From Brevundimonas sp. Root1279 (GTDB taxonomy: Bacteria > Pseudomonadota > Alphaproteobacteria > Caulobacterales > Caulobacteraceae), in contig NZ_LMEB01000010.1 of NCBI RefSeq assembly GCF_001425945.1, forward strand, positions 124,001 through 188,000: a stretch of 64,000 nucleotides of DNA, in the 5' to 3' direction. Shown here piece by piece: positions 1 through 64,000 of this stretch. The notes beneath the pieces are model-generated. The model saw only the letters and a program-made list of their open reading frames with translations. It did no database searches and was not told the origin of the DNA. The stretch's first letter is position 1. Each line of letters begins with the position of its first letter. The position numbers and the translations under genes are program-made.

Positions 1-1
1 C

Positions 2-112
2 GAGCGACTCTACCGCGAAATCCGGGCCCTGCGGATCTACGAGGGCGCGTCCGAGGTGCAGAAGATCGTCATCGCCCGCCAGGCGCTGGGCGCAATGCAG
101 GGCGGGCGCTGA
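2..112 (+). CDS. Acyl-CoA dehydrogenase, C-terminal end only (partial)
   Basis: Thirty-six codons enter from the left edge and stop at a TGA that shares its A with the next start codon (TGATG). The peptide contains [16 protein letters not shown], the conserved C-terminal signature of acyl-CoA dehydrogenases, which oxidise an acyl-CoA to the enoyl-CoA using FAD. The frame is open to the edge, so the gene is cut by the window rather than truncated. Translational coupling to the CoA ligase places it in the same aromatic or acyl-CoA degradation operon. Its substrate cannot be read from this fragment. Confidence 0.85.
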
Positions 113-1710
113 TGGGCAAGAGCGCGCATCAAGACCGGTTCGTCCTCGACCATCTGCCGCCCGCAGACCAGCAGCCGGAGCTGATCTTCACCCTGCCGGA
201 GCTGGCCTATCCGGAGCAGCTCAACGCAGGAGTCGAACTGCTCCGCCGAGCCATCAAGGCCGCCGGTCCTGACGCGCGCGCCCTGATCGACTTCGACCTC
301 GAGATCAGCTGGGCCCGCGTGGACGCCATCTCGGACCGAATGGCCCGCGTGCTTGTCGAGGACCTCGGACTGATCCCGGGCGCCCGGGTGCTGCTGCATG
401 GACCGAACTCGAGCTGGACCGTCCTGGCCTGGTTCGCGATCCTCAAGGCCGGCGGCGTGGTCGTCGCCACCATGCCTATGTTGCGCGCCGCCGAACTGGC
501 CATCGTCATCGACAAGGCCCAGGTCAGCCACGCCCTGGTCTATGAGACGCTGGTCGGCGCCGTCGACGAGGCGAAAGCCAACGCGCCGTCGCTGACGAAG
601 GTCATGAACTCCGCCGCACTCAAGGCGGCCGCGATGACCAAGCCGACCGGGTTCGCGGCCGCCGACACGGCCGCCGACGACCCGGCGCTGATCGCCTTCA
701 CCTCCGGCACTACCGGAAAGCCCAAGGGCTGCGTCCACGGCCATCGCGACATCCTCGCCATGGCCGACACCTTCGCTCGCCATACGCTCGACCTGGCGCC
801 CGGCGACGTGGTCGTCGGCACCCCGCCGATCGCCTTCACCTTCGGCTTGGGCGGCCTTGTGGTCTTCCCGGCCAGCGCCGGCGCAGCCACCGCCTTCGCG
901 CCGCGCGCGGGCTTCGACGCCCTGGCCGAGACCATCGCCCGCACCCGCGCCACGGCCCTGTTCACCGCTCCGACCGGCTACCGCGCGCTGCTCAAGCTGG
1001 CGGGCGAGCACGACCTCACGTCGCTGCGCACCTGCGTCTCGGCCGGCGAGGCCCTGCCCGCCGCCACGTCCGATGCCTGGCGCGAAGCGACCGGCGTGCG
1101 CATCATTGACGGCATCGGCTCGACCGAGATGATCCATATCTTCATCTCCGCCCGCGGCGACGACATCCGCCCCGGCGCGACCGGCAAGGCCGTGCCCGGC
1201 TATGAGGCGCGGATCATCGACGAGACGGGCCATCCCCTGCCCCCGGGCTCGACCGGACGGCTGGCGGTGCGCGGTCCGACCGGCTGTCGCTATCTCGATG
1301 ACAAGCGCCAGGCCGCGTACGTCCAGAACGGCTGGAACCTGACCGGCGATGTCTATCGCCTGGATGAGGACGGCTATTTCTGGTTCGTGGCCCGGGCCGA
1401 CGACATGATCATCTCGTCCGGCTACAACATCGGCGCGCCCGAGGTGGAGAACGCCCTGCTGCGCCATCCCGCCGTCGCCGAGGCCGCCGTCATCGGGGTC
1501 CCGGACGAGGAGCGGGGCCAGATCGTGAAGGCCTTCGTCGTGTTGAACGGGGAGCACGCGCCTTCCAGCGAACTGCGCACCGCCCTGCAGGAGCACGTAA
1601 AGGCGGTCATCGCGCCCTATAAATACCCGCGCGCCCTCGATTTCGTGGACGCCCTGCCCAAGACCCAGACCGGCAAGCTGCAGCGCTTCCGGCTCAAGGC
1701 GGACGCATGA
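112..1710 (+). CDS. AMP-forming acyl/aryl-CoA ligase, benzoate/2-aminobenzoate-CoA ligase type
   Basis: A 532-residue member of the ANL adenylating family, expected to activate a carboxylic acid to its CoA thioester with ATP in the cytoplasm. Visible motifs are the P-loop-like TSGTTGKPKG at 197-206, the GSTEM adenine/substrate motif at 336-340, the TGD motif at 411-413, and the C-terminal PKTQTGKLQR with the catalytic lysine near 522. Length is normal for benzoate-CoA ligases. It overlaps the upstream acyl-CoA dehydrogenase and the downstream thioesterase by a few bases, so it is part of a tightly coupled operon. The combination ligase, thioesterase, Rid protein and acyl-CoA dehydrogenase resembles clusters for 2-aminobenzoate or salicylate degradation via CoA esters. 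The exact substrate is inference. Confidence 0.85.
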   Translation: MGKSAHQDRFVLDHLPPADQQPELIFTLPELAYPEQLNAGVELLRRAIKAAGPDARALIDFDLEISWARVDAISDRMARVLVEDLGLIPGARVLLHGPNSSWTVLAWFAILKAGGVVVATMPMLRAAELAIVIDKAQVSHALVYETLVGAVDEAKANAPSLTKVMNSAALKAAAMTKPTGFAAADTAADDPALIAFTSGTTGKPKGCVHGHRDILAMADTFARHTLDLAPGDVVVGTPPIAFTFGLGGLVVFPASAGAATAFAPRAGFDALAETIARTRATALFTAPTGYRALLKLAGEHDLTSLRTCVSAGEALPAATSDAWREATGVRIIDGIGSTEMIHIFISARGDDIRPGATGKAVPGYEARIIDETGHPLPPGSTGRLAVRGPTGCRYLDDKRQAAYVQNGWNLTGDVYRLDEDGYFWFVARADDMIISSGYNIGAPEVENALLRHPAVAEAAVIGVPDEERGQIVKAFVVLNGEHAPSSELRTALQEHVKAVIAPYKYPRALDFVDALPKTQTGKLQRFRLKADA

Positions 1711-2129
1711 GCGGCCAGGTTTTCTCCGTCGAGCGGCGGGTCCGCTTCGCTGATTGCGACGCGGCGGGGATCGTCTTCTTCCCGCGCTATTTCGAAATGC
1801 TGAACGGGGTGGTCGAGGACTGGTTTGCAGGCCCGCTCGACCTGTCGTTCGCCGAACTGCACCTGCGTCGCCACGCCAGCGTGCCGACCGCCGCAATCGA
1901 GGCCTGCTTCGTCGCTCCGTCGCGACTGGAGGACGACCTGACCTTCACCCTGGCCGTGACCCGGCTGGGCGGGGCCTCCTGCACTCTGCGCCACCGCATC
2001 ACGTCCGGCGAGGCGCTGCGTTTCGAGGCGACGCAGACCATCGTCCATGTCGGCGCCTCGCTGAAGCCCGAACCCTGGCCCGAGGCCTTACGAGCCCGCA
2101 TCGCCCCCTTCCTGGAGTCCGCCCCATGA
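1707..2129 (+). CDS. Acyl-CoA thioesterase, 4-hydroxybenzoyl-CoA thioesterase family
   Basis: A 140-residue single hotdog-fold protein. The N-terminal RVRFADCDAAGIVFFPRYF matches the family signature RxxDxDxxGhv...Y, in which an Asp near residue 18 is the catalytic residue of the Pseudomonas-type 4-hydroxybenzoyl-CoA thioesterases. It would hydrolyse an aromatic or acyl-CoA, probably to release trapped CoA when the pathway stalls. The ATG overlaps the ligase end (ATGA), and its own stop overlaps the ATG of the Rid gene, so the three are translationally coupled. Confidence 0.82.
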   Translation: MSGQVFSVERRVRFADCDAAGIVFFPRYFEMLNGVVEDWFAGPLDLSFAELHLRRHASVPTAAIEACFVAPSRLEDDLTFTLAVTRLGGASCTLRHRITSGEALRFEATQTIVHVGASLKPEPWPEALRARIAPFLESAP

Positions 2130-2527
2130 ACCGCGTCCTGCTGCCGGAAGGTTGGCCCCGGCCCAAGGGTTACTCGAACGGGATCGCGGCGCGGGGCGAG
2201 ACGATCTTCGTCGCCGGCCAGATCGGCTGGACCCCGGACGGCGCCTTCCCGGCGGGCGGATTCGCCGCCCAGTTCCGGCAGACGCTGGTCAACACCCTGG
2301 CCGTCCTGGCTGAGGCCGGCGCCGGGCCGGAGCATGTCGTGCGCATGACCTGGTACGTGGTCGACAAGGCCGAGTATCTGGCCAGCCTTCGCGAGATCGG
2401 CGCGGCCTGGCGCGAACTGATTGGCCCCCACTATCCTGCCATGGCCGTGGTCGAGGTGAAGGGCCTGATCGAGGACGCCGCCCGAGTGGAGATCGAGACT
2501 ACCGCCGTGATCGAAACGACCGCCTAG
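2126..2527 (+). CDS. Rid-family protein (YjgF/YER057c/UK114), probably not RidA proper
   Basis: A 133-residue protein with the Rid fold pattern, including the GQIG strand near residue 32 and the C-terminal VEIETTAV. Canonical RidA deaminates reactive enamines/imines and needs an Arg in the PARSxVEV segment. Here the same place reads YPAMAVVEV, so that Arg appears replaced. Rid subgroups lacking the Arg occur in catabolic operons, and some act as pathway hydrolases; the role here is unknown. The start ATG at 2126 overlaps the thioesterase stop. Its stop overlaps the convergent kinase gene by four bases, so this ends the operon. Confidence 0.8.
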   Translation: MNRVLLPEGWPRPKGYSNGIAARGETIFVAGQIGWTPDGAFPAGGFAAQFRQTLVNTLAVLAEAGAGPEHVVRMTWYVVDKAEYLASLREIGAAWRELIGPHYPAMAVVEVKGLIEDAARVEIETTAVIETTA

Positions 2528-4113
2528 GCGCCGACCTCGGAGGCGCTCGCCTCGGCGTGGCGGGGCTGATCGGGCAGGGTCGCCCGGATCCGCAAGCCTC
2601 GCTCGGCCGACGTGATTTCAAGATCGCCGCCGAGATGCTCCATCCGCGCCTTCATGCCGGCGATGCCAACGCCACCCGTGCTGTCGGCGAGCAGGCCGTG
2701 GATGTCTTCGTCCGACAGGCCGACGCCATCGTCCCGGATCTCTAGGGTGGTCGCGTCGCAAGCCGCGATCAGGCTGACCTCGACGGACCGAGCGACTGCA
2801 TGCTGGTGGACGTTCATCAGCGCTTCCTGCGCGATCCGGAACAGGGTCAGCTCGGCCGCCGGCCGTAGGTCGCTCAGGTCCTCGTCGATGTCCAGGCGGG
2901 TATCGAGGCCGGTCCTCCGGCCAAACCCTGAGACGAACTTCCGGAGGGTTCCGGCCAGTCCCAGGCGCTCCAGATCCGGCGGGTGCAGAAGGTAGGAAAA
3001 GGTCCGCACCTCACTATGGGCCGCGGTGAGGGCTTCACGGATGTCCCGCACCGCCTCGGCCGGCATCTCGGACCGGGGGTCGCGTTGCAGCCGCGACAGG
3101 GACAGATCGATGGCCACCAGATGCTGGGCCATTGAGTCGTGCAGTTCCCGGGCGATGCGACGGCGCTCCTCGGCCTCGGCCTTCAACAGCGCCGCAGACA
3201 TCTCGCCGAGTGACTCGGCCAGCTGGCGTTGCTCCGTGACGTCGAAGGCGAACCCCAGGATCTGCCGGACCGCACCCCGGACCGACCGGGTCAGCACCTG
3301 CTCGCGCACCTCGATCCAGCGCCAACCGCCATCCCTGTGCCGCATGCGCGCGCTCGCGCGGACGATGTCGCCGTCAGGGGCCGAGGCCAGACGGCGCCGA
3401 TGCATCATGAACTCAGGGATATCCATGGGATGGATCAGGCTGCGCCCCTCGGGTCGACCAACCTCACCGTCGGCGGGGCTGTAGCCCAGCAGCACCGACA
3501 GGTTGAACGGCATCCACGGCGCCCGGTCGTAGACATACGCTGCGCCGGCGTTGATCCGGTTCAGATGGTCGATCAGGGCGCGCCGACGGGTTCCGCCCGC
3601 CGGTCCTTCCTCTGAGGTCGTCTGAACCTCGATCAACACGCCGCGACGGGGCGTCGCGACCGGATGGATGGCCAGCGACAGCCGCCGGGTCCGACTGACG
3701 TCCAGATGGATCGGCACCACCGTCTCAACGCGCTGTCCATTCGCCAGCGCCCGACGGATCGCCTGGTCGAACGGCAGGTGCGTCTCCCGGGACAAAACGT
3801 CCCCGATTCGGCGCCCGATGATCGAATCAGCATGAATCCCGAGGTCGGCGAGAAAACTTCCGCTCACTCGAGTGAACCGCGGACCCTCCTCGCCATCGAC
3901 CGCGAGGGCCACCCGGAGGCTTGAATTGTTGATCCAGTCAAAGACCGAACCAAGCGGAGCCATAACAAGTTTATGGTCAAGCTTCTCGCCATATTCCTCA
4001 GGCATATCATGCCATGAGACAGGTTCTTCGAAAGCTTTGCTGATTTCCGGTCCCACAAGCCACCCATCAGATCGACCAGCATGCGACCACATGCTTAACT
4101 GCAGCCAAGTCAT
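2524..4113 (-). CDS. PAS-domain sensor histidine kinase, NarX/HisKA_3 type
   Basis: A cytoplasmic kinase of up to 529 residues with no transmembrane segment visible. Two PAS-like sensor regions lie at roughly 50-165 and 180-295; the second ends in the PAC-like DVTEQRQL. The HisKA_3 dimerisation domain carries the phospho-acceptor His near 325 in RRRIARELHDSMAQ. The HATPase domain follows, with N434 in the N box, DDGVG at 461-465 and GGVGIAGM at 480-487. This class pairs with LuxR/NarL response regulators, and one lies divergently next door. The start is uncertain: in-frame ATGs at 4113, 4092, 4005 and 3963 all lack a good Shine-Dalgarno site, and the first 50 codons are less GC-rich. The signal sensed is unknown. 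Confidence 0.85.
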   Translation of the reverse strand: MTWLQLSMWSHAGRSDGWLVGPEISKAFEEPVSWHDMPEEYGEKLDHKLVMAPLGSVFDWINNSSLRVALAVDGEEGPRFTRVSGSFLADLGIHADSIIGRRIGDVLSRETHLPFDQAIRRALANGQRVETVVPIHLDVSRTRRLSLAIHPVATPRRGVLIEVQTTSEEGPAGGTRRRALIDHLNRINAGAAYVYDRAPWMPFNLSVLLGYSPADGEVGRPEGRSLIHPMDIPEFMMHRRRLASAPDGDIVRASARMRHRDGGWRWIEVREQVLTRSVRGAVRQILGFAFDVTEQRQLAESLGEMSAALLKAEAEERRRIARELHDSMAQHLVAIDLSLSRLQRDPRSEMPAEAVRDIREALTAAHSEVRTFSYLLHPPDLERLGLAGTLRKFVSGFGRRTGLDTRLDIDEDLSDLRPAAELTLFRIAQEALMNVHQHAVARSVEVSLIAACDATTLEIRDDGVGLSDEDIHGLLADSTGGVGIAGMKARMEHLGGDLEITSAERGLRIRATLPDQPRHAEASASEVGA

Positions 4114-4116
4114 GCA

Positions 4117-4134
4117 ATACGATTTCTATCGTAT
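4117..4134. promoter_or_regulatory. Perfect inverted repeat ATACGAT-N4-ATCGTAT in the kinase/regulator intergenic region
   Basis: Seven-base perfect arms are separated by TTCT, in an AT-rich patch that contrasts with the surrounding GC-rich DNA. The repeat lies just upstream of the first possible kinase ATG and covers the likely -10 region of the kinase promoter, so it could be an operator. The bound protein is unknown. Confidence 0.4.
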
Positions 4135-4151
4135 CAGTTGTTTACCCCATA

Positions 4152-4167
4152 TACTACCTAGGTAGTA
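4152..4167. promoter_or_regulatory. Perfect 16-bp palindrome TACTACCTAGGTAGTA, putative LuxR-type operator
   Basis: A fully symmetric 16-bp site lies midway between the divergent kinase and response regulator. On the minus strand it is followed by T, 20 bp and then a GATAGA/ATAGAA -10-like hexamer, so its centre would fall near -41.5 of a kinase promoter, the class II activator position. Symmetric dyads of this size are typical for NarL/FixJ-type regulators. Autoregulation by the adjacent response regulator is the simplest inference. Confidence 0.45.
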
Positions 4168-4209
4168 CAGTGTAGATCGAGTACCGGAGGACCACACGGA
4201 GGGCTGGGT

Positions 4210-4845
4210 ATGCTGCGCGTCCTGATCGCTGACGACCATGAAATCGTGCGCCATGGAGTGCGCGACGTGGTTGCCAACCACTTGGGGTGGGAGGTCTGCG
4301 GCGAGTGCAGCGACGGAGCGGAGGTCCTCGCCCTGACCCGGGAGCGCCGGCCCAACGTCATCGTCCTCGACGTCTCCCTGCCCGGCCTCAACGGCATCGC
4401 CGTCACCCGCCAGATCCGCCAGACCTTCCCGGCGACCGAAGTCCTGCTGTTCACCATGCATGACGACGACGAGACCGTATCCGGGGGACTCGCCGCCGGA
4501 GCCCGGGGCTATCTGCTAAAATCAGAGGGCGACGCCCAGTTGGTGGCCGCCATCTCGGCCCTGGGCGCCCACCGTCCCTATTTCTCGCCCGCGGTGGCCG
4601 AGATGCTGCTCGAGTCCGCCGTCCACGAGCGCAAGAAGTCGCGCCTTGAGAGCTTCACCCTTCGCGAACTCGAGGTCGCCCAACTGATCGCCGAAGGCGA
4701 AAGCAACAAGCAGATCGCCCGCAAGCTGGGCATCAGCATCAAGACCGTCGAGAGCCACCGCGCGGCCGCCATGCGCAAGGCCAGGGTCCGGACCGCGGCC
4801 GAATTCGTCCGCTTCGCCATCAAGCACAACCTGATCCAGGCCTGA
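4210..4845 (+). CDS. LuxR/NarL-family response regulator
   Basis: A 211-residue two-domain regulator. The receiver domain (about 1-120) has the acidic pocket ADDH at 7-10, the phosphorylated Asp at 54 in VIVLDVSLPG, and the conserved Lys in GYLLKSE near 105. The C-terminal LuxR helix-turn-helix (about 148-205) contains the recognition segment NKQIARKLGISIKTVESHR. It is divergent from the PAS kinase, with which it forms a two-component pair. GGAGG sites lie upstream of the ATG. It sits at the left border of the dyad-containing sulfatase block, which makes it a candidate regulator of that block; nothing in the sequence proves this. Confidence 0.9.
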   Translation: MLRVLIADDHEIVRHGVRDVVANHLGWEVCGECSDGAEVLALTRERRPNVIVLDVSLPGLNGIAVTRQIRQTFPATEVLLFTMHDDDETVSGGLAAGARGYLLKSEGDAQLVAAISALGAHRPYFSPAVAEMLLESAVHERKKSRLESFTLRELEVAQLIAEGESNKQIARKLGISIKTVESHRAAAMRKARVRTAAEFVRFAIKHNLIQA

Positions 4846-4859
4846 CCTCGCCGGGCTAT

Positions 4860-4875
4860 TCAGGGTTCGACCGGA
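4860..4875 (+). promoter_or_regulatory. Dyad TCAGG-N6-CCGGA upstream of the DUF1254 gene
   Basis: A copy of the recurring TCRGG-N6-CCYGA dyad. It is followed by T, a 20-bp spacer and GATCAT at 4898-4903 as a likely -10. This places the dyad centre near -41.5 and the transcription start about 15-20 bases before the ATG at 4925. Confidence 0.5.
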
Positions 4876-4924
4876 TTGCCGAGCACCGCTTTCCGGCGAT
4901 CATGAATCGGCTGGAGGGACGGCT

Positions 4925-6322
4925 ATGACCGACCAATACCCCGTGCCGACTGTCGACGAAGCCTGGCGCACGGCGCTGGACGCCTGCGTGGCGGGTTTTC
5001 CCCTATTGGTGCTCGACGCCGCACGACGCGCGCACCCCGCCGGGCCGAACCAGTTCGTCCACGCCCGGGCCGGTGAAACCCTGATCGGCCTCTGCGCCCC
5101 CAACCCGCACGTCGTCTATTCAAGTGCATGGCTCGACCTGCGCGACGGCCCGGTGATCGTCAGCCTGCCCGACCTTCGCGCCCGGCATTTCGCCATGCCG
5201 ATGATCGACGCCTGGGGCTCCATCTTCACCTCCATGGGCGTCCGCCGACGCGGCGAGGCGGCCCAGCACCTGGTCGTGGTCGGCCCCCACTGGAGCGGCG
5301 CCGCCACCGACGATGTCCCCGTCGTCCGCGCCCCCACGAATGCCGTCTGGCTGCTGGGGAGAACCCTGACCGACGCGTTCGACGACGGGCTGGAAGGGCC
5401 TTGGCACGAGTTCTACCTCACCCTGAAGGGACGCCGCACGCCTGCGCCGCCCGCGCCCCCGATAGAGCCCGAAGCCCGGCCGGCCTGGCCGGCGGCCGAG
5501 TTCCTGCAGCTGGACGCCGAGGACTTCCTGAGCCGCATGGCCGACCTGATGGACGTCCACCCGGCCCCGCCGACACGATGGCCCCTCGCCCAGCGGCTGG
5601 CTCGCATCGGGGTGAACCGCGGCGCGCCGGTCGACCTGTCGCGGCTGCCCCGGGAAATCTCGGACGCCGTCCGGGCGGGTGTGGCCGAGGCTCTCGCGCG
5701 TATCGACGCGGCCGCCTGGCCCCAGTCCGCGCCGACGAACGGCTGGTCCGCCCTGGCGCGGCCCGGCGACGGCCGCCTCGAGCCGCTCGCCCGCGCCGCC
5801 ATCGCCCGGCGAGGCTTCGGCTTCAACCTGCAAGAGGATGTGACCTACTTCCTCGCCTGTCAGGACGTCGACGGCGCGCCGCTGGACGGACGGACCGACT
5901 ATCGTCTGCGCTTCGAGCCGCAGCGCCTGCCGCCGGTCGGCGCGTGCTGGTCCCTGGCCGCCTATCGACCCGACGGCTCCCTGGCGACCCCGGAAGGCCC
6001 CCGCGCCGGCCTGTCCAGCCGCGAGCCGCTCCGTTTTGACCTCGACGGCTCCCTGGAACTGCATATCCAGCGCCGCAAGCCCGCCGGACCGCGCGTCATG
6101 AACTGGCTGCCGACGCCGGACGGTCCCTTCCATCTGGTGCTGCGCGCCTGTTGGCCGGGACGAGCGGTCCTCGACGGCCGCTGGTCTCCCCCGCCGATCG
6201 TTCGCAGCGCCGCCGAACGTCCGGCGTGGCGTGATCAGGCCGGGACTAGGCCTTCCCCGTCAGGCGGAAACCCGGCCTCTCTCCGGGATAGGCCTGATTC
6301 CTCGGCAGCCTGCCATCCGTAG
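4925..6322 (+). CDS. DUF1254/DUF1214 domain protein
   Basis: A 465-residue protein with an N-terminal DUF1254 region (about 25-135, with GPNQFVHAR and the segment DLRDGPVIVSLPDL) and a C-terminal DUF1214 region (about 300-420, with the motif NWLPTP and LVLRACWP). The molecular function of these domains is not established. No signal peptide is evident, unlike many family members. The ATG at 4925 follows GGAGGGAC. The last 45 or so codons after SPPPIVR look unlike protein and contain a dyad of the block's regulatory type, so the functional protein may end earlier in relatives. It is the first gene of the dyad-containing block that includes the FGE and sulfatase. Confidence 0.8.
   Translation: MTDQYPVPTVDEAWRTALDACVAGFPLLVLDAARRAHPAGPNQFVHARAGETLIGLCAPNPHVVYSSAWLDLRDGPVIVSLPDLRARHFAMPMIDAWGSIFTSMGVRRRGEAAQHLVVVGPHWSGAATDDVPVVRAPTNAVWLLGRTLTDAFDDGLEGPWHEFYLTLKGRRTPAPPAPPIEPEARPAWPAAEFLQLDAEDFLSRMADLMDVHPAPPTRWPLAQRLARIGVNRGAPVDLSRLPREISDAVRAGVAEALARIDAAAWPQSAPTNGWSALARPGDGRLEPLARAAIARRGFGFNLQEDVTYFLACQDVDGAPLDGRTDYRLRFEPQRLPPVGACWSLAAYRPDGSLATPEGPRAGLSSREPLRFDLDGSLELHIQRRKPAGPRVMNWLPTPDGPFHLVLRACWPGRAVLDGRWSPPPIVRSAAERPAWRDQAGTRPSPSGGNPASLRDRPDSSAACHP
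6260..6275 (+). promoter_or_regulatory. Dyad-like TCAGG-N6-CCCGG inside the 3' tail of the DUF1254 gene
   Basis: This matches the block's dyad in both half-sites except one base, but it lacks the following T and a clear -10. It is the weakest of the sites and may be chance. Confidence 0.25.
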
Positions 6323-6498
6323 ACTGTACGTGCATGGGCGGCGGGTTCGCCCCCCGACCACCTGCCACATGCAGGGCGCTGCTCATGTGCGGGGCCGCCT
6401 TCACCGCCGTCGGGCCTTCCAACGACCCGGGGTGAAGGCGGCCCGGCTACATCCCGTATCAATCCGGGTCACCCCCTCGAAGCGAATCGCCTTTCCCG

Positions 6499-6514
6499 TC
6501 AGGGTTTCGCCCGA
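6499..6514 (+). promoter_or_regulatory. Dyad TCAGG-N6-CCCGA with TATCTT -10
   Basis: The dyad is followed by T, 20 bp and TATCTT at 6537-6542, the same geometry as other copies. The nearest downstream gene start is 190 bp away, beyond a terminator-like hairpin, so this promoter may drive a short non-coding RNA. Confidence 0.5.
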
Positions 6515-6547
6515 TCGAAGGCCCACGGCATGGGCGTATCTTGCTGG

Positions 6548-6642
6548 TCCGCCCCTTTGGATCGCGGCATCCTCCTCCTGATCCCGTGTGTTCCGGTGCG
6601 AACCTTTACGGCCCCGCAGTCCGCTGCGGGGCCGCTCTGTTT
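6548..6642 (+). ncRNA. Candidate small RNA with anti-Shine-Dalgarno run
   Basis: A transcript starting about 7 bases after the TATCTT element would run roughly 95 bases to a GC-rich hairpin (10-bp stem, TCCG loop) followed by a short T-rich tract. It contains CCTCCTCCT at 6571-6579, complementary to ribosome binding sites. C-rich unpaired runs of this kind are used by several alphaproteobacterial small RNAs to repress translation. There is no plausible ORF in the segment. The boundaries are estimated, and the existence of the RNA is inference. Confidence 0.3.
6610..6642 (+). terminator. Terminator-like hairpin
   Basis: GGCCCCGCAG (6610-6619) pairs perfectly with CTGCGGGGCC (6624-6633) across a TCCG loop and is followed by GCTCTGTTT. 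The T-tract is short, so termination may be partial. Confidence 0.5.
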
Positions 6643-6661
6643 CACCCGCCAGATACGCATC

Positions 6662-6677
6662 TCAGGGTTCCGCCTGA
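6662..6677 (+). promoter_or_regulatory. Dyad TCAGG-N6-CCTGA upstream of the FGE gene
   Basis: A perfectly symmetric copy of the block's dyad, followed by T. The expected -10 position reads CTCAAG, which is a poor match. It lies 57 bp before the FGE start. Confidence 0.5.
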
Positions 6678-6733
6678 TGTCCGCCCCGACCGCCACCTGC
6701 TCAAGTGCGAGCCTCATCCGGGAGGCGGACAGA

Positions 6734-7720
6734 ATGACCACCCAGGCGCCCGATCTACAGGACCCCCAACCCGCCTCGCCGCGGCCGACCCCGACGCGCC
6801 GCGGCATGGTCTGGATCGATGGTGGAACCTTCCGCATGGGTTCGGACGAACACTACGCGGAGGAGGCGCCGAGCAAGCGGGTCACCGTCGATGGCTTCTG
6901 GATCGACAGCCGCCCTGTCACCAACGCCCAGTTCGCCTCCTTCGTGCGCGCCACGGGCTGGAAAACGGTCGCCGAGCGACCCGTGGACCCGGCCCTCTAT
7001 CCGGACGCTGATCCGGCCCTGCTCCAGCCCGCTTCGATCGTCTTCATGCCGCCCGAGCGCGACCACCCTCTGCGCGAGGGCGAGTGGTGGCAATACATTC
7101 ACGGCGCGGACTGGCGCCATCCGACGGGCCCCGGCAGCAGCATCGACGGACTGGAGACCCACCCTGTCGTCCACGTCGCCTGGGAGGACGTCACCGCCTA
7201 TGCCGTCTGGGCCGGAGCCGACCTGCCGACCGAGGCCGAGTGGGAGTTCGCCTCGCGCGGGGGGCTGGACGGCGCCGCCTTCGCCTGGGGTGATGAACTG
7301 CTGCTGGAAGGCTGGCAGCACATGGCCAACGTCTGGCAAGGGATGTTCCCGATCGAGAACCGGCGCGAGGACGGCTGGCTGCGGACCTCGCCGGTCGGGT
7401 CCTATCCTCCGAACGGCTACGGCCTGTACGACATGATCGGCAATACCTGGGAATGGACCAAGGACTGGTGGTCGCTCGCCGCCCCGGGCGCGGTCCCGGC
7501 CAGTCCCTGCTGCACGATCAAGAACCCGCACGGCGGCTCGTCCGAGCAGAGCTACGAACCCGGCATGGAGCATCTGAAGATCGCCCGACGGGTGCTCAAG
7601 GGCGGGTCGCACCTGTGCGCTCCCAACTACTGCCGCCGCTATCGCCCGGCGGCCCGCCACGCCCAGGCCGAGGACTCCTCGGCCTCGCACATCGGCTTCC
7701 GGGTGGTGGTCAGGGGCTGA
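6734..7720 (+). CDS. Formylglycine-generating enzyme (sulfatase-activating, SUMF1 family)
   Basis: A 328-residue aerobic-type FGE that would oxidise the active-site Cys of type I sulfatases to C-alpha-formylglycine. The domain runs from MVWIDGGTFRMGSD to the C-terminus. The copper-binding active-site cysteines are both present, C295 and C300 in SHLCAPNYCRRYR, spaced like Cys336/Cys341 of human FGE; this separates it from the many SUMF1-like proteins without this activity. DSSASHIGFR near the end is also typical. The ATG at 6734 follows GGGAGGCGG; an upstream extension to 6530 is non-coding in character. No signal peptide is seen, so it acts in the cytoplasm. Its clients are probably the sulfatases at 8418 and 52736. 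Confidence 0.93.
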   Translation: MTTQAPDLQDPQPASPRPTPTRRGMVWIDGGTFRMGSDEHYAEEAPSKRVTVDGFWIDSRPVTNAQFASFVRATGWKTVAERPVDPALYPDADPALLQPASIVFMPPERDHPLREGEWWQYIHGADWRHPTGPGSSIDGLETHPVVHVAWEDVTAYAVWAGADLPTEAEWEFASRGGLDGAAFAWGDELLLEGWQHMANVWQGMFPIENRREDGWLRTSPVGSYPPNGYGLYDMIGNTWEWTKDWWSLAAPGAVPASPCCTIKNPHGGSSEQSYEPGMEHLKIARRVLKGGSHLCAPNYCRRYRPAARHAQAEDSSASHIGFRVVVRG

Positions 7721-8099
7721 CCGTCTCGCCTGGCTCGGGGGCCCCGCCTGCGCCGTCCTTGACCTGCATTTCGCGGAAGGCGTCGATGTCGCGTTCGAGG
7801 AACAGGTTCAGCAGGGTCCGGATGGTCGCGATCGCCGCCAGCTGACCGATCTCTTCCCACGACGGCGCCACCGCGGTGTCGGCGATGTCCGCCGCCAGGG
7901 CGAACTCCAGGGCCAGGACGATCGAGGCGGCGAAGCGCAGCCAGATCGCCTTCCGCAGCGGCATGTCGGTCTCAAAGCGCCGCCAGTGCACAGCCACGCG
8001 GTAGGCTGCGGTCGCGGCGGCGCCGGCCAGGATCAGGACGGCGACGAGCGTGCAGCCCAAGGCGACGAAATGGGCGAATTCCTTGATCGCAGCTTCCAT
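7710..8099 (-). CDS. DUF1622 family small membrane protein
   Basis: A 129-residue protein with transmembrane segments near residues 10-35, 50-75 and 85-105. The stretch LEFALAADIADTAVAPSWE followed by LAAIATIRTLLNLFLERD is characteristic of DUF1622. Function is unknown. The ATG at 8099 is preceded by AGGGAGGAAG at ideal spacing, so longer versions to 8159 are rejected. It runs opposite to its neighbours and overlaps the end of the FGE gene by 11 bases. It has its own dyad on the minus strand at 8150-8165, so it seems to be under the same control as the surrounding block. Confidence 0.85.
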   Translation of the reverse strand: MEAAIKEFAHFVALGCTLVAVLILAGAAATAAYRVAVHWRRFETDMPLRKAIWLRFAASIVLALEFALAADIADTAVAPSWEEIGQLAAIATIRTLLNLFLERDIDAFREMQVKDGAGGAPEPGETVSP

Positions 8100-8149
8100 G
8101 GCTTCCTCCCTGAGCGAGCCATAAGGCCGTCGACGCACGGGGCGAGCCA

Positions 8150-8165
8150 TCCGGCGCAACCCGGA
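8150..8165 (-). promoter_or_regulatory. Dyad TCCGG-N6-CCGGA upstream of the DUF1622 gene
   Basis: A perfect dyad. On the minus strand it is followed by T, 20 bp and the sequence GGCCTTATGG, which holds a weak -10. The geometry matches the plus-strand copies, although the half-site differs at one base. Confidence 0.4.
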
Positions 8166-8348
8166 GTTCGCGGTCCGCCAGCCCCAAGGCCGGATCGGAT
8201 CAACCGGTCGGAACGGTCACAATCGCGCCCGCGGGGCCCCGCCGCCGTCATTGAGCGAGCTGGACCTTAGCCAGCGTCCCCGTCGACTGGCGCATGGCGT
8301 TCGCCGATCCGCCACAGCTCTGGTGACGGGGCATTCGGGCGGCGCGGG

Positions 8349-8364
8349 TCAGGGGTTTACCTGA
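8349..8364 (+). promoter_or_regulatory. Dyad TCAGG-N6-CCTGA upstream of the first sulfatase
   Basis: A perfectly symmetric copy followed by T and a 20-bp spacer. The -10 position reads CTAGCG, a weak match. It lies 54 bp before the sulfatase ATG. Confidence 0.5.
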
Positions 8365-8417
8365 TCCCGCGCTGTCGTAGCGGCCGCTAGCGTTCCGCAA
8401 CCCAAGGGAGAGCAGCC

Positions 8418-9956
8418 ATGCCGAACGGTAAACCGAACATCCTGGTCATCTGGGGCGACGACATCGGTCAGTCGAACCTGAGTTGCTACAGCCACGGCCT
8501 CATGGGCTACCAGACGCCCAATATCGACCGCATCGCCAAGGAAGGCATGCTCTTCACGGACAGCTACAGCGAGCAGTCCTGCACCGCCGGCCGGTCATCC
8601 TTCATCACGGGCCAAAGCGTCTACCGGACGGGCCTGTCGAAGGTCGGCATTCCGGGCGCGCCCGTGGGCATGCCCGACGGCGTGGTGACCATCGCCGATC
8701 TGCTGAAAGAGCAGGGCTACGCCACCGGCCAATTCGGCAAGAACCATCTCGGCGACCTGAACCACATGCTGCCGACCGTGCACGGGTTCGATGAGTTCTT
8801 CGGCAACCTCTATCACCTGAACGCCCAGGAAGATCCGGAGGACCCAGACTATCCCTCGCCGGAAGAATTCCCGGAATTCGCTGCCGCCTTCAGCCCGCGC
8901 GGGGTGCTGCATTCCTTCGCCAGCGACACCGACGACCCCACCGAGGAGAAGCGCTGGGGTCGGGTCGGCAAGCAGAAGATCACGGACACCGGACCGCTGA
9001 ACACGAAGCGCATGGAGACGTGCGATGACGAGTTTGCGGAGAAGGCCAGCGACTTCATCAGGCGCGCCCACAAGAACGACACCCCCTTCTTCGTCTGGGC
9101 GAACTTCAGCCACATGCATCTCTATACCCACACCAAGCCGGAGAGCGTGGGCCAGGCCGGGCGGTGGCAGTCGCGCTACCACGACACCATGATCGATCAT
9201 GACAAGAACGTCGGCACCCTGCTGGACCTGATCGACGAACTGGGTCTGGCCGAGGACACCATCGTCATCTACTCGACCGACAACGGACCGCACCGCAACT
9301 CATGGCCGGATGGCGGGACCACGCCATTCCGCAGCGAGAAGAACACCAACTGGGAAGGCGCCTTCCGCATTCCCGAGGTCATCCGCTGGACCGGGAAGAT
9401 CAAGCCAGGCTCTATCGCCAACGGCATCGTGCATCACCATGACTGGCTGCCAACCTTCCTCTCCGCCGCCGGCGCGCCTGACGTCGTCGACAAGCTGAAG
9501 AAGGGCTACAAAGCCAACGGCAAGACGTTCAAGAACCACATCGACGGGTTCGACCTGCTGCCCTACCTGACTGGCGAGGTGGAGAAGAGCCCCCGCAACT
9601 TCTTCTTCTACTTCAGCGACGACGGCGACGTGCTGGGCATCCGGTTCGACAACTGGAAGATCGTCTTCATGGAGCAGCGCTGCAAAGGCACGCTCCAAGT
9701 GTGGGCCGAACCCTTCACCCGCCTGCGGACGCCCAAGCTCTTTAACCTGCGCACCGACCCCTATGAGTACGCGGACATCACCTCGAACACCTACTACGAG
9801 TGGTTCATGCGGCACGCCTATTTCATTATGGCAGGCCAGGCCATCGCTGGAAAATTCGTCGAGACGTTCAAGGAATTCCCCCCGGTTCAGAAGCCGGGCA
9901 GCTTCACCATCGACGACGCCATGGCGAAGATCTCCGAGTCCGCCAGCGCCGACTAA
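8418..9956 (+). CDS. Type I (formylglycine) sulfatase, arylsulfatase family
   Basis: A 512-residue alkaline-phosphatase-superfamily sulfatase that hydrolyses sulfate esters. Metal-binding acids lie in IWGDDIG near 14-15. The signature is C55-T-A-G-R59 in SCTAGRSSFITG, the C-x-A-x-R variant of C-x-P-x-R, which FGEs also accept in some systems. GKNHLGD near 115 and STDNGPHR near 295 are further conserved blocks. No signal peptide is visible, so it appears cytoplasmic unless exported with a partner. The RBS AAGGGAGAGC precedes the ATG. It lies one gene from the FGE, and a strong terminator follows. The substrate is unknown. Confidence 0.93.
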   Translation: MPNGKPNILVIWGDDIGQSNLSCYSHGLMGYQTPNIDRIAKEGMLFTDSYSEQSCTAGRSSFITGQSVYRTGLSKVGIPGAPVGMPDGVVTIADLLKEQGYATGQFGKNHLGDLNHMLPTVHGFDEFFGNLYHLNAQEDPEDPDYPSPEEFPEFAAAFSPRGVLHSFASDTDDPTEEKRWGRVGKQKITDTGPLNTKRMETCDDEFAEKASDFIRRAHKNDTPFFVWANFSHMHLYTHTKPESVGQAGRWQSRYHDTMIDHDKNVGTLLDLIDELGLAEDTIVIYSTDNGPHRNSWPDGGTTPFRSEKNTNWEGAFRIPEVIRWTGKIKPGSIANGIVHHHDWLPTFLSAAGAPDVVDKLKKGYKANGKTFKNHIDGFDLLPYLTGEVEKSPRNFFFYFSDDGDVLGIRFDNWKIVFMEQRCKGTLQVWAEPFTRLRTPKLFNLRTDPYEYADITSNTYYEWFMRHAYFIMAGQAIAGKFVETFKEFPPVQKPGSFTIDDAMAKISESASAD

Positions 9957-9982
9957 CGTCCCGTCTTGTTCAAACGGCTTGG

Positions 9983-10020
9983 AAGCCGGTGGTGAATCAC
10001 CACCGGCTTCTGTTGTTTTG
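9983..10020 (+). terminator. Intrinsic terminator after the sulfatase
   Basis: Perfect 12-bp stem AAGCCGGTGGTG / CACCACCGGCTT with an AAT loop, followed by CTGTTGTTTT. It cleanly separates the sulfatase from the HAD gene. Confidence 0.88.
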
Positions 10021-10051
10021 CGGACCTAATCAGGCGCCATGGCCTCCGGCA

Positions 10052-10067
10052 TAGGGTACTCACCCGA
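10052..10067 (+). promoter_or_regulatory. Dyad TAGGG-N6-CCCGA upstream of the HAD gene
   Basis: A copy of the recurring dyad followed by T. No strong -10 lies at the expected place on the plus strand (GTGTTT). It is 66 bp before the HAD ATG. Confidence 0.4.
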
Positions 10068-10133
10068 TGCCGCCGAGCTCCGCGGCGTGGTGTTTGGGGG
10101 CAACCGCAATCGGTCCCGCCGGCGATTCGCTCG

Positions 10134-11102
10134 ATGACACCCCTCCCCTCCTGGCGCCCAGGCGTCGTGCGCGATGCGATCCTCGACTTCGTCGAGGCGG
10201 TGTCGAAGCCCGGCCCCAACTTCGTTCCGGAGGCCGAACGCATCGCCGTCTTCGACAATGACGGCACGCTGTGGTGTGAGCAGCCCGTCCAGGTGCAGGT
10301 CCAGTTCAGCCAGGATCAGGTCGAACGGATGGCCAAGGCCAACCCCGCCCTGCGCGACCGCCAGCCCTACAAGGCGTTCCTGGAGCGCGACGTTCCCACC
10401 ATCCATGCGCTCGGCAAGAAGGGCGTCTTCGAGGTGGCGTTCGCGGTCCATTCCGGCATGACGGTCGACGACTTCGGTCATAGCGCCGCCGACTGGTTGG
10501 CGCGGGCCAAGCACCCCAAGTTCGGGCGCAACTTCACTGAACTCGTCTATCAGCCGCAACTGGAGCTGATGGACTATCTGCGCGCCAACGGCTTCCAGAC
10601 GTGGATCGTCTCGGGCGGGGGCGCCGACTTCATCCGCGCGTTCGCCGAGGACCGCTATGGCGTGCCGCCGTCGCAGGTGATCGGCAGCACCGTCCGCACC
10701 CAGGTGCAGGAGAACGGACGCAGCCTGGACCTGTTCAAGCTGGCCCAATTGGACAGTTTCGACGACCGCGAGGTGAAGGTCGAGAACATCGGCCTGCACA
10801 TCGGCCGGCGGCCGATCTTCGCCTTCGGCAATTCAGACGGCGATCTGGCGATGCTGCGCTACACCCTCTCAGGCTCCGGTCGTCGACTGGCCCTGCTGCT
10901 GCATCACGACGACGACGTGCGCGAGGTCGCCTACGATCGAAACTTCCGCCTCAGCCCCCTCGCCGAAGCGCTGGACCACGCCGACGCCTACGGCGTCCGC
11001 GTCGTCAGCATGGCAAAGGACTGGGACGCCGTCTTCCCGATGGAGGACGCCGGCCATCTGCAGGCGGCGGGGGGTCAAAAGGCTTCCGAAACCCGGAAAT
11101 AG
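10134..11102 (+). CDS. HAD-family phosphatase, phosphoserine-phosphatase-like
   Basis: A 322-residue haloacid-dehalogenase-fold hydrolase. Motif I is FDNDGT with nucleophile D41 and D43. Motif II is IVSGGG near 160. Motif IV is FGNSDGD near 225. It has a helical cap between motifs I and II. It would remove phosphate from a small metabolite; the substrate cannot be told from sequence. The first in-frame ATG is used, and no strong Shine-Dalgarno is visible. It sits between the two parts of the sulfatase/DUF4136 block. Confidence 0.82.
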   Translation: MTPLPSWRPGVVRDAILDFVEAVSKPGPNFVPEAERIAVFDNDGTLWCEQPVQVQVQFSQDQVERMAKANPALRDRQPYKAFLERDVPTIHALGKKGVFEVAFAVHSGMTVDDFGHSAADWLARAKHPKFGRNFTELVYQPQLELMDYLRANGFQTWIVSGGGADFIRAFAEDRYGVPPSQVIGSTVRTQVQENGRSLDLFKLAQLDSFDDREVKVENIGLHIGRRPIFAFGNSDGDLAMLRYTLSGSGRRLALLLHHDDDVREVAYDRNFRLSPLAEALDHADAYGVRVVSMAKDWDAVFPMEDAGHLQAAGGQKASETRK

Positions 11103-11320
11103 ACCGCCTCGCCATCCCGACCATAGGCGACGTCGACCCCCACGTTGACCCGGTGGGGCCTGGGGCCGGGCTGAGCCGAATGCGGCACGTCCGGAAGGTC
11201 CGTCGGCGCAGCGGGGATCTCCTGCTCCCCCGCCGAGCCGGCGCAGGCGAAAGCTCCTGCCGCCGTCACGACTACAAAACTCGGCGGCACGGGCTGCCAG
11301 AACGCTACTCGTGCAAGCAT
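11075..11320 (-). CDS. Possible small exported protein, 81 residues
   Basis: A short minus-strand frame in the 384-bp gap between the HAD and DUF4136 genes. The translation has a hydrophobic stretch ending in FAC (lipobox-like), a proline-rich middle and a plausible beta-strand tail, VNVGVDVAYGRDGEAVYF. A dyad on the minus strand at 11345-11360 would place a promoter at or just before this ATG, leaving almost no leader. There is no Shine-Dalgarno, third-position GC is only moderate, and it overlaps the HAD 3' end by 28 bases. No family is recognised. Confidence 0.35.
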   Translation of the reverse strand: MLARVAFWQPVPPSFVVVTAAGAFACAGSAGEQEIPAAPTDLPDVPHSAQPGPRPHRVNVGVDVAYGRDGEAVYFRVSEAF

Positions 11321-11344
11321 GGGTGGTTCTTGGACGGGACCCCA

Positions 11345-11360
11345 TCGGGTGATCACCCGA
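11345..11360 (-). promoter_or_regulatory. Perfect palindrome TCGGG-TGATCA-CCCGA
   Basis: All 16 bases are symmetric. The downstream T and 20-bp spacer geometry fits the minus strand (expected -10 CCATGC), pointing toward the small minus-strand frame. Confidence 0.4.
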
Positions 11361-11415
11361 CCCCGCCCGACGACCGTCCGGAGCCCCGAGGGGTCAGGGC
11401 GCGCCTCGGCGGCGG

Positions 11416-11431
11416 TCAGGTCTTCACCCGA
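11416..11431 (+). promoter_or_regulatory. Dyad TCAGG-N6-CCCGA upstream of DUF4136 gene 1
   Basis: Followed by T, 20 bp and TGAAAA at 11454-11459, giving the common class II geometry about 70 bp before the ATG at 11487. Confidence 0.45.
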
Positions 11432-11486
11432 TTACCCTCAGGCCATCGCGGGTTGAAAACACCCGCAGTCTCGCGAGGAGAGCACG

Positions 11487-12092
11487 ATGTCCTATTCCAC
11501 TGTTCGCGCGGCGGCCGCAGCAGTCGCCGTCAGCCTTTTAACACTCACGGCCTGCGGCACGCCCGCGGGCGACGTCTCCGTGCTCCAGTCCAGCACGCGG
11601 GCGGTGGTTCCGGGCTCAACCTATGCCTGGGCTCCATTCGACCCCTCGGTCCGAAGCGCGGCGGACGTCCGGGTGGCCAACGACATCATCCAGCAACGGA
11701 TCACCTCGGCCTTCGACGCAGCCATGCAGGCCCGAGGCTTCCGCTTGGTGTCCGATCCGCGTCAGGCGACGCTGCTGACGTCCTACCATGTCGGTCTTGA
11801 GAACCGGACCGAGGTCCGCGCCGACAATTTCGGCGCCCCGATGGGCGCCTGCGGCTTCCGGGGCTGCATGGGTGGATGGGGCTGGTATGGCGCGCCGACC
11901 CTGAACGTCGACACCATCAACTACACCCACGGTACGGTCATCTTCGACATCGTCGACCGCGCGTCTGGCGAGCTCGCCTGGCGCTCGATGTCGCAGCAGC
12001 GCGTGGACAGCGGCGACGCCGACCAGGCCCGCCTCAACGCCATCGCCGACGACATGTTGCGGTCACTGCCGCGCAACACGCCGACCAACTGA
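11487..12092 (+). CDS. DUF4136 lipoprotein 1
   Basis: A 201-residue probable lipoprotein: hydrophobic signal, then the lipobox LTLTAC with Cys at 23. The mature part follows the DUF4136 pattern: a strand with SxSTxAW-like residues (GSTYAWAP), a helix with IIQQRITSAFDAAMQARGF, TLLTSYHVGL, and the C-terminal GTVIFDIVDRASGELAWR. Function is unknown; these are envelope lipoproteins. GAGGAGAGC precedes the ATG. It is paralogous to the next gene, and both have their own dyads. Confidence 0.88.
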   Translation: MSYSTVRAAAAAVAVSLLTLTACGTPAGDVSVLQSSTRAVVPGSTYAWAPFDPSVRSAADVRVANDIIQQRITSAFDAAMQARGFRLVSDPRQATLLTSYHVGLENRTEVRADNFGAPMGACGFRGCMGGWGWYGAPTLNVDTINYTHGTVIFDIVDRASGELAWRSMSQQRVDSGDADQARLNAIADDMLRSLPRNTPTN

Positions 12093-12145
12093 GTCCGATC
12101 CCGTACAGACTGCACGCCCCGCGTCGGTCCGTACGGAGGGCGCCC

Positions 12146-12161
12146 TCGGGGTTTCGCCCGA
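12146..12161 (+). promoter_or_regulatory. Dyad TCGGG-N6-CCCGA with GATAAT -10, upstream of DUF4136 gene 2
   Basis: The best promoter in the series: dyad, T, 20 bp, then GATAAT at 12184-12189, about 35 bases before the ATG at 12224. It would drive the four-gene run to 15232. Confidence 0.55.
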
Positions 12162-12223
12162 TGGTCGCCCGGAAGGTCGGGTCGATAATGCCCCGTCCCG
12201 ACACCGGGACGAAAGGAGCCGCT

Positions 12224-12808
12224 ATGAAAGGGCCCGCGCTCGTCGTTTTCGCCGTCGGAATGCTGCTCGGCCTGGCCGCTTGCGAGACCACGGGCCCGAA
12301 CCTGACGGTGACCCAGAACAGTGCGATCGCCCCCGGATCCACCTACGCCTGGAAGCCGATCGAGAGCGTCCGGGAACGGGGGGTCAATCCAGCGGTCGCC
12401 AACGATCTCGTGCAGCAGCGCATCCAGACCGCCATCGAGGCCGGCCTCGACGCAAAGGGCTTCCGACAGGTCTCGGATCCAGGTCAGGCGACCCTGCTGG
12501 TCGCGTACTTCATCGGTCTAACCCCGCACTCGGATGTCCGGGCCGCCTACACAGGACCGGTCGGGCCGGCCGCCTGCGGCTTCAGCGGCTGCGTCCCCGG
12601 CTGGGGCGTATACGGCTATCCGGCCCTGGAAGGCATGACCGTCAACTACACCGACGGGACGGTCATCCTCGACCTCACCGACCAGTCCTCGAACCAGCTC
12701 GCTTGGCGCGCGGTTTCCAAGCAGCGCGTCGATAGCACTTCAATCGCCCAATCCACCCTGAACGCCATCTTCGCCGAGATGATGACCAGCCTCCCCGGCG
12801 CACGATGA
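12224..12808 (+). CDS. DUF4136 lipoprotein 2
   Basis: A 194-residue paralogue of the preceding DUF4136 protein: lipobox LGLAAC with Cys at 20, GSTYAWKPIE, VQQRIQTAIEAGLDAKGFRQVSD in pieces, CGFSGC, and GTVILDLTDQSSNQLAWR. The two share the Cys-Gly-Phe-x-Gly-Cys segment, suggesting a disulfide in the periplasm or outer membrane. The start is set by GAAAGGAGCC just upstream of the ATG. Its last codon overlaps the DUF2092 start (ATGA), so it leads an operon. Confidence 0.88.
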   Translation: MKGPALVVFAVGMLLGLAACETTGPNLTVTQNSAIAPGSTYAWKPIESVRERGVNPAVANDLVQQRIQTAIEAGLDAKGFRQVSDPGQATLLVAYFIGLTPHSDVRAAYTGPVGPAACGFSGCVPGWGVYGYPALEGMTVNYTDGTVILDLTDQSSNQLAWRAVSKQRVDSTSIAQSTLNAIFAEMMTSLPGAR

Positions 12809-13623
12809 GGAACCCTGTCATGCATGCTTCCCTTCCCGCCTTGGCTTTCGCCTTCGCCCTCGGGGCCGCTCCGACGGTCGCCTCGCCCCAGGCCACGCCG
12901 GCGACCGCAACTCCGTCCCAGGTCGATCCGGCCGCGGCGTCAGCTCCGACCAACCCGGTCTCGCCCGACGCGGTTCAGGCCCTGCACCGCATGGGCGCCT
13001 ACCTGGGCACGCTCGTGAGTTTCGAGATCACCGCCGAGACCAGCCGCGAGTTGATGCTGGGCGCAGACCAGAAATTCGACCTGGACGGCGTCGCCACCTA
13101 TCGGGTCCGTCGACCCAACGCCCTCTTCGTCGAGAACACCACCCCGCGCAAACAGCGGCGCTTCATTTACGACGGCCAGCATTTCACCGTCTACGCGCCG
13201 AGCCGCAGCTACTACGCGACCGTCGACGCGCCGCCGACGATCGGCGAGTTGCTCAACCTCGCGGCCGAACGCTACGGCGTCGAACTTCCCCTTGAGGACC
13301 TGTTCCATTGGGGCGATCCCGCAAACCTGCCCCAGAATCTGGAGTTCGCCGCTCACGTCGGCACGGCGATGATCAACGGCGTCCAGACCGACCAGTATAT
13401 CTTCCGCCAGCCAGAGATGGACTGGCAGATCTGGATCCAGCAGGGCTCCGAGCCCCTGCCCCGCAAGATCGCGATCATCGACCGCACCGATCCGACTCTG
13501 CCGAAATTTTCAGCGACGCTCGACTGGAACCTGTCGCCCACCTTCGACGCCCGCACTTTCGCCTTCGCGCCGGACGCCGACGACAAGGCCATCCAGTTCA
13601 GGGAAGCCCAGGAAGCCCAATAA
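12805..13623 (+). CDS. DUF2092 periplasmic protein
   Basis: A 272-residue protein with an N-terminal signal peptide (to about residue 27). The mature domain matches DUF2092: F-E-I-T-A-E-T near 73, a run of strands with RRPNALFVEN and RFIYDGQHFTVY, and EDLFHWG near 168. The overall plan resembles LolA/LolB-like folds that bind lipid, but this is inference. It is translationally coupled to DUF4136 gene 2 by ATGA. It could help handle lipoproteins or lipids in the envelope. Confidence 0.85.
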   Translation: MRNPVMHASLPALAFAFALGAAPTVASPQATPATATPSQVDPAAASAPTNPVSPDAVQALHRMGAYLGTLVSFEITAETSRELMLGADQKFDLDGVATYRVRRPNALFVENTTPRKQRRFIYDGQHFTVYAPSRSYYATVDAPPTIGELLNLAAERYGVELPLEDLFHWGDPANLPQNLEFAAHVGTAMINGVQTDQYIFRQPEMDWQIWIQQGSEPLPRKIAIIDRTDPTLPKFSATLDWNLSPTFDARTFAFAPDADDKAIQFREAQEAQ

Positions 13624-13633
13624 GGAGCTAGCC

Positions 13634-14407
13634 ATGAAACTCTCGAAAGCGGGGCTCGCCACCCTTTTCGCCAGCATCACCTTCCTCGTCGCGGCGCCGG
13701 CCATCGAAGCGGCGAACGCCCAGGTCCGCGGAGGCGGGCGCGGCGGCGGCATTAGCCGCGGCGGCGGGGGGGGCGGCGGCGGCTTCAGCCGCGGCGGCGG
13801 CGGCGGCCGCGCCAGTGCAGCCCGGCCGAGCGGCGGCAGCCGCGCCAGCGCGGCGACCCGACCGAGCGGCGGCGGCCGCGCCAGCGCGGCGACCCGCCCA
13901 AGCGGCGGCGCCGGCGCGGCTACCCGGCCGAGCGCCGGCGGCGCAACGAGCCGGCCTGGGGCCGGTGGCGCCGGCGCGGCGACCCGCCCCAGCGGCGGCG
14001 ACCGCACCAACATCAGCGGGGGTGATCGGATCAACACCGGCGACCGCGGCGGAAACCGCGTCAACACCGGGGACCGTGAGATCAACCGCGGAGATCGCGA
14101 GACCAACATCGACCGTGGCGATATCAACATCGACAACGACATCGACATCGATGGCGATCACGGCTGGGACTGGGATGACGGCTGGGGCGACCATCCGCTC
14201 GCCGCCGGCATCGCCTTCGGCACCGCGGCGGCCTGGACCTCCGCGGTCGTCGGCTCGATGTTCTACAGCATGCCGCCCGGGTGCTCGCCGTACTACACCT
14301 CGTACTACTATTGCGACGGGCACTATTATGCTCCGCAATATCAAGGAGATACGGTGGTCTACGTCGTGGTCGACGACCCGGCGAAGAGCGTGACTGTGGT
14401 CCAGTAG
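13634..14407 (+). CDS. Gly/Arg/Ser-rich exported low-complexity protein
   Basis: 257 residues: a signal peptide to about 30 (ending ANAQ), then RGG-like and RPSGG repeats to about 125, then an Asn/Asp-rich repeat of GDR/NTGDR units to about 165, and a conserved-looking C-terminal part. That part has a hydrophobic segment (AAGIAFGTAAAWTSAVVG), two Cys (PPGC...YYYC) and Tyr-rich sequence. Proteins with this C-terminus are common in alphaproteobacteria next to DUF2092 genes. Function is unknown. The RBS AAGGAGCTAGCC is 10 bases after the previous gene. Confidence 0.8.
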   Translation: MKLSKAGLATLFASITFLVAAPAIEAANAQVRGGGRGGGISRGGGGGGGGFSRGGGGGRASAARPSGGSRASAATRPSGGGRASAATRPSGGAGAATRPSAGGATSRPGAGGAGAATRPSGGDRTNISGGDRINTGDRGGNRVNTGDREINRGDRETNIDRGDINIDNDIDIDGDHGWDWDDGWGDHPLAAGIAFGTAAAWTSAVVGSMFYSMPPGCSPYYTSYYYCDGHYYAPQYQGDTVVYVVVDDPAKSVTVVQ

Positions 14408-14413
14408 GGCGGC

Positions 14414-15232
14414 ATGGGGTCGATGACGCGCGTTCAACCTCGGCTTGCCGGGGCGGTGGGATGGCGGTTGGCCTGCGCGCTGCTCGTCGGCCCCGGCGTC
14501 GCGGCGGCGCAGGAGAGCGAGGAGGAACTGGCCAAGAAGCTGTCCAATCCCGTCTCCAGCATGATCAGCGTGCCGCTGCAGTGGAACTACGACTGCTGCT
14601 ACGGCCCGAACGACGGGCAACGGCTGACCCTCAACGTCCAGCCGGTCGTGCCCTTCAGGCTCAGCGACGACTGGAACCTGATCGTCCGCACCATCATGCC
14701 GATCGTCTACCAGGGCAGTCCGGCGCCCGGGGTCGGGGCCCAGTCCGGGGTGTCGGACATCACCCAGAGCTTCTTCTTCGCGCCCGAGGCCAAGGACGGC
14801 CTGACCTGGGCGGTGGGTCCCGTTTTCCTGTGGCCGGTGGGGACGGAGGAGCTAGGGACGCAGAAGTGGGGCGCGGGGCCGACGGCGCTGGTTCTCAAGC
14901 AGGACGGCCCGGCCTCGTTCGGGCTCCTCGCCAACCACATCTGGTCCTATGCCGGCGATGAGGACCGGGACGACGTCAACCAGACGTTCCTGCAGCCCTT
15001 CTACAGTTACACCACGAAGTCGGCGACGACTTACGGGCTGAACCTGGAGTCGACCTACAACTGGGAAACCAAGACCTGGAGCATCCCGCTGAACATGACC
15101 ATCACCAAGGTCTACAAGTTCGGCGAACAGCGGGTCTCCATCGGCGCCGGCGCCCGGGTCCATCTCGAAGACGAACCGGGCGCGCCGGAATGGGGCCTGC
15201 GCGCGATCGCGACCTTCCTGTTTCCGGACTGA
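14414..15232 (+). CDS. Outer-membrane beta-barrel transporter-like protein (neuromedin U-like annotation)
   Basis: A 272-residue protein with a signal peptide to about 35 (VAAAQE), then LANPVSSMISVPLQ-like sequence (here LSNPVSSMISVP) followed by alternating beta strands. It ends in FLFPD rather than a terminal Phe. This family is usually annotated as neuromedin U or transporter and is thought to form outer-membrane barrels, although the substrate is unknown. It is six bases after the preceding gene and probably ends the operon. Confidence 0.78.
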   Translation: MGSMTRVQPRLAGAVGWRLACALLVGPGVAAAQESEEELAKKLSNPVSSMISVPLQWNYDCCYGPNDGQRLTLNVQPVVPFRLSDDWNLIVRTIMPIVYQGSPAPGVGAQSGVSDITQSFFFAPEAKDGLTWAVGPVFLWPVGTEELGTQKWGAGPTALVLKQDGPASFGLLANHIWSYAGDEDRDDVNQTFLQPFYSYTTKSATTYGLNLESTYNWETKTWSIPLNMTITKVYKFGEQRVSIGAGARVHLEDEPGAPEWGLRAIATFLFPD

Positions 15233-15238
15233 GCCGCG

Positions 15239-16114
15239 TCAGGGCGCGGCCGGCGCGCCATGCGCCGGCGCTGAACGTTTCAGCCAGACTCCGTAGAGCG
15301 CGCCGACCACGAGGCCCACCAGGAGGTAGAGCAGGACGGCGGCCTGAACCTCCTTGCCGACGAAATTGGCGCCGGCCAGGGCAATGGCGATCCCGGGGTG
15401 GCGGACGGATGCGGCGACCGCCAGGGTCGCGCGGTTGAGCCGTTCCGGCCCGCCCAGCATGTGGCCGGCGGCGATACAGATCACGGTGACGACGGCCATG
15501 GCCAGCAGGGTTCCGTTGCCGATCAGGGCCTCGAGCGCGGGCCAGATGGCCACGAGGATCGGCAGGAAGGCGAGCAGGACCAGCAACATGCTGAGCTTGT
15601 AGATGAGGGGTGCGGCCTTGTCGGCGATGGCGGGGGCGAAGCGGCGCACCAGCAGGCCGAGCGCGAGCGGGAGAAGCACGCCGGTGAGGATGGTCATGAT
15701 CAGCTTGGTCATGGGCACCTTGTCCTCAGGTCGCCCGAACAGGGCGCTCGCGACTTCGAACACGAGGGGGACGGAGATCACCGTCAGCAGCGCCATGGCC
15801 ACATAGACCCCGTAGGCGTACTCCTTGGAGCCGCCCATCTTCAGCTCCTTGCCGGGCACCAGCGGGGGCACGGGCGCGACCGCCATCAACATGATCCCGG
15901 CCTTCACCGCCGGGGTCAGCGGCAAGGCCCAGATCAGCAGGCCGGCCGCGATCGGCGGAATGACCAGCACGGCCAGAACGGCCCGCGCCAGAAGCGCCGG
16001 CCGTCGGAACACGTAGAGCAGTTCCCCGCGTCCGGAGTTGAGCCCGACCACGAACACCAGTCCCGCCAGACTGACCGTCAGCAGGATGGGAATGAGAGCC
16101 TTGATCGCCTCCAT
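15239..16114 (-). CDS. BASS-type (bile acid:sodium symporter-like) permease
   Basis: About 291 residues with nine to ten hydrophobic helices. It shows the general plan of BASS transporters, including VAPVPPLVPGKELKMGG near 80-95 and VRHPGIAIALAGANF near 245 in the second inverted repeat. It probably moves an organic anion with Na+; the substrate is unknown. The ATG at 16114 is preferred over 16159 because the extra 15 residues are unlike the family start. It faces the DUF4136 operon and has a dyad on its own strand at 16194-16209, so it belongs to the same putative regulon. Confidence 0.82.
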   Translation of the reverse strand: MEAIKALIPILLTVSLAGLVFVVGLNSGRGELLYVFRRPALLARAVLAVLVIPPIAAGLLIWALPLTPAVKAGIMLMAVAPVPPLVPGKELKMGGSKEYAYGVYVAMALLTVISVPLVFEVASALFGRPEDKVPMTKLIMTILTGVLLPLALGLLVRRFAPAIADKAAPLIYKLSMLLVLLAFLPILVAIWPALEALIGNGTLLAMAVVTVICIAAGHMLGGPERLNRATLAVAASVRHPGIAIALAGANFVGKEVQAAVLLYLLVGLVVGALYGVWLKRSAPAHGAPAAP

Positions 16115-16193
16115 GACGGCGTCCCTCTGCAGCGACGCGCGCCAACACGGACGCGCCAAGGCGCGATCATGGGGAAAAGCGACGATGCGCCTA

Positions 16194-16209
16194 TCCGGGC
16201 GAACCCTTG
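16194..16209 (-). promoter_or_regulatory. Dyad CAAGG-N6-CCGGA upstream of the BASS permease
   Basis: On the minus strand the dyad is followed by T, 20 bp and CATGAT as the -10. The geometry equals that of the plus-strand copies; the left half-site is imperfect. Confidence 0.4.
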
Positions 16210-16246
16210 GGGGCCGTCTCGCAGCGCCTAGGTCGAGGAGGCGAAG

Positions 16247-16273
16247 CGGGCCCCGGAGGTCGTCCGGGGCCCG
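16247..16273 (-). terminator. GC-rich hairpin after the autotransporter gene
   Basis: CGGGCCCCGGA pairs with TCCGGGGCCCG across GGTCG. There is no T-run after it on the minus strand, so it may be a stabilising 3' hairpin rather than a classical terminator. Confidence 0.4.
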
Positions 16274-16278
16274 TCTGA

Positions 16279-19200
16279 TCAGAAGCGCATACGGAGGTTC
16301 AGGCCGGCGGTGCGATTGTCGAAGGTCTCGCCGGATTCCGCCTCATAGGTGAACCGGAACTCGAAGCCCGCCGCCGTCGCCACCCGCAGGTCCGCGCCCA
16401 GCACCAGGGCCTCTTGATTGAGGCTGGTGCCGATCATGGCGGGGATGGCGTCCGGATTGGAGCCCAGCAGACGGTACGGCATCCGGATCTCGTCCTGCGA
16501 GCGGAAGACGCCGCCGGCGGTGACCTGGAACGTCGCCTCGGCTTCCTGGCTGTCGGCGAGGATGAAGCCAAAACCGAGCTCAGGATTGGCCGTCGCGTAG
16601 ACCTCGGTGTCCGCAAGCGCCTCGACGCCGAGGCCTTCCAGCCCCTCTTCCGAGAAGTTGCCCTGACGCAAAGCCGTCGCCGACAGGTTCAGGGCCGGGC
16701 GGACGAACAGGTTTCCGCTGACCGCCGTGTAGGCGATGTGCGCATTGGTCTGGAAGTAGCCGCTCTCCGGCTCCGAGGTCCCGACAAGCGGCTCGAAGAC
16801 GTTGACCGAGCGGGCAGTCTCCAGCTGTTGCCAGCCACCCGAGATCGACACGCCGTACTCCAGGCCGTCCCAATCGGTGCGTTCGATGCCGAGGCTGCCG
16901 TGGAAGCCCTTGCCGTCCGAACGGGATCGATCGGCCACGTCGACGCGGCTGATCTTGTCGAAGCCAACCGCGGCGGCCACGGTCCAGTTCTCGGCGAACG
17001 GCCGCTCGAAGCCCATCCGCAGGCGGGTTTCCTGAGCCCCGACCTGGAAGTTCTCGAACGTCCCCGGCCGATCGAACGCCGTGCCCTCGACCCGCGCCCA
17101 CACGCACTGTTCGCGCTTGCGGAAGGCCGGCGGCGCACAGTTGAACAGCTGGCCCGCGAAGTCCTCAGCGGCGGTCAGCTGCGTGGCCATCGGGACCATC
17201 AGCGGTTCGGGATTCAGCTCGCGGAAGATCTGGGCGTAGAGCGCTTCGTCTCCGGCCTGAAGGTTGCCGATCAGGGCCATCAGCCGGCCGATGCCGCCTG
17301 AGTCGCCCGCCAGGATGGCGAAGTCCATGTGACGGCCGAGCTGGCGCTCGTTGTAGTTCAGGAACGGCTGGCCGAAGTCGCTGACGAAGGACAGGTGCAC
17401 CCCGTTGGCGTCGGCGCGGACGCTGTAGTCCATCGCCAGGGTGTCTTCGATCTCCAGGCCGTTGTCGACGCCGATGCCGGCGCCGGGGGTCGCGAACAGC
17501 GTCCGCTCCTCGGCGTTCTCCAGCCAGGTCAGGATGACCTCGCCGGTTCCGTCAACGGTCGCATTCCCCGTAACGTTCACGATGTCCGAGGCATACGGGC
17601 CGAAGGCGATGTCGAACGCCAGGTGGCCGTTCGACGTCTGGATGTAGTCGCCGTCCAGCGCCACCGAGTTGATGACCCGCGCGCCGTACAACAGGTTGGT
17701 GGTCGGATCGCCCTCGTTGTCCAGGTCGTCGAAGACGTCCCCGGCCGCCAGATCGATCGGCAGACGCGACGCGCTGAGACCCATCAGGAAGTCGCCGGCG
17801 TTGGTGAAGGTCCCGGTGCTGCCGGCTCCGTCACGCAGGTCGATCGTGCTGAAGGCCATGAAGGTCCCGTCGACGTTGTTGTCGAAGGCGTTGTGACCCG
17901 AGCCGAGATCGATATTGCCGATCACGGCGCCGTTGTTCTGGACTTCGTCATCGCCGGTGGTGGTGTCGATGGCCAGGCCCGAGACCGCCGAGATCGAACC
18001 CGAGGTCTGGATCAGGTTCAGCGAACCGCCGTCAAAGCGGACGCCGGCGCCCGTTCCCGTGCCGCCGCGGATCATGTCCTGCGAGATCAGGCTGATCGCG
18101 CCGCGGCCCGTCGACCCGAGGCTCTGGGCGAAGACGCCCGTCGAGTTCGTACCGGCCGCGAAGATCACCCCGCCGACGGCGAGGTCGATGTTTCCGCCGG
18201 CGCCGACGCCGCCGGCCGAGGAAGCCAGGCCGCCTTCGACCCAGCCGCCGCCGCCGCCCAGGCTTTGAGCGACCAGACCGTAGGCGTTGTCGCCCAGCAC
18301 GATGATGCTGTCGTCCTGGACGAAGCTGATGTCGCCGCCGTCGCCGACATTGTCGCCGCTGACGGTGACATTGGCGTCGAAGTCGCCGAACACCGCGCCG
18401 CCGCCGCCGCCGATCGACTGCAGGAAGACGCCGTGCGAGTGGTCGCCGACCGTGACGATGTCGCCGTCATGGACGACGTCGATGTCGCCGCCGTGCCCTT
18501 CGGCGCCGACGGCTCCGCCGATCGCGACGTTCACTGTCGACACGCCATGCACCCGCAGCTCGCCGCCGCCGCCGCCGATCGACTGGGCGATCAGGCCGGT
18601 GGCGTAGTCGCCGAAGGTCTGGATCCCGCCCGAGAAGAGGCCGGAAATATCACCGCCGTCGAGCCCGGAGCCGCCGTTCGCGCCCAGCACCGCGCCGAGC
18701 GTGGCGCCGGTCGCGCCGTCGCCCGCCAGGATGACGCTGGCCGAGCCGCCGCCGCCGCCGATGCTCTGCAGGATCGCGCCGGGCGACAGGTCGCCGCCGG
18801 TGGTGATGGCGCCGGTGTTGACGCGGGACACGTCGCCCCCGGTTTCATCAGTTCCGTTCGTGCCGCCGAGCGTGACGTCGAGGGCCCCGATCAGGGCGCC
18901 GGTCGGAATATCCAGATCGATCAGGCCGATGCCGCCGCCGCCGCCGATCGACTGCACCATGACCGCAGGCGCGTTCAGCCCGGCCGTCAGCATGGAGCCG
19001 ACATGGGCGCTGGCGACGTCGCCGCCGTGGTTGCCCACGCCGTCCGCGCCGCCGAGGACCAGGGCGAACGGGATGGCGACCGGATCGCCCGGAGCCGCCG
19101 ACGGATCGACGCCCGGCGCCGCCAGCGGCGACACTTCGGGACCGCCCGCAGTCTTGGTCGCAGCCAGGGCCGGGAGCACTTCCGGAGCCGGGGCCGGAGG

Positions 19201-22200
19201 CGGAGCCAAGGGCGAGATGGTCGCCTTCATGATCACCTGGCCGCCACCGCCGCCGATCGCCTGGGTCAGGCTGCCGATGCCGTTGCGGCCGCCCACCTGC
19301 AGAGTGCCGGTGGTGTTGATGGTGACGTCGCCCGACGTCATGTTCACCGCGTTCTCGGCGCCGAGACGGCCGAGGACCATCGGATCCGGGACGACGGTGT
19401 CGCCGTGTAGATCGATGAACGGCGAGCCGTTCAGGCCGACGATGCCGCTGAAGTCGAAGGTCAGCGTGCCGCCGCCGCCGTTGATGCTCTGGGCGATGAT
19501 CGCCTGCGAGCCCTCGCCGAGGACGGTGATGTCGCCCGAATGGTTGACCGTCACATGACCGCCGGCGCCGCCGGAGCCGCCCCCGAAATTGCCGACCAGG
19601 GCCGAAATGGCGTGCGACAGGATCATGGTCCCGACGTCGGAGGTCAGGCCGAAGCCCATCTGGGCGTTGCCGCCGCCGCCGCCGATCGACTGGGCCAGGA
19701 TGCCGTGGGCGTTGGTCCCGCGGGTGACGATATTGCCGGTGTTGGTGACCGTCACCGCGCCGCCGTCGCCGCCGTCGCCGCCGACGCCGCCGACGGTGAT
19801 CAGCGGGGCGTGGGTCAGCATCTGGGTGGTCGGGGCGATCATGACGTTGGCCGCGAAGGCCGCGCCGCCGTTGCCGCCGCCGCCGCCGATCGACTGGGCC
19901 AGGATGCCGTGTGCGCCCGCGCCGGTCGTGTCGATCAGGCCCGCGTTGAGGACATCGACCGTGCCGCCGGTGTTGCCGGTGCCGCCCGCGCCGCCGACGT
20001 TGAGGCCGATCAGGAAGCTGTCGCGGCCAGTGACCATGCCGGTCAGCGACAGGACGCTGGAGCCGTTGCCGCCGCCGCCGCCCAGCGACTGGGCGAAGAT
20101 GCCGTAGCCGCCCTCGCCGCGCGTGACGATCTCGCCGGTGTGGTCGTCGCCGGCCACCGGCCGGTTGATAACGGAGACATTGCCGCCGACGCCGCCGTCG
20201 CCGCCGGAGCCGCCGATGTTGGCGACGAAGCGGTGGGTCTGGTTGTCCGTGCCCGCGTAGCCGAGCTGCACATCGAGGACCAGGCCGGCGTCGCCGCCGC
20301 CCCCGCCGATGCTGTTGGCGCTGATGCCCGTGGCGAAGCGGCCCTCGGTGAAGATCAGGCCTTCGTTGAGGACGTCGACCGCGCCGCCGGCGCCGCCGGT
20401 TCCGCCTGCACCGCCGATGTTGAAGTCGATGTCGTCGCTTCCGCGGTACTGCAGGGCCGCATTGAGGACCATGCCGCCCACGCCGCCGCCGCCGCCGATC
20501 GATTGACCGCGGATGCCGTGCGAGTATTCGCCCTCGGTGCCGATGACGCCGAAGTTGGAGACGTCGACCGCGCCGCCGACCGCGCCGGTCCCGCCTGAGC
20601 CGCCGACGCTGACCGACAGGGTGCGCATGGTCGTCGTCGGGGGCGGGCCGCCGACCTGGAAGGCCAGGGTGCGGGCAACGCCGCCCATGCCGCCGCCGCC
20701 GCCGATCGCCTGGGCCAGGATGCCGTCGGCGCGGTGGCCGGTGGTCACGATGGTGGCGTCGCTGGTGACGGTGACGTCGCCCGAGACGGCGCCCGTGCCG
20801 CCCGTGCCGCCGACGGTGACCGTCGCGGCGCCGGCGTTGCGGACGATGGTGTTGGCGGCCGAGCCGCCGCGGCCGCCGCCGCCGCCGATCGATTGGGCGA
20901 AGACGCCGCGCGCCTCATAGCCCGCCGTCTCGATACGACCGCTGACGTCCACATTGACGTCGCCGGCGGTCGCGCCGACGCCGCCGGCCAGACCGACCGA
21001 GACGCCCGCGCTGTAGGATTCGGCCTGCGGCGTGTTGGCCCCGCTGGTGCCCGATACGGAGACGGTTGTGGCGCTGCTGGCGCCGCCGCCGCCGCCGATC
21101 GACTGGGCCAGAACGCCGTCGGCGGTCTCGCCTTCGGTCACGATCGTGCCGTCGGCGACCACGGTCACATCGCCCGCCGCGCCGCCCGTGCCGCCGTTGC
21201 GGCCGACGGTGATGCCCACAGAGTGATTGGCCAGGATGCCCAGGGCGAGGTCGAGGACGGTGTCGCCGCCGCCGCCGCCGACCGACTGGGCGTGAATGCC
21301 CGCCGAGTCGCGGCCTTCGGTCATGATGACGCCGTGGTGCTCGACCGAGACGTCGGCGCCCGAGCCGCCGGCGCCCGTGGCCCCGCCGACAGCGAGGTTC
21401 AGGGCGGTGGCGTTGCGCAGCACGCCGAAGCCGATGTTGAAGTTGGCGTCGCCGCCGCCGCCGCCCAGCGACTGGGCGAAGATGCCGTCGCTGTCGATGC
21501 CGGTGGTCTGGATATCGCCGTTGTGGCGCACGGTGACGTCATCGCCGCTGCCCGCGCCGGCGCCCGAACCGCCGACGGCGATCAGGGCCGCCATCGGGTT
21601 GTTGCCCGGCGAGTGGGTGGTCAGGGCGAAGACGGCGTTGACGCCGGCTCGGCCGCCGCCGCCGCCGATCGACTGGGCGATCAGGCCCGCGGCGTTGTTG
21701 CCTTCCGTGCTGATGAGGTGGGGCGTGCCGACCTCGGCCGCGCCGCTGCCGGTGTAGCCGCGGACCACGTCGACCGTGCCGCCGTGACCGCCGGAACCGC
21801 CCGATCCGCCGACGCCGATCGCCGCCGGTTGGCCGAAGGGCGCGACCACGCCGGTGGCGTTGACGCCGCCGACGCCGCCGCCGCCGCCGACCGACTGGAC
21901 CAGGATGCCGGCCGCCGGCATGTCCGGAGAGCCCTCCAGCGGGATGCTGGTCGCCTGGGCGTCGAGGAAGATGTTGCCGTTGCTGTGCAGCGAGACCGCG
22001 CCCGCGTCCGCGCCGTCGCCGCCCGTGCCGCCGACACCCACGCCGATTGCGATGCCGCGCGACCGGTTGTCGGAGCCGCCTTCGCCCAGGTGGACGTCAG
22101 CCGTGACGTTCAGGCCGCCCGAGCCGCCGCCGCCGGCGATCGATTGGACCAGCACGCCGATGGCGCCGCCGCCCTCGACCACGACCTGGCCGTTCTGGAT

Positions 22201-25200
22201 GGCCGTGACGTCGCCGCTGGCGTTGCCGGCGCCGCCGAAGCCGCCCATGCCGAAGGTCAGCGAGGGCTCTTCGCCGGCGGGATCGGCGCTGACGCCGCCC
22301 GAGATGTTGATGGCGCCGGCGCCGCCGCCGCCGCCGATCGACTGGACCATCAGGCCCCGCGACAGGGCGCCGGCCGCGAACAGATCCGCGTCGACGTCGG
22401 CGTAGACGTTCCGGCCCAGGCCGCCGCCGCCGCCGAAGCCGCCGATGCCGGCGGTCAGGACGCCGTCCATGGCGATGCCGCCCGAGACGTTGATGCCGCC
22501 GTTGCCGCCGCCGCCGCCGATCGACTGCACGGCGACCGCTGAGCGGCTGTCGCCGATGGCCGAGACCTGGACGCGCGAGGCGTCCGGCGAGCCGAGGGTC
22601 AGGCTGACGGCGCCGGCGTCGCCGCCCGCGCCGCCGAAGCCGCCGACGCCCAGGGTCACCGAGCGCGCCGCCTGGCTGCCCGGAGGCGTCAGGGAAATCT
22701 GGCCGGAGACGTTGAGGCCGCCGTTGCCGCCGCCGCCGCCGATCGACTGCACGACCACGCCGTTGGAGCCGCCGTCGCGAACGCGGTGGGCCGGGATGTA
22801 GGTGTCGTCCCAGGAGCCAGGCAGGATGCCGGTATTGGTCTCGGCCGGGGTCCAGTAGTCGATCTCGAGGCCGCGGGCCCAGACGTTGCCGGTCACCGTG
22901 GCGTTCACGTCGCCGGCGTCGCCGCCGCCGCCGCCGAAGCCGCCCAGGCCGAAGGCGAGTCCGCCGGCCGTGCCGCTGGTGCTGGCCGCGATGCCGCCGG
23001 TGACGTTGATCGCCCCGTTGCCGCCGCCGCCCGCCAGGCTCTGCACGATCAGGCCGTCGGAGTTGGCGCCGTCGGTGTCGATGTCGCCGGTGTAGCTGAA
23101 GTTGACCGCGCCCGAATTGCCGCCCAGGCCGCCGAAGCCGCCGATGCCGATGCCGACCGTGCCCGCCGTGCCGGAGCTGAGCGCCACATTGCCGGAGACG
23201 TTGAGGCCGCCGTTGCCGCCGCCGCCGCCCAGGCTCTGGGCGGTGACGCCGTCGGCATTGGCGCCGCGGGTGATGTAGTCGCCGGTGACCGACCCGGTCA
23301 CAGAACCGGCGTCGCCGCCGCCGCCGCCGAAGCCGCCGACGCCGATGCCGATGGTGACGGCGGGGTTGCCGTTGACCGACAGCGACAGGCCGCCCGTGAC
23401 GTTGAAGCCGCCGTTGCCGCCCGAGCCGCCGAGGCTCTGCAGCATGGCGCCGTAGGAGCCGTCGCCCTGGGTCTGAACGTCGCCGGTCAGGTAGCCGGTC
23501 ACGTCGCCGGCGTCGCCGCCGCCGCCGCCGAAGCCGCCCAGGCCGAAGCCGAGCGTGCCGTTCATGCCGGCCGAGGCGCTCAGACCGCCGGTGATGTTGA
23601 AGCCGCCGTTGCCGCCGCCGCCGCCGACCGACTGGACCAGGGCGCCCCAGGCGTCCACGCCCTGGGTCGAGATGTCGCCGGTGATCGAGGCGTTGACCGT
23701 CGAGCCGTCGCCGCCGTCGCCGCCGAAGCCGCCCACGCCGACGCCGATGTTGCCCGTGCCGCCGCCGCTGCCGGCGATGGCCACGCCGCCGGTGATGTTG
23801 AAGGCGCCGTTGCCGCCGCCGCCGCCAAGGCTTTGATAAGTCACGCCGGATGAGCGATCGCCCTCGGTCACGACATCGCCGGTGAAGGTCCCGCTGACCG
23901 CGCCGCCGTCTCCGCCGCCGCCGCCGTAGCCGCCGACGCCGACCATCAGGTTGCCGGCCGCCGTCTGCGAGCCGCTGACGCCGCCCGAGACGTTGAAGCC
24001 GCCATTGCCGCCGCCGCCGCCGACCGACTGGACCAGCACGGCCGCCGAATCCGCGCCGTCGGTGCCGACGTCGCCGTTGATGTTGCCGATCACGACGCCG
24101 CCGTCACCGCCCGCGCCGCCCCCGCCGCCGATGCCGACGCCCACGTTGCCGGCCGCCGACTGGGCGCCCGAGATGCCCGCGGTGATGTTGAAGCCGCCGT
24201 TGCCGCCGCCGCCGCCGACGCTTTGCGCCAGGATCCCGCGCGCATTGGCGCCGGTGGTCACGGCCGCGATCAGGGTGTCGCCCGGATCGGCCACGCCCGT
24301 GTTCTGGTTCAGGGTGACCGCGCCGCCATTGCCGCCGCCGCCGCCCGTGCCGCCGATGCCGATGCCCAGAGTGCCCGCGCCGCTCTGCGCAAAGGCCATG
24401 TTACCGGTGACGTTGAAGCCGCCCGAGCCGCCGCCGCCGCCCACGCTCTGGGCGATGACGGCGTCGCTGCCCGCGCCCGAGGTCTGGGCCGCGCCGGTGA
24501 AGGTCAGGCTGACCGTGCCGCCCGCGCCGCCGGCGCCGCCTGAACCGCCGACGCCCGCCGACAGCGAGGCCGCGCCGGTCTGGCCGCCGGAGATGGAGCC
24601 GGCGACGTTGAAGCCCCCGTTGCCGCCGCCGCCGCCGATGCTCTGGGCTGTGACCGCATCGGATTCGCCGCCCGAGGTCACGACATTGCCGGTCACCGTG
24701 GCCGTGACCGAGCCGCCCAGACCGCCGCCGCCGCCCGATCCGCCGACGCCGACGCTCAGGCCGAGGCCGCCGGTCTGGCCGCCGCCGATGCTGCCGGAGA
24801 CGTTGAAGCCGCCGTTGCCGCCGCCGCCGCCGACGCTCTGCGCCAGGAAGCCGGCCGACTGCTCGCCGGAGGTCAGGATGCCGACCGAGCTGGCCGTAAC
24901 CGAGCCGCCCGCGCCGCCCGAACCGCCCGAGCCGCCGACGCCGACCGAGATCGCGCCGCCGACCGTGCCGCCGCCGCCGATGCCGCCCGAGACGTTGAAG
25001 GCGCCCGAACCGCCGCCGCCGCCGATGCTCTGGATCGTCACGCCGGCCGACTGGTCGCCGCGCGTCTCGACTGCGCCGAGCGCATGGCCGATGACCGTGC
25101 CGCCCGCGCCGCCGCCGCCGCCGGCCCCGCCGACGCCGACCGAGACCGCGCCCCCGACCGTGCCGCCGCCGCCGATGCTTCCGGAGACATTGAAGCCGCC

Positions 25201-28200
25201 GTTGCCGCCGCCGCCGCCGACCGACTGGACGAGCAGGCCGCCGGACTGCTGGCCCAAGGTCAGGATGGTGTCGCCGCTCGAGCCGGTGACATCGCCGCCT
25301 GCGCCGCCGCCGCCGCCGGCCCCTCCGACGCCGATGGCCAGGCCGAGGCCGACCGTGCCGCCGCCGCCGACGCTGCCCGAGACATTGAAGCCGCCCGAGC
25401 CGCCGCCGCCGCCGATCGACTGGATGGTCACCGCCGTCGAACGGTCGCCGCGCGTCTCGACCGCGTCGCCGACGCTGCCGATGACCGTGCCGCCCGCGCC
25501 GCCGGAGCCGCCCGAGCCGCCGACGCCCACCGAGACCGCGCCCCCGGCCGTGCCCGCGATCGAGACCGCGCCCGAGACGCTGAAGCCGCCGTTGCCGCCG
25601 CCGCCGCCGACCGACTGGATCAGGGCGCCGCGCGAGTCGTCGCCGGTGGTCAGAATCGTGCCGTCGAAGTGGCTGGTGACCTGACCGCCGATGCCGCCGA
25701 GGCCGCCTGAACCGCCGACGCCGACCGAGGCCGAAGCCGAAGCCACGCCCGCGCCAGAGCCGGTGAAGGCGATCGAGAAGCCGCCGTTGCCGCCGCCGCC
25801 GCCGACCGACTGCGTCAGGAAGCCGGTCGAGAAGTCGCCCGTGGTCTGGATCGCGCCGCCGGAGTCGACGTCGACCGTACCGCCGACGCCCCCGTTGCCG
25901 CCCGAACCGCCCACGGACACGCCGAAGGCCGCCGCGGCGGTCTCGCCGGCCGCGAAGGAGAAGGACATGGCGAAGCCGCCGTTGCCGCCGCCGCCGCCCA
26001 CCGACTGGGCGAACAGGCCCTCGGAATAGTCGCCGCTAGTCAGAATCGTGGCGTGGCCGTCGAGATTGACCGTGCCGCCGACGCCGCCGCTGCCGCCCGA
26101 GCCGCCCACGGCGACGCTGGCGCTGACGCCATAGCCGGCCGAGACTTGGGCTGCGAAGCCCCCGTTGCCGCCGCCGCCGCCGACCGACTGGGCGAAGATG
26201 CCGCGCGACCGCAGGCCGTCGGTGGTGATCAAGGGCGCCAGGGTCTGGCTGCCGCCGCCAATTGTCTCGGTGCGTTCGAACAGATTGACGTTGACCGTGC
26301 CGCCGTTGCCGCCGAGCCCGCCATTGCCGCCGACCGCCGCGCCCGCAAAGGCGCTGATCGAGACGGTCGAACCGCCGTTGCCGCCGCCGCCGCCGACCGA
26401 CTGGGCGAAGATGCCGTGCGAGTCGTCGCCGAGGGTCGACAGGTCGTGAGCGTTGTTGATCGTCACAACACCGGAATTGCCGCCGCCGCCGCCCGCGCCG
26501 CCGATGGTCAGGAAGACGCCGCCCGAGGAGCCGCCGTCGCCGCCGCCGCCGCCGATCGACTGCGCCTGAATGGCGCTCGACATGTTGCCCAGGATCCCCC
26601 CGACACCGGTGGAGATGCGGCCGTTATTGGTGACCGTGACGTTCTGGCCGATGCTCTGGCCCGAGCCGTTGCCGCCCAGGGTCGCCAGACCGCCGCTGTC
26701 GCCGCCGGCGCCGCCGCCGCCGCCCACCGACTGGGCGAAGATTCCGCGCGCGAAATTGCCGGCGGTCTCGATGGTCCCGCCGTTGGTCACTGTGACAACG
26801 CCGCCGTTGCCGCCGAGGCCGCCGCCGCCGCCCAGGGCGACGACGCCGCCGCTGGCCGAGCCGGAGCCGCCGCCGCCGCCCACCGACTGGGCGAAGATGC
26901 CGTCGGAGCCGAGGCCGCTGGTCGAAATCCAGCTGTCGTCACTGGTGGTGACGGTCACGGCGCCCGCATGGCCGGCGCCGCCGCCCGAACCGCCCAGGCT
27001 GACCAGGCCGCCGGTGCCCAGGGCGTTGCCGCCGCCGCCGCCCAGCGACTGGGCGAAGACCCCGCGCGAGCCCGCGCCGGTCGTGGTCACCGTTGCGCCG
27101 GAGTTGACAGTGACGTCGCCGCCCAGGCCGCCGCTGGCGCCCGTCGAGCCCAGGCTCACGATCAGGGAGCCGGTGATGCCGCCGTTGCCGCCGCCGCCGC
27201 CGATCGACTGGGCGAAGACGCCGTGGGACGAGATGCCCGTGGTCGTCACGAAGGAGTTGTCCGCCGCGAAGATCTGGGCCGCGCCGCCGTTGCCGCCGGT
27301 GCCGCCGCCCGAACCGAGCGCGACCAGGCCGAGGCCGAGGCCGCCGTTGCCGCCGCCGCCGCCGATCGACTGCGAGAACAAGCCGTGCGAGGCGTCGCCC
27401 TCGGTCCGCACCTGCGAATTGGCCATGGCGCGTACGATCGCCGTGCCGCCGTTGCCGCCCGGGGCGCCGTCGTCGGAGAAGGTCACCAGACCCACGGCGT
27501 TGCCGGCGTCGCCGCCGATGCCGCCCAGGCTCTGGGCCGTCACGCCGTAGGAGGCGTCGCCCAGGGTGGTGACGATGCCGTAGTTGATCGCCTCGGCGTG
27601 TCCGCCCTGACCGCCGCGGTTGCCCGCGCCGCCGTCGCCGAACAGGCCGTAGCTGCCGCCGCCGCTGCCGGCGCCGCCGCCCAGCGACTGGGCGAACACG
27701 CCGTGCGAGCCGCCGCCCTGGGTGGTGATGGTGCTGTAGTTGGTCGCCGTAGCCGTGCCGCCGCTGCTGCCCGAACCGCCCGAGCCGCCGCTCGAGAAGA
27801 CGAAGCCCGAACCGCCCTCGCCGCCGATGCCGGCCCGGCTCTGGGCGACGACGCCGTGCGCCTGGTCGCCGCTGGTGGCGATCGTCCCGTAGCGCGAGAC
27901 GACCGTGACCTGCCCGCCCGCGCCGCCGTTGCCGCCCGAAGCGCCCGAGGCCCCCAGATAGCCGTCGCCGCCGTCGCCGCCGTCGCCGCCGATGCTGACG
28001 CCCATCAGACCCGAGACGCCGTTCGAGGTCGTGCTGATGCCCAGGCCCGAATTACCCATGTCGACGGTGAAGGGCGCCACGGTCTGACCGTCGCCGCCCG
28101 AGTCGGCCGAGACGAACAGGGCGCCGTCGCTGCCGCCGCCGCCGCCGTCGCCGCGCCGGATGTCATGGAAATAGCCGCTGTCGCCCGGACCCGAGGGCAT

Positions 28201-28926
28201 CACGATCGAGCCGCCCGGAGGGGCGCTGGGGGCGGTAGTGATGGCCGACACCCGGTTGATGGTCGAGACGACGCTCGCCGAGTTGGTGACGGTCAGGCTG
28301 ACCACATGGCCATCGCCGTCCAGGCTGACCGCCGTGACCGTGTAGATGCCGCCCGCCGGATTGGCGAACACGTCGCCGACGGCGTTGGCCAGCAGAATGA
28401 CGTTGTTCTGGCTGGTGCGCACCGCGACCGGGCTGAGCACCTCGACCACCGTCTCATTGGCGTTGGTCACGGGATTGAAGATCGTCCCCCCGACCGGAAC
28501 GGCCGGGAGAATGGCCTGCGGGCCGGTCGGGAGCGTGCCGGCGACCGCGGTCGGGGAAACGGGGTCGGCTTCGGAGGCGGCCGCGGCCATCGGTGCGGCG
28601 AGGGCGGCGCCGGCGGTGATGATCAGGGCGATGCGGCGCAGGTTGCGGCTGAGGCGACGATTGGCGGCGACGTCGCTGCGACGCTCACGCCCGCGCTTCT
28701 CGACGCTGGCCAGGCTGTGGCGCAGCGTCAGCAGAGCGTCGGCCAAGACTTTGGCGTCCGCGTCGTGACGCCGGGCGTCGAGGATGGCGACCAGTTCGTC
28801 CAGGTCGGCGATCAGCGCATCGGCCTGCGCCTTCTTCAGGCGGCTGGCGTCAAAGGTCTGGGCCAGTTGTTCGATGAGGGCCGCGGCCCGGACAAATTTC
28901 GACGTACCGCGCGTAATGCTCGACAT
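16279..28926 (-). CDS. Giant glycine-rich autotransporter (type Va secretion), 4215 residues
   Basis: A single 12.6-kb open frame. Residues 1-77 are a charged, helical, non-secretory extension. A basic stretch (about 78-98) and hydrophobic core (99-112, ending APMAAAAS) form the signal peptide. The passenger (about 120-3900) contains about 50 repeats of 45-80 residues. Each carries a core like AQSIGGGGGNGG and a strand such as V-T-x-G-x-x-S-x-G, consistent with a long beta-solenoid. The last 300 residues form the autotransporter barrel, ending in LNLRMRF with the C-terminal Phe needed for BAM recognition. It is probably a surface adhesin or a biofilm structure. The frame is intact despite the repeats. 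No matching regulator or chaperone is next to it. Confidence 0.92.
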   Translation of the reverse strand: MSSITRGTSKFVRAAALIEQLAQTFDASRLKKAQADALIADLDELVAILDARRHDADAKVLADALLTLRHSLASVEKRGRERRSDVAANRRLSRNLRRIALIITAGAALAAPMAAAASEADPVSPTAVAGTLPTGPQAILPAVPVGGTIFNPVTNANETVVEVLSPVAVRTSQNNVILLANAVGDVFANPAGGIYTVTAVSLDGDGHVVSLTVTNSASVVSTINRVSAITTAPSAPPGGSIVMPSGPGDSGYFHDIRRGDGGGGGSDGALFVSADSGGDGQTVAPFTVDMGNSGLGISTTSNGVSGLMGVSIGGDGGDGGDGYLGASGASGGNGGAGGQVTVVSRYGTIATSGDQAHGVVAQSRAGIGGEGGSGFVFSSGGSGGSGSSGGTATATNYSTITTQGGGSHGVFAQSLGGGAGSGGGSYGLFGDGGAGNRGGQGGHAEAINYGIVTTLGDASYGVTAQSLGGIGGDAGNAVGLVTFSDDGAPGGNGGTAIVRAMANSQVRTEGDASHGLFSQSIGGGGGNGGLGLGLVALGSGGGTGGNGGAAQIFAADNSFVTTTGISSHGVFAQSIGGGGGNGGITGSLIVSLGSTGASGGLGGDVTVNSGATVTTTGAGSRGVFAQSLGGGGGNALGTGGLVSLGGSGGGAGHAGAVTVTTSDDSWISTSGLGSDGIFAQSVGGGGGSGSASGGVVALGGGGGLGGNGGVVTVTNGGTIETAGNFARGIFAQSVGGGGGAGGDSGGLATLGGNGSGQSIGQNVTVTNNGRISTGVGGILGNMSSAIQAQSIGGGGGDGGSSGGVFLTIGGAGGGGGNSGVVTINNAHDLSTLGDDSHGIFAQSVGGGGGNGGSTVSISAFAGAAVGGNGGLGGNGGTVNVNLFERTETIGGGSQTLAPLITTDGLRSRGIFAQSVGGGGGNGGFAAQVSAGYGVSASVAVGGSGGSGGVGGTVNLDGHATILTSGDYSEGLFAQSVGGGGGNGGFAMSFSFAAGETAAAAFGVSVGGSGGNGGVGGTVDVDSGGAIQTTGDFSTGFLTQSVGGGGGNGGFSIAFTGSGAGVASASASVGVGGSGGLGGIGGQVTSHFDGTILTTGDDSRGALIQSVGGGGGNGGFSVSGAVSIAGTAGGAVSVGVGGSGGSGGAGGTVIGSVGDAVETRGDRSTAVTIQSIGGGGGSGGFNVSGSVGGGGTVGLGLAIGVGGAGGGGGAGGDVTGSSGDTILTLGQQSGGLLVQSVGGGGGNGGFNVSGSIGGGGTVGGAVSVGVGGAGGGGGAGGTVIGHALGAVETRGDQSAGVTIQSIGGGGGSGAFNVSGGIGGGGTVGGAISVGVGGSGGSGGAGGSVTASSVGILTSGEQSAGFLAQSVGGGGGNGGFNVSGSIGGGQTGGLGLSVGVGGSGGGGGLGGSVTATVTGNVVTSGGESDAVTAQSIGGGGGNGGFNVAGSISGGQTGAASLSAGVGGSGGAGGAGGTVSLTFTGAAQTSGAGSDAVIAQSVGGGGGSGGFNVTGNMAFAQSGAGTLGIGIGGTGGGGGNGGAVTLNQNTGVADPGDTLIAAVTTGANARGILAQSVGGGGGNGGFNITAGISGAQSAAGNVGVGIGGGGGAGGDGGVVIGNINGDVGTDGADSAAVLVQSVGGGGGNGGFNVSGGVSGSQTAAGNLMVGVGGYGGGGGDGGAVSGTFTGDVVTEGDRSSGVTYQSLGGGGGNGAFNITGGVAIAGSGGGTGNIGVGVGGFGGDGGDGSTVNASITGDISTQGVDAWGALVQSVGGGGGNGGFNITGGLSASAGMNGTLGFGLGGFGGGGGDAGDVTGYLTGDVQTQGDGSYGAMLQSLGGSGGNGGFNVTGGLSLSVNGNPAVTIGIGVGGFGGGGGDAGSVTGSVTGDYITRGANADGVTAQSLGGGGGNGGLNVSGNVALSSGTAGTVGIGIGGFGGLGGNSGAVNFSYTGDIDTDGANSDGLIVQSLAGGGGNGAINVTGGIAASTSGTAGGLAFGLGGFGGGGGDAGDVNATVTGNVWARGLEIDYWTPAETNTGILPGSWDDTYIPAHRVRDGGSNGVVVQSIGGGGGNGGLNVSGQISLTPPGSQAARSVTLGVGGFGGAGGDAGAVSLTLGSPDASRVQVSAIGDSRSAVAVQSIGGGGGNGGINVSGGIAMDGVLTAGIGGFGGGGGLGRNVYADVDADLFAAGALSRGLMVQSIGGGGGAGAINISGGVSADPAGEEPSLTFGMGGFGGAGNASGDVTAIQNGQVVVEGGGAIGVLVQSIAGGGGSGGLNVTADVHLGEGGSDNRSRGIAIGVGVGGTGGDGADAGAVSLHSNGNIFLDAQATSIPLEGSPDMPAAGILVQSVGGGGGVGGVNATGVVAPFGQPAAIGVGGSGGSGGHGGTVDVVRGYTGSGAAEVGTPHLISTEGNNAAGLIAQSIGGGGGRAGVNAVFALTTHSPGNNPMAALIAVGGSGAGAGSGDDVTVRHNGDIQTTGIDSDGIFAQSLGGGGGDANFNIGFGVLRNATALNLAVGGATGAGGSGADVSVEHHGVIMTEGRDSAGIHAQSVGGGGGDTVLDLALGILANHSVGITVGRNGGTGGAAGDVTVVADGTIVTEGETADGVLAQSIGGGGGASSATTVSVSGTSGANTPQAESYSAGVSVGLAGGVGATAGDVNVDVSGRIETAGYEARGVFAQSIGGGGGRGGSAANTIVRNAGAATVTVGGTGGTGAVSGDVTVTSDATIVTTGHRADGILAQAIGGGGGMGGVARTLAFQVGGPPPTTTMRTLSVSVGGSGGTGAVGGAVDVSNFGVIGTEGEYSHGIRGQSIGGGGGVGGMVLNAALQYRGSDDIDFNIGGAGGTGGAGGAVDVLNEGLIFTEGRFATGISANSIGGGGGDAGLVLDVQLGYAGTDNQTHRFVANIGGSGGDGGVGGNVSVINRPVAGDDHTGEIVTRGEGGYGIFAQSLGGGGGNGSSVLSLTGMVTGRDSFLIGLNVGGAGGTGNTGGTVDVLNAGLIDTTGAGAHGILAQSIGGGGGNGGAAFAANVMIAPTTQMLTHAPLITVGGVGGDGGDGGAVTVTNTGNIVTRGTNAHGILAQSIGGGGGNAQMGFGLTSDVGTMILSHAISALVGNFGGGSGGAGGHVTVNHSGDITVLGEGSQAIIAQSINGGGGTLTFDFSGIVGLNGSPFIDLHGDTVVPDPMVLGRLGAENAVNMTSGDVTINTTGTLQVGGRNGIGSLTQAIGGGGGQVIMKATISPLAPPPAPAPEVLPALAATKTAGGPEVSPLAAPGVDPSAAPGDPVAIPFALVLGGADGVGNHGGDVASAHVGSMLTAGLNAPAVMVQSIGGGGGIGLIDLDIPTGALIGALDVTLGGTNGTDETGGDVSRVNTGAITTGGDLSPGAILQSIGGGGGSASVILAGDGATGATLGAVLGANGGSGLDGGDISGLFSGGIQTFGDYATGLIAQSIGGGGGELRVHGVSTVNVAIGGAVGAEGHGGDIDVVHDGDIVTVGDHSHGVFLQSIGGGGGAVFGDFDANVTVSGDNVGDGGDISFVQDDSIIVLGDNAYGLVAQSLGGGGGWVEGGLASSAGGVGAGGNIDLAVGGVIFAAGTNSTGVFAQSLGSTGRGAISLISQDMIRGGTGTGAGVRFDGGSLNLIQTSGSISAVSGLAIDTTTGDDEVQNNGAVIGNIDLGSGHNAFDNNVDGTFMAFSTIDLRDGAGSTGTFTNAGDFLMGLSASRLPIDLAAGDVFDDLDNEGDPTTNLLYGARVINSVALDGDYIQTSNGHLAFDIAFGPYASDIVNVTGNATVDGTGEVILTWLENAEERTLFATPGAGIGVDNGLEIEDTLAMDYSVRADANGVHLSFVSDFGQPFLNYNERQLGRHMDFAILAGDSGGIGRLMALIGNLQAGDEALYAQIFRELNPEPLMVPMATQLTAAEDFAGQLFNCAPPAFRKREQCVWARVEGTAFDRPGTFENFQVGAQETRLRMGFERPFAENWTVAAAVGFDKISRVDVADRSRSDGKGFHGSLGIERTDWDGLEYGVSISGGWQQLETARSVNVFEPLVGTSEPESGYFQTNAHIAYTAVSGNLFVRPALNLSATALRQGNFSEEGLEGLGVEALADTEVYATANPELGFGFILADSQEAEATFQVTAGGVFRSQDEIRMPYRLLGSNPDAIPAMIGTSLNQEALVLGADLRVATAAGFEFRFTYEAESGETFDNRTAGLNLRMRF

Positions 28927-29182
28927 GGCTCACCCCCAACAACAAGCGGTTGCGTAGGCGGATGTCATCCGGCCTCGCAATCCCTTTCGCCCGTGAGCTG
29001 AAATGCGGATTTCTCCGCGGCCCCACGCGCCCCACCTAACGTTGATCTCCTAAAACGGGACAGGTCAAGGTCAAGCTTGGGGACGACTGCGAAAGCGGCG
29101 CCGTTGCGTCCGCCATGCCCCACTTGATCCGACGGCGGACCTCCGTCAGGGTCCGCACGCCCTCAATCGGACCTCAGTCTCC
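28927..29182. other. 256-bp intergenic region between the divergent autotransporter and cysD
   Basis: It must contain both promoters. The part from about 29035 to 29095 is less GC-rich and includes TTGATCTCCTAAAACGG and two GGTCAAG copies, which could be promoter or operator sequence. I cannot place the start sites with confidence, and I see no RNA gene here. Confidence 0.4.
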
Positions 29183-30097
29183 TTGCCCCAGCCCTCGCCG
29201 GACGACCGCTATCTGGACCAGCTGGAAGCCGAGGCCATCCAGATCATGCGCGAGGTGGCGGCCCAGTGCGCCCGCCCCGTCATGCTGTACTCGGCAGGCA
29301 AGGACTCGGCGGTGATGCTGCACCTGGCGCGCAAGGCCTTCTTCCCGGCCGTCCCGCCCTTCCCGCTCCTGCACGTCGACACCGCCTGGAAGTTCCAGGA
29401 GATGTACGCCTACCGCGACCGCGCCGCCGTCGAGGCGGGCATGGACCTGCTGGTCTATCGCAATCCGGAAGCCGAGGCGGCCGGGATCAACCCCTTCGAC
29501 CACGGCGCGCGCGTCCACACGGATCTCTGGAAGACGCAGGGGCTGAAACAGGCGCTGGACCTGTACGGCTTCGACGCGGCCTTCGGCGGCGCCCGCCGCG
29601 ACGAAGAGAAAAGCCGCGCCAAGGAGCGCGTCTTCTCCTTCCGCACCCGCACTCACCAGTGGGATCCCAAGGCCCAACGGCCCGAGCTCTGGCAGCTCTA
29701 TAACGCTCGCGTGCACAAGGGAGAGTCCGTCCGCGTCTTCCCCCTGTCCAACTGGACCGAGATGGACGTCTGGCGTTACGTCCAGCGCGAGGGGATCGAG
29801 GTGGTGTCGCTCTACTTCGCGGCCCAGCGGCCCGTGGTCGAGCGCGACGGGGCGCTGATCATGGTCGACGACGCCCGCATGCCCCTGGCTCCCGGCGAGA
29901 CGCCCCAGATGCGGCAGGTCCGCTTCCGCACCCTCGGTTGCTATCCCCTGACCGGCGCGGTCGAGAGCGAAGCCGCCGACCTGGCCGCCATGATCGAGGA
30001 GATGCGCCTTTCGGACGCCTCCGAGCGACAGGGCCGCACCATCGACCATGACCCGGCGGCCTCCATGGAGCTGAAGAAGCGCGAGGGCTATTTCTGA
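29183..30097 (+). CDS. cysD: Sulfate adenylyltransferase subunit 2 (ATP sulfurylase small subunit)
   Basis: A 304-residue PP-loop ATP pyrophosphatase. [12 protein letters not shown] near 12-24 is the usual N-terminal helix, [15 protein letters not shown] at about 38-52 is the PP-loop, [14 protein letters not shown] near 137-150 and LKKREGYF at the C-terminus are family hallmarks. With CysN it makes adenosine 5'-phosphosulfate from ATP and sulfate. The start is uncertain: the frame opens with TTG at 29183, with no clear Shine-Dalgarno, and the first in-frame ATG (29245) would remove conserved residues. Its TGA overlaps the cysNC ATG, so the two subunits are coupled. Confidence 0.93.
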
Positions 30098-31908
30098 TGG
30101 CCCGCGATCTGGTCCGCCTGATCACCTGCGGCTCGGTCGACGACGGCAAGTCGACCCTGATCGGCCGCCTGCTGCACGACACCGGCTCGGTCCCCGCCGA
30201 CCAGCTGGCCGCCATCCGCACCGTCACGGGCGAGCCCGACTTCTCGCGCCTGTTCGACGGGCTGGCCGCCGAGCGCGAGCAGGGCATCACCATCGACGTG
30301 GCCTATCGCCATTTCGAGACCGCCGGCCGCCGCTTCATGCTGGCCGACACCCCGGGCCACCCGCAGTACACGCGCAACATGGTCACCGCCGCCTCGACGG
30401 CCGACGTGGCCGTGGTGCTGGTCGACGCCCGCAAGGGCCTGCTGCCCCAGACCCGCCGTCACTCCTATCTGGTCAGCCTGCTGGGCGTCCGCCGCGTGCT
30501 TCTGGCCGTCAACAAGATGGACCTGGTCGACTGGTCGCAGGAGCTGTTCGACGAGATCGCCGAAGACTACCGCGCCCTCGCCGCCGAGCTCGGCCTCCAG
30601 GCGGTCGTGGCCGTGCCTCTGTCCGGCCTGACCGGCGCCAATGTCGTCCAGCGTGGCGACGAAGCCCCTTGGTACGCCGGTCCGACCCTGCTGGAATGGC
30701 TGGAGACCGTCGGCCTCAGCGAGGACGACGACGGCCCGTTCCGCATGGCGGTCCAGTGGGTCAACCGCCCCGACGCCGAGTTCCGCGGCTATGCCGGCCG
30801 CATCGCCGCCGGCCGGGTCCGCCCCGGCGATCGGGTCAAGGTCCTGCCCTCGGGCCGGGCGGCCACGGTCGAGCGCATCGTCACCCTGGACGGCGACCTG
30901 GCCGAAGCGGGCGCGGACCAGTCGGTCACCCTGACCCTGGCCGAGCACGTCGACGTGTCGCGCGGCGATGTCCTGGCGTCCGCCGTCGACGCCCCCGAGG
31001 CCGCCGACCAGTTCGAGATCCAGGTCGTCTGGATGTCCGAGACCCCGCTCCTGCCCGGGCGCGCCTATGTGGTCCGGCTAGGGACCGCCTCCGTCACCGG
31101 CCAGGTCACCGACATCCGCCACCGCGTCAATGTCGAGAGCATGGAGCATCAGGCGGCCCGGACGCTGGAGCTCAACGACATCGGCGTCTGCCACCTGCAC
31201 CTCGATGCGCCCCTGGTGTTCGAGCCCTATGAGCGGAGCCGCGACCTCGGCGGCCTGATCCTGATCGACCGCCAGACCAATGAGACGGTCGGCGCCGGCC
31301 TGATCCGCTTCGCCCTGCGCCGCTCCGCCAACATCCAGTGGCAGGCCCTAGACATCACCCGCGCCGAACGCGCCGGCCAGAAGCGCCAGAAGCCGCTGGT
31401 GCTGTGGTTCACCGGCCTGTCGGGGGCCGGCAAGTCGACCATCGCCAACCTGGTCGACAAGCGGCTCTACGCCGAGGGCCGCCACACCTACATGCTGGAC
31501 GGCGACAACGTCCGCCACGGGCTGAACCGCGATCTCGGCTTCACCGACGCGGACCGGGTCGAGAACATCCGCCGGGTCACCGAGGTGGCCCGTCTGATGG
31601 CCGACGCGGGGCTTATCGTGCTGGTGTCCGCCATCTCGCCCTTCGCCGCCGAGCGCCGCATCGCCCGCGAGCGGATGGAGCCGGGCGAGTTCGTCGAGAT
31701 CTTCGTCGACGCGCCGCTGGACGTCGTTGAAGGCCGCGACGTGAAAGGGCTCTACGCCAAGGCCCGTTCGGGCGCCCTGACCAATTTCACCGGCATCGAC
31801 AGCCCCTATGAGCGGCCCGAGAATGCGGACATCCACATCGACGCCGCCGCCCTGACGCCCGAACTGGCCTGCGAGCGGATCATCGAGGCCATCCGCGACC
31901 GCCTCTAG
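30097..31908 (+). CDS. cysNC: Bifunctional sulfate adenylyltransferase subunit 1 / APS kinase (CysNC, NodQ-like)
   Basis: 603 residues in two parts. The N-terminal GTPase part (1-about 420) has [23 protein letters not shown] and NKMDL, and powers ATP sulfurylase by GTP hydrolysis. The C-terminal APS kinase (about 430-603) has the P-loop [20 protein letters not shown] and GLYAKARSG, and phosphorylates APS to PAPS. The fusion is common in alphaproteobacteria. It feeds cysteine synthesis and provides PAPS for sulfotransferases. The gene follows cysD with a TGATG overlap. Confidence 0.95.
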
Positions 31909-32168
31909 ACGTCCCGGAAGCGCCACTTCATGGCCAGGACGCCCGACGCCATGACCAGGGCGCAGGCGTTGGCCGCCACGATCGGCCAGGCCTTCGTCAT
32001 CACCCCATAGGCCGTCCACAGCACGAAGCAGGTCACTGTCAGGGAATAGGTCTTCAGCGATACGGACGAAGCGTCGCGGGTCTTCCAGATCTTGATCATC
32101 TGGGGCGCGAAGCTGGTGATCGAGCAAAGGGCGGCGGCGGAGCCGACGACGTTGGCGGCCAGGCTCAT
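31905..32168 (-). CDS. SemiSWEET-type PQ-loop sugar transporter
   Basis: An 87-residue, three-helix membrane protein with the PQ motif in [17 protein letters not shown] near 17-33 and a second conserved helix, [15 protein letters not shown]. SemiSWEETs dimerise to carry mono- or disaccharides down a gradient. Length is typical for the family. It overlaps cysNC by four bases tail to tail. The ATG at 32168 overlaps the end of the preceding minus-strand gene, so the two are likely cotranscribed. Confidence 0.85.
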
Positions 32169-32638
32169 GCGCCGGCCGCCTTGCGCCCGTTCTTGGCCCC
32201 CGCGCCCCTGTGCGAGCGCTTGGCGGCGGCGCTGCGCTTGCGGTCTTGGGCCCGGGTGGCGACCACCGGCGGCCCCTCGCCCTTGATTACGATGGCGCGG
32301 GCCTCGACCTTTTCCAGGATTACCGCCAGCTCCTTGTCGCTGAGCCGCTCAATGCCGATGAAGCGTTCGTCGGCGTTGCGCACGGCGTGGAGCAGCTCGT
32401 CCAGCTTGGCTTGTACGGCCGCTCCATCGCGGTTCTGGGTATTCTGGATCAGGAACACCATCAGAAAGGTGACGATCGTCGTGCCTGTGTTGATGATCAG
32501 CTGCCAGGTCGCGCTGAAACCGAATAGCGGCCCGGTCACGGCCCAGGCCAGCACCACCGCCACGCACAGGAAGAAGGTCCACGGCCGGCCTGCGATCCGG
32601 GCGGTGATATTGGCGAAACGCAGGAACATCTGGTCCAT
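32165..32638 (-). CDS. Low-affinity iron permease family-like protein
   Basis: 157 residues: an N-terminal amphipathic segment, two transmembrane helices (about 18-38 and 45-66) with the family segment WQLIINTGTTIVTFLMVFLIQNTQNRD, a C-terminal soluble helix with AKLDELL, and a basic tail. This family is named after the yeast Fet4 transporter, but the bacterial members are short and their transport role is unproven. The ATG at 32638 is chosen because the region upstream to 32746 overlaps the sortase gene and is unlike the family. Confidence 0.8.
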   Translation of the reverse strand: MDQMFLRFANITARIAGRPWTFFLCVAVVLAWAVTGPLFGFSATWQLIINTGTTIVTFLMVFLIQNTQNRDGAAVQAKLDELLHAVRNADERFIGIERLSDKELAVILEKVEARAIVIKGEGPPVVATRAQDRKRSAAAKRSHRGAGAKNGRKAAGA

Positions 32639-32676
32639 GGCGCCCGTAACAGGCACGCATGGCGAAGGTTGCAGGC

Positions 32677-33249
32677 TCAGCTCATCCGCTCGGCGTAGGT
32701 CACCCAGCGCCAGGGGCCGCGCGTCTGGCCGTCGAAGGGCCAGCAAGTGCTCAGCACGATGCTCTCACGGCTGTACGGATTGACCCCGAAGGCGTCATCC
32801 CGGACCACCTTCCCGCCGGTGACCCAATACTCCATCCGCACGCCCCCTACCGTCTCGACGACGATGGTGTCGCCCTGCCGCACCAGCTCGAGGAAGCGGA
32901 AATGGGTGTCCCGGTGGGCGGCGAAGACCGCCGTTCCCCGTCCGCCCAGCTCTGCGCCGCCCGGCATCAGCGTCGGACCGAAGGCCATGGCCTCGCCGGA
33001 GCCGCCGGACAGCACCACCTGCCGGACGCCCAGCCGGGGCACCTCGATCACTGCGATCGGCGCGGCGTCGGCCCAGGGCCAGGCCTTGACCGGCTCGCCC
33101 CGCTCCCGACTCTCGGCCCAGGCGCGGTCGAGCAGCCACTGGGCCGCCGCGGCCTTGACGGGGACCGAAGTCCCCGCCGCCGCCACCGCCAATCCGGCGA
33201 TCAGGACCGCGGCGAAGGGAAGACGGCCCCAGGCCCCCCGCCCGCTCAC
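32677..33249 (-). CDS. Class GN sortase (Gram-negative sortase)
   Basis: A 190-residue sortase with an N-terminal membrane anchor (10-26). The catalytic triad is visible: H112 in AAHRDTHFRFL, C169 in LSTCWPF and R181 in GPWRWVTY. Such sortases cut an LPxTG-like signal and are found in some proteobacteria next to one dedicated substrate. The start is taken as GTG at 33249, which overlaps the substrate gene stop (GTGA) and has GGAGG six bases upstream; an ATG at 33288 would overlap the substrate gene by 43 bases. The substrate is the gene directly upstream. Confidence 0.92.
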   Translation of the reverse strand: MSGRGAWGRLPFAAVLIAGLAVAAAGTSVPVKAAAAQWLLDRAWAESRERGEPVKAWPWADAAPIAVIEVPRLGVRQVVLSGGSGEAMAFGPTLMPGGAELGGRGTAVFAAHRDTHFRFLELVRQGDTIVVETVGGVRMEYWVTGGKVVRDDAFGVNPYSRESIVLSTCWPFDGQTRGPWRWVTYAERMS

Positions 33250-35384
33250 GCCTGCCTCCGACGCTGGAACGGGCGGCGCTGGAGCCACAGACCGCCGGCG
33301 CCGAACAGGGCCAGCCAGAGGCCGAGCCAGGCCGAGGTCCCCCAGTTAGCCGCCGTCTGGGGCAGCTCGAGCAGTTCGGCCGCATCCTCAGGCTTGGCGC
33401 TGGCCGCCCGGTCGCCGACCGGACCGCCGAACAGGCCTTCGAAGTCCCAGCCCGTGGGCAGGTTCAGCGGCAGATCCTCCTCGCGGAGCCGCGCGCCGTC
33501 CGGTCGGGCCGGAGTCTTGTCGACCGCCACCAGGCTGGTCTCGCGGGTGACCAGGGAATACTGCAGCCCGAGCTTGGCGATCGCCTCCGTCGCAGCCGTG
33601 CCGTCGCTGTCGCCAAGGCGGTCCTCGACCTCGATGTCGGTGATCCGCCGCTTGGCCCACAGCCGCGCCACGCCGGGCGCCTCGACAGCCTCGGACAGGT
33701 CGACCGTGCGGGTCCAGCGCCGCCCGTCAGTGACGCCGGTCACCGTCAGCTGGCCGCTGACCCGACGCGTCTTGGCCAGGACCACGAGCGGCTCGCCATC
33801 ATAGAGGTCGGGCAATATCGCCGGGGTGAACTCGGCGCCGCCGCTCGCGGCCACCGTCAGCTCGGTCGCCACGGGTCGCGTCAGGCGGTCGAGGAAGATC
33901 CGCATCCGCGCCGCGACCTCGGAGGTGTCGCTGATATTGACGTAGGTCCCGCGGCCGACCTCGGCCATGCGGTTCATCAGGAAGGTGTTCGGAGCCGAGC
34001 CTATGCCGATCATGAACACCCGACTGCGCCCGCGATCGGACCCCAGGGCCGCCAGCATCTCATCCTCGTTGCCGATCGAGCCGTCGGTCATGAAGACCAC
34101 CTGCCGCACGCGCCCCGCATCCGTCGGCGTATCGTCGACCAGGGCCTCATGCAGGGCCGGCAGCATTTCGGTGCCGCCCTGGGCTTCCAGGGTGTCGGCG
34201 TAGCGCTGAGCCAGGGCGACCTGCTCCCGCGTCGCCGGCACGGGCCGCTCGAATAGCTCGGTCATGCTGTCGTCGAAGCGGATGACGTTGAAGCGGTCGG
34301 CCGGGGTCAGGCTCTGCAGCGCCAGCTTCAGGCTGGCCTTGGCCTGGTCCATCGACTCGCCGCTCATCGAGCCGCTGTTGTCGATGACGAAGACCAGTTC
34401 GCGCGGCGGGACCGGCCGACGGCGGTCCGGCGCCGGCGGGCTGACCACCGCCATCAGATAGCGGTCCCGGCCCATCGACTCGCGGAACAGGCCGACCGAC
34501 GGCTGGGTCTCAGCCGAGCGCCAGCGCAGCTCGAAATCGCGGTCGGCCGGAACCGGTCCGCCCGCCAGGGTGACGACCCGCTCCGCGGCGCCGTCCTCGA
34601 CCATGTCGACGCGGTGATACGGGCTGACCACTCCGGTCGGGATGAAGCCCGGGCGCAGACGCACCTGGATCGAAACCGGATTGAGCATCCCCTGCCCCGG
34701 CGCGGCCACAGGGGCAGTGATCGCCGCGGCATCCGCCTTGCCCGCCGCCGACACGGCCGTTCGCGCCGGGATGTAACGCTCACCGGTCACCAACGGCAGG
34801 CGGATCGAGTACTCGCCGTTCACCCGCCGCACCGGGGCCTGGAACTCGATCTCGATCAGAACCGTCTCGCCCGGGCCGATGTTGGCCACCTTGTTGGTGA
34901 ACATGTTGGGACGCTGCTGCTCGACCAGTCCGGCCCGCTGCCCCTCGGCCTTGGCGGTCTCGTAGATCTGGCGGGCCTCCTCGCGGCGGTGGATCTCGCC
35001 GACGATGACCCGCTGCCCGACCACCATCTTCAGGCTGTCGACCGCCCCGTCCTCGGGCAGGGGATAGAGGTAGGTCGCCTCGACCCATTCGGTCCCGGTG
35101 TTGCGGAAGGCCTGGACGACCTTCACGCGCGCCGTCTGGCCGGTGACGTCGACCTGCATGTCCGTCCCGAGGCGTACGGCGTTCAGCGTCGTCCCGCGGC
35201 TGGTGCGCAGTTGCAGTGCGCCGGAGGCCGGGTCTTCCGGCGGCGGCGTTTCGGTGGCGCGGACCATGGTCGCCGCGCCGATGGCCAGGGCGGCCAGGCC
35301 TATGACCAGGGACCTCATCGTCACGAGTCCCGGCGAGCGGTTCAGCCCCGCTCGGGGCGGACGGGATTCAGGCAGGCGGTTCAC
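33246..35384 (-). CDS. Sortase-substrate VIT/VWA-domain surface protein
   Basis: About 712 residues. A signal peptide (hydrophobic core LVIGLAALAIGAATM) is followed by a VIT domain (about 60-200, with ATYLYPLPEDGAVD). A von Willebrand A domain comes next with a metal site DNSGS near 335 and TDGS downstream. The C-terminal sorting signal has LPQTA at 674-678, a hydrophobic helix and the basic tail QRRPFQRRRQA. This is the organisation of marine proteobacterial sortase target proteins. The start is probably GTG at 35384, which follows AAGGGAG; an ATG at 35318 is the alternative. Its stop overlaps the sortase start. Confidence 0.88.
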   Translation of the reverse strand: MNRLPESRPPRAGLNRSPGLVTMRSLVIGLAALAIGAATMVRATETPPPEDPASGALQLRTSRGTTLNAVRLGTDMQVDVTGQTARVKVVQAFRNTGTEWVEATYLYPLPEDGAVDSLKMVVGQRVIVGEIHRREEARQIYETAKAEGQRAGLVEQQRPNMFTNKVANIGPGETVLIEIEFQAPVRRVNGEYSIRLPLVTGERYIPARTAVSAAGKADAAAITAPVAAPGQGMLNPVSIQVRLRPGFIPTGVVSPYHRVDMVEDGAAERVVTLAGGPVPADRDFELRWRSAETQPSVGLFRESMGRDRYLMAVVSPPAPDRRRPVPPRELVFVIDNSGSMSGESMDQAKASLKLALQSLTPADRFNVIRFDDSMTELFERPVPATREQVALAQRYADTLEAQGGTEMLPALHEALVDDTPTDAGRVRQVVFMTDGSIGNEDEMLAALGSDRGRSRVFMIGIGSAPNTFLMNRMAEVGRGTYVNISDTSEVAARMRIFLDRLTRPVATELTVAASGGAEFTPAILPDLYDGEPLVVLAKTRRVSGQLTVTGVTDGRRWTRTVDLSEAVEAPGVARLWAKRRITDIEVEDRLGDSDGTAATEAIAKLGLQYSLVTRETSLVAVDKTPARPDGARLREEDLPLNLPTGWDFEGLFGGPVGDRAASAKPEDAAELLELPQTAANWGTSAWLGLWLALFGAGGLWLQRRPFQRRRQA

Positions 35385-35559
35385 GGTGTTTGCTCCCTTG
35401 AGGAGCCTGCCAATTAGACCCGCGCGCGTGCGCACAGCCACGCGAAATCCATGCATTTTCCCGCCGCAAACCACCGCGATGTGAGGGGCGTTACGGACGC
35501 CTTGACGGCTTGTGCGGAAATGTGCGCACTCAGCTTCTGGTTAGGGACTGAATCGCGCC

Positions 35560-36294
35560 ATGGACGACCCCGAGGCCGAAGAGATCGCACGCCGCGTCCG
35601 CGAGGAATTGGCGCGTCGCCGCATCTCCCGTCAGGCCCTCGCCGACATGGCCAAGGTCAGCATCTCGACCCTCGAAAAGGCCCTGTCCGGCAAGCGCGCC
35701 TTCACCCTCGCGACGGTCATCCGGCTGGAGGAGGCGCTCGGCGCGCCGCTGCGCCCGCGCCCGGCTCCCCCGCCGGTGCTCGATGCGGTCACCGCCTCAC
35801 CCGAGGGCCTGGGCGGCTACGCCCGCGGCTCGGTGCGCTGGCTGGAAGGACGCTACCTGACCCTGCGGCCGTCCTTCGGCTCGCCTGGCGACATCTACGC
35901 CTATCTGACGACCATCGAATGGGACGCTGCCCGCTCGCACCTGGTGTTCGCCGAGTCCGAGCGGCTGGACAGCGCCTTCGCCCAAACCGGAAGCGTCTCC
36001 CTGCCCAGCCAGTCCGGCACCGTCTATCTGGTCACCAATGTCGAGGGTCAGTACCGCCTGGCCATCCTCAGCCGCCCCACCATCAAGCGGGCGCTGTACG
36101 GCATCCTCAGCACCCTGCTGATCGGCCATGGCTCGCAGCTGGTGCCTGCCGCCGTTCCGCTGGCCATGATCCGCCTCGGCGCCGACGCCGACTGCGCCTT
36201 CGGCCGAGTCTCGCCGGACCACCCCGACTACGGCCGCTATCGCGCCGAGCTCGAATTCATCGTCGCCGAGGACTTCGCGCGCTTCCCTCGCTAA
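35560..36294 (+). CDS. XRE-family transcriptional regulator with C-terminal sensor-like domain
   Basis: 244 residues. An N-terminal Cro/CI-type helix-turn-helix (about 15-65) has the pattern ISRQALADMAKVSISTLEKAL. The remainder (about 85-244) is a conserved-looking domain containing GGYARGSVRWLEG and PNPVNVEG-type turns, and it ends near the convergent amidase stop. Regulators of this form in alphaproteobacteria are uncharacterised. It is divergent from the sortase substrate gene, with 175 bp between the starts, and may act on that region; this is inference. The ATG lacks a strong Shine-Dalgarno. Confidence 0.8.
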   Translation: MDDPEAEEIARRVREELARRRISRQALADMAKVSISTLEKALSGKRAFTLATVIRLEEALGAPLRPRPAPPPVLDAVTASPEGLGGYARGSVRWLEGRYLTLRPSFGSPGDIYAYLTTIEWDAARSHLVFAESERLDSAFAQTGSVSLPSQSGTVYLVTNVEGQYRLAILSRPTIKRALYGILSTLLIGHGSQLVPAAVPLAMIRLGADADCAFGRVSPDHPDYGRYRAELEFIVAEDFARFPR

Positions 36295-37937
36295 TGCGCG
36301 GACGGCGCGTACGGGGCCAGCAAAGGCTCGACGACCAAAAGATGGTCGAGCGACTGCAGGTACTCTGGATCACGCCGCGCCTGGGTCAGCTGCTCGAAGG
36401 CGTAGCCGAGCGACAGCACCTTGGCGTCCTCCCACTTGCCGGCGATGAAGCTCATCCCGACCGGCAGGCCCTCGACGAAGCCCATAGGCACGGTCAGGTG
36501 CGGATAGCCGGCGATCGCCGGCATGGTGCTGGCCGCGCCCGCATAGTGGTCGCCGTTGACGATGTCCGTGGTCCAGGCGGGTCCCGTCGTCGGTGCGATC
36601 AGGGCGACGACATTGTGTTCGCGCATCAGCTTGTCGATCCCCTCCGGCCCCGCCAGCCGCAGCGAGGTGGCCCGCGCCTGAATATACGCCGGATCGTTCA
36701 GCCCCTTGGTCGCCTCCGCCTGGATGAACAGCTCCTGCCCGAACAGGGCCATCTCGCGCGGCGTCCGCTCGTTGAAGGCGATGACGTCAGCCAGGGTGCG
36801 GGTCTGCACCTGGGTCGGATTGGTCGAGGCCAGGTAGGCGTTCAGGTCGACCTTCAGCTCGGTCAGCAGCACCGTCAGTTCGGCCGAGCCCATGGCGTCC
36901 ATGTCCGGCCCCTCGGTGAGCTCGACGATGACCGCCCCGGCGTCGCGCATCTTCTGGAGGTTCTCCTCGAAGACCGCGTCGGTCTTGCCCGAATAACCCA
37001 TCGAGAAGCGCATCACCCCGATACGGGCGCCGCGCAGCGACTGGGCGTCCAGCGCCGCGCGATAGTCGACCTTGCGCGCATCCGCCTCGGCCGTGGCCGG
37101 GTCCAGCGGGTCAGAGCCCGCGATGGCGCCCAGCACCAGAGCCGCCTCCTCGACCGTCCGGGTCATCGGCCCGGCCGTGTCCTGCGAATGGCTGATCGGA
37201 ACGATGTGAGTGCGGCTGACCAGGCCGACCGTCGGCTTGAAGCCGACGATGCCGTTGATCGCCGCCGGGCAGGTAATCGAGCCGTCCGTCTCGGTGCCGA
37301 TCGCCGCCGGAGCCAGGCCCGCCGCCACCGCCGCCCCGCTGCCCGAGGACGAGCCGCAGGCGTTGCGGTCCAGCGCATGCGGATTGCGGGTCAGCCCCCC
37401 GACCGCACTCCAGCCGCTGGTCGAACTGCCCGAGCGGATGTTGGCCCACTCGGACAGGTTGGTCTTGCCGACGACGATCGCCCCGGCGTCGCGCAGCCGG
37501 GCCACCAGCGGCGCGTCCCGACCGGGCGAATTGTCGACCAGGGCCAGCGAGCCGGCCGTGGTCGGCATGTCGCGCGTCTCGATGTTGTCCTTGAGGAGGA
37601 TGGGCATGCCCGAGACGCCGACCTGCTCGGCGATCGGATGCGCAGCGGCCCAGCGCAGCACCGCGTTGACGCTCCGGCGGTCAATCCAGCAGCTGACGCG
37701 GATGGCCTCGTCCGTATACTGGCCGCACAGCTCCTCGATCGAACCGGCACCGTGATGGTCGTAGCCCGCCCGAGCGGCGGCGTCGGCCGCGGCCAGCGCA
37801 TCGGCGGCGGCCTCGTCGACGAGGGTCGCGTCGTCCCAGACGCCCTCGTCCGCATGGACCTCCACGGTCATGCACCCGCCCAGCGACAGCGCCGCCGCTA
37901 CGGCCAGCGCCGCCAGCCCGATCCCGTTGAACCGCAT
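36291..37937 (-). CDS. Amidase (amidase signature family) lipoprotein
   Basis: A 548-residue amidase with a lipoprotein signal (LSLGGC). The catalytic triad elements are the Lys in PILLKDNI, the cis-Ser in [15 protein letters not shown] and the Ser in GTETDGSI. These enzymes hydrolyse carboxamides to acid and ammonia; the substrate is unknown, and the location would be envelope-anchored. The ATG at 37937 is supported by AGGGGGAC; longer starts run into the remnant of another amidase. It overlaps the XRE gene end by four bases. Confidence 0.9.
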
Positions 37938-37954
37938 CCCGTCCCCCTGAGGCT

Positions 37955-38071
37955 TCAGAACGCCGGAGCCCTCCGCGCCTGCGTCCGTTGTTCGAAAGCG
38001 TAGCCGAGCGACAGGATCTTCGCATCCCCCCACTTCCCGCCGTTGAAGCTGATCCCGAGCGGCATGCCGCG
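37955..38071 (-). pseudogene. C-terminal remnant of a second amidase
   Basis: In this frame 38 codons encode GMPLGISFNGGKWGDAKILS and the following GYAFEQRTQARR before a TGA. They align closely with [20 protein letters not shown] and [12 protein letters not shown] near the end of the neighbouring amidase. Nothing of the rest of an amidase is present upstream, where a terminator and the next gene begin. The piece is therefore the tail of a deleted tandem copy. Confidence 0.75.
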
Positions 38072-38100
38072 GCTCCATCGCCCCCCAGGGGGCCCCAACG

Positions 38101-38135
38101 AAAACCGGGGTCCCGCTTTCGCAAGACCCCGGTCA
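38101..38135 (-). terminator. Intrinsic terminator after the S9 peptidase
   Basis: ACCGGGGTC and GACCCCGGT form a 9-bp stem around a 12-base loop. On the minus strand it ends in TTTT, just downstream of the peptidase stop. Confidence 0.75.
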
Positions 38136-38141
38136 TTCAGA

Positions 38142-40409
38142 TCAGTCTTCCAGCGCCGCCGGCGAGCGCTCGCCGATGGTGCGGTCGAAGAAGTCGAGGT
38201 AGGTCCGCCACTGCTGCAGCTGGCGCTCGTTGCCGCGAACGCCGTGGCGCTGGCCGGGGTAGAGCATCAGTTCGAACGGCTTGGACGAGGCCTGCATCGC
38301 GTCGATCACCCGGGTCGAGTTCTCGAGGATGACGTTGTCGTCGGCCATGCCGTGCATCAGCAGCATCCGGCCGGTCATGTTCGGCAGCCGCGGGATGGCG
38401 TCCGAGGCGGCGTAGCCTTCCGGGTTCAGCTCCGGCGTCGACATGAAGCGCTCGGTGTAGTGGGTGTCATAGAGGCTCCACTCGGTCGGCGGCGCGCCCA
38501 CGGCCGCGGCGGCCAGGCCCATCTTCGGCTCGGTGATGGCCATCAGGCTCATGAAGCCGCCGTAGGACCAGCCCATCATCGCCATGCGGTCGGCGTCGAC
38601 GTACGGCAGCGAGCGCAGGTAGTCGGCCGCCAGCACCTGATCCTCGATCTCCGGCTGGCCCATCTTCAGGTACAGGGCCTGCTTGAAGGCCGCCGAGCGG
38701 TCGCCCTCGCCGCGGTTGTCGAGGCGGAAGACGATGTAGCCCTCTTCCGTCAGCAACTGGCTCGTCGCGCCCTGCCAGCCGCGCTTGACGCCGCCGCCCG
38801 ACGGGCCGCCGTAGACCTGCATGATTACCGGATACTTCTTCGACGGGTCGAAGCCCGGCGGGGTGGTCATCTGCCAGACCAGGGTCTCGCCGTGGCTCTC
38901 CAGCGTGCCGAAGGTCGTCTCGCCACGGCGCGACAGATACGGCCAGTAGGGGTGGTTCTGGTCGAGCTTGTTCTGCTCGATCCAGCGCACGAAGGTCCCG
39001 TCGGCGCGGTACAGGCCCGACTGCATCGGGGTGTTCAGGTCGGTGTAGTTGCCGACGAACGCCGTGCCGGTCTTGTTCAGCGAGGCCGACCACCAGCCGC
39101 CCTCCGGCGTCACCGCCACCGGCGTGGCGGTGCGGCGCAGGCTGGTGCGGAACAGCTGCTGTTCCGTCGGGTTCTCGCGGCCGTCCTTCATCGAGGCGGT
39201 GAAGAAGACCTCGCCGGTTCGCTGGTTCACCCCGTTCAGCGACTTGACCGGATACTGGCCGCTGGTGATGGCGCGCAGGCGGCGGCCGTCGCGGTTGTAG
39301 AGGTACAGGTGCTTCCAGCCGGTCTCTTCCGAGGACCAGATGAAGTCGCCGTTCTCGAGCGCCTTGAAGTCGTGGTTCAGCGGCACCCAGGCGTTAGAGG
39401 TCTGGGTCACGATGACCTTGGAGGCGCCCGTGGTCGGATCGACGCTCAGCAGGTCCAGGGTCTTCTGGTCGCGCGACTGGCGCTGGACGTAGAGGGTGCG
39501 GCCGTCGGCCGACCAGTTCACGCGGGCCAGGTAGATGTCGTTGTTCGCGCCCAGGTCGACCTTGACCCGCTGGCCGCTCTGGCGGTCGTGCACATACAGC
39601 TCGACCACCGCGTTCGGACGACCGGCGCGCGGGTAGCGCTGCTCGATCGTGCGCGCGCCGCCGCCCGAGATGTCGAGGCGCGGGATGACGTCGACGGTCG
39701 ACTCGTCAGTGTGCTGCAGGGCGATGAAACGCTCGTCCGGGCTCCACCAGTAGCCGGTGTCCCGGTCCATCTCCTCCTGGGCGATGAACTCGGCGGTGGC
39801 CCAGGTCTGCAGGCCGTCGCCGTCGGTTGTGACGGCGGTCTCGCGGTTCGAGGCCAGGTCGTAGACGACCAGGTCCTGGTCGCGGACGAAGGAGACGAAA
39901 TTGCCCTTGGGCGAGACCTTGGCGTCGATCTCGTCGGCCTCGGTCTCGGTCAGGCGGCGGATCTGACCGCCCTCACGCGACGCCAGGAAGATGTCGCCTT
40001 CCAGCGGAGCCAGGATGTAGCGGCCCTGCTCGTCCCAGGAGTATTCGACGACGCCGCGGGCGCTGATGCGCATCCGTTCGCGGCGGGCCTTCTCGGCCTC
40101 CGACAGTTCGCCGGCGTCCGGCACCAGGGCGCGGGCGTCGATCAGCTTGAACGGCTCGCCGGCGCCGGTCGGGGCGGCCCAGAGGTCCAGCACGTCGACG
40201 TCGTCCGGGCGCGAGCGCAGGAAGGCGACCAGCTCGCCGTCGGGCGACAGGCTGACCCCCTTGGCGACCGGGCCCGACAGCGACGGGTTGGCGAAGACTC
40301 GCTCGGGAGTCAGCACGGCCGGGTTGGCGGCGGTCTCTTGCGCCATGGCGGCGGTGAACGGCGACTGGGCCGCGAGGAACAGGGTTGAGGCGAGAAGAAT
40401 GTTGCGCAT
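38142..40409 (-). CDS. S9-family serine peptidase (dipeptidyl-peptidase IV / prolyl oligopeptidase type)
   Basis: A 755-residue secreted peptidase: signal peptide to about 23 (AMAQE), an N-terminal beta-propeller (about 40-480) with DPP-IV-type strands such as WWSPDERFIALQHTDES, and a C-terminal alpha/beta hydrolase. The Ser nucleophile is in GWSYGGFMS, the Asp in HGMADDNV and the His in GQRHGV. It would release dipeptides, often X-Pro, from peptides in the periplasm. The ATG starts at a classical signal sequence. It is monocistronic with its own terminator. Confidence 0.92.
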   Translation of the reverse strand: MRNILLASTLFLAAQSPFTAAMAQETAANPAVLTPERVFANPSLSGPVAKGVSLSPDGELVAFLRSRPDDVDVLDLWAAPTGAGEPFKLIDARALVPDAGELSEAEKARRERMRISARGVVEYSWDEQGRYILAPLEGDIFLASREGGQIRRLTETEADEIDAKVSPKGNFVSFVRDQDLVVYDLASNRETAVTTDGDGLQTWATAEFIAQEEMDRDTGYWWSPDERFIALQHTDESTVDVIPRLDISGGGARTIEQRYPRAGRPNAVVELYVHDRQSGQRVKVDLGANNDIYLARVNWSADGRTLYVQRQSRDQKTLDLLSVDPTTGASKVIVTQTSNAWVPLNHDFKALENGDFIWSSEETGWKHLYLYNRDGRRLRAITSGQYPVKSLNGVNQRTGEVFFTASMKDGRENPTEQQLFRTSLRRTATPVAVTPEGGWWSASLNKTGTAFVGNYTDLNTPMQSGLYRADGTFVRWIEQNKLDQNHPYWPYLSRRGETTFGTLESHGETLVWQMTTPPGFDPSKKYPVIMQVYGGPSGGGVKRGWQGATSQLLTEEGYIVFRLDNRGEGDRSAAFKQALYLKMGQPEIEDQVLAADYLRSLPYVDADRMAMMGWSYGGFMSLMAITEPKMGLAAAAVGAPPTEWSLYDTHYTERFMSTPELNPEGYAASDAIPRLPNMTGRMLLMHGMADDNVILENSTRVIDAMQASSKPFELMLYPGQRHGVRGNERQLQQWRTYLDFFDRTIGERSPAALED

Positions 40410-40569
40410 GGCGGCGGACGCTAGTGTGGGTTTCGCGCCTCGTCATCCCGCGAAATGCAAAGCTGACCCGCTGCGGGTCACGATGCACGGGCCTGTGGCG
40501 CGCGTCCCACAATCGACGCGACACCGCATCCCTTCCGAAACCGCGCCGAGCCCCCTAATAAGCCCGGCA

Positions 40570-41385
40570 ATGACCGACGTCGCCGTCTCCCCCCCTCCGC
40601 CCAAGGCCTCGCCCTTCCATGAGCTGGAGGTGCTGTCCGTCCATCACTGGACCGACGCCCTGTTCAGCTTCCGCATCGCGCGGCCGGAGGATTTCCGCTT
40701 CCGCTCCGGCGAGTTCGTGATGATCGGCCTGCCCGGGGAAGGCGGCGCCAAGCCCATCCTGCGCGCCTATTCGATCGCCAGCCCGCACTGGGACGAGGAG
40801 CTGGAGTTCTTCTCCATCAAGGTGCCCGACGGCCCCCTCACCTCGCGCCTGCAGAAGATCCAGCCCGGCGACACCGTCCTGATGGGCAAGAAGCCGACCG
40901 GCACCCTGGTGCTGGACGCCCTGACCGGCGGCGATCGCCTCTGGCTGATCGGCACCGGTACGGGCCTGGCCCCCTGGCTCAGCGTCGCCCGCGATCCTGA
41001 CACCTACAGCCGCTTCGGCCAGGTCATCGTCTGCCATACGGTGCGCAACGTCGCCGACCTGGCCTACCGCGACTTCTTCACGGCCGGGATCCACGACGAT
41101 CCGCTGATCGGCGAGGAGGCCAAGGCGCAGTTGCGCTACTATCCGACCGTGACCCGCGAGCGGTTCGAGACGCCGGGCCGGATCACCGACCGCATCAAGT
41201 CGGGCGACATCTTCGCCGATCTCGGCCTGCCGATCGGCTTCTCGCCCAACACCGACCGCGTCATGCTGTGCGGCTCGATGGCCATGATCAAGGAAACGGG
41301 CGAACTGCTTGAGACCTACGGTCTCAAGGAGGGCTCGAACGCCGAGCCCGGCGACTATGTTCTGGAGCGCGCTTTTGTCGGTTGA
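40570..41385 (+). CDS. fpr: Ferredoxin--NADP+ reductase
   Basis: A 271-residue FAD-binding reductase. The FAD domain has R-A-Y-S-I-A-S (RAYSIASPHWDE) near 65-76, and the NADP domain has GTGTGLAPWLSV near 132-143, CHTVRN, and the C-terminal LERAFVG typical of bacterial Fpr proteins. It passes electrons between NADPH and ferredoxin or flavodoxin. The ATG at 40570 fits the family length; an open frame upstream to 40066 is non-coding. The chorismate mutase gene follows immediately. Confidence 0.92.
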   Translation: MTDVAVSPPPPKASPFHELEVLSVHHWTDALFSFRIARPEDFRFRSGEFVMIGLPGEGGAKPILRAYSIASPHWDEELEFFSIKVPDGPLTSRLQKIQPGDTVLMGKKPTGTLVLDALTGGDRLWLIGTGTGLAPWLSVARDPDTYSRFGQVIVCHTVRNVADLAYRDFFTAGIHDDPLIGEEAKAQLRYYPTVTRERFETPGRITDRIKSGDIFADLGLPIGFSPNTDRVMLCGSMAMIKETGELLETYGLKEGSNAEPGDYVLERAFVG

Positions 41386-41386
41386 T

Positions 41387-41722
41387 GTGAAAAAGGCCCA
41401 GACCGTGGTTGCTGTCGATGCTCGCGTGGCCCCGGAAGCCTGCCTGACCATGGCCGAGGTGCGCCACGGCGTGGACGCCCTGGACCGCGCCCTGGTCCAG
41501 CTCCTGGCTGAGCGCCAGCGCTACATGGACGCCGCCGCCCGCATCAAGCCGAGCCGCGACGTGGTCCATGACGACGCCCGCATCGAGGATGTGGTGGCCA
41601 AGGTGCTGGCCGCCGCCGGGCCCGCCGGTCTCTCGGCCGACATCGCCGAGCCGGTCTGGCGCACCCTGATCGACCGCTGCATCGCCCACGAACTGGGCGT
41701 GTGGGACAAGACGCGGGCCTAA
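41387..41722 (+). CDS. Chorismate mutase, AroQ type
   Basis: About 111 residues, all-helical, with the AroQ pattern EVRHGVDALDRALVQLLAERQRYMDAA in two pieces and a Lys in ARIKPSR that corresponds to an active-site residue. It would convert chorismate to prephenate for Phe and Tyr. The start is uncertain: GTG at 41387 directly follows the fpr stop, GTG at 41405 and ATG at 41450 are alternatives. The residues from about 41410 on look conserved, so the latest start seems too short. It is probably cotranscribed with fpr. Confidence 0.85.
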   Translation: MKKAQTVVAVDARVAPEACLTMAEVRHGVDALDRALVQLLAERQRYMDAAARIKPSRDVVHDDARIEDVVAKVLAAAGPAGLSADIAEPVWRTLIDRCIAHELGVWDKTRA

Positions 41723-42072
41723 CCCCGCAGCGACCTCAGCATGATCTCGTGGCGGTAGGCCGCCACGTCGGCCAGGGCCGTGTCCAGTTGATCGCGCACC
41801 CGGTCCAGCAGCGGCGGAGCCTCGGCCTTGTCGGCAGCCTCCGCGTCCTGGCAGGCCGCCGCCAGCCCGTCCGCGCCGATCCCCGACGCCGCGCCGCGGA
41901 TGGTGTGCACGGCGTCGCGCCAGCCCTCCTCGCGCACGTCGAGCAGCGGCGACCACATCGCCGCCTGCTGGCTGAACAGGCCCAGCACCTCGTCGGTGAT
42001 CGAGTCCTCGCCGCCGGTCATCCGCTCCAGGACGGTGAAGTCGACGGCGCCGGACAGGTCGCGGCGGGCCAT
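41719..42072 (-). CDS. Hpt-domain phosphotransfer protein
   Basis: A 117-residue helical protein with the phosphotransfer motif AVHTIRGAASGIGA near 55-68, where the His would accept a phosphate from a hybrid kinase or receiver. No other domain is present. Its ATG overlaps the permease stop (TGATG), so the two are cotranscribed, although no kinase is nearby. Its partners are unknown. Confidence 0.8.
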   Translation of the reverse strand: MARRDLSGAVDFTVLERMTGGEDSITDEVLGLFSQQAAMWSPLLDVREEGWRDAVHTIRGAASGIGADGLAAACQDAEAADKAEAPPLLDRVRDQLDTALADVAAYRHEIMLRSLRG

Positions 42073-43487
42073 CAGCCCGCCTGTTCCTCGCCCTTGGCCA
42101 GGCGCGAGTTGCGCGACGACCAGACCAGGTAGACCACCAGGCCGACCGCGTTCCAGGCCAGGAACCACAGCTGGGTGCGGGCCTGCAGGCTCAGGAAGAA
42201 GATCACGCAGCCGATCATGCAGATCGCGCCGACCAGCCACCACAGCGGGGCCTTGAACACGCGCGGCCGGTTCGGATCACGGACGCGCAGCACGACCAGG
42301 CTCAGACCGACGGCGAAGAAGGCCGCCAGCGTGCCGGCGTTGGCCAGCGAGGCCAGCTCGTCCAGGCGCATCACCCCGGCCAGGGCGGCGACGACGATGG
42401 CGGTGAACACCGTCACCACCGCCGGCACGCCGCGGCTCGAGACTTTGGCCAGCGAGCGCGGCAGCAGGCCGTCGCGGGCCATGCCCAGGAAGATGCGGCT
42501 CTGGCCGAACAGGAAGGCCAGCAGCACGGTCGGCAGGGCGATGACCGCGCTGGCCGCCAGCCACTGCGCCGCCGTCCCCTGTCCCAGCTCGCGCAGGATC
42601 AGCGCGAGGGGCTCGGGGCTGGCCGCAAAGCTCTCGACCGGCCGGGCGCCGATCGCGGCCGCGGCCACGATCAGATACAGGGCCGTGCACACCAGCATGG
42701 AGCCGACGATGCCGATCGACAGGTCGCGGCCCGGGTTCTTGGTCTCCTCGGCCGCCGTCGAGATGGCGTCGAAGCCGTAGAAGGCGAAGAAGATGATCGC
42801 CGCCGCGGCCATCACCCCCGTCTGCACGAAGGGCGCGCCGAAACCGTTGGGCATGAAGGGCGTGAAGTGGGCCTGGTTGAAGTGCGGCAGGGCGATGGCC
42901 ACGAAGCCGATCAGGGCGACGATCTTGATCACCACCAGAATGGCGTTCAGCGTGGCGCTCTCGCGCGTGCCCAGCAGCAGCAGGCCGGTCACCACGGCGA
43001 TGATGGCCACGGCCGGCAGGTTGACGACCCCGCCCGCCACATGCGGTCCGACCGTCAGCGCCGTCGGCAGGTCGACGCCCAGCCCGGTCAGGAAGCCCAC
43101 CGCATAGCCCGACCAGCCCACGGCCACGGCCGAGACGACCAGGGAGTATTCGAGGATCAGGCTCCAGCCGACGATCCAGGCGATGAGCTCGCCCAGCACG
43201 GCGTAGGAGTAGGTGTAGGCGCTGCCCGCCGCCGGCATCATCGTCGACAGTTCGGCATAGGCCAGCGCCGCGCAGGCGCACACCAGACCGGCCAGGGCGA
43301 AGCTGATCATCACCGCCGGCCCGGCCAGACCGGCGCCGACGCCGATCAGGGTCAGGATGCCCGTGCCGACGATGGCGCCGACGCCCAGGGCCATCAGGTG
43401 CGGCCAGCTCAAAGTCTTCTTCAGCGCCGGTCCGTCGTGCGGGGCCAGCATGGCGTCGATCGATCGCCGGCGGTTCCAGAAGGCCAT
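42072..43487 (-). CDS. APC-superfamily amino acid permease
   Basis: 471 residues with about 12 transmembrane helices. The first has the APC signature GVGAIVGTGILTLIGVGAG, with the substrate carboxylate-binding glycine loop. FYGFDAISTAAEETKNPGRD near 235 is typical of the cationic amino acid transporter group. The ATG at 43487 follows GGGGGAGACG; the longer frame to 43553 is unlikely. The specific amino acid is unknown. Confidence 0.88.
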   Translation of the reverse strand: MAFWNRRRSIDAMLAPHDGPALKKTLSWPHLMALGVGAIVGTGILTLIGVGAGLAGPAVMISFALAGLVCACAALAYAELSTMMPAAGSAYTYSYAVLGELIAWIVGWSLILEYSLVVSAVAVGWSGYAVGFLTGLGVDLPTALTVGPHVAGGVVNLPAVAIIAVVTGLLLLGTRESATLNAILVVIKIVALIGFVAIALPHFNQAHFTPFMPNGFGAPFVQTGVMAAAAIIFFAFYGFDAISTAAEETKNPGRDLSIGIVGSMLVCTALYLIVAAAAIGARPVESFAASPEPLALILRELGQGTAAQWLAASAVIALPTVLLAFLFGQSRIFLGMARDGLLPRSLAKVSSRGVPAVVTVFTAIVVAALAGVMRLDELASLANAGTLAAFFAVGLSLVVLRVRDPNRPRVFKAPLWWLVGAICMIGCVIFFLSLQARTQLWFLAWNAVGLVVYLVWSSRNSRLAKGEEQAG

Positions 43488-43660
43488 GGTCGCGTCTCCC
43501 CCGCCGCGCTTCGGCGGCTGATTCCAGGGCGACCCTATCGCCTCCTGCGACAAACCGAAACGGACACGGAAAAGCCGCTTGCCATCGCCGGACGTCGCCG
43601 CTATGTCCCGCCCCTCGCCGACGCCGGTCCCGCCGACGCCGCCGACACGACGATGAGTTC

Positions 43661-43721
<61 letters not shown>

Positions 43722-43736
<15 letters not shown>

Positions 43737-45254
43737 TCGTCCTTCCCTGATTTCCCCGCCTTCCGCCGCCTTCCGCCGCCTCCGCGGCTTGCGGCTCGCC
43801 GCCTGCCCCTCCGCCAGCGTCGCCGACAGCTCGACCGGTGCGCTCGAGCCCGCGGTGGCGCCGCCGAAGCGGGATGAGGCGCGCTCGATGATCACCTGCA
43901 TCAGGTCGCGTCGGTCGATCTCACCCTCCTGCTTGATGACCGACAGCCGGTGCAGCGAATACAGGCCGCACAGGGCCGAGAGGGCGAAGTAGAAGTCCCA
44001 CCCGTTCAGGCTCAGGCCCAGCACCTCGCCCTGGTAGTGCGGCCCAGTCCACTCCAGCGACAGGCCGAACTCGCGCACGGCGAAGAAGTGGGCGCCCAGA
44101 CCGCCCAGGATCGGAGCGATGCCGCCCATGACCGACGAGATCAGGCCGTTGGCCGAGAGATAGGCGGCCGCCTCGCCCTTGGGCGACATCTGCTGGGCGA
44201 TGGCCCCCGAGGCCAGGGACACCCCCGCCGTGGTCACCCCGAGGAGGATGTGCAGCAGCGCCAGATAGACGAGGGTCACCGTCTGGGAGGCGAACTGCGA
44301 CGCCCCGATCATGCCGAGCACGCACAGCAGGAAGGACGGCGCCGCCAGGTTCAGCACCGACTTGAAGCCATAGCGGTCGGCCAGCAGGCCCCAGCGCTTC
44401 AGCGCCCAGACATTGGCCATTTGGCTGAGGATGGTCAGGGCCATCATCACCGTCACGCTGAAGCCCAGTTGCTTGAGGATGAAGACGGTGAAGAAGGGCT
44501 GGGCTAGGTTGACCGCGAAATTCCAGCTGGCCGTGAAGCGGATCAGCGAGCGGAAGTCGGGATCGCGCAACGGCCCGGAGAGCAGCGCCCTGAGCCGGCG
44601 GGGCTCGGCGGTCTCGGGCATCATCGGCTCGACCGCCTGCGACAGGCTGGTCGCGCTGAGCAGCTGGGCGACGAAGGCCAGCAGATAAAGGCCGCCGAAC
44701 ACCACCGCCCGTCCCCCGGCGCCCTCCGGCACGGCGTCCAGCGTGGCCGCCGCGATCAGCCCCATGCCCACGCTGGCCACCATGCCGAGACGGGATCTCC
44801 GGGCGAAGAAGCGACCGCGGATGTCGTCGGGGACGAGGTCACGCGTCCAGGCGTTCCAGGCGCAACCGGCGAAGGCCCCGGCGCAGCAGTAGAGGGCGAC
44901 GGCGGCGATCATCCCGAACTGCGCCTCCCGCCCGCTGCCCGCCGCGAAAGCCAGCGCCGCCAGGGCCGCGGGGGCCATCGACGACACCAGGCTGCCGACC
45001 ACGGCGATGGCCTTGCGCCGACGCAAGCGCTCGACCAGCAGCACGCCCGGCGCCTGCAGCAACTGGGCCCAGAAGACGATCGCCGCCAACAGGCCGATCT
45101 GCGCCTCATTGGCCCCGTTGTGCAGGGCGAAGGCGGTGAGGATCACCCCCATCATCACCGCGTCGCAGGTCGAGGAGCAGACGACCTCCAGCGTCAGGGT
45201 GCGCAAGCCCCGCTTCAGGGCCGCAGGGTCGATGTCGGCTTGGGGTTCAAACAT
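43722..45254 (-). CDS. MFS transporter
   Basis: A 510-residue protein with about 12 hydrophobic segments and the MFS intra-loop pattern DIRGRFFARRSRLG near 145. A cytoplasmic basic tail with RKPRRRRK lies near the C-terminus. The substrate is unknown. The last four codons (WWVM) and the TAG stop are read from the complement of the tRNA-Lys 3' end, so the gene and tRNA overlap tail to tail. The ATG at 45254 has only a weak Shine-Dalgarno. Confidence 0.85.
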
Positions 45255-45658
45255 GGGACAGCACCGCCATCCCGGCGCCCGCGCGGCAATCCGGTAAAGA
45301 CCCTAGGGACCCCGTGCTCTGGCCTGACGAGCGGTGGGTCAGGCGGGCGCAGGGGCGGGACGGGGACGGGTCGTGGAGCTCCAGGCAGCCTCGACGACAT
45401 TCTCGTCACCGCGGACGACTGGCCAGGAATAGCCAAGCCTGCGGCGCCGCAGCCACAGGCTTGGCGGAAACGTCAATCGCGCAGAACGCGAAGGTTGAGG
45501 CGGGGCGGCCGTCAGGCAGTCGTCAGGCCCCAATCCTTGGTATGCGCCCTGCCCGCAACCCTCTGACACCTCTTGCGAAATAGGGATTCCAGTGATTTCT
45601 CAGGCGCGCGGCCGCGCCATGGGGGATGAGCGGACGACTCATCACGCAAGGATCTCGC
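45255..45658. other. 404-bp intergenic region before the RTX gene
   Basis: No credible gene is visible. CCAAGCCTG (45433-45441) and CAGGCTTGG (45456-45464) form a 9-bp stem around a GC-rich self-complementary loop, which could terminate or attenuate transcription. The region around 45565-45600 is less GC-rich and is the likely promoter region for the RTX gene. Confidence 0.5.
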
Positions 45659-48600
45659 ATGGCCATCATCAACGGCACGTCCGGCGACGACGTTCTCGTC
45701 GACACTGACGGACAGGACACCCTCAACGGCGGTGACGGCAACGACACCATCACGGTGCATGGTCCAGCCTATGACAGCGCCGACGGCGGCCTCGGCGACG
45801 ACCTGCTCATCGTCGACTTCGCCAACGCCACCGGCAATGTGGTCACCGGCCAGTTCTTCCCCTCCAGCGGCGACGTGACCGGCTACTTCTATGAAGTCCC
45901 GACCCGCCAGGTCGACTTCACCAATTTCGAGCGCTTCGACATCCGTACGGGCTCGGGCAACGACACCATCGTCACCGGCGGAGGCGCCGATATCGTCAGC
46001 ACGGGCAGCGGCGACGACGACATCGACACCTGGCGCGGCAATGCGACGGTCAACGGCGGGGCCGGGATCGATCTCTGGCGCGCTGACTTCAGCAACAACG
46101 CGACCGGCATCTCCCTGGACCTGAACGCGGCGGCCGCCGGCGGCCCGATGAGCATCGGCAACGGCTCCAGCGTGACGGCGATCGAACGCCTGCTGCTGGT
46201 TCTGGGGACCGGGGCCGACACCGTCGTGGGGCGCACCGGCGCCTATAACGACACCATCGACACGGGCGACGGCGACGACTCCATCACCTTCACCGGCGGC
46301 AACGACGTCTATCAACTGGGTCTCGGCGTCGACACGCTGATCGCCGACTTCTCGGCTGAGACCGCGGCCGTCTTCCTGCAGATGCCCTACGACAACGAGT
46401 ACGGCGTGCTGCGCAACGCGGGGAGCACCCAGCGGGTCAGCTTCAAGGGCGTCGAGAACTTCAACGTTCGCCTCGGCTCCGGGGACGACAACTTCACCAC
46501 CGCCGACGGCAACGACACCGTGTTCGGCGGCGACGGCCGCGACTTCCTCAACACAAACGCCGGCGCGGCGGTCGTCGACGGCGGCGCAGGCGTCGACACC
46601 TGGTACGCCGACCTCACCTACTACACCGGCGGCATGACCCTGGACCTCAACGCCGGCGTCTCCGCGATCAGCGCCATCGGCGGCGGCTCTTCGGTGCGGA
46701 GCATCGAGCGCGCCGAGCTGACCTTCGGCTCGGGCAATGACGTCATCACCACCCTGTACGGGGCGAACAACACCGGCACGGACCAGCAGACCGGCGGCGT
46801 CGGCTATATGGACGTCATCCGCGCCGGCGACGGCGACGACGTCATCACCTCGGGCGGCGGCGGCTTCGGCGGCGGCCTCGGCGACGAGCTTTACGGCGAC
46901 GCCGGCGTCGACACCCTGATCATCGAGATGAGCGACCGGACCGCGGCCCTGCATTCCAGCGAGTCGGCCACGCCGGGTTCGGGCATGTTCGGCAACAATC
47001 GCTTCTACGGCATGGAGAAGATGATCATCCGCAGCGGCTCGGGCGACGACGAGCTGCAGACCCTCAACGGGGCTTGGGAAGACACGGTCGACGGCGGCGC
47101 CGGCGACGACATGATCGTCACCTACCAGGGGATCGCCCACGTCAACGGCGGCACGGGTCTGGACCAGTGGAACGCCGACTTCAGCGACACCTCGACGGGC
47201 ATCGAGCTGGACCTCAATGAGAGCGGGGTGCAGGCGCTCGGCAACGGCAGCGACGTCGTCGGCATCGAGCGGCTCTATCTCACCCTCGGCTCGGGCGACG
47301 ACATCGTCACCACGCGGGTCGGGAACGCGAATGACGGCATCGGTGACAACGTCTGGGGCGGCGGCGGGAACGACGTCATCACGGTCGGCGGCGGACAGGA
47401 CACGGTCGACGGCGGCGATGGCGAGGACATTCTCGTGGTCGACTGGTCGACCGAGACGGTCGGCATCCAGTCCTTCGGAGGCCTGTTCCGCGACGGCCCG
47501 TCGGGCAACACCACCGTCACCTATGCGAATTTCGAGCACCTGCACGTCACTGGCGGCTCGGGCGCCGACAACATCTTCGACCTGTACGGCGGCAACGACC
47601 GCTTCCGCGGCGGCGACGGGGCCGACTGGCTGAGCGGCGCGAACGGCGACGACTGGCTTGATGGCGGCGCGGGCGCCGACATCCTCGGCGGACTGAACGG
47701 CTACGACATCGGCAGCTACGTCTCGGCCGCCGTGGGGCTGACGCTGAACCTCGCCAACAACGCCGCCAGCACCGGCGACGCGGCCGGCGACCAGTACGTC
47801 GACATCGAGGCGTTCGAACTGTCGAACCACAACGACATCCTCGTCGGCTCAAGCGGAACCGACATCGTCTTCGGCATGGCTGGCGACGACACCCTCAACG
47901 GCGGCCTCGGCTCCGACGAGCTCGACGGCGGCGACGGCGTCGACACGGCCATCTTCTCAGGGAACTACGCTGACTATTCGATCAGCACCGTCGCCGGCGT
48001 CACCAGCGTCTCCGGCGCCGATGGCTCCGACATCCTGGTCAATGTCGAGCGGATGCAGTTCGCGGACCGCCTGGTCATCGCCGGGATCATCGTCAACGGC
48101 ACGCCGAACGGCGAGATGCTGACTGGCACCGAGGGCGATGACACCCTCGACGGCATGGCCGGCAACGACAACCTGCGCGGCGGACAAGGCAACGACGCGC
48201 TGATCGGCGGCGACGATATCGACGTCGCCGACTACAGCCTGGCGGCGGGCGGCGTCATCGCCAACCTGACCACCGGCACGGCGGCCAACGACGGCGACGG
48301 CGGCCAGGATACGTTGGCGGATGTCGAGAACCTGTTCGGCTCGGCCTACAACGACAACCTGACCGGCAACGGCGCGAACAACGACCTGCGCGGCGGCGCG
48401 GGCGACGACATCGTGTCGGGCCTCGGCGCCGACGACTTCCTCCACGGCGTCACGGGCAATGACCAGCTCCTCGGCGGCGACGGCGCCGACGTCCTGCGCG
48501 GCGGCGCGGGCGTGGACGTGCTGAACGGCGGGAACGGGATCGACACGGCGGACTATTCCGCCGCTGCGGCTGCCGTCCGAGCCCAACTCAACGCGAACAG

Positions 48601-49249
48601 CTCGTCGAATGACGGCGACGGCGCGACAGATACGTTCGTCTCGATCGAGAACCTGACCGGCTCGGCCTTCAACGACACCCTGATCGGCGACGGCGCCGGC
48701 AACATCTTGCGCGGCGGCCTCGGGGCCGACACCATCCTCGGCCTGGCCGGCAACGACGTGATCTGGGGCGGCGCCGGCGTCGTGAACCAGGTCCAGGGCG
48801 GGCTCGGCGATGACTACTATGTGCTGGAAGCCAATGACTCCGTCGTGGAAGTCGCCGGCGAAGGTAACGACACCATCGAGGCCCGGATCAACACCTACGT
48901 CCTGGCCCTGAACGTCGAGAACCTGGTCTTCGCAGGGAACGGAAACTTCGCGGCCACCGGCAACGCCCAGAACAACACCATCACCGCCGGGAGCGGCAAC
49001 GACAACCTGCGCGGCCGCGGCGGCGTGGACGTTCTGAACGGCGGCGGCGGGATCGACACGGTCGACTACACCCTGGCGGCGGCGGGAGTCACCGCACGCC
49101 TGGACACCAACCGCGCGACCAACGACGGCGACGGGGCCACCGACACCTTCACCGGCGTCGAGAACCTGACCGGCTCGGTCTACAACGACCTGCTGATCGG
49201 CAACGCCGGGAACAACGAACCGACACCTTCACCGGCGTCGAGAACCTGA
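45659..49249 (+). CDS. RTX-type calcium-binding repeat protein, N-terminal part of a frame-broken gene
   Basis: Residues from MAIINGTSGDD onward consist of glycine/aspartate nonapeptide-like repeats (for example GGDGNDTI, GSGDDNF, GGAGDD) that bind Ca2+ in beta-rolls. They alternate with a 130-residue spacer module repeated at least four times (its hallmark is GSGNDxI...TxD...LDLN). After 49218 the frame runs into another one and stops at 49249 because of an 80-bp tandem duplication. Removing one copy restores one 1488-residue frame to 50205. Proteins of this kind leave the cell by type I secretion. No secretion genes lie in the window. An upstream ATG at 45626 is less likely. Confidence 0.85.
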   Translation: MAIINGTSGDDVLVDTDGQDTLNGGDGNDTITVHGPAYDSADGGLGDDLLIVDFANATGNVVTGQFFPSSGDVTGYFYEVPTRQVDFTNFERFDIRTGSGNDTIVTGGGADIVSTGSGDDDIDTWRGNATVNGGAGIDLWRADFSNNATGISLDLNAAAAGGPMSIGNGSSVTAIERLLLVLGTGADTVVGRTGAYNDTIDTGDGDDSITFTGGNDVYQLGLGVDTLIADFSAETAAVFLQMPYDNEYGVLRNAGSTQRVSFKGVENFNVRLGSGDDNFTTADGNDTVFGGDGRDFLNTNAGAAVVDGGAGVDTWYADLTYYTGGMTLDLNAGVSAISAIGGGSSVRSIERAELTFGSGNDVITTLYGANNTGTDQQTGGVGYMDVIRAGDGDDVITSGGGGFGGGLGDELYGDAGVDTLIIEMSDRTAALHSSESATPGSGMFGNNRFYGMEKMIIRSGSGDDELQTLNGAWEDTVDGGAGDDMIVTYQGIAHVNGGTGLDQWNADFSDTSTGIELDLNESGVQALGNGSDVVGIERLYLTLGSGDDIVTTRVGNANDGIGDNVWGGGGNDVITVGGGQDTVDGGDGEDILVVDWSTETVGIQSFGGLFRDGPSGNTTVTYANFEHLHVTGGSGADNIFDLYGGNDRFRGGDGADWLSGANGDDWLDGGAGADILGGLNGYDIGSYVSAAVGLTLNLANNAASTGDAAGDQYVDIEAFELSNHNDILVGSSGTDIVFGMAGDDTLNGGLGSDELDGGDGVDTAIFSGNYADYSISTVAGVTSVSGADGSDILVNVERMQFADRLVIAGIIVNGTPNGEMLTGTEGDDTLDGMAGNDNLRGGQGNDALIGGDDIDVADYSLAAGGVIANLTTGTAANDGDGGQDTLADVENLFGSAYNDNLTGNGANNDLRGGAGDDIVSGLGADDFLHGVTGNDQLLGGDGADVLRGGAGVDVLNGGNGIDTADYSAAAAAVRAQLNANSSSNDGDGATDTFVSIENLTGSAFNDTLIGDGAGNILRGGLGADTILGLAGNDVIWGGAGVVNQVQGGLGDDYYVLEANDSVVEVAGEGNDTIEARINTYVLALNVENLVFAGNGNFAATGNAQNNTITAGSGNDNLRGRGGVDVLNGGGGIDTVDYTLAAAGVTARLDTNRATNDGDGATDTFTGVENLTGSVYNDLLIGNAGNNEPTPSPASRT

Positions 49250-49297
49250 CCGGCTCGGTCTACAACGACCTGCTGATCGGCAACGCCGGGAACAACG
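49139..49297 (+). repeat. 79-nt perfect tandem duplication (period 80) that shifts the RTX frame
   Basis: Bases 49139-49217 and 49219-49297 are identical and are separated by one A. The 80-base period is not a multiple of three and moves the reading frame. Confidence 0.95.
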
Positions 49298-50205
49298 TCC
49301 TGCACGGCGGCATCGGGACCGACACCCTGCTCGGCTTCGGCGGCGACGACATCCTGTGGGGCGGTTCCGGCGGCGGCAACAACCAGCTGCAGGGGGGGCA
49401 GGGGAACGATTATTACGTGCTGGACGCCTTCGGCGACGACATCCTGTGGGGCGGTTCCGGCGGCGGCAACAACCAGCTGCAGGGGGGGCAGGGGAACGAT
49501 TATTACGTGCTGGACGCCTTCGACACCTGCGTGGAGCTGGCCGGCGAGGGGATCGACACCGTCGAGGCCCGCATCGGCAGCTACACCATGGGCGCCAATA
49601 TCGAGAACCTGCTCTACGTCGGCGGGACCGGGACCTTCGTCGGCAACGGCAACACGCTGGACAACCACATCACCGGCGGGAACGGCAACGACATCCTGCG
49701 CGGGCGCGGCGGCAATGACATCATCGACGGCGGCCTCGGGGCCAAGGACGAGATCCAGATGCGCGGCCTGGCGGGCGAGTACACCGTCACGGCCGAGGGC
49801 GCCGGCTACCGCATCCTCGATAAGGTGGCGGGCCGCGACGGCTCGACCTTCGTCACCTCCATCGAGGTGATCCGCTGGTCGAACAACCAGACCCGCCTGC
49901 TCACCTATCCGTCGCCTGCGGCCTCGATCGGCGAGTCCGAAGGCAAGGGCGGCGCCGAGGTCAGCCCCCTGATGGCGGCCGACGCGGATCCCTTCGTGCT
50001 GCCGGCGCTGGCGGATGACGCCGCCCAGGTCCTGCCGAGCCTGACGTTCGCCGACGCCTTCGACGGCTTCGACGTGGCGTCGGGCCTCGCCGATCGGCTG
50101 TTCCTCGGGCTGGAAGCCCGGATGGCGCACCACGACGGCGGACTGTCCGGCTTCGACCACGGCGGCTTCGACGCCGGGGTGTCGAACGACGACTGGCTGT
50201 TCTGA
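49219..50205 (+). pseudogene. RTX protein, C-terminal part in the shifted frame
   Basis: This continues the RTX gene in the shifted frame: more repeats (GGNDIIDGGLG), a modified repeat segment and a C-terminal region ending in SNDDWLF. The acidic-then-hydrophobic end is typical of an uncleaved type I secretion signal. It has no start codon with a Shine-Dalgarno of its own, so as the sequence stands it would not be made and the N-terminal part would lack a secretion signal. Confidence 0.8.
49341..49522 (+). repeat. 92-nt perfect direct repeat, period 90, in frame
   Basis: Bases 49341-49432 and 49431-49522 are identical. The period is 30 codons, so the reading frame is kept; it duplicates one repeat segment of the RTX protein. 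Confidence 0.95.
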
Positions 50206-50217
50206 CGACCTCTGAAT

Positions 50218-50298
50218 AGACCGGCGGGGCTGGGACCATTTTCTGGATTCGGGTCGATTCGACCTGATCCAAAAATGGTCTAGGGTCCCGCCGGTTCT
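50218..50298. repeat. Long imperfect inverted repeat (about 80 nt) between the RTX and GH92 genes
   Basis: Three paired blocks fold around 50258: ACCGGCGGG (50220-50228) with CCCGCCGGT (50287-50295), GACCATTTT with AAAATGGTC, and GGTCGA with TCGACC. It could be a terminator or attenuator for the RTX gene, or a mobile palindromic repeat. No T-run follows. Confidence 0.7.
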
Positions 50299-50315
50299 GT
50301 CAGGGGGAAGAGTCG

Positions 50316-52646
50316 ATGCGCCTGGGTCGGATGACGATGCTCGCGGCCTGGGCGGCCGTAGGTCTCTCGGGCTGCGCCACGGCGCAGGAGGCCGCGACCG
50401 CACCGCCCTCCCCGTTCGAGGCCGTCGATCCGTTCATCGGCACGGCCGGCAAGGGCCACACCTTCCCCGGCGCCGTGGCTCCGTTCGGCATGGTCCAGCT
50501 CAGCCCGGACACCGACTACAAGCTTCTGCGCGAGGGCTATGACTGGGCTTCGGGCTACCGCTACGACGACCCGACCATCCTCGGCTTCTCACACACCCAT
50601 TTCTCGGGCACAGGCCACTCTGACCTCGGCGACCTGCTGCTGGTCCCGATCTCAGGCGAGGTGCGCTGGGACGCCGGCGCCGCCGACCAGCCCGGCTCGG
50701 GCTACCGCTCGCGCTATAACAAGGCCTCCGAGGTCGCCGAGCCTGGCTACTACGCCGTCAGCCTGACCGACTCGCGCGTCCGCGCCGAACTGACCGCCGG
50801 GACCCGCATCGGCGTCCATCGCTACAGCTTCCCGCGCAACGCCCCGGCCCGCGTCCTGCTCGACTTCCGGCCGTCGATCTACGACTACCCGGGCAAGGTG
50901 CTGTGGTCGCGCATCCGGGTGCATCCGGACGGCACCATCACCGGCTTCCGCGAGACCCGCGGCTGGGCCCCGGGGCGGCAGTTCTACTTCGCCATGCGCT
51001 TCTCCGCCCCGGTCGTCGGCTATGAGCTGCGCGATCGCGACGAGGCGATCCCCTACAAGGGTTTCCGCCAGCCCGGCCGCGCCATGAACGACCGCGCCCA
51101 GGTCCAGGGCCGCCAGCTGGAAGCCGCCTTCGACTTCGGCGAACTGGCCGGCCCGCTGCAGGTTCGCGTCGCCGTCTCGTCCGTCGACGAGGCCGGCGCC
51201 ATCCGGAATCTCGAGGCCGAGCCGGGCGACTTCGACGCCGTCCGCGCCTCTTCCCGGACCGCTTGGGAGCAGGCCCTGGGCGCCGTCGACATCGAGGCCG
51301 ATCCGGAGATGCGGGCCAGCCTCTACACCGCCCTCTATCACTCGCTGATCGCCCCCTCGGTCCACGGCGACGTCGACGGCCGCTGGCGCGGCCCGGACAA
51401 TGCGGTGCACGACGCCGACTTCACCGTCCATTCGACCTTCAGCCTGTGGGACACCTTCCGCGCCCAGCACCCGCTGCTGACGCTGGTGCAGCCCGACAGC
51501 CGCAACGCCGACATGGTCAACTCCCTGATCGCGGCGCGCGAGGTCAGCCCCTACGGCATCCTGCCGGTCTGGTCGTTCGCGGGCCAGGAGACCTGGACCA
51601 TGATCGGCTATCACGCCGTGCCGGTCATCGCCGACGCCTACCTGAAGGGCGTCCAGGGCATCGACGGGCCGCGCGCCCTCGCCGCCATGACGGCCAGCGC
51701 CACCTACCGGCCCTACGGGGGCCTGGGCGACTACATGGACCTGGGCTTCGTGCCGATCGACCGCGAGCCAGAGGCGGCCTCCAAGACCGTCGAGTACGCC
51801 TATGACGACTGGACCATCGCCCGCATGGCCGAGCGTCTCGGCCGCGCCGACGTCGCCGCACAGTACGACCGTCGCGCCGGCTTCTGGAAAAACACCTTCG
51901 ACCCCGCCACCGGCTTCGTCCGCGCCCGCTTGGCTGACGGTTCGTTCCGCGAGCCCTTCGACCCGACCGCCATCAACTATGGTTCGGACTACACCGAGGG
52001 CAACGCCTGGCAGTATTCGTGGTTCGCGCCCCAGGACATGGGCGGCCTCATCGCGGCCATGGGCGGCGACGCCGCTGCGGTCGTCAAGCTCGACGCCATG
52101 TTCGACTACGACAACACCGGACTCGACTACTCCCACGCCGAGGACATCGCCGGCCTGATCGGCCAGTACATCCATGGCAACGAGCCCAGCCACCACTCGG
52201 CCTACGCCTATGTCCACGCCGGCGCGCCCTGGCGCACCCAGGCCCGGCTGAAGCAGATCATGGACAGCCAGTACAAGGCGACGCCGGACGGCCTGGCGGG
52301 CAATGACGACGTCGGCCAGATGTCGGCCTGGCTGATGTTCACCGCCATGGGCTTCTACCCCGTCACCCCTGGCTCGGGTCAGTACGTCATCGGTCGGCCT
52401 TTTACCGAGCGCACCACCCTGAACCTGCCCAACGGCCGTCGCTTCGTCATCTCGACAGAGGGTCTGGCGGACGAGCATCCCTACATTCAGGCGGTCACCC
52501 TCAACGGCCAGCCCCTCACCCGCAGCTGGATCGGCCACGCCGAGATCCAGGCCGGCGGCGAGCTGCATTTCGTGATGGGCGCCGAGCCGAACACGACTTG
52601 GGGCGCAGCGGCCGACAGCCGGCCCTACTCGATGAGCGCGCCCTAG
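50316..52646 (+). CDS. GH92 family glycosidase (exo-alpha-mannosidase), lipoprotein
   Basis: 776 residues with a lipoprotein signal (lipobox LSGC), then the GH92 hallmark DPFIGTAGKGHTFPGA near 38-53, GFSHTHFSGTGHSDLGD near 90-106, a catalytic-domain block GNDDVGQMSAWLMF, and GFYPVTPGSGQY. GH92 enzymes are Ca2+-dependent inverting exo-alpha-mannosidases that trim mannose from N-glycans and mannans. It would be anchored in the outer membrane or periplasm. A GGGGGAAGAG site precedes the ATG. It is near a GH47 mannosidase and a sulfatase. Confidence 0.93.
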   Translation: MRLGRMTMLAAWAAVGLSGCATAQEAATAPPSPFEAVDPFIGTAGKGHTFPGAVAPFGMVQLSPDTDYKLLREGYDWASGYRYDDPTILGFSHTHFSGTGHSDLGDLLLVPISGEVRWDAGAADQPGSGYRSRYNKASEVAEPGYYAVSLTDSRVRAELTAGTRIGVHRYSFPRNAPARVLLDFRPSIYDYPGKVLWSRIRVHPDGTITGFRETRGWAPGRQFYFAMRFSAPVVGYELRDRDEAIPYKGFRQPGRAMNDRAQVQGRQLEAAFDFGELAGPLQVRVAVSSVDEAGAIRNLEAEPGDFDAVRASSRTAWEQALGAVDIEADPEMRASLYTALYHSLIAPSVHGDVDGRWRGPDNAVHDADFTVHSTFSLWDTFRAQHPLLTLVQPDSRNADMVNSLIAAREVSPYGILPVWSFAGQETWTMIGYHAVPVIADAYLKGVQGIDGPRALAAMTASATYRPYGGLGDYMDLGFVPIDREPEAASKTVEYAYDDWTIARMAERLGRADVAAQYDRRAGFWKNTFDPATGFVRARLADGSFREPFDPTAINYGSDYTEGNAWQYSWFAPQDMGGLIAAMGGDAAAVVKLDAMFDYDNTGLDYSHAEDIAGLIGQYIHGNEPSHHSAYAYVHAGAPWRTQARLKQIMDSQYKATPDGLAGNDDVGQMSAWLMFTAMGFYPVTPGSGQYVIGRPFTERTTLNLPNGRRFVISTEGLADEHPYIQAVTLNGQPLTRSWIGHAEIQAGGELHFVMGAEPNTTWGAAADSRPYSMSAP

Positions 52647-52664
52647 GAGTCCCGACTGGCGGGC

Positions 52665-52680
52665 CTCGGGTTTCGCCCCA
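52665..52680 (+). promoter_or_regulatory. Dyad-like CTCGG-N6-CCCCA upstream of the second sulfatase
   Basis: Its core CGGGTTTCGCCC equals that of the dyads at 6499 and 12146. It is followed by T, 20 bp and a -10-like CAGTAT near 52704, and it lies 56 bp before the ATG. The symmetry is imperfect. Confidence 0.45.
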
Positions 52681-52735
52681 TGCCTGCCGGCGGACCCGGT
52701 CGGCAGTATGACGCGCCCCGCCAAAGGAGTTCGTC

Positions 52736-55081
52736 ATGGCCGATCTGCCGCGTCACATACTGCCCATTCCCGACCAGAAGACAGTCGGACTGACCACCTA
52801 CGACGCCAAGGACCCGAACACGAAATATCCGCCGATCAAGGCGCTGCGGCCGCCGGAAGGCGCGCCCAACGTCCTGATCGTGTTGATCGACGACGTCGGC
52901 TTCGGCGCATCCAGCGCCTTCGGCGGTCCCTGCCACACCCCCAATTTCGAGCGCTTGGCGAAGAACGGGCTGAAGTACAACCGCTTCCACACCACCGCCC
53001 TGTGCTCCCCCAGCCGGCAGGCCCTGCTGACCGGCCGCAACCACCATTCGGTCGGCATGGGCGCCATCACCGAGATGGCCACTTCGGCCCCCGGCAACAA
53101 CAGCATCCGGCCCAAGGAGAAGGCGGCCATAGCCGAGATCCTGCGGCTGAACGGCTACTCGACGGCCCAGTTCGGCAAATGCCACGAGGTGCCCCTGTGG
53201 GAGGTCACCCCGGTCGGGCCCTTCAACCAGTGGCCGACGGGCTCCGGCTTCGAGCATTTCTACGGCTTCGTCGGGGGCGAGGCGAACCAGTACTATCCGG
53301 GCCTGTACGAGGGCACCAAATCGGTCGAGCCGCCGCGCACGCCCGAGGAGGGCTACACCCTCACCGAGGACCTCGCGGACCGGGCCATCACCTGGGTCCG
53401 GCAACAGAAGGCCCTCATGTCGGACAAGCCGTTCTTCATGTATTTCGCGCCCGGCGCGACGCACGCGCCGCACCATGTCCCCAAGGCCTGGTCGGACAAG
53501 TACAAGGGCAAGTTCGACGCCGGCTGGGACAAGCTGCGGGAGGAGACTCTCGAACGGCAGAAGAAGCTCGGCGTCATCCCCAAGGACGCGGAACTGACCG
53601 TGCGTCACAAGGAGATCCCCGGCTGGGACGAGGTCGACGAGGCGCTGAAGCCCGTCTTCGCCCGGCAGATGGAGATCTACGCCGGCTTCCTGGAGCAGGC
53701 GGACCATGAGGTCGGTCGCCTGATCGATTCACTCGAGGACCTCGGCGTCCTCGACGACACCCTGATCTACGTCATCATCGGCGACAACGGCGCCTCGGCC
53801 GAAGGCACGCTGAACGGCTGCTTCAACGAGATGTGCACCCTGAACGGCATGCCGGGCATCGAGACGACCGAATTCCTGCTGAGCAAGATCGACGACTTCG
53901 GGACCCCCAAGGCCTACAACCACTACGCTGTCGGCTGGGCCCACGCCCTGTGCGCGCCCTACCAGTGGACCAAGCAGGTCGCTTCCCACTGGGGCGGCAC
54001 GCGCAACGGCACGATCGTCCACTGGCCCAACGGCATCAAGGACAAGGGCGCGATCCGCAGCCAGTTCCACCACGTCATCGACGTGGCCAAGACCATCCTC
54101 GAGGTCTGCAAACTGCCCGAGCCGGCCATCGTCAACAGCATCGCCCAGGCCCCGTTCGAAGGCGTCAGCATGGCCCCGACCTTCAGTGATGCGAAGGCTC
54201 CCGAGACCCACCTGGTCCAGTATTTCGAGATGATGGGCAACCGCGGCATCTATCACGACGGCTGGACCGCCTGCACCAAGCACCGCACGCCGTGGAGCGC
54301 CGATACCCCCTGCGCCTTCGACGACGACGTCTGGGAGCTTTACGCGCCGGACGACTGGACCCAGGCTCGCAACATCGCCAAGGAGAACCCCGCCAAACTG
54401 GCCGAGCTCCAGCGCCTGTGGCTGATCGAGGCGACCAAATACAACGTCGTGCCGCTCGACGACCGCGGCTTCGAACGGGTCAATCCGGACATCGCCGGCC
54501 GGCCGCAGGTCATCAGCGGCAACAGCCAGCTGCTGTTCCCCGGCATGCGCGTGGCCGAGGCCTGCGTCCTGACCCTGAAGAACAAGTCCTACTCGGTCAC
54601 CGCCGACGTCACCGTGCCGGAGGGCGGCGCCGAGGGCGTGATCATCAACCAGGGCGGCGAGGCCGGCGGCTGGGTGCTCTACTGCAAGGACGGCAAGCTG
54701 AAGTATTGCTACAACTTCTTTGGCATCGACTACTTCATCATCGAGGCTGAGAAGCCGGCGCCGGCCGGCAAGCATCAACTCCGCATGGAGTTCAAATATG
54801 ACGGCGGCGGCCTGGCCAAGGGCGGCGACGTGACCCTGTTCTATGACGGCAAGGCGGTCGGGAAGGGCCGGGTCGAGAAGACCCAGCCGATGGGCTATTC
54901 CGCGGACGAAGCCTGCGACGTCGGCAACGACACCGGCTCTCCGGCGTCCCCGGAATACGGCCCGACAAACAACGCCTTCAACGGTCAGCTAGACTGGGTC
55001 CAGATCGACATCGGCGATGACGACCACAGCCATCTGATCAAGCCCGAGGACCGGCTCAAGCTGGCCATGGCGCGACAGTAG
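52736..55081 (+). CDS. Type I (formylglycine) sulfatase, large arylsulfatase form
   Basis: A 781-residue sulfatase. VLIVLIDDVGFGASSAFGG holds the metal-binding Asp pair (52-53). The modified Cys is C90 in LCSPSRQALLTGRN, the canonical C-x-P-x-R. IGDNGASAEG near 345 supplies further metal ligands. A C-terminal extension of about 250 residues, including a lectin-like region (GGAEGVIINQGGEAGGW), is common in this arylsulfatase subgroup. No signal peptide is evident. It would need the FGE encoded at 6734. AAAGGAG precedes the ATG. Confidence 0.93.
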   Translation: MADLPRHILPIPDQKTVGLTTYDAKDPNTKYPPIKALRPPEGAPNVLIVLIDDVGFGASSAFGGPCHTPNFERLAKNGLKYNRFHTTALCSPSRQALLTGRNHHSVGMGAITEMATSAPGNNSIRPKEKAAIAEILRLNGYSTAQFGKCHEVPLWEVTPVGPFNQWPTGSGFEHFYGFVGGEANQYYPGLYEGTKSVEPPRTPEEGYTLTEDLADRAITWVRQQKALMSDKPFFMYFAPGATHAPHHVPKAWSDKYKGKFDAGWDKLREETLERQKKLGVIPKDAELTVRHKEIPGWDEVDEALKPVFARQMEIYAGFLEQADHEVGRLIDSLEDLGVLDDTLIYVIIGDNGASAEGTLNGCFNEMCTLNGMPGIETTEFLLSKIDDFGTPKAYNHYAVGWAHALCAPYQWTKQVASHWGGTRNGTIVHWPNGIKDKGAIRSQFHHVIDVAKTILEVCKLPEPAIVNSIAQAPFEGVSMAPTFSDAKAPETHLVQYFEMMGNRGIYHDGWTACTKHRTPWSADTPCAFDDDVWELYAPDDWTQARNIAKENPAKLAELQRLWLIEATKYNVVPLDDRGFERVNPDIAGRPQVISGNSQLLFPGMRVAEACVLTLKNKSYSVTADVTVPEGGAEGVIINQGGEAGGWVLYCKDGKLKYCYNFFGIDYFIIEAEKPAPAGKHQLRMEFKYDGGGLAKGGDVTLFYDGKAVGKGRVEKTQPMGYSADEACDVGNDTGSPASPEYGPTNNAFNGQLDWVQIDIGDDDHSHLIKPEDRLKLAMARQ

Positions 55082-55114
55082 GCGTCAGGCCTCCGGGCGG
55101 CGTAAGCTCGCAGC

Positions 55115-56836
55115 ATGTTGCTGCTCTTCGTCGCCTATCTCGCCGGCGCCCTGACGATCGTCAGCCCGTGCATCCTGCCGGTGCTGCCGTTCGTGTTCGC
55201 GCGGGCGGGCCAGCCTTTCGTGCGCAGCGGCCTGCCGCTGCTGGCCGGCATGGCGATCACCTTCGCGGCGGTGGCGACCTTGGCGGCCGTCGGCGGCGGC
55301 TGGGCGGTTCAGGCTAATCTGATCGGGCGTTGGGCGGCCCTGGCCCTGCTGGCGGTGCTGGGACTGACGTTGCTGTTTCCGACCCTGGCCGACCGCCTGA
55401 CCCGCCCCCTCGTCGCCATGGGCGCCCGACTGACCGAAGGCGCGTCGGAGCAGACCCGTCGCACCGGCGCCAGCGTCGGTCCGTCCTTCGTGCTGGGCAT
55501 CGCCACCGGCCTGCTCTGGGCGCCCTGCGCGGGACCGGTGCTGGGCCTCATCCTGACCGGGGCGGCGCTGCAGGGGGCGAGCGCCTCGACGACCCTGCTG
55601 CTGGTCGCCTACGCGCTCGGCGCCGCGACCTCCCTGGCCCTCGCCCTTCTGGTCGGCGGGCGGGTGTTCAAGGCGATGAAGGCCTCGCTGGGTGTCGGCG
55701 AATGGGTCCGGCGCGGCCTCGGCGCCCTGGTGCTGGTCGGCGTGGCCGCCATCGCGCTGGGCCTCGACACCGGCCTGCTGACGCGGCTGTCGGCCGGCGG
55801 GACCAATCGGATCGAGCAGGGCCTGCTGGCCCGCGCCGGCGCCGGCGCCCCAGAGGCGCGTCGGGTCGATGTGATGAACCTGCCGGACTTCGGCCCCATG
55901 CCGGGCTTCGAGGGCGGCGGCCCATGGCTGAACGCGTCGCCCCTCACGCCTCAGGACCTCCAGGGCAAGGTCGTGGTCGTCGACTTCTGGACCTACTCCT
56001 GCATCAACTGCGTGCGCACCTTCCCCTACGTCCGCGCCTGGGCCGAACGCTACAAGGACGCCGGCCTGGTCGTGATCGGGGTCCATACGCCCGAGTTCGC
56101 CTTCGAGAAGGATCCCGCCAACGTCCGCGACGCCGTGCGCCGCTTCGACCTCACCTACCCCGTGGTGATGGACAACGACTTCGCCATCTGGCGGGCCTAT
56201 TCGAACCGGTATTGGCCGGCCCACTACTTCATCGACGCCCGGGGTCACGTCCGCCACCTGCATTTCGGCGAGGGCGACTACGACCAGTCGGAGCAGATCA
56301 TCCGCCAGTTGCTGCGGGAGGCGGGCCGCGATCCGGGCCCCGCCCTGTCCCGCGCCGCCGGCGAAGGGGCCGAGGCCGCGTCCAGCCGCGCCGATGACTC
56401 GCCCGAGACCTATGTCGGCTACGCCCGCGCCCGCAGCTTCGCCTCGCCCGAGCCCGTGCTCAGGGACGCCGCCCGGCTCTATTCGGCCCCCGCGCTGACC
56501 CTCAACCAGTGGGCCCTGTCCGGTTCGTGGATCGTCCGCGCCGAGCAAGCCGAGGCGGTCCAGGCCGGCGGCAGGCTCCGTTTCCGCTTCAAGGCCCGCG
56601 ACCTGCACCTGGTGCTGGGCTCGGCCGGCGATCGGCCGGTGCGGTTCCGGGTCACCCTGGACGGCCGGCCGCCCGGACCCGACGCGGGCGCGGACATCGA
56701 CGCCCAGGGCTTCGGCCGCATCGATGGACAGCGGCTCTACCAGCTGATCCGCCGCTCCGAGGGCGCGGGCGAACACCTGTTCGAGATCGAATTCCTCGAC
56801 CCCGGCGCCCAGGCCTTCGCCTTCACCTTCGGCTAG
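55115..56836 (+). CDS. DipZ/CcdA-type thiol-disulfide membrane protein with thioredoxin and C-terminal domain
   Basis: 573 residues. The first 220 form a CcdA/DsbD-like membrane domain with about six helices and the conserved Cys-Pro pairs in SPCILPVLPF and WAPCAGP. A thioredoxin/AhpC-like domain follows (about 280-420) with the redox motif C-I-N-C in YSCINCVRTFP. A C-terminal beta domain (about 430-573) completes the architecture of mycobacterial-type DipZ. It would carry reducing equivalents from the cytoplasm to periplasmic partners, for example during cytochrome c maturation or protein repair. It starts 33 bases after the sulfatase. Confidence 0.9.
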   Translation: MLLLFVAYLAGALTIVSPCILPVLPFVFARAGQPFVRSGLPLLAGMAITFAAVATLAAVGGGWAVQANLIGRWAALALLAVLGLTLLFPTLADRLTRPLVAMGARLTEGASEQTRRTGASVGPSFVLGIATGLLWAPCAGPVLGLILTGAALQGASASTTLLLVAYALGAATSLALALLVGGRVFKAMKASLGVGEWVRRGLGALVLVGVAAIALGLDTGLLTRLSAGGTNRIEQGLLARAGAGAPEARRVDVMNLPDFGPMPGFEGGGPWLNASPLTPQDLQGKVVVVDFWTYSCINCVRTFPYVRAWAERYKDAGLVVIGVHTPEFAFEKDPANVRDAVRRFDLTYPVVMDNDFAIWRAYSNRYWPAHYFIDARGHVRHLHFGEGDYDQSEQIIRQLLREAGRDPGPALSRAAGEGAEAASSRADDSPETYVGYARARSFASPEPVLRDAARLYSAPALTLNQWALSGSWIVRAEQAEAVQAGGRLRFRFKARDLHLVLGSAGDRPVRFRVTLDGRPPGPDAGADIDAQGFGRIDGQRLYQLIRRSEGAGEHLFEIEFLDPGAQAFAFTFG

Positions 56837-56853
56837 GCCCAACCGCTCAGGCT

Positions 56854-58245
56854 CTAGGGCCTGACGAAACCCCGCAGCACGCAGGCCTCGGTGCTCAGCA
56901 CCAGCTTGCTGAGGTCGACCCGCTTCGGCTCAGCGAACATCAGGTAGTAGTATTTGGTCTGCTCCGACCACCAGTAGCCGGGGCAGTTGTCGCCCTGGGT
57001 CATCGGCCGGGTCGTGATGTCGGCCAGCGACGTGTAGCCGTAGGCCGCCTTCGAGGTGGCCTTCATGTTGCGATAGTGCTGGGCCGTCAGCACGCGGTAA
57101 CGCTCGTCGCGGTCGCCCAGCCACAGGTTCAGGCAGGCGTCGGCGAATTCGGGGCGCAGGCCGGTCCGCTTGGTTCGGGCGACGCCGGCGGTGACGTCGA
57201 TCGACTCCGGGATGATGACGTACTTGTCCTGCATGGCCTCGTAGCTGGCCAGGAAGTCGTCACCCTCGGCCTTGAAGCCCGCCTGCCCCAGCAGCCCCGC
57301 CAGGTAGCCGCCCAGCACCGTCTGCGAGGTCCCGGTCACCGCCCCGGTCTGATAGTCGACCATCGGGAACCACAGCCGCCCCTCGTACCGCTTGCCCTGG
57401 TGGGCGATCATGGCGGCGAGGCATTCCTGGGCCCAGCCCTTCATCTCGGCGTCGCCGAACAGGTCCCAGCTGTCCCAGAGGTATTCGTAGAAGCTGTCCG
57501 CATAGACATCGATCGAGGCGTTGCGGCTGGTGAACTCGCCCGTCTCGGCATGGATGTTGGCGGCCATCAGGCCAAGGTCGGAGCGCTTGTCCAGCGCATG
57601 CTTCATGGCTCGCTTGGCGGCGGCGTAGTAGCGGTCGTCGCCGGTCAGCTGACCCAGCAGGCCGAACTCGGTGGCGTAGGTGCCGATTTCAGCCAGGTTG
57701 GTCTCCGGGTCGCGCACCGCCCCCGTCTTCAGGTTCACATAGCGAAACGGCAGGCCGTGCGGCGAGGCGTCGAAGGCCTTCATCAGCCGGTCGGCGAGGT
57801 CCTTTGCCTTGGCCAGCAGCACCGGATCGCCGCAGGCCAGATGCGCCGCCAGCAGGCCGCCGACCAGACGGATGTTGGTCTCGAACACCTGCGAATAGCC
57901 GTCGATGTCGAAGTTCAGGCTCGACTTGACCCAGTCGACGCCCTGCTGGAACTCGGTGTCCAGCTCCATGATCCAGAGGGTGGCCAGCGCCTCGACCAGC
58001 GACAGGCCCAGATCATGACCGTCGATGAAGAAGGACCGCGAAGTCCCCGACACCGGGTTGATCTCGTCCTTGCCCCAGGCGCGGTCGACGTAATGATCCC
58101 AGGCCCATTTGAACTCGGCTTTCACGTCGGCGCCGAGCGCGGCCCAGTCCTCGGAGCGGGCGTAGGCGGGCGCGCCGGCGAGGCCGGCGAAGGCGGAGCC
58201 GCCCATCAGGGCGAGGGCGGAGCGGCGATTCAGGGACAGGGTCAT
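56854..58245 (-). CDS. GH47 alpha-1,2-mannosidase
   Basis: 463 residues with a probable Tat signal (NRRSALALMGG, ending near 29). The GH47 blocks are in order: FFIDGHDLGLSLVEALATLW, ETNIRLVGGLLAAHLACGD, NLAEIGTYATEFGLL, SFYEYLWDSWDLFGD, GLRPEFADACLNLWLGD and LSTEACVLRGF, the last corresponding to the Ca2+-binding Thr-Glu near the C-terminus. GH47 enzymes are Ca2+-dependent inverting alpha-1,2-mannosidases. They are rare in bacteria and are best known from eukaryotic ER/Golgi, but one from Caulobacter K31 has been characterised. It is convergent with dipZ. Confidence 0.93.
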   Translation of the reverse strand: MTLSLNRRSALALMGGSAFAGLAGAPAYARSEDWAALGADVKAEFKWAWDHYVDRAWGKDEINPVSGTSRSFFIDGHDLGLSLVEALATLWIMELDTEFQQGVDWVKSSLNFDIDGYSQVFETNIRLVGGLLAAHLACGDPVLLAKAKDLADRLMKAFDASPHGLPFRYVNLKTGAVRDPETNLAEIGTYATEFGLLGQLTGDDRYYAAAKRAMKHALDKRSDLGLMAANIHAETGEFTSRNASIDVYADSFYEYLWDSWDLFGDAEMKGWAQECLAAMIAHQGKRYEGRLWFPMVDYQTGAVTGTSQTVLGGYLAGLLGQAGFKAEGDDFLASYEAMQDKYVIIPESIDVTAGVARTKRTGLRPEFADACLNLWLGDRDERYRVLTAQHYRNMKATSKAAYGYTSLADITTRPMTQGDNCPGYWWSEQTKYYYLMFAEPKRVDLSKLVLSTEACVLRGFVRP

Positions 58246-58280
58246 GCGTCACCGTATCCCGGCCACGCCTGCCCGCAAGT

Positions 58281-59045
58281 CTAGCCGTTCTGGGCCGCCA
58301 GCCTCGGGCCGATCATCCACGGCGGCTCGGGCATGGCCCGGCGGGCGTGGACCTGCGCGCGGGTCCACTGGTCGTGCAGGTCGACGAAATAGGGGTCGTC
58401 AGCCTCGATCCGCCGTTCGTCGCCGACGATGGCGTCGCGGCGCAGGGTGAGCATGTCGAAGGGCGCCCCGACGCCCACGTTCGAGCGCATGGTCGTCGAG
58501 AAGGAGATCAGTCCCAGCTTCACCGCCTCCGACAGGCTTGAATCGTATTCCAGCCCGCTCTCCAGGATCGGCTTGCCGTATTTCAGCTCGCCGATCTGCA
58601 GATACGGCGTGTCGCGGCCGACCTCGATGAAATTGCCTTGGCTGTAGATCAGGTAGAGCCCCATCTCGCCGCCGGCGAGTTGGCCGCCCAGCAGCATGGA
58701 GGCCGAGGTGTTGAGGCTGTCCGCCTGCAGGCCCGGCGCGATCGCCATGCGCACGCTGCGCAGAGCATGGCCCAGCAGTTGGGCGCAACGAAACAGGGAC
58801 GGCGCGGTCTCCAGCGTCTCGGCCGGTTCGCCGACGTTTAGGTGCACGCCCTCGCGCACCATGGCCAGGGCGGTCTGGGTGACCGACAGATTGCCCGCCG
58901 TGCAGACCCCGAGCACCCGCTCGCCGACCTTCTCGAAGATATGCATTTTCCGATAGGACGAGATGTTGTCGACACCCGCATTCGTGCGCGTGTCCGCGAT
59001 CATCGCCAGGCCTTCCTCGACCAGCATGCCAACGCAATAGGTCAT
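58281..59045 (-). CDS. Anbu (ancestral beta-subunit) proteasome-type peptidase
   Basis: A 254-residue Ntn-hydrolase. It begins MTYCVGMLVEEG; after Met removal Thr becomes the N-terminal nucleophile as in other Anbu proteins. ADTRTNAGVDNISSY near 18-32 and GVCTAGNLSVTQ near 46-57 are family blocks. The ATG at 59045 is fixed by this N-terminus. Anbu forms homo-oligomeric rings and is thought to take part in a proteolytic or peptide-processing pathway. The gene lies last in the canonical operon with transglutaminase-like, alpha-E and ATP-grasp genes. Confidence 0.95.
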   Translation of the reverse strand: MTYCVGMLVEEGLAMIADTRTNAGVDNISSYRKMHIFEKVGERVLGVCTAGNLSVTQTALAMVREGVHLNVGEPAETLETAPSLFRCAQLLGHALRSVRMAIAPGLQADSLNTSASMLLGGQLAGGEMGLYLIYSQGNFIEVGRDTPYLQIGELKYGKPILESGLEYDSSLSEAVKLGLISFSTTMRSNVGVGAPFDMLTLRRDAIVGDERRIEADDPYFVDLHDQWTRAQVHARRAMPEPPWMIGPRLAAQNG

Positions 59046-59118
59046 CGGGCGCGCCAACTCCGGTGCACATCGGTCATGGGCCGACGGTAGCTGATTCCCG
59101 CGGCGGCCATGTCGCAGT

Positions 59119-59946
59119 TTACGCCTGTTGTTGCCCCTGTTGCACCTCTGCATCACGAACATTGAGCCGAACGGCCAGTTGCTCGCCCCCGCCGCCATAG
59201 CTGGCGCCCCGCACGGGAGCCGCGCCGAGGTAGTCCAGGCCAGTCGCCACCCGCACATAGCGGTCGGTCGGACAGATGCCGTTGGCGGCGTCGAAACCGA
59301 CCCAACCCAGGCCCTCGACCCAGGCTTCAGCCCAGGCGTGGGCGGCCTCTTGCTGATCCTGTCCGTCCAGCCGCAACAGGTGGCCGGAGACGTAACGCGC
59401 GGGCACGCCCATTTGTCGGGCGCAGGCGATGAAGACGTGGGCGTGGTCCTGGCAGACCCCCCGCCCCAGGGCCAACACCTCGGCCGCGGTGTGGGTCGGC
59501 GTGGTCACCCCGACCTCGAAGGCCACCGACCCGTGAATGGCCGCCATCAGCCGGTGCATCCGGTCCAGCGGCGGATGGGCCAGGAACTCCGAGGCGAAAA
59601 CCGAGATCAGCTGGTCGCGCTTGGTCAGCTCGGTGTCGCGCAGGAAGACCAGCGGCGACAGCGTCTCCTGGTCGGCTGGCACGACGCCATGGGTGTCCGT
59701 GGTCGCCACCTCGCCCGACACCCGCACTGACAGGCTACGCGTCGGCTGCTCGGTGTAGAGGGTATGGACGATGTTGCCGAAGGCGTCCTCGGTCCGTCGC
59801 AGCCGGGCGTCGACATCGGTCTCGACGCGCCAGTGCCGCACCTGCTGCGCCTCGCTGGAGCGCGGCGTCATGCGCAGCACCTGGATGATGAACCGCGCGG
59901 CGCGGTGGTAGTCGTAGGTGGTGAGGTGGTCGATGCTGATGAGCAT
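59119..59946 (-). CDS. Transglutaminase-like cysteine protease-fold protein (Anbu operon)
   Basis: 275 residues with an N-terminal beta domain (HLTTYDYHRAARF near 7-20) and a transglutaminase-like core. The Cys is in GRGVCQDHAHVFIACARQ near 160, the His in AAHAWAEAWVEGLGWVGFD near 205 and the Asp in GFDAANG. It may cleave or form isopeptide bonds on the product of the ATP-grasp enzyme; this is inference from operon conservation. It lies four bases from the alpha-E gene. Confidence 0.92.
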   Translation of the reverse strand: MLISIDHLTTYDYHRAARFIIQVLRMTPRSSEAQQVRHWRVETDVDARLRRTEDAFGNIVHTLYTEQPTRSLSVRVSGEVATTDTHGVVPADQETLSPLVFLRDTELTKRDQLISVFASEFLAHPPLDRMHRLMAAIHGSVAFEVGVTTPTHTAAEVLALGRGVCQDHAHVFIACARQMGVPARYVSGHLLRLDGQDQQEAAHAWAEAWVEGLGWVGFDAANGICPTDRYVRVATGLDYLGAAPVRGASYGGGGEQLAVRLNVRDAEVQQGQQQA

Positions 59947-59949
59947 GGG

Positions 59950-60882
59950 TCAGGCCAGATACTGGTCGTGGATGGCCTGACCCAGGCGGCCGTTCTCGCC
60001 CAGGAACTCCTGGATGTACTCGTGCAGGCCGGACTGGAAGATGGCCTCGATGCGCGAGTGGTCGAACTGGCGCATCCGCTCGGCCGCCAGCCGCTGCGCC
60101 GGCCCGCGTCGGCCGTAGTCAGTGGCCAACCGCTCGAGGTAGCGGACGATCGAGGCCTGGCAGCTGGCCAGCGAGCGGGGCATCTGCCGGTTCAGCACCA
60201 GCAGATCAGCCACCAGCCATGGCTTGACGCTATCGCGGTAGACCCAGCGATAGGCCGTCAGGGCCGACACCTCGCGCAACAGGGTCGTCCACTGGAAATA
60301 GTCCAGCTGCCCGCCCACGCGCTCGCCCTCGGGCAGCAGCAGATTGTACTTCACGTCCAGCAGCCGGGCGGTGTTGTCGGCCCGCTCGATCGCCGCGCCC
60401 AGACGCAGGAAATAGTAGGCGTCATTACGCAGCATGGTCCGCGAGGTCGCGCCCTCGATGGCCAGGGTTGTGTTCTTGACCCATTCCAGGAAGCGGCCGA
60501 AGTCATCCCGGCGTGTCGGCTGCCCCTGCTCCGTTAGACCGTTCCAGGCCCCGTTCAGGGCCTCCCAGACCTCGACGGTCAGGGCGGTGCGCACCGAGCG
60601 CGCATTGGTCCGGGCGCGGGTGATGCAGGCGGTGATCGAGGACGGATTGTCCGGCGAGAAGGCCAGGTATTCGCGCACCGACTTCTCGGTCGGCGAGCGG
60701 CCGAGCGCGCGGGGCGCCCCGGCCGAGGCCAGGGCGCTGGCCCAGACCGTCTCGGCGTCGCCGTCGCCGCGCGTGGGGATGGCCGCCAGGCGGATCGTCG
60801 CCTCGAGGATGCGGGCGAGGAAGTCCGCCCGCTCCATGTAGCGGCCGGTCCAGTACAGGCTGTCTGCGGTACGGCTAAGCAT
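59950..60882 (-). CDS. Alpha-E domain protein (Anbu operon)
   Basis: A 310-residue all-helical protein starting MLSRTADSLYWTGRYMERAD, the strongly conserved start of this family, with a later conserved WxWxYRDSVKP (here YRWVYRDSVKPW) segment. Its biochemical role is unknown, but it always accompanies the ATP-grasp and transglutaminase genes. Its ATG overlaps the ATP-grasp stop (TGATG), so the two proteins are translationally coupled. Confidence 0.92.
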   Translation of the reverse strand: MLSRTADSLYWTGRYMERADFLARILEATIRLAAIPTRGDGDAETVWASALASAGAPRALGRSPTEKSVREYLAFSPDNPSSITACITRARTNARSVRTALTVEVWEALNGAWNGLTEQGQPTRRDDFGRFLEWVKNTTLAIEGATSRTMLRNDAYYFLRLGAAIERADNTARLLDVKYNLLLPEGERVGGQLDYFQWTTLLREVSALTAYRWVYRDSVKPWLVADLLVLNRQMPRSLASCQASIVRYLERLATDYGRRGPAQRLAAERMRQFDHSRIEAIFQSGLHEYIQEFLGENGRLGQAIHDQYLA

Positions 60883-62297
60883 CAGACGTCCAGCACCCAG
60901 GTGTCCTTGGTTCCGCCGCCCTGGCTGGAGTTGACCACCAGCGAACCGGGCTTCAGCGCCACGCGCGTCAGGCCGCCCGGGGCCACCTTCACCCCGTCGG
61001 GGCTGGACAGCACAAAGGGTCGCAGGTCGACGTGGCGCGACGCCAGCTGTCCCTTGTCCAGGGTCGGCGCGGTCGACAGTTGCAGCGTCGGCTGGGCGAT
61101 AAAGGCTTCAGGGTCGGCGATCAGCTTCTTGCGGAAGGTCTCGATCTCGGTCTTCGACGCAGCCGGTCCGACCAGCATGCCGTAGCCGCCCGAGCCGCCG
61201 ACCTCCTTGACCACCAGCTCGCCGAGGTTGGCCAGCACATATTTCAGCGCCTCCGGCTCGCGGCAGCGCCAAGTCGGGACGTTCTTCAGGATCGGCTCCT
61301 CGCCGGTGAAGAAGCGGATGATCTCGGGCATGTAGGTGTAGACGGCCTTGTCGTCCGCCACGCCGGTGCCGACCGCATTGGCCAGGGTCACCGTCCCCTC
61401 CTGATAGGCCGTCATCAGCCCCGGCACGCCGAGGGTCGAGTCCGGCCGGAAGGTCAACGGATCCAGGTAGTCGTCGTCGATGCGCCGGTAGATGACGTCG
61501 ATCTGCTGGCGCCCCTCGGTCGTGCGCATGAAGACCTTGCCGTCGTCGACGAACAGGTCGCGGCCCTCGACCAGTTCGACCCCCAGCTTGTCTGCCAGGA
61601 AGCTGTGCTCATAGTAGGCCGAGTTGAACGGCCCCGGCGTCAGCACGACGATGGTCGGATCGCCCCCCGCCGCCTCGGGCGCGCAGGCCCGCAAGGACGC
61701 CAGCAGCATGTCGGCGTAGGTCTCGACGGGCCGCACCGGATAGTCGGCGAACAGGTCCGGGAAGAGCCGCATCATCATCTCGCGGTTCTCGAGCATGTAG
61801 CTGACCCCGCTCGGCGTGCGGGCGTTGTCCTCAAGGACGTAGAAACCGTCCTCGCCGGTGCGCACCAGGTCGACGCCGGCGATGTGGGTCCATACCCCGC
61901 GCGGCGGCCGGCGGCCCTGCATCTCCGGCACATAGTGGGGGTTGGTCAGGACCAGTTCGGCCGGGACGACGCCCGCCTTCAGACATTCCTGCCGGTCGTA
62001 CACGTCGGCCAGGAACAGGTTCATGGCGGTGACCCGTTGGACCAGCCCGGCCTCCAGCGTCGCCCATTCCGCCGCGCCGATGATGCGCGGCACCACGTCG
62101 AACGGGATCAGCCGCTCGCTGGAGTCGGCGTCGCCATAGACGGCGAAGGTGATGCCCATGCGGCGGAAGAACAGCTCGGCCTGTCGTGAGCGCGCCTGCA
62201 GCAGGCCGTCTGGCGCGTCCGCCAGCCATTTGGCCAGGCCGCGATAGCTCCGACGGACCGCGCCCGTCCCGTCACCTGACATCTCGTCGAAGGCCAT
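60882..62297 (-). CDS. Circularly permuted ATP-grasp enzyme, type 2 (Anbu operon)
   Basis: About 471 residues. The conserved blocks DDGKVFMRTTEGRQQIDVIYRR and DLVRTGEDGFYVLEDNARTPSGV (near 150-175) and GTGVADDKAVYTYMPEIIRF (near 305) are signatures. This fold ligates an amine to a carboxyl group with ATP, perhaps making a small peptide or peptide tag. The ATG at 62297 has AAGGGAGCGGC; the longer frame to 62387 is less likely. It is the first gene of the four-gene operon. Confidence 0.92.
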   Translation of the reverse strand: MAFDEMSGDGTGAVRRSYRGLAKWLADAPDGLLQARSRQAELFFRRMGITFAVYGDADSSERLIPFDVVPRIIGAAEWATLEAGLVQRVTAMNLFLADVYDRQECLKAGVVPAELVLTNPHYVPEMQGRRPPRGVWTHIAGVDLVRTGEDGFYVLEDNARTPSGVSYMLENREMMMRLFPDLFADYPVRPVETYADMLLASLRACAPEAAGGDPTIVVLTPGPFNSAYYEHSFLADKLGVELVEGRDLFVDDGKVFMRTTEGRQQIDVIYRRIDDDYLDPLTFRPDSTLGVPGLMTAYQEGTVTLANAVGTGVADDKAVYTYMPEIIRFFTGEEPILKNVPTWRCREPEALKYVLANLGELVVKEVGGSGGYGMLVGPAASKTEIETFRKKLIADPEAFIAQPTLQLSTAPTLDKGQLASRHVDLRPFVLSSPDGVKVAPGGLTRVALKPGSLVVNSSQGGGTKDTWVLDV

Positions 62298-62410
62298 GCC
62301 GCTCCCTTGTCGGTAATGGATCACCGTGGCCCGGATGGCGGCGCCCGCGCAACTGCTATGTGTCGGATTCGCAAAGGCCGCTGACACCTTCGTGAGATCG
62401 CGTGAGATCA

Positions 62411-62435
62411 GGAACCGGCTCGGCGTCGGCCTGTT
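62411..62435 (+). promoter_or_regulatory. EcfG-like general stress promoter
   Basis: GGAAC, 17 bases, then GTT (or 16 bases and TGTT) resembles the alphaproteobacterial EcfG/SigT consensus GGAAC-N16/17-cGTT. The start site would be about 25 bases before the ATG at 62466. Confidence 0.5.
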
Positions 62436-62465
62436 TTTCGGACCCCAACCCGTGGAGGCCGATCA

Positions 62466-63218
62466 ATGCAGAACCCCTTCCGACACCAAGGTCCGGACGA
62501 CCATCAGCGCGAAACCGACGAACGCCGCTGGGAAGCCCGCGACCAACGCTTCGACGAGAACCGGAGCTGGGGCTACGGCGGCGGCGACGGCGGCCGGACC
62601 GCCGAAGCCTATGGCCGTCACCAGGCCCAGGACCAGGAACGCTATCGCGCCCAGGCCCGCGGCGAGTGGTCGCCCGGCGGCCGGGAGCGCGACTTTGGCC
62701 GCGGCCAGCCGACCTATTCGGCCGACTACGGCTCGCAGCGCGACGACTGGTACGGTCAGGCCAGCCCGCGTCATGACGTCCGCGACCGCGAAATGAGCCG
62801 CCGCGACTTCGCCCAGAACGACTTCGGCTACCGCCAAGGCGGCGACTATGGCCGCTCCCAAGGCTACGGCCGCAGCGACTATCGCGGCTATTCCAGCCAG
62901 GGCTACACCCCCGGCGCCGACATCTGGCGCGGCGGCGGCCGGGACGTCGAGGGCCGCGGCCGCTCGCTCCACTCGCAGCACGACTTCGAGCCGGACTACC
63001 TGCACTGGCGCGAGCAGCAGCTGCAGAACCTCGACCGCGACTATGACGAATGGCGCCATGAGCGGCGGCAGAAGTTCTCCGCCGATTTCGACACCTGGCG
63101 GCAAAGTCGGCCGCGCACCGAAGCCTCCGGCGAGCCTCGAACGCCCGCCGACAACCCCATTGTCGGCGACGTCTCTGACGGCGGCGTCGGCAGTCAGCAC
63201 GACGCCAAGAAACGCTGA
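62466..63218 (+). CDS. SWFGD-type low-complexity stress protein
   Basis: A 250-residue, very hydrophilic protein rich in Arg, Asp, Gly, Tyr and Gln with no signal peptide. The repeats of short DYGRSQGYGRSDYRGY type (residues 110-150) precede a conserved C-terminal helix block, DFEPDYLHWREQQLQNLDRD plus YDEWR, which resembles SWFGD-domain proteins of the alphaproteobacterial general stress response. Function is unknown. The EcfG-like promoter and a strong terminator at 63246-63278 make it a single-gene unit. Confidence 0.8.
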   Translation: MQNPFRHQGPDDHQRETDERRWEARDQRFDENRSWGYGGGDGGRTAEAYGRHQAQDQERYRAQARGEWSPGGRERDFGRGQPTYSADYGSQRDDWYGQASPRHDVRDREMSRRDFAQNDFGYRQGGDYGRSQGYGRSDYRGYSSQGYTPGADIWRGGGRDVEGRGRSLHSQHDFEPDYLHWREQQLQNLDRDYDEWRHERRQKFSADFDTWRQSRPRTEASGEPRTPADNPIVGDVSDGGVGSQHDAKKR

Positions 63219-63245
63219 CCCCTCCCCCAGCGCCTTGACGTGACG

Positions 63246-63278
63246 AAAGGGCCCGGTGTTCGCACCGGGCCCTTTTTT
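63246..63278. terminator. Strong intrinsic terminator, possibly bidirectional
   Basis: AAAGGGCCCGGTG pairs with CACCGGGCCCTTT across a TTCG tetraloop, followed by TTTTTT on the plus strand and preceded by AAAs that give a T-run on the minus strand. It can serve both the SWFGD-type gene and the convergent CYTH gene. Confidence 0.9.
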
Positions 63279-63297
63279 ACCGCGTCAAAGTCCTCGG

Positions 63298-63846
63298 CTA
63301 GTCCGCGTGGCCATCCGGAAGTCCATCCACCACCAGCATGCCGCCGGTATATCGCACGTCGTCGGTGACCTCCCGGACGGCGAACTCGGGCATCGGGTAG
63401 CGTTCCATGGCTTCGAGAGTCTCGAACTCGGCCTCGGCCATGATCAGGCCGCTCAACGCCCCCTCGAACACGTCCACGAAAACGTCCGCGCCATCGATTT
63501 TGCCGAGCGAGTGACGGGTCTTCTGCAGCGTGCGCCCCGGCAGGGTTGAGAGGAGCCGGTACTCCTGAGGCGAAAGGTAGATCGACGTCAGCAAGCGAAC
63601 GGCCGGGGTGACATCCGCCTTCCGACCAAGGCGGAGCATCCGGGCGCCGCCGCCGACCGCGACGGCTTCGCGCAACCGGAGCTGTGTGCCCTCCACATAC
63701 AAGTCTGTGTAAACCTCGGCGCTTACGACCCGCTCGAACGGCACGCTCTTGCAGAGCCAGCGTCTCTCGCGCTCCACCCATGCATATTTTGATTTGGGCC
63801 AACCCAGGGCGGCGGCCGTCGCTTGATCGATCTCGGACACAGGCAT
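63298..63846 (-). CDS. CYTH-domain protein
   Basis: About 182 residues with the CYTH tunnel pattern: a modified start WVERERRW near 22 (in place of ExExK), LRLREA and LRLGRKADV in the middle, and VDVFEGALSGLIMAEAEFET near 135-155. CYTH proteins bind triphosphates such as thiamine triphosphate or inorganic triphosphate. The ATG at 63846 is preferred: the extension to 63981 has many A/T third positions and no family match. The gene is complete. Confidence 0.82.
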   Translation of the reverse strand: MPVSEIDQATAAALGWPKSKYAWVERERRWLCKSVPFERVVSAEVYTDLYVEGTQLRLREAVAVGGGARMLRLGRKADVTPAVRLLTSIYLSPQEYRLLSTLPGRTLQKTRHSLGKIDGADVFVDVFEGALSGLIMAEAEFETLEAMERYPMPEFAVREVTDDVRYTGGMLVVDGLPDGHAD

Positions 63847-64000
63847 CCTCGTTGATAAGGTCAAGCCTAGAGGACGATAGACCCGCGTTCCATCCTCGGA
63901 GATCCGCCGGGGCATGGGCGACCCGGCGATAAGCCCTAGTTGCGCCGGTGGTGGAGCGCCCCCCCGTTCGTATTGGGTCATCCCTCTGCAAGCGCTCGAC

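Follow-up and report, generated by a model that had tools for sequence, protein, structure and literature searches.

A candidate small RNA gene with a predicted C-rich loop, likely controlled by an adjoining two-component module, in Brevundimonas sp. Root1279

Alphaproteobacteria have stress small RNAs such as the CcsR or cuckoo RNAs of Rhodobacter, whose loops are of the CCUCCUCCC type. The CcsR RNAs arise by processing from an operon that includes a DUF1127 protein gene and lies behind RpoH promoters (PMC10253847). The α-r14 or NfeR1 family of Sinorhizobium carries the anti-Shine-Dalgarno (anti-SD) motif CCUCCUCCC in the unpaired parts of its hairpins, acts on a translation start, and forms a regulatory loop together with a two-component system (PMC10746234). 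Within the Caulobacteraceae, the general-stress small RNA GsrN uses a C-rich loop to pair with G-rich sites in mRNAs (PMC5869019), and we infer that the Rfam family RF01529 (CC3552) is GsrN from its locus, its C-rich loop, and that description. Lastly, the SisA-D RNAs (α-r8) of Caulobacter crescentus repress mRNAs through a single-stranded UUUCCUCCCU core (PMC12559287). Here, we describe a candidate small RNA gene that shares features with these systems and is embedded in a two-component module.

The element was found in a 64,000-nucleotide stretch of Brevundimonas sp. Root1279 (RefSeq GCF_001425945.1, contig NZ_LMEB01000010.1, positions 124,001 to 188,000 of the forward strand), which is referred to as the window and to which all plain coordinates apply. 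The module consists of a PAS/HisKA_3 sensor histidine kinase assigned by Pfam (2524-4113, minus strand), a NarL/LuxR-type response regulator with Response_reg and GerE domains (4210-4845, plus strand), and a DUF1254/DUF1214 protein (4925-6322, plus strand, Pfam), and is followed by a gene for a formylglycine-generating enzyme (FGE-sulfatase; 6734-7720, plus strand; Pfam PF03781, E 1.3e-79) with a ribosome site at its start. The DUF1254/DUF1214 gene is a core gene of the module, with orthologues in nine of the eleven module loci compared and absence from those of genomes G072 and G091. Downstream of FGE, Pfam identifies a sulfatase (8418), a HAD hydrolase (10134), DUF4136 genes, and a DUF2092 gene (12805), followed by a Gly-rich gene (13634-14407) whose homologues adjoin the RNA in other genomes. 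This Gly-rich gene contains tandem GGCGGC-rich repeats at 13770-14041, spaced 24 to 36 nt apart. Further along, an open reading frame of 4215 codons on the minus strand (16279-28926) has no Pfam match and may only mirror a long gene encoded in another frame or on the opposite strand. Among the open-access papers searched, no title or abstract on the subject of this module was listed.

The element itself spans 6499-6642 on the plus strand. It begins with the dyad TCAGGGTTTCGCCCGA (6499-6514), a putative operator of the NarL-type regulator, which is followed 22 nt behind the dyad by a -10 element, TATCTT (6537-6542), recognized from the sequence and from the promoter alignment described below. 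The candidate small RNA of ∼94 nt would extend from 6549, as judged from the -10 element, to 6642, where an intrinsic terminator ends (6609-6642). The terminator stem (6609-6634) has 11 pairs, 10 of which are G-C, and precedes the tail CTCTGTTT. Between the start and the terminator lies the anti-SD run CCTCCTCCT (6571-6579), of which CUCCUCCU (6572-6579) forms a predicted hairpin loop. A second dyad, TCAGGGTTCCGCCTGA (6662-6677, plus strand), is the putative FGE promoter. The first-pass annotation had drawn attention to the dyad with its -10 element, the separate dyad for the next gene, and the anti-SD run and hairpin with a short T-tract between them, and all of these are present in the sequence.

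The individual parts were compared with chance levels. The CCTCCTCCT run occurs once in the window, where 0.59 occurrences are expected by chance over the whole length, and it is present in 43 of 100 window shuffles. Terminator-like sites show no overall enrichment (8 found against 7.3 expected in 16 kb); the one at 6609-6634 is at the top of the list and has the most G-C pairs among the short-stem sites. The candidate RNA segment folds better than its own shuffles (z of -4.0 to -4.08), and the terminator stem accounts for most of this difference. The window also holds an excess of dyad-like sites, with 13 sites having at most two mismatches against a shuffle mean of 2.24 and a maximum of 8 (n = 100). 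On their own, these parts make a weak to modest, suggestive case, and comparison with relatives is needed for more.

To define the promoter, 29 dyad promoters from the window, the rest of the genome, B. lenta, G072, Phenylobacterium, Phenylobacterium J367, a Caulobacteraceae metagenome-assembled genome (MAG), and Caulobacter were aligned; this set, to which the 6499 site belongs, was hand-picked for a gene or RNA behind each site and is not a random sample. A T directly follows the dyad in 27 of the 29 promoters. A -10-like hexamer is locked at offset 23, where the mean match to TATAAT is 2.59 out of 6 as compared to 1.76 or less at all other offsets tested, with an A at offset 24 in 17/29 and a T at offset 28 in 20/29. 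At the 6499 site, the -10 element is one base nearer, at offset 22. As read from the alignment, this spacing corresponds to an activator whose site overlaps the -35 region. The window dyads at 6499, 6662, 8349, 11416, and 12146 share the strand of the module genes. Counting dyads genome-wide was rejected as evidence for a regulon: sites with at most one mismatch number 19 to 42 in 16 regulator-less genomes and 31 to 48 in 11 regulator-bearing ones, the window genome having 48. Because the dyad is about equally common with and without the regulator, its assignment to the regulator stays putative. Another perfect dyad in this genome (L015:1501, at G000:C7:130515) has a strong GC hairpin within 130 nt and no obvious gene start; it could be one more dyad-driven RNA or the terminator of the opposite strand.

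Counterparts of the element were then sought in related genomes. A BLASTN search of 61 genomes with the window element gave only partial matches of ∼22 to 42 nt outside its own genome. A pattern search of 390 genomes gave four matches. One is the window genome and another is B. lenta (G076), its sister species; the remaining two are genomes of genus g23, which were dismissed by eye as chance since no terminator was seen behind either. In B. lenta, the interval between the DUF1254 and FGE genes contains, in order, a dyad, CATGTT at offset 23, a loop with UUCCUCC, GACCUCCC, a terminator with a better T tract (CTTTTTC), and a further dyad. This syntenic counterpart (L071:9358-9451) is 56% identical to the window RNA before the terminator, as compared to 50% for the upstream non-coding DNA. 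The conservation in relatives on which the first-pass annotation had made its proposal depend is thus found in the layout and hardly in the primary sequence of the window RNA. The dyad preceding FGE recurs as well, in B. lenta, G072, G091, and Phenylobacterium.

A much better conserved version is found in Phenylobacterium. In five genomes, the dyad TGAGGCGCCGACCTGA and a terminated RNA lie just before the FGE dyad, and the RNA combines a hairpin loop holding UCCCCCC with an unpaired CCUCCU and the terminator. Mean identities over the 10 genome pairs are 100% for the dyad, 72% for the spacer to the RNA, 96% for the RNA body, 83% for the terminator, 60% behind the terminator, 77% for the FGE leader, 84% for the FGE coding sequence, and 69% for the upstream DNA. 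The RNA body is therefore conserved above the neighboring coding sequence, as expected of a functional RNA. The dyad-driven RNA of ∼106 nt is located at L073:11581-11740, with equivalents in L072, L074, L075, and L154. By BLAST, this type is strong in 5 of 390 genomes, all regulator-positive, and an Rfam search with one locus (L166) gave no match.

A second structured RNA, absent from the first-pass annotation, lies upstream of the element. This RNA-1 (6332-6448, plus strand) begins right behind the DUF1254 stop codon and consists of an outer stem, an invariant C-rich loop, UCGCCCCCCGACC (6347-6359), an inner hairpin, and a long 3′ hairpin without a T tail. The window sequence and its B. lenta counterpart (L071:9121-9238) fold independently to the same shape, with an outer stem of 12 pairs. 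They share 28 pairs, four of which have changed on both sides and four on one, and sliding the partners cuts pairing from 100% to 37 to 48%, in a test that uses two sequences only and takes the structure from their shared fold. A weaker dyad, TCCGGGATAGGCCTGA (6282-6297, plus strand), is located inside the end of the DUF1254 gene, and 22 nt after it, TAGACT (6320-6325, plus strand) overlaps the stop codon; with the spacing of the 29-promoter class, the two are a possible promoter of RNA-1. RNA-1 could exist as an RNA in its own right or simply form the 3′ end of the transcript from the DUF1254 gene. Judged from the aligned sequences, its comparative support is stronger than that for 6499-6642. 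This raises the alternative that RNA-1 is the real regulator, perhaps as one longer transcript together with 6549-6642, and that the element serves mainly as its terminator or as insulation of FGE. The four compensatory changes among the shared pairs, the invariant loop, and the missing T tail of its own all fit this alternative. The presence of a dyad and a terminator belonging to 6499-6642 itself speaks against it, as does the search with covariance model R3 across 27 loci, which found RNA-1 in none beyond the window and B. lenta (and no GsrN match), whereas the unit of dyad, RNA, and terminator recurs in other genera without RNA-1. We consider this alternative unlikely.

In other members of the family, the RNA is found in a different position. 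Clear dyads are present in Phenylobacterium J367 and the MAG, each ahead of an RNA with a C-rich loop (ACCCCCG and a loop holding CCCCCCC, respectively). Three Caulobacter genomes have a related RNA whose GUCCGCC/GGCGGAC hairpin carries CCUCCUCCCC or a similar sequence in its loop; two of them have a degenerate dyad, TCAGGGTAATCACGGA, with the same spacing, and no dyad was seen in the third. The Caulobacter loci are L083:11705-11619 (minus strand), L084, and L085, and in L083 a hairpin pairing AGGAGGU with ACCUCCU follows. By BLAST, the Caulobacter type occurs in 3 of 75 Caulobacter-group genomes, all regulator-positive, where it adjoins the kinase gene. An alignment of the three Caulobacter RNAs with that of J367 has 94% of cells paired and three pairs changed on both sides, a count that shuffles match in 62 of 500 cases, so the covariation is weak. 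In addition, the Brevundimonas genome G072, which has a 62% identical regulator, contains a dyad, a CCCCCC-holding loop, and a terminator ∼5 kb from the regulator gene.

These layouts bear on a second alternative, in which the first dyad drives a second, longer FGE transcript whose leader contains the terminator as a conditional attenuator, and the short RNA is only a by-product. The element is indeed directly upstream of FGE in the window, B. lenta, and the five Phenylobacterium genomes, and in the window the FGE frame stays open as far upstream as 6530; in B. lenta, however, the open frame does not extend through the element, and FGE has its own dyad promoter in all seven of these genomes. 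In J367, the MAG, and the three Caulobacter genomes, the RNA is not before FGE at all: it lies between the Gly-rich gene and the kinase gene and runs toward the convergent Gly-rich gene. Since the RNA is away from the FGE upstream region in five genomes, it is no mere FGE leader. We give the attenuator little credence. A small RNA driven by the dyad promoter of the block, as the first-pass annotation proposed, is instead well supported by the position-locked -10 element, the B. lenta layout, and the equivalents in Phenylobacterium and Caulobacter.

The distribution of the RNA was compared with that of the regulator. The regulator (E up to 1e-60) is present in 24 of 390 genomes of the family; leaving out G155 and G156, whose match is 52% identical, gives 22 genomes with at least 56% identity. 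In 13 of these 22 Caulobacteraceae genomes, the regulator orthologue has near it an RNA that ends in a terminator and contains a loop of the C-rich or anti-SD type (G000, G072, G076, G164, G239, G241, G262, G314, G322, G336, G341, G343, and G358). Within the DNA covered, no such RNA was found near the regulator in the other nine (G091, G230, G317, G338, G356, G374, G376, G382, and G410), of which G091, G356, and G410 have the regulator on short contigs. The expectation of a nearby RNA in more genomes with the regulator (G230, G317, G410, and others) thus failed in 9 of 22. An automatic scan for a dyad, a C-rich motif, and a terminator was positive at 6 loci over 409 kb of DNA from the module and at no locus over 795 kb of other DNA, with a rule set chosen after the elements had been seen, under which four Phenylobacterium loci failed the terminator rule and the Caulobacter loci failed the dyad rule. 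Without the C-rich motif, the 795 kb gave three hits, two of which are the window's own 11345 and 11416 sites. That a dyad-like promoter and an ordinary terminator flank a CCT run by chance, with no functional RNA here even if relatives have one, agrees with the expectation of a CCTCCTCCT somewhere in the window and with the low sequence conservation to B. lenta, yet it is quite improbable given a -10 element that fits the position-locked class, the recurrence of the order dyad, CCTCC, terminator, dyad, FGE in B. lenta, and the equivalent in five Phenylobacterium genomes.

The loop is CUCCUCCU in the window and UCCCCCC, ACCCCCG, or CCCCCC in relatives, and because of this variation "C-rich pairing loop" is a safer description than anti-SD. 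The covariance model R2 gave 22.6 bits for the window RNA, 20.9 bits for a generic unrelated terminator, and 29.5 bits for another terminator in the window (63141); R2 was rejected as proof of homology of the window RNA, since terminators unrelated to it reach similar or higher scores. An Rfam match to ncS54 stayed below threshold, at 21.9 bits where the gathering score is 43; it looks terminator-driven and was dismissed. Target predictions were near background: over 38 predicted start sites in the window, mean pairing was -33.6 kcal/mol as compared to -31.6 kcal/mol for shuffled RNA (sd 1.3), and no conserved target was found. Pairing with the regulator's own start site is strong in the window (z of -3.0, rank 5 of 135). 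Autoregulation of the regulator by the RNA was set aside since this pairing is found in the window only, that is, for 1 of the 11 RNAs tested.

How does the candidate compare with the described systems? The window RNA had no Rfam match at the gathering threshold. It resembles GsrN in its predicted C-rich loop, CUCCUCCU, and RNA-1 has an architecture resembling that of GsrN, with an outer stem, a CGCCCCCC-GAC loop, and an inner hairpin. However, the window RNAs lie behind dyads in a two-component module and not behind a σEcfG promoter. In this genome, GsrN is encoded elsewhere, on contig C1, by a gene that was located via NepR and has an RF01529 score of 102 bits and a σEcfG-type promoter (GGAAC...CGTT), and the GsrN and NepR locus is on a contig other than that of the window. 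The window gives no RF01529 hit at the gathering threshold, and relaxing the cutoff to an E value of 10 over 6320-6760 gives none either. The absence of this match, the dyad promoter, and the true GsrN elsewhere in the genome rule out that the element is GsrN. With α-r14, the candidate shares an anti-SD motif in the predicted unpaired part of a hairpin; it differs in that α-r14 has three hairpins with an identical motif in each, whereas the window RNA has one such hairpin with one CCTCCTCCT, in that its loop varies between relatives, and in its regulator. Unlike the CcsR RNAs, the window RNA stands by itself as one terminated unit within a kinase/regulator module. The UUUCCUCCCU core of SisA-D is absent from its sequence, and the available portion of the SisA-D source describes no two-component dyad (PMC12559287). 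Judged by its sequence, the window RNA belongs with the known C-rich-loop small RNAs, with an unusual pattern in which position and promoter are kept and sequence is not.

Based on these comparisons of sequence and layout, we think it likely that the adjoining two-component module has a small RNA gene at 6499-6642, transcribed from a dyad promoter. The sensor kinase would activate the NarL-type regulator, which would bind the dyad centered near -42 and recruit RNA polymerase to the -10 element at 6537. A short RNA starting at ∼6549 would then end at the terminator (6634-6642), and its C-rich loop, CUCCUCCU, would pair with G/A-rich mRNA stretches, most simply Shine-Dalgarno sequences, and lower translation. 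Pairing and repression are suggested by the loop sequence and by analogy with NfeR1, GsrN, and SisA (PMC10746234, PMC5869019, PMC12559287). The same regulator would meanwhile raise the sulfatase/envelope block, so that the module gains a repressing arm.

This two-component system would probably act through RNA as well as through proteins, and a sulfatase-maturation enzyme together with DUF1254, DUF2092, and DUF4136 proteins seems to be under its control as well. More tentatively, the RNA arm of the module could consist of two tandem dyad-controlled RNAs that differ in architecture, the GsrN-like RNA-1 and an anti-SD-loop RNA-2, whose position and promoter were kept while the sequence was replaced or diverged across the Caulobacteraceae. 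If true, the function of a C-rich-loop RNA would be conserved without sequence conservation. An RNA arm would be added to the kinase/NarL-regulator module of the Caulobacteraceae, and a two-component-driven C-rich-loop RNA would exist beside the general-stress GsrN in one genome. The strongly conserved Phenylobacterium version provides a tractable entry point to this biology.
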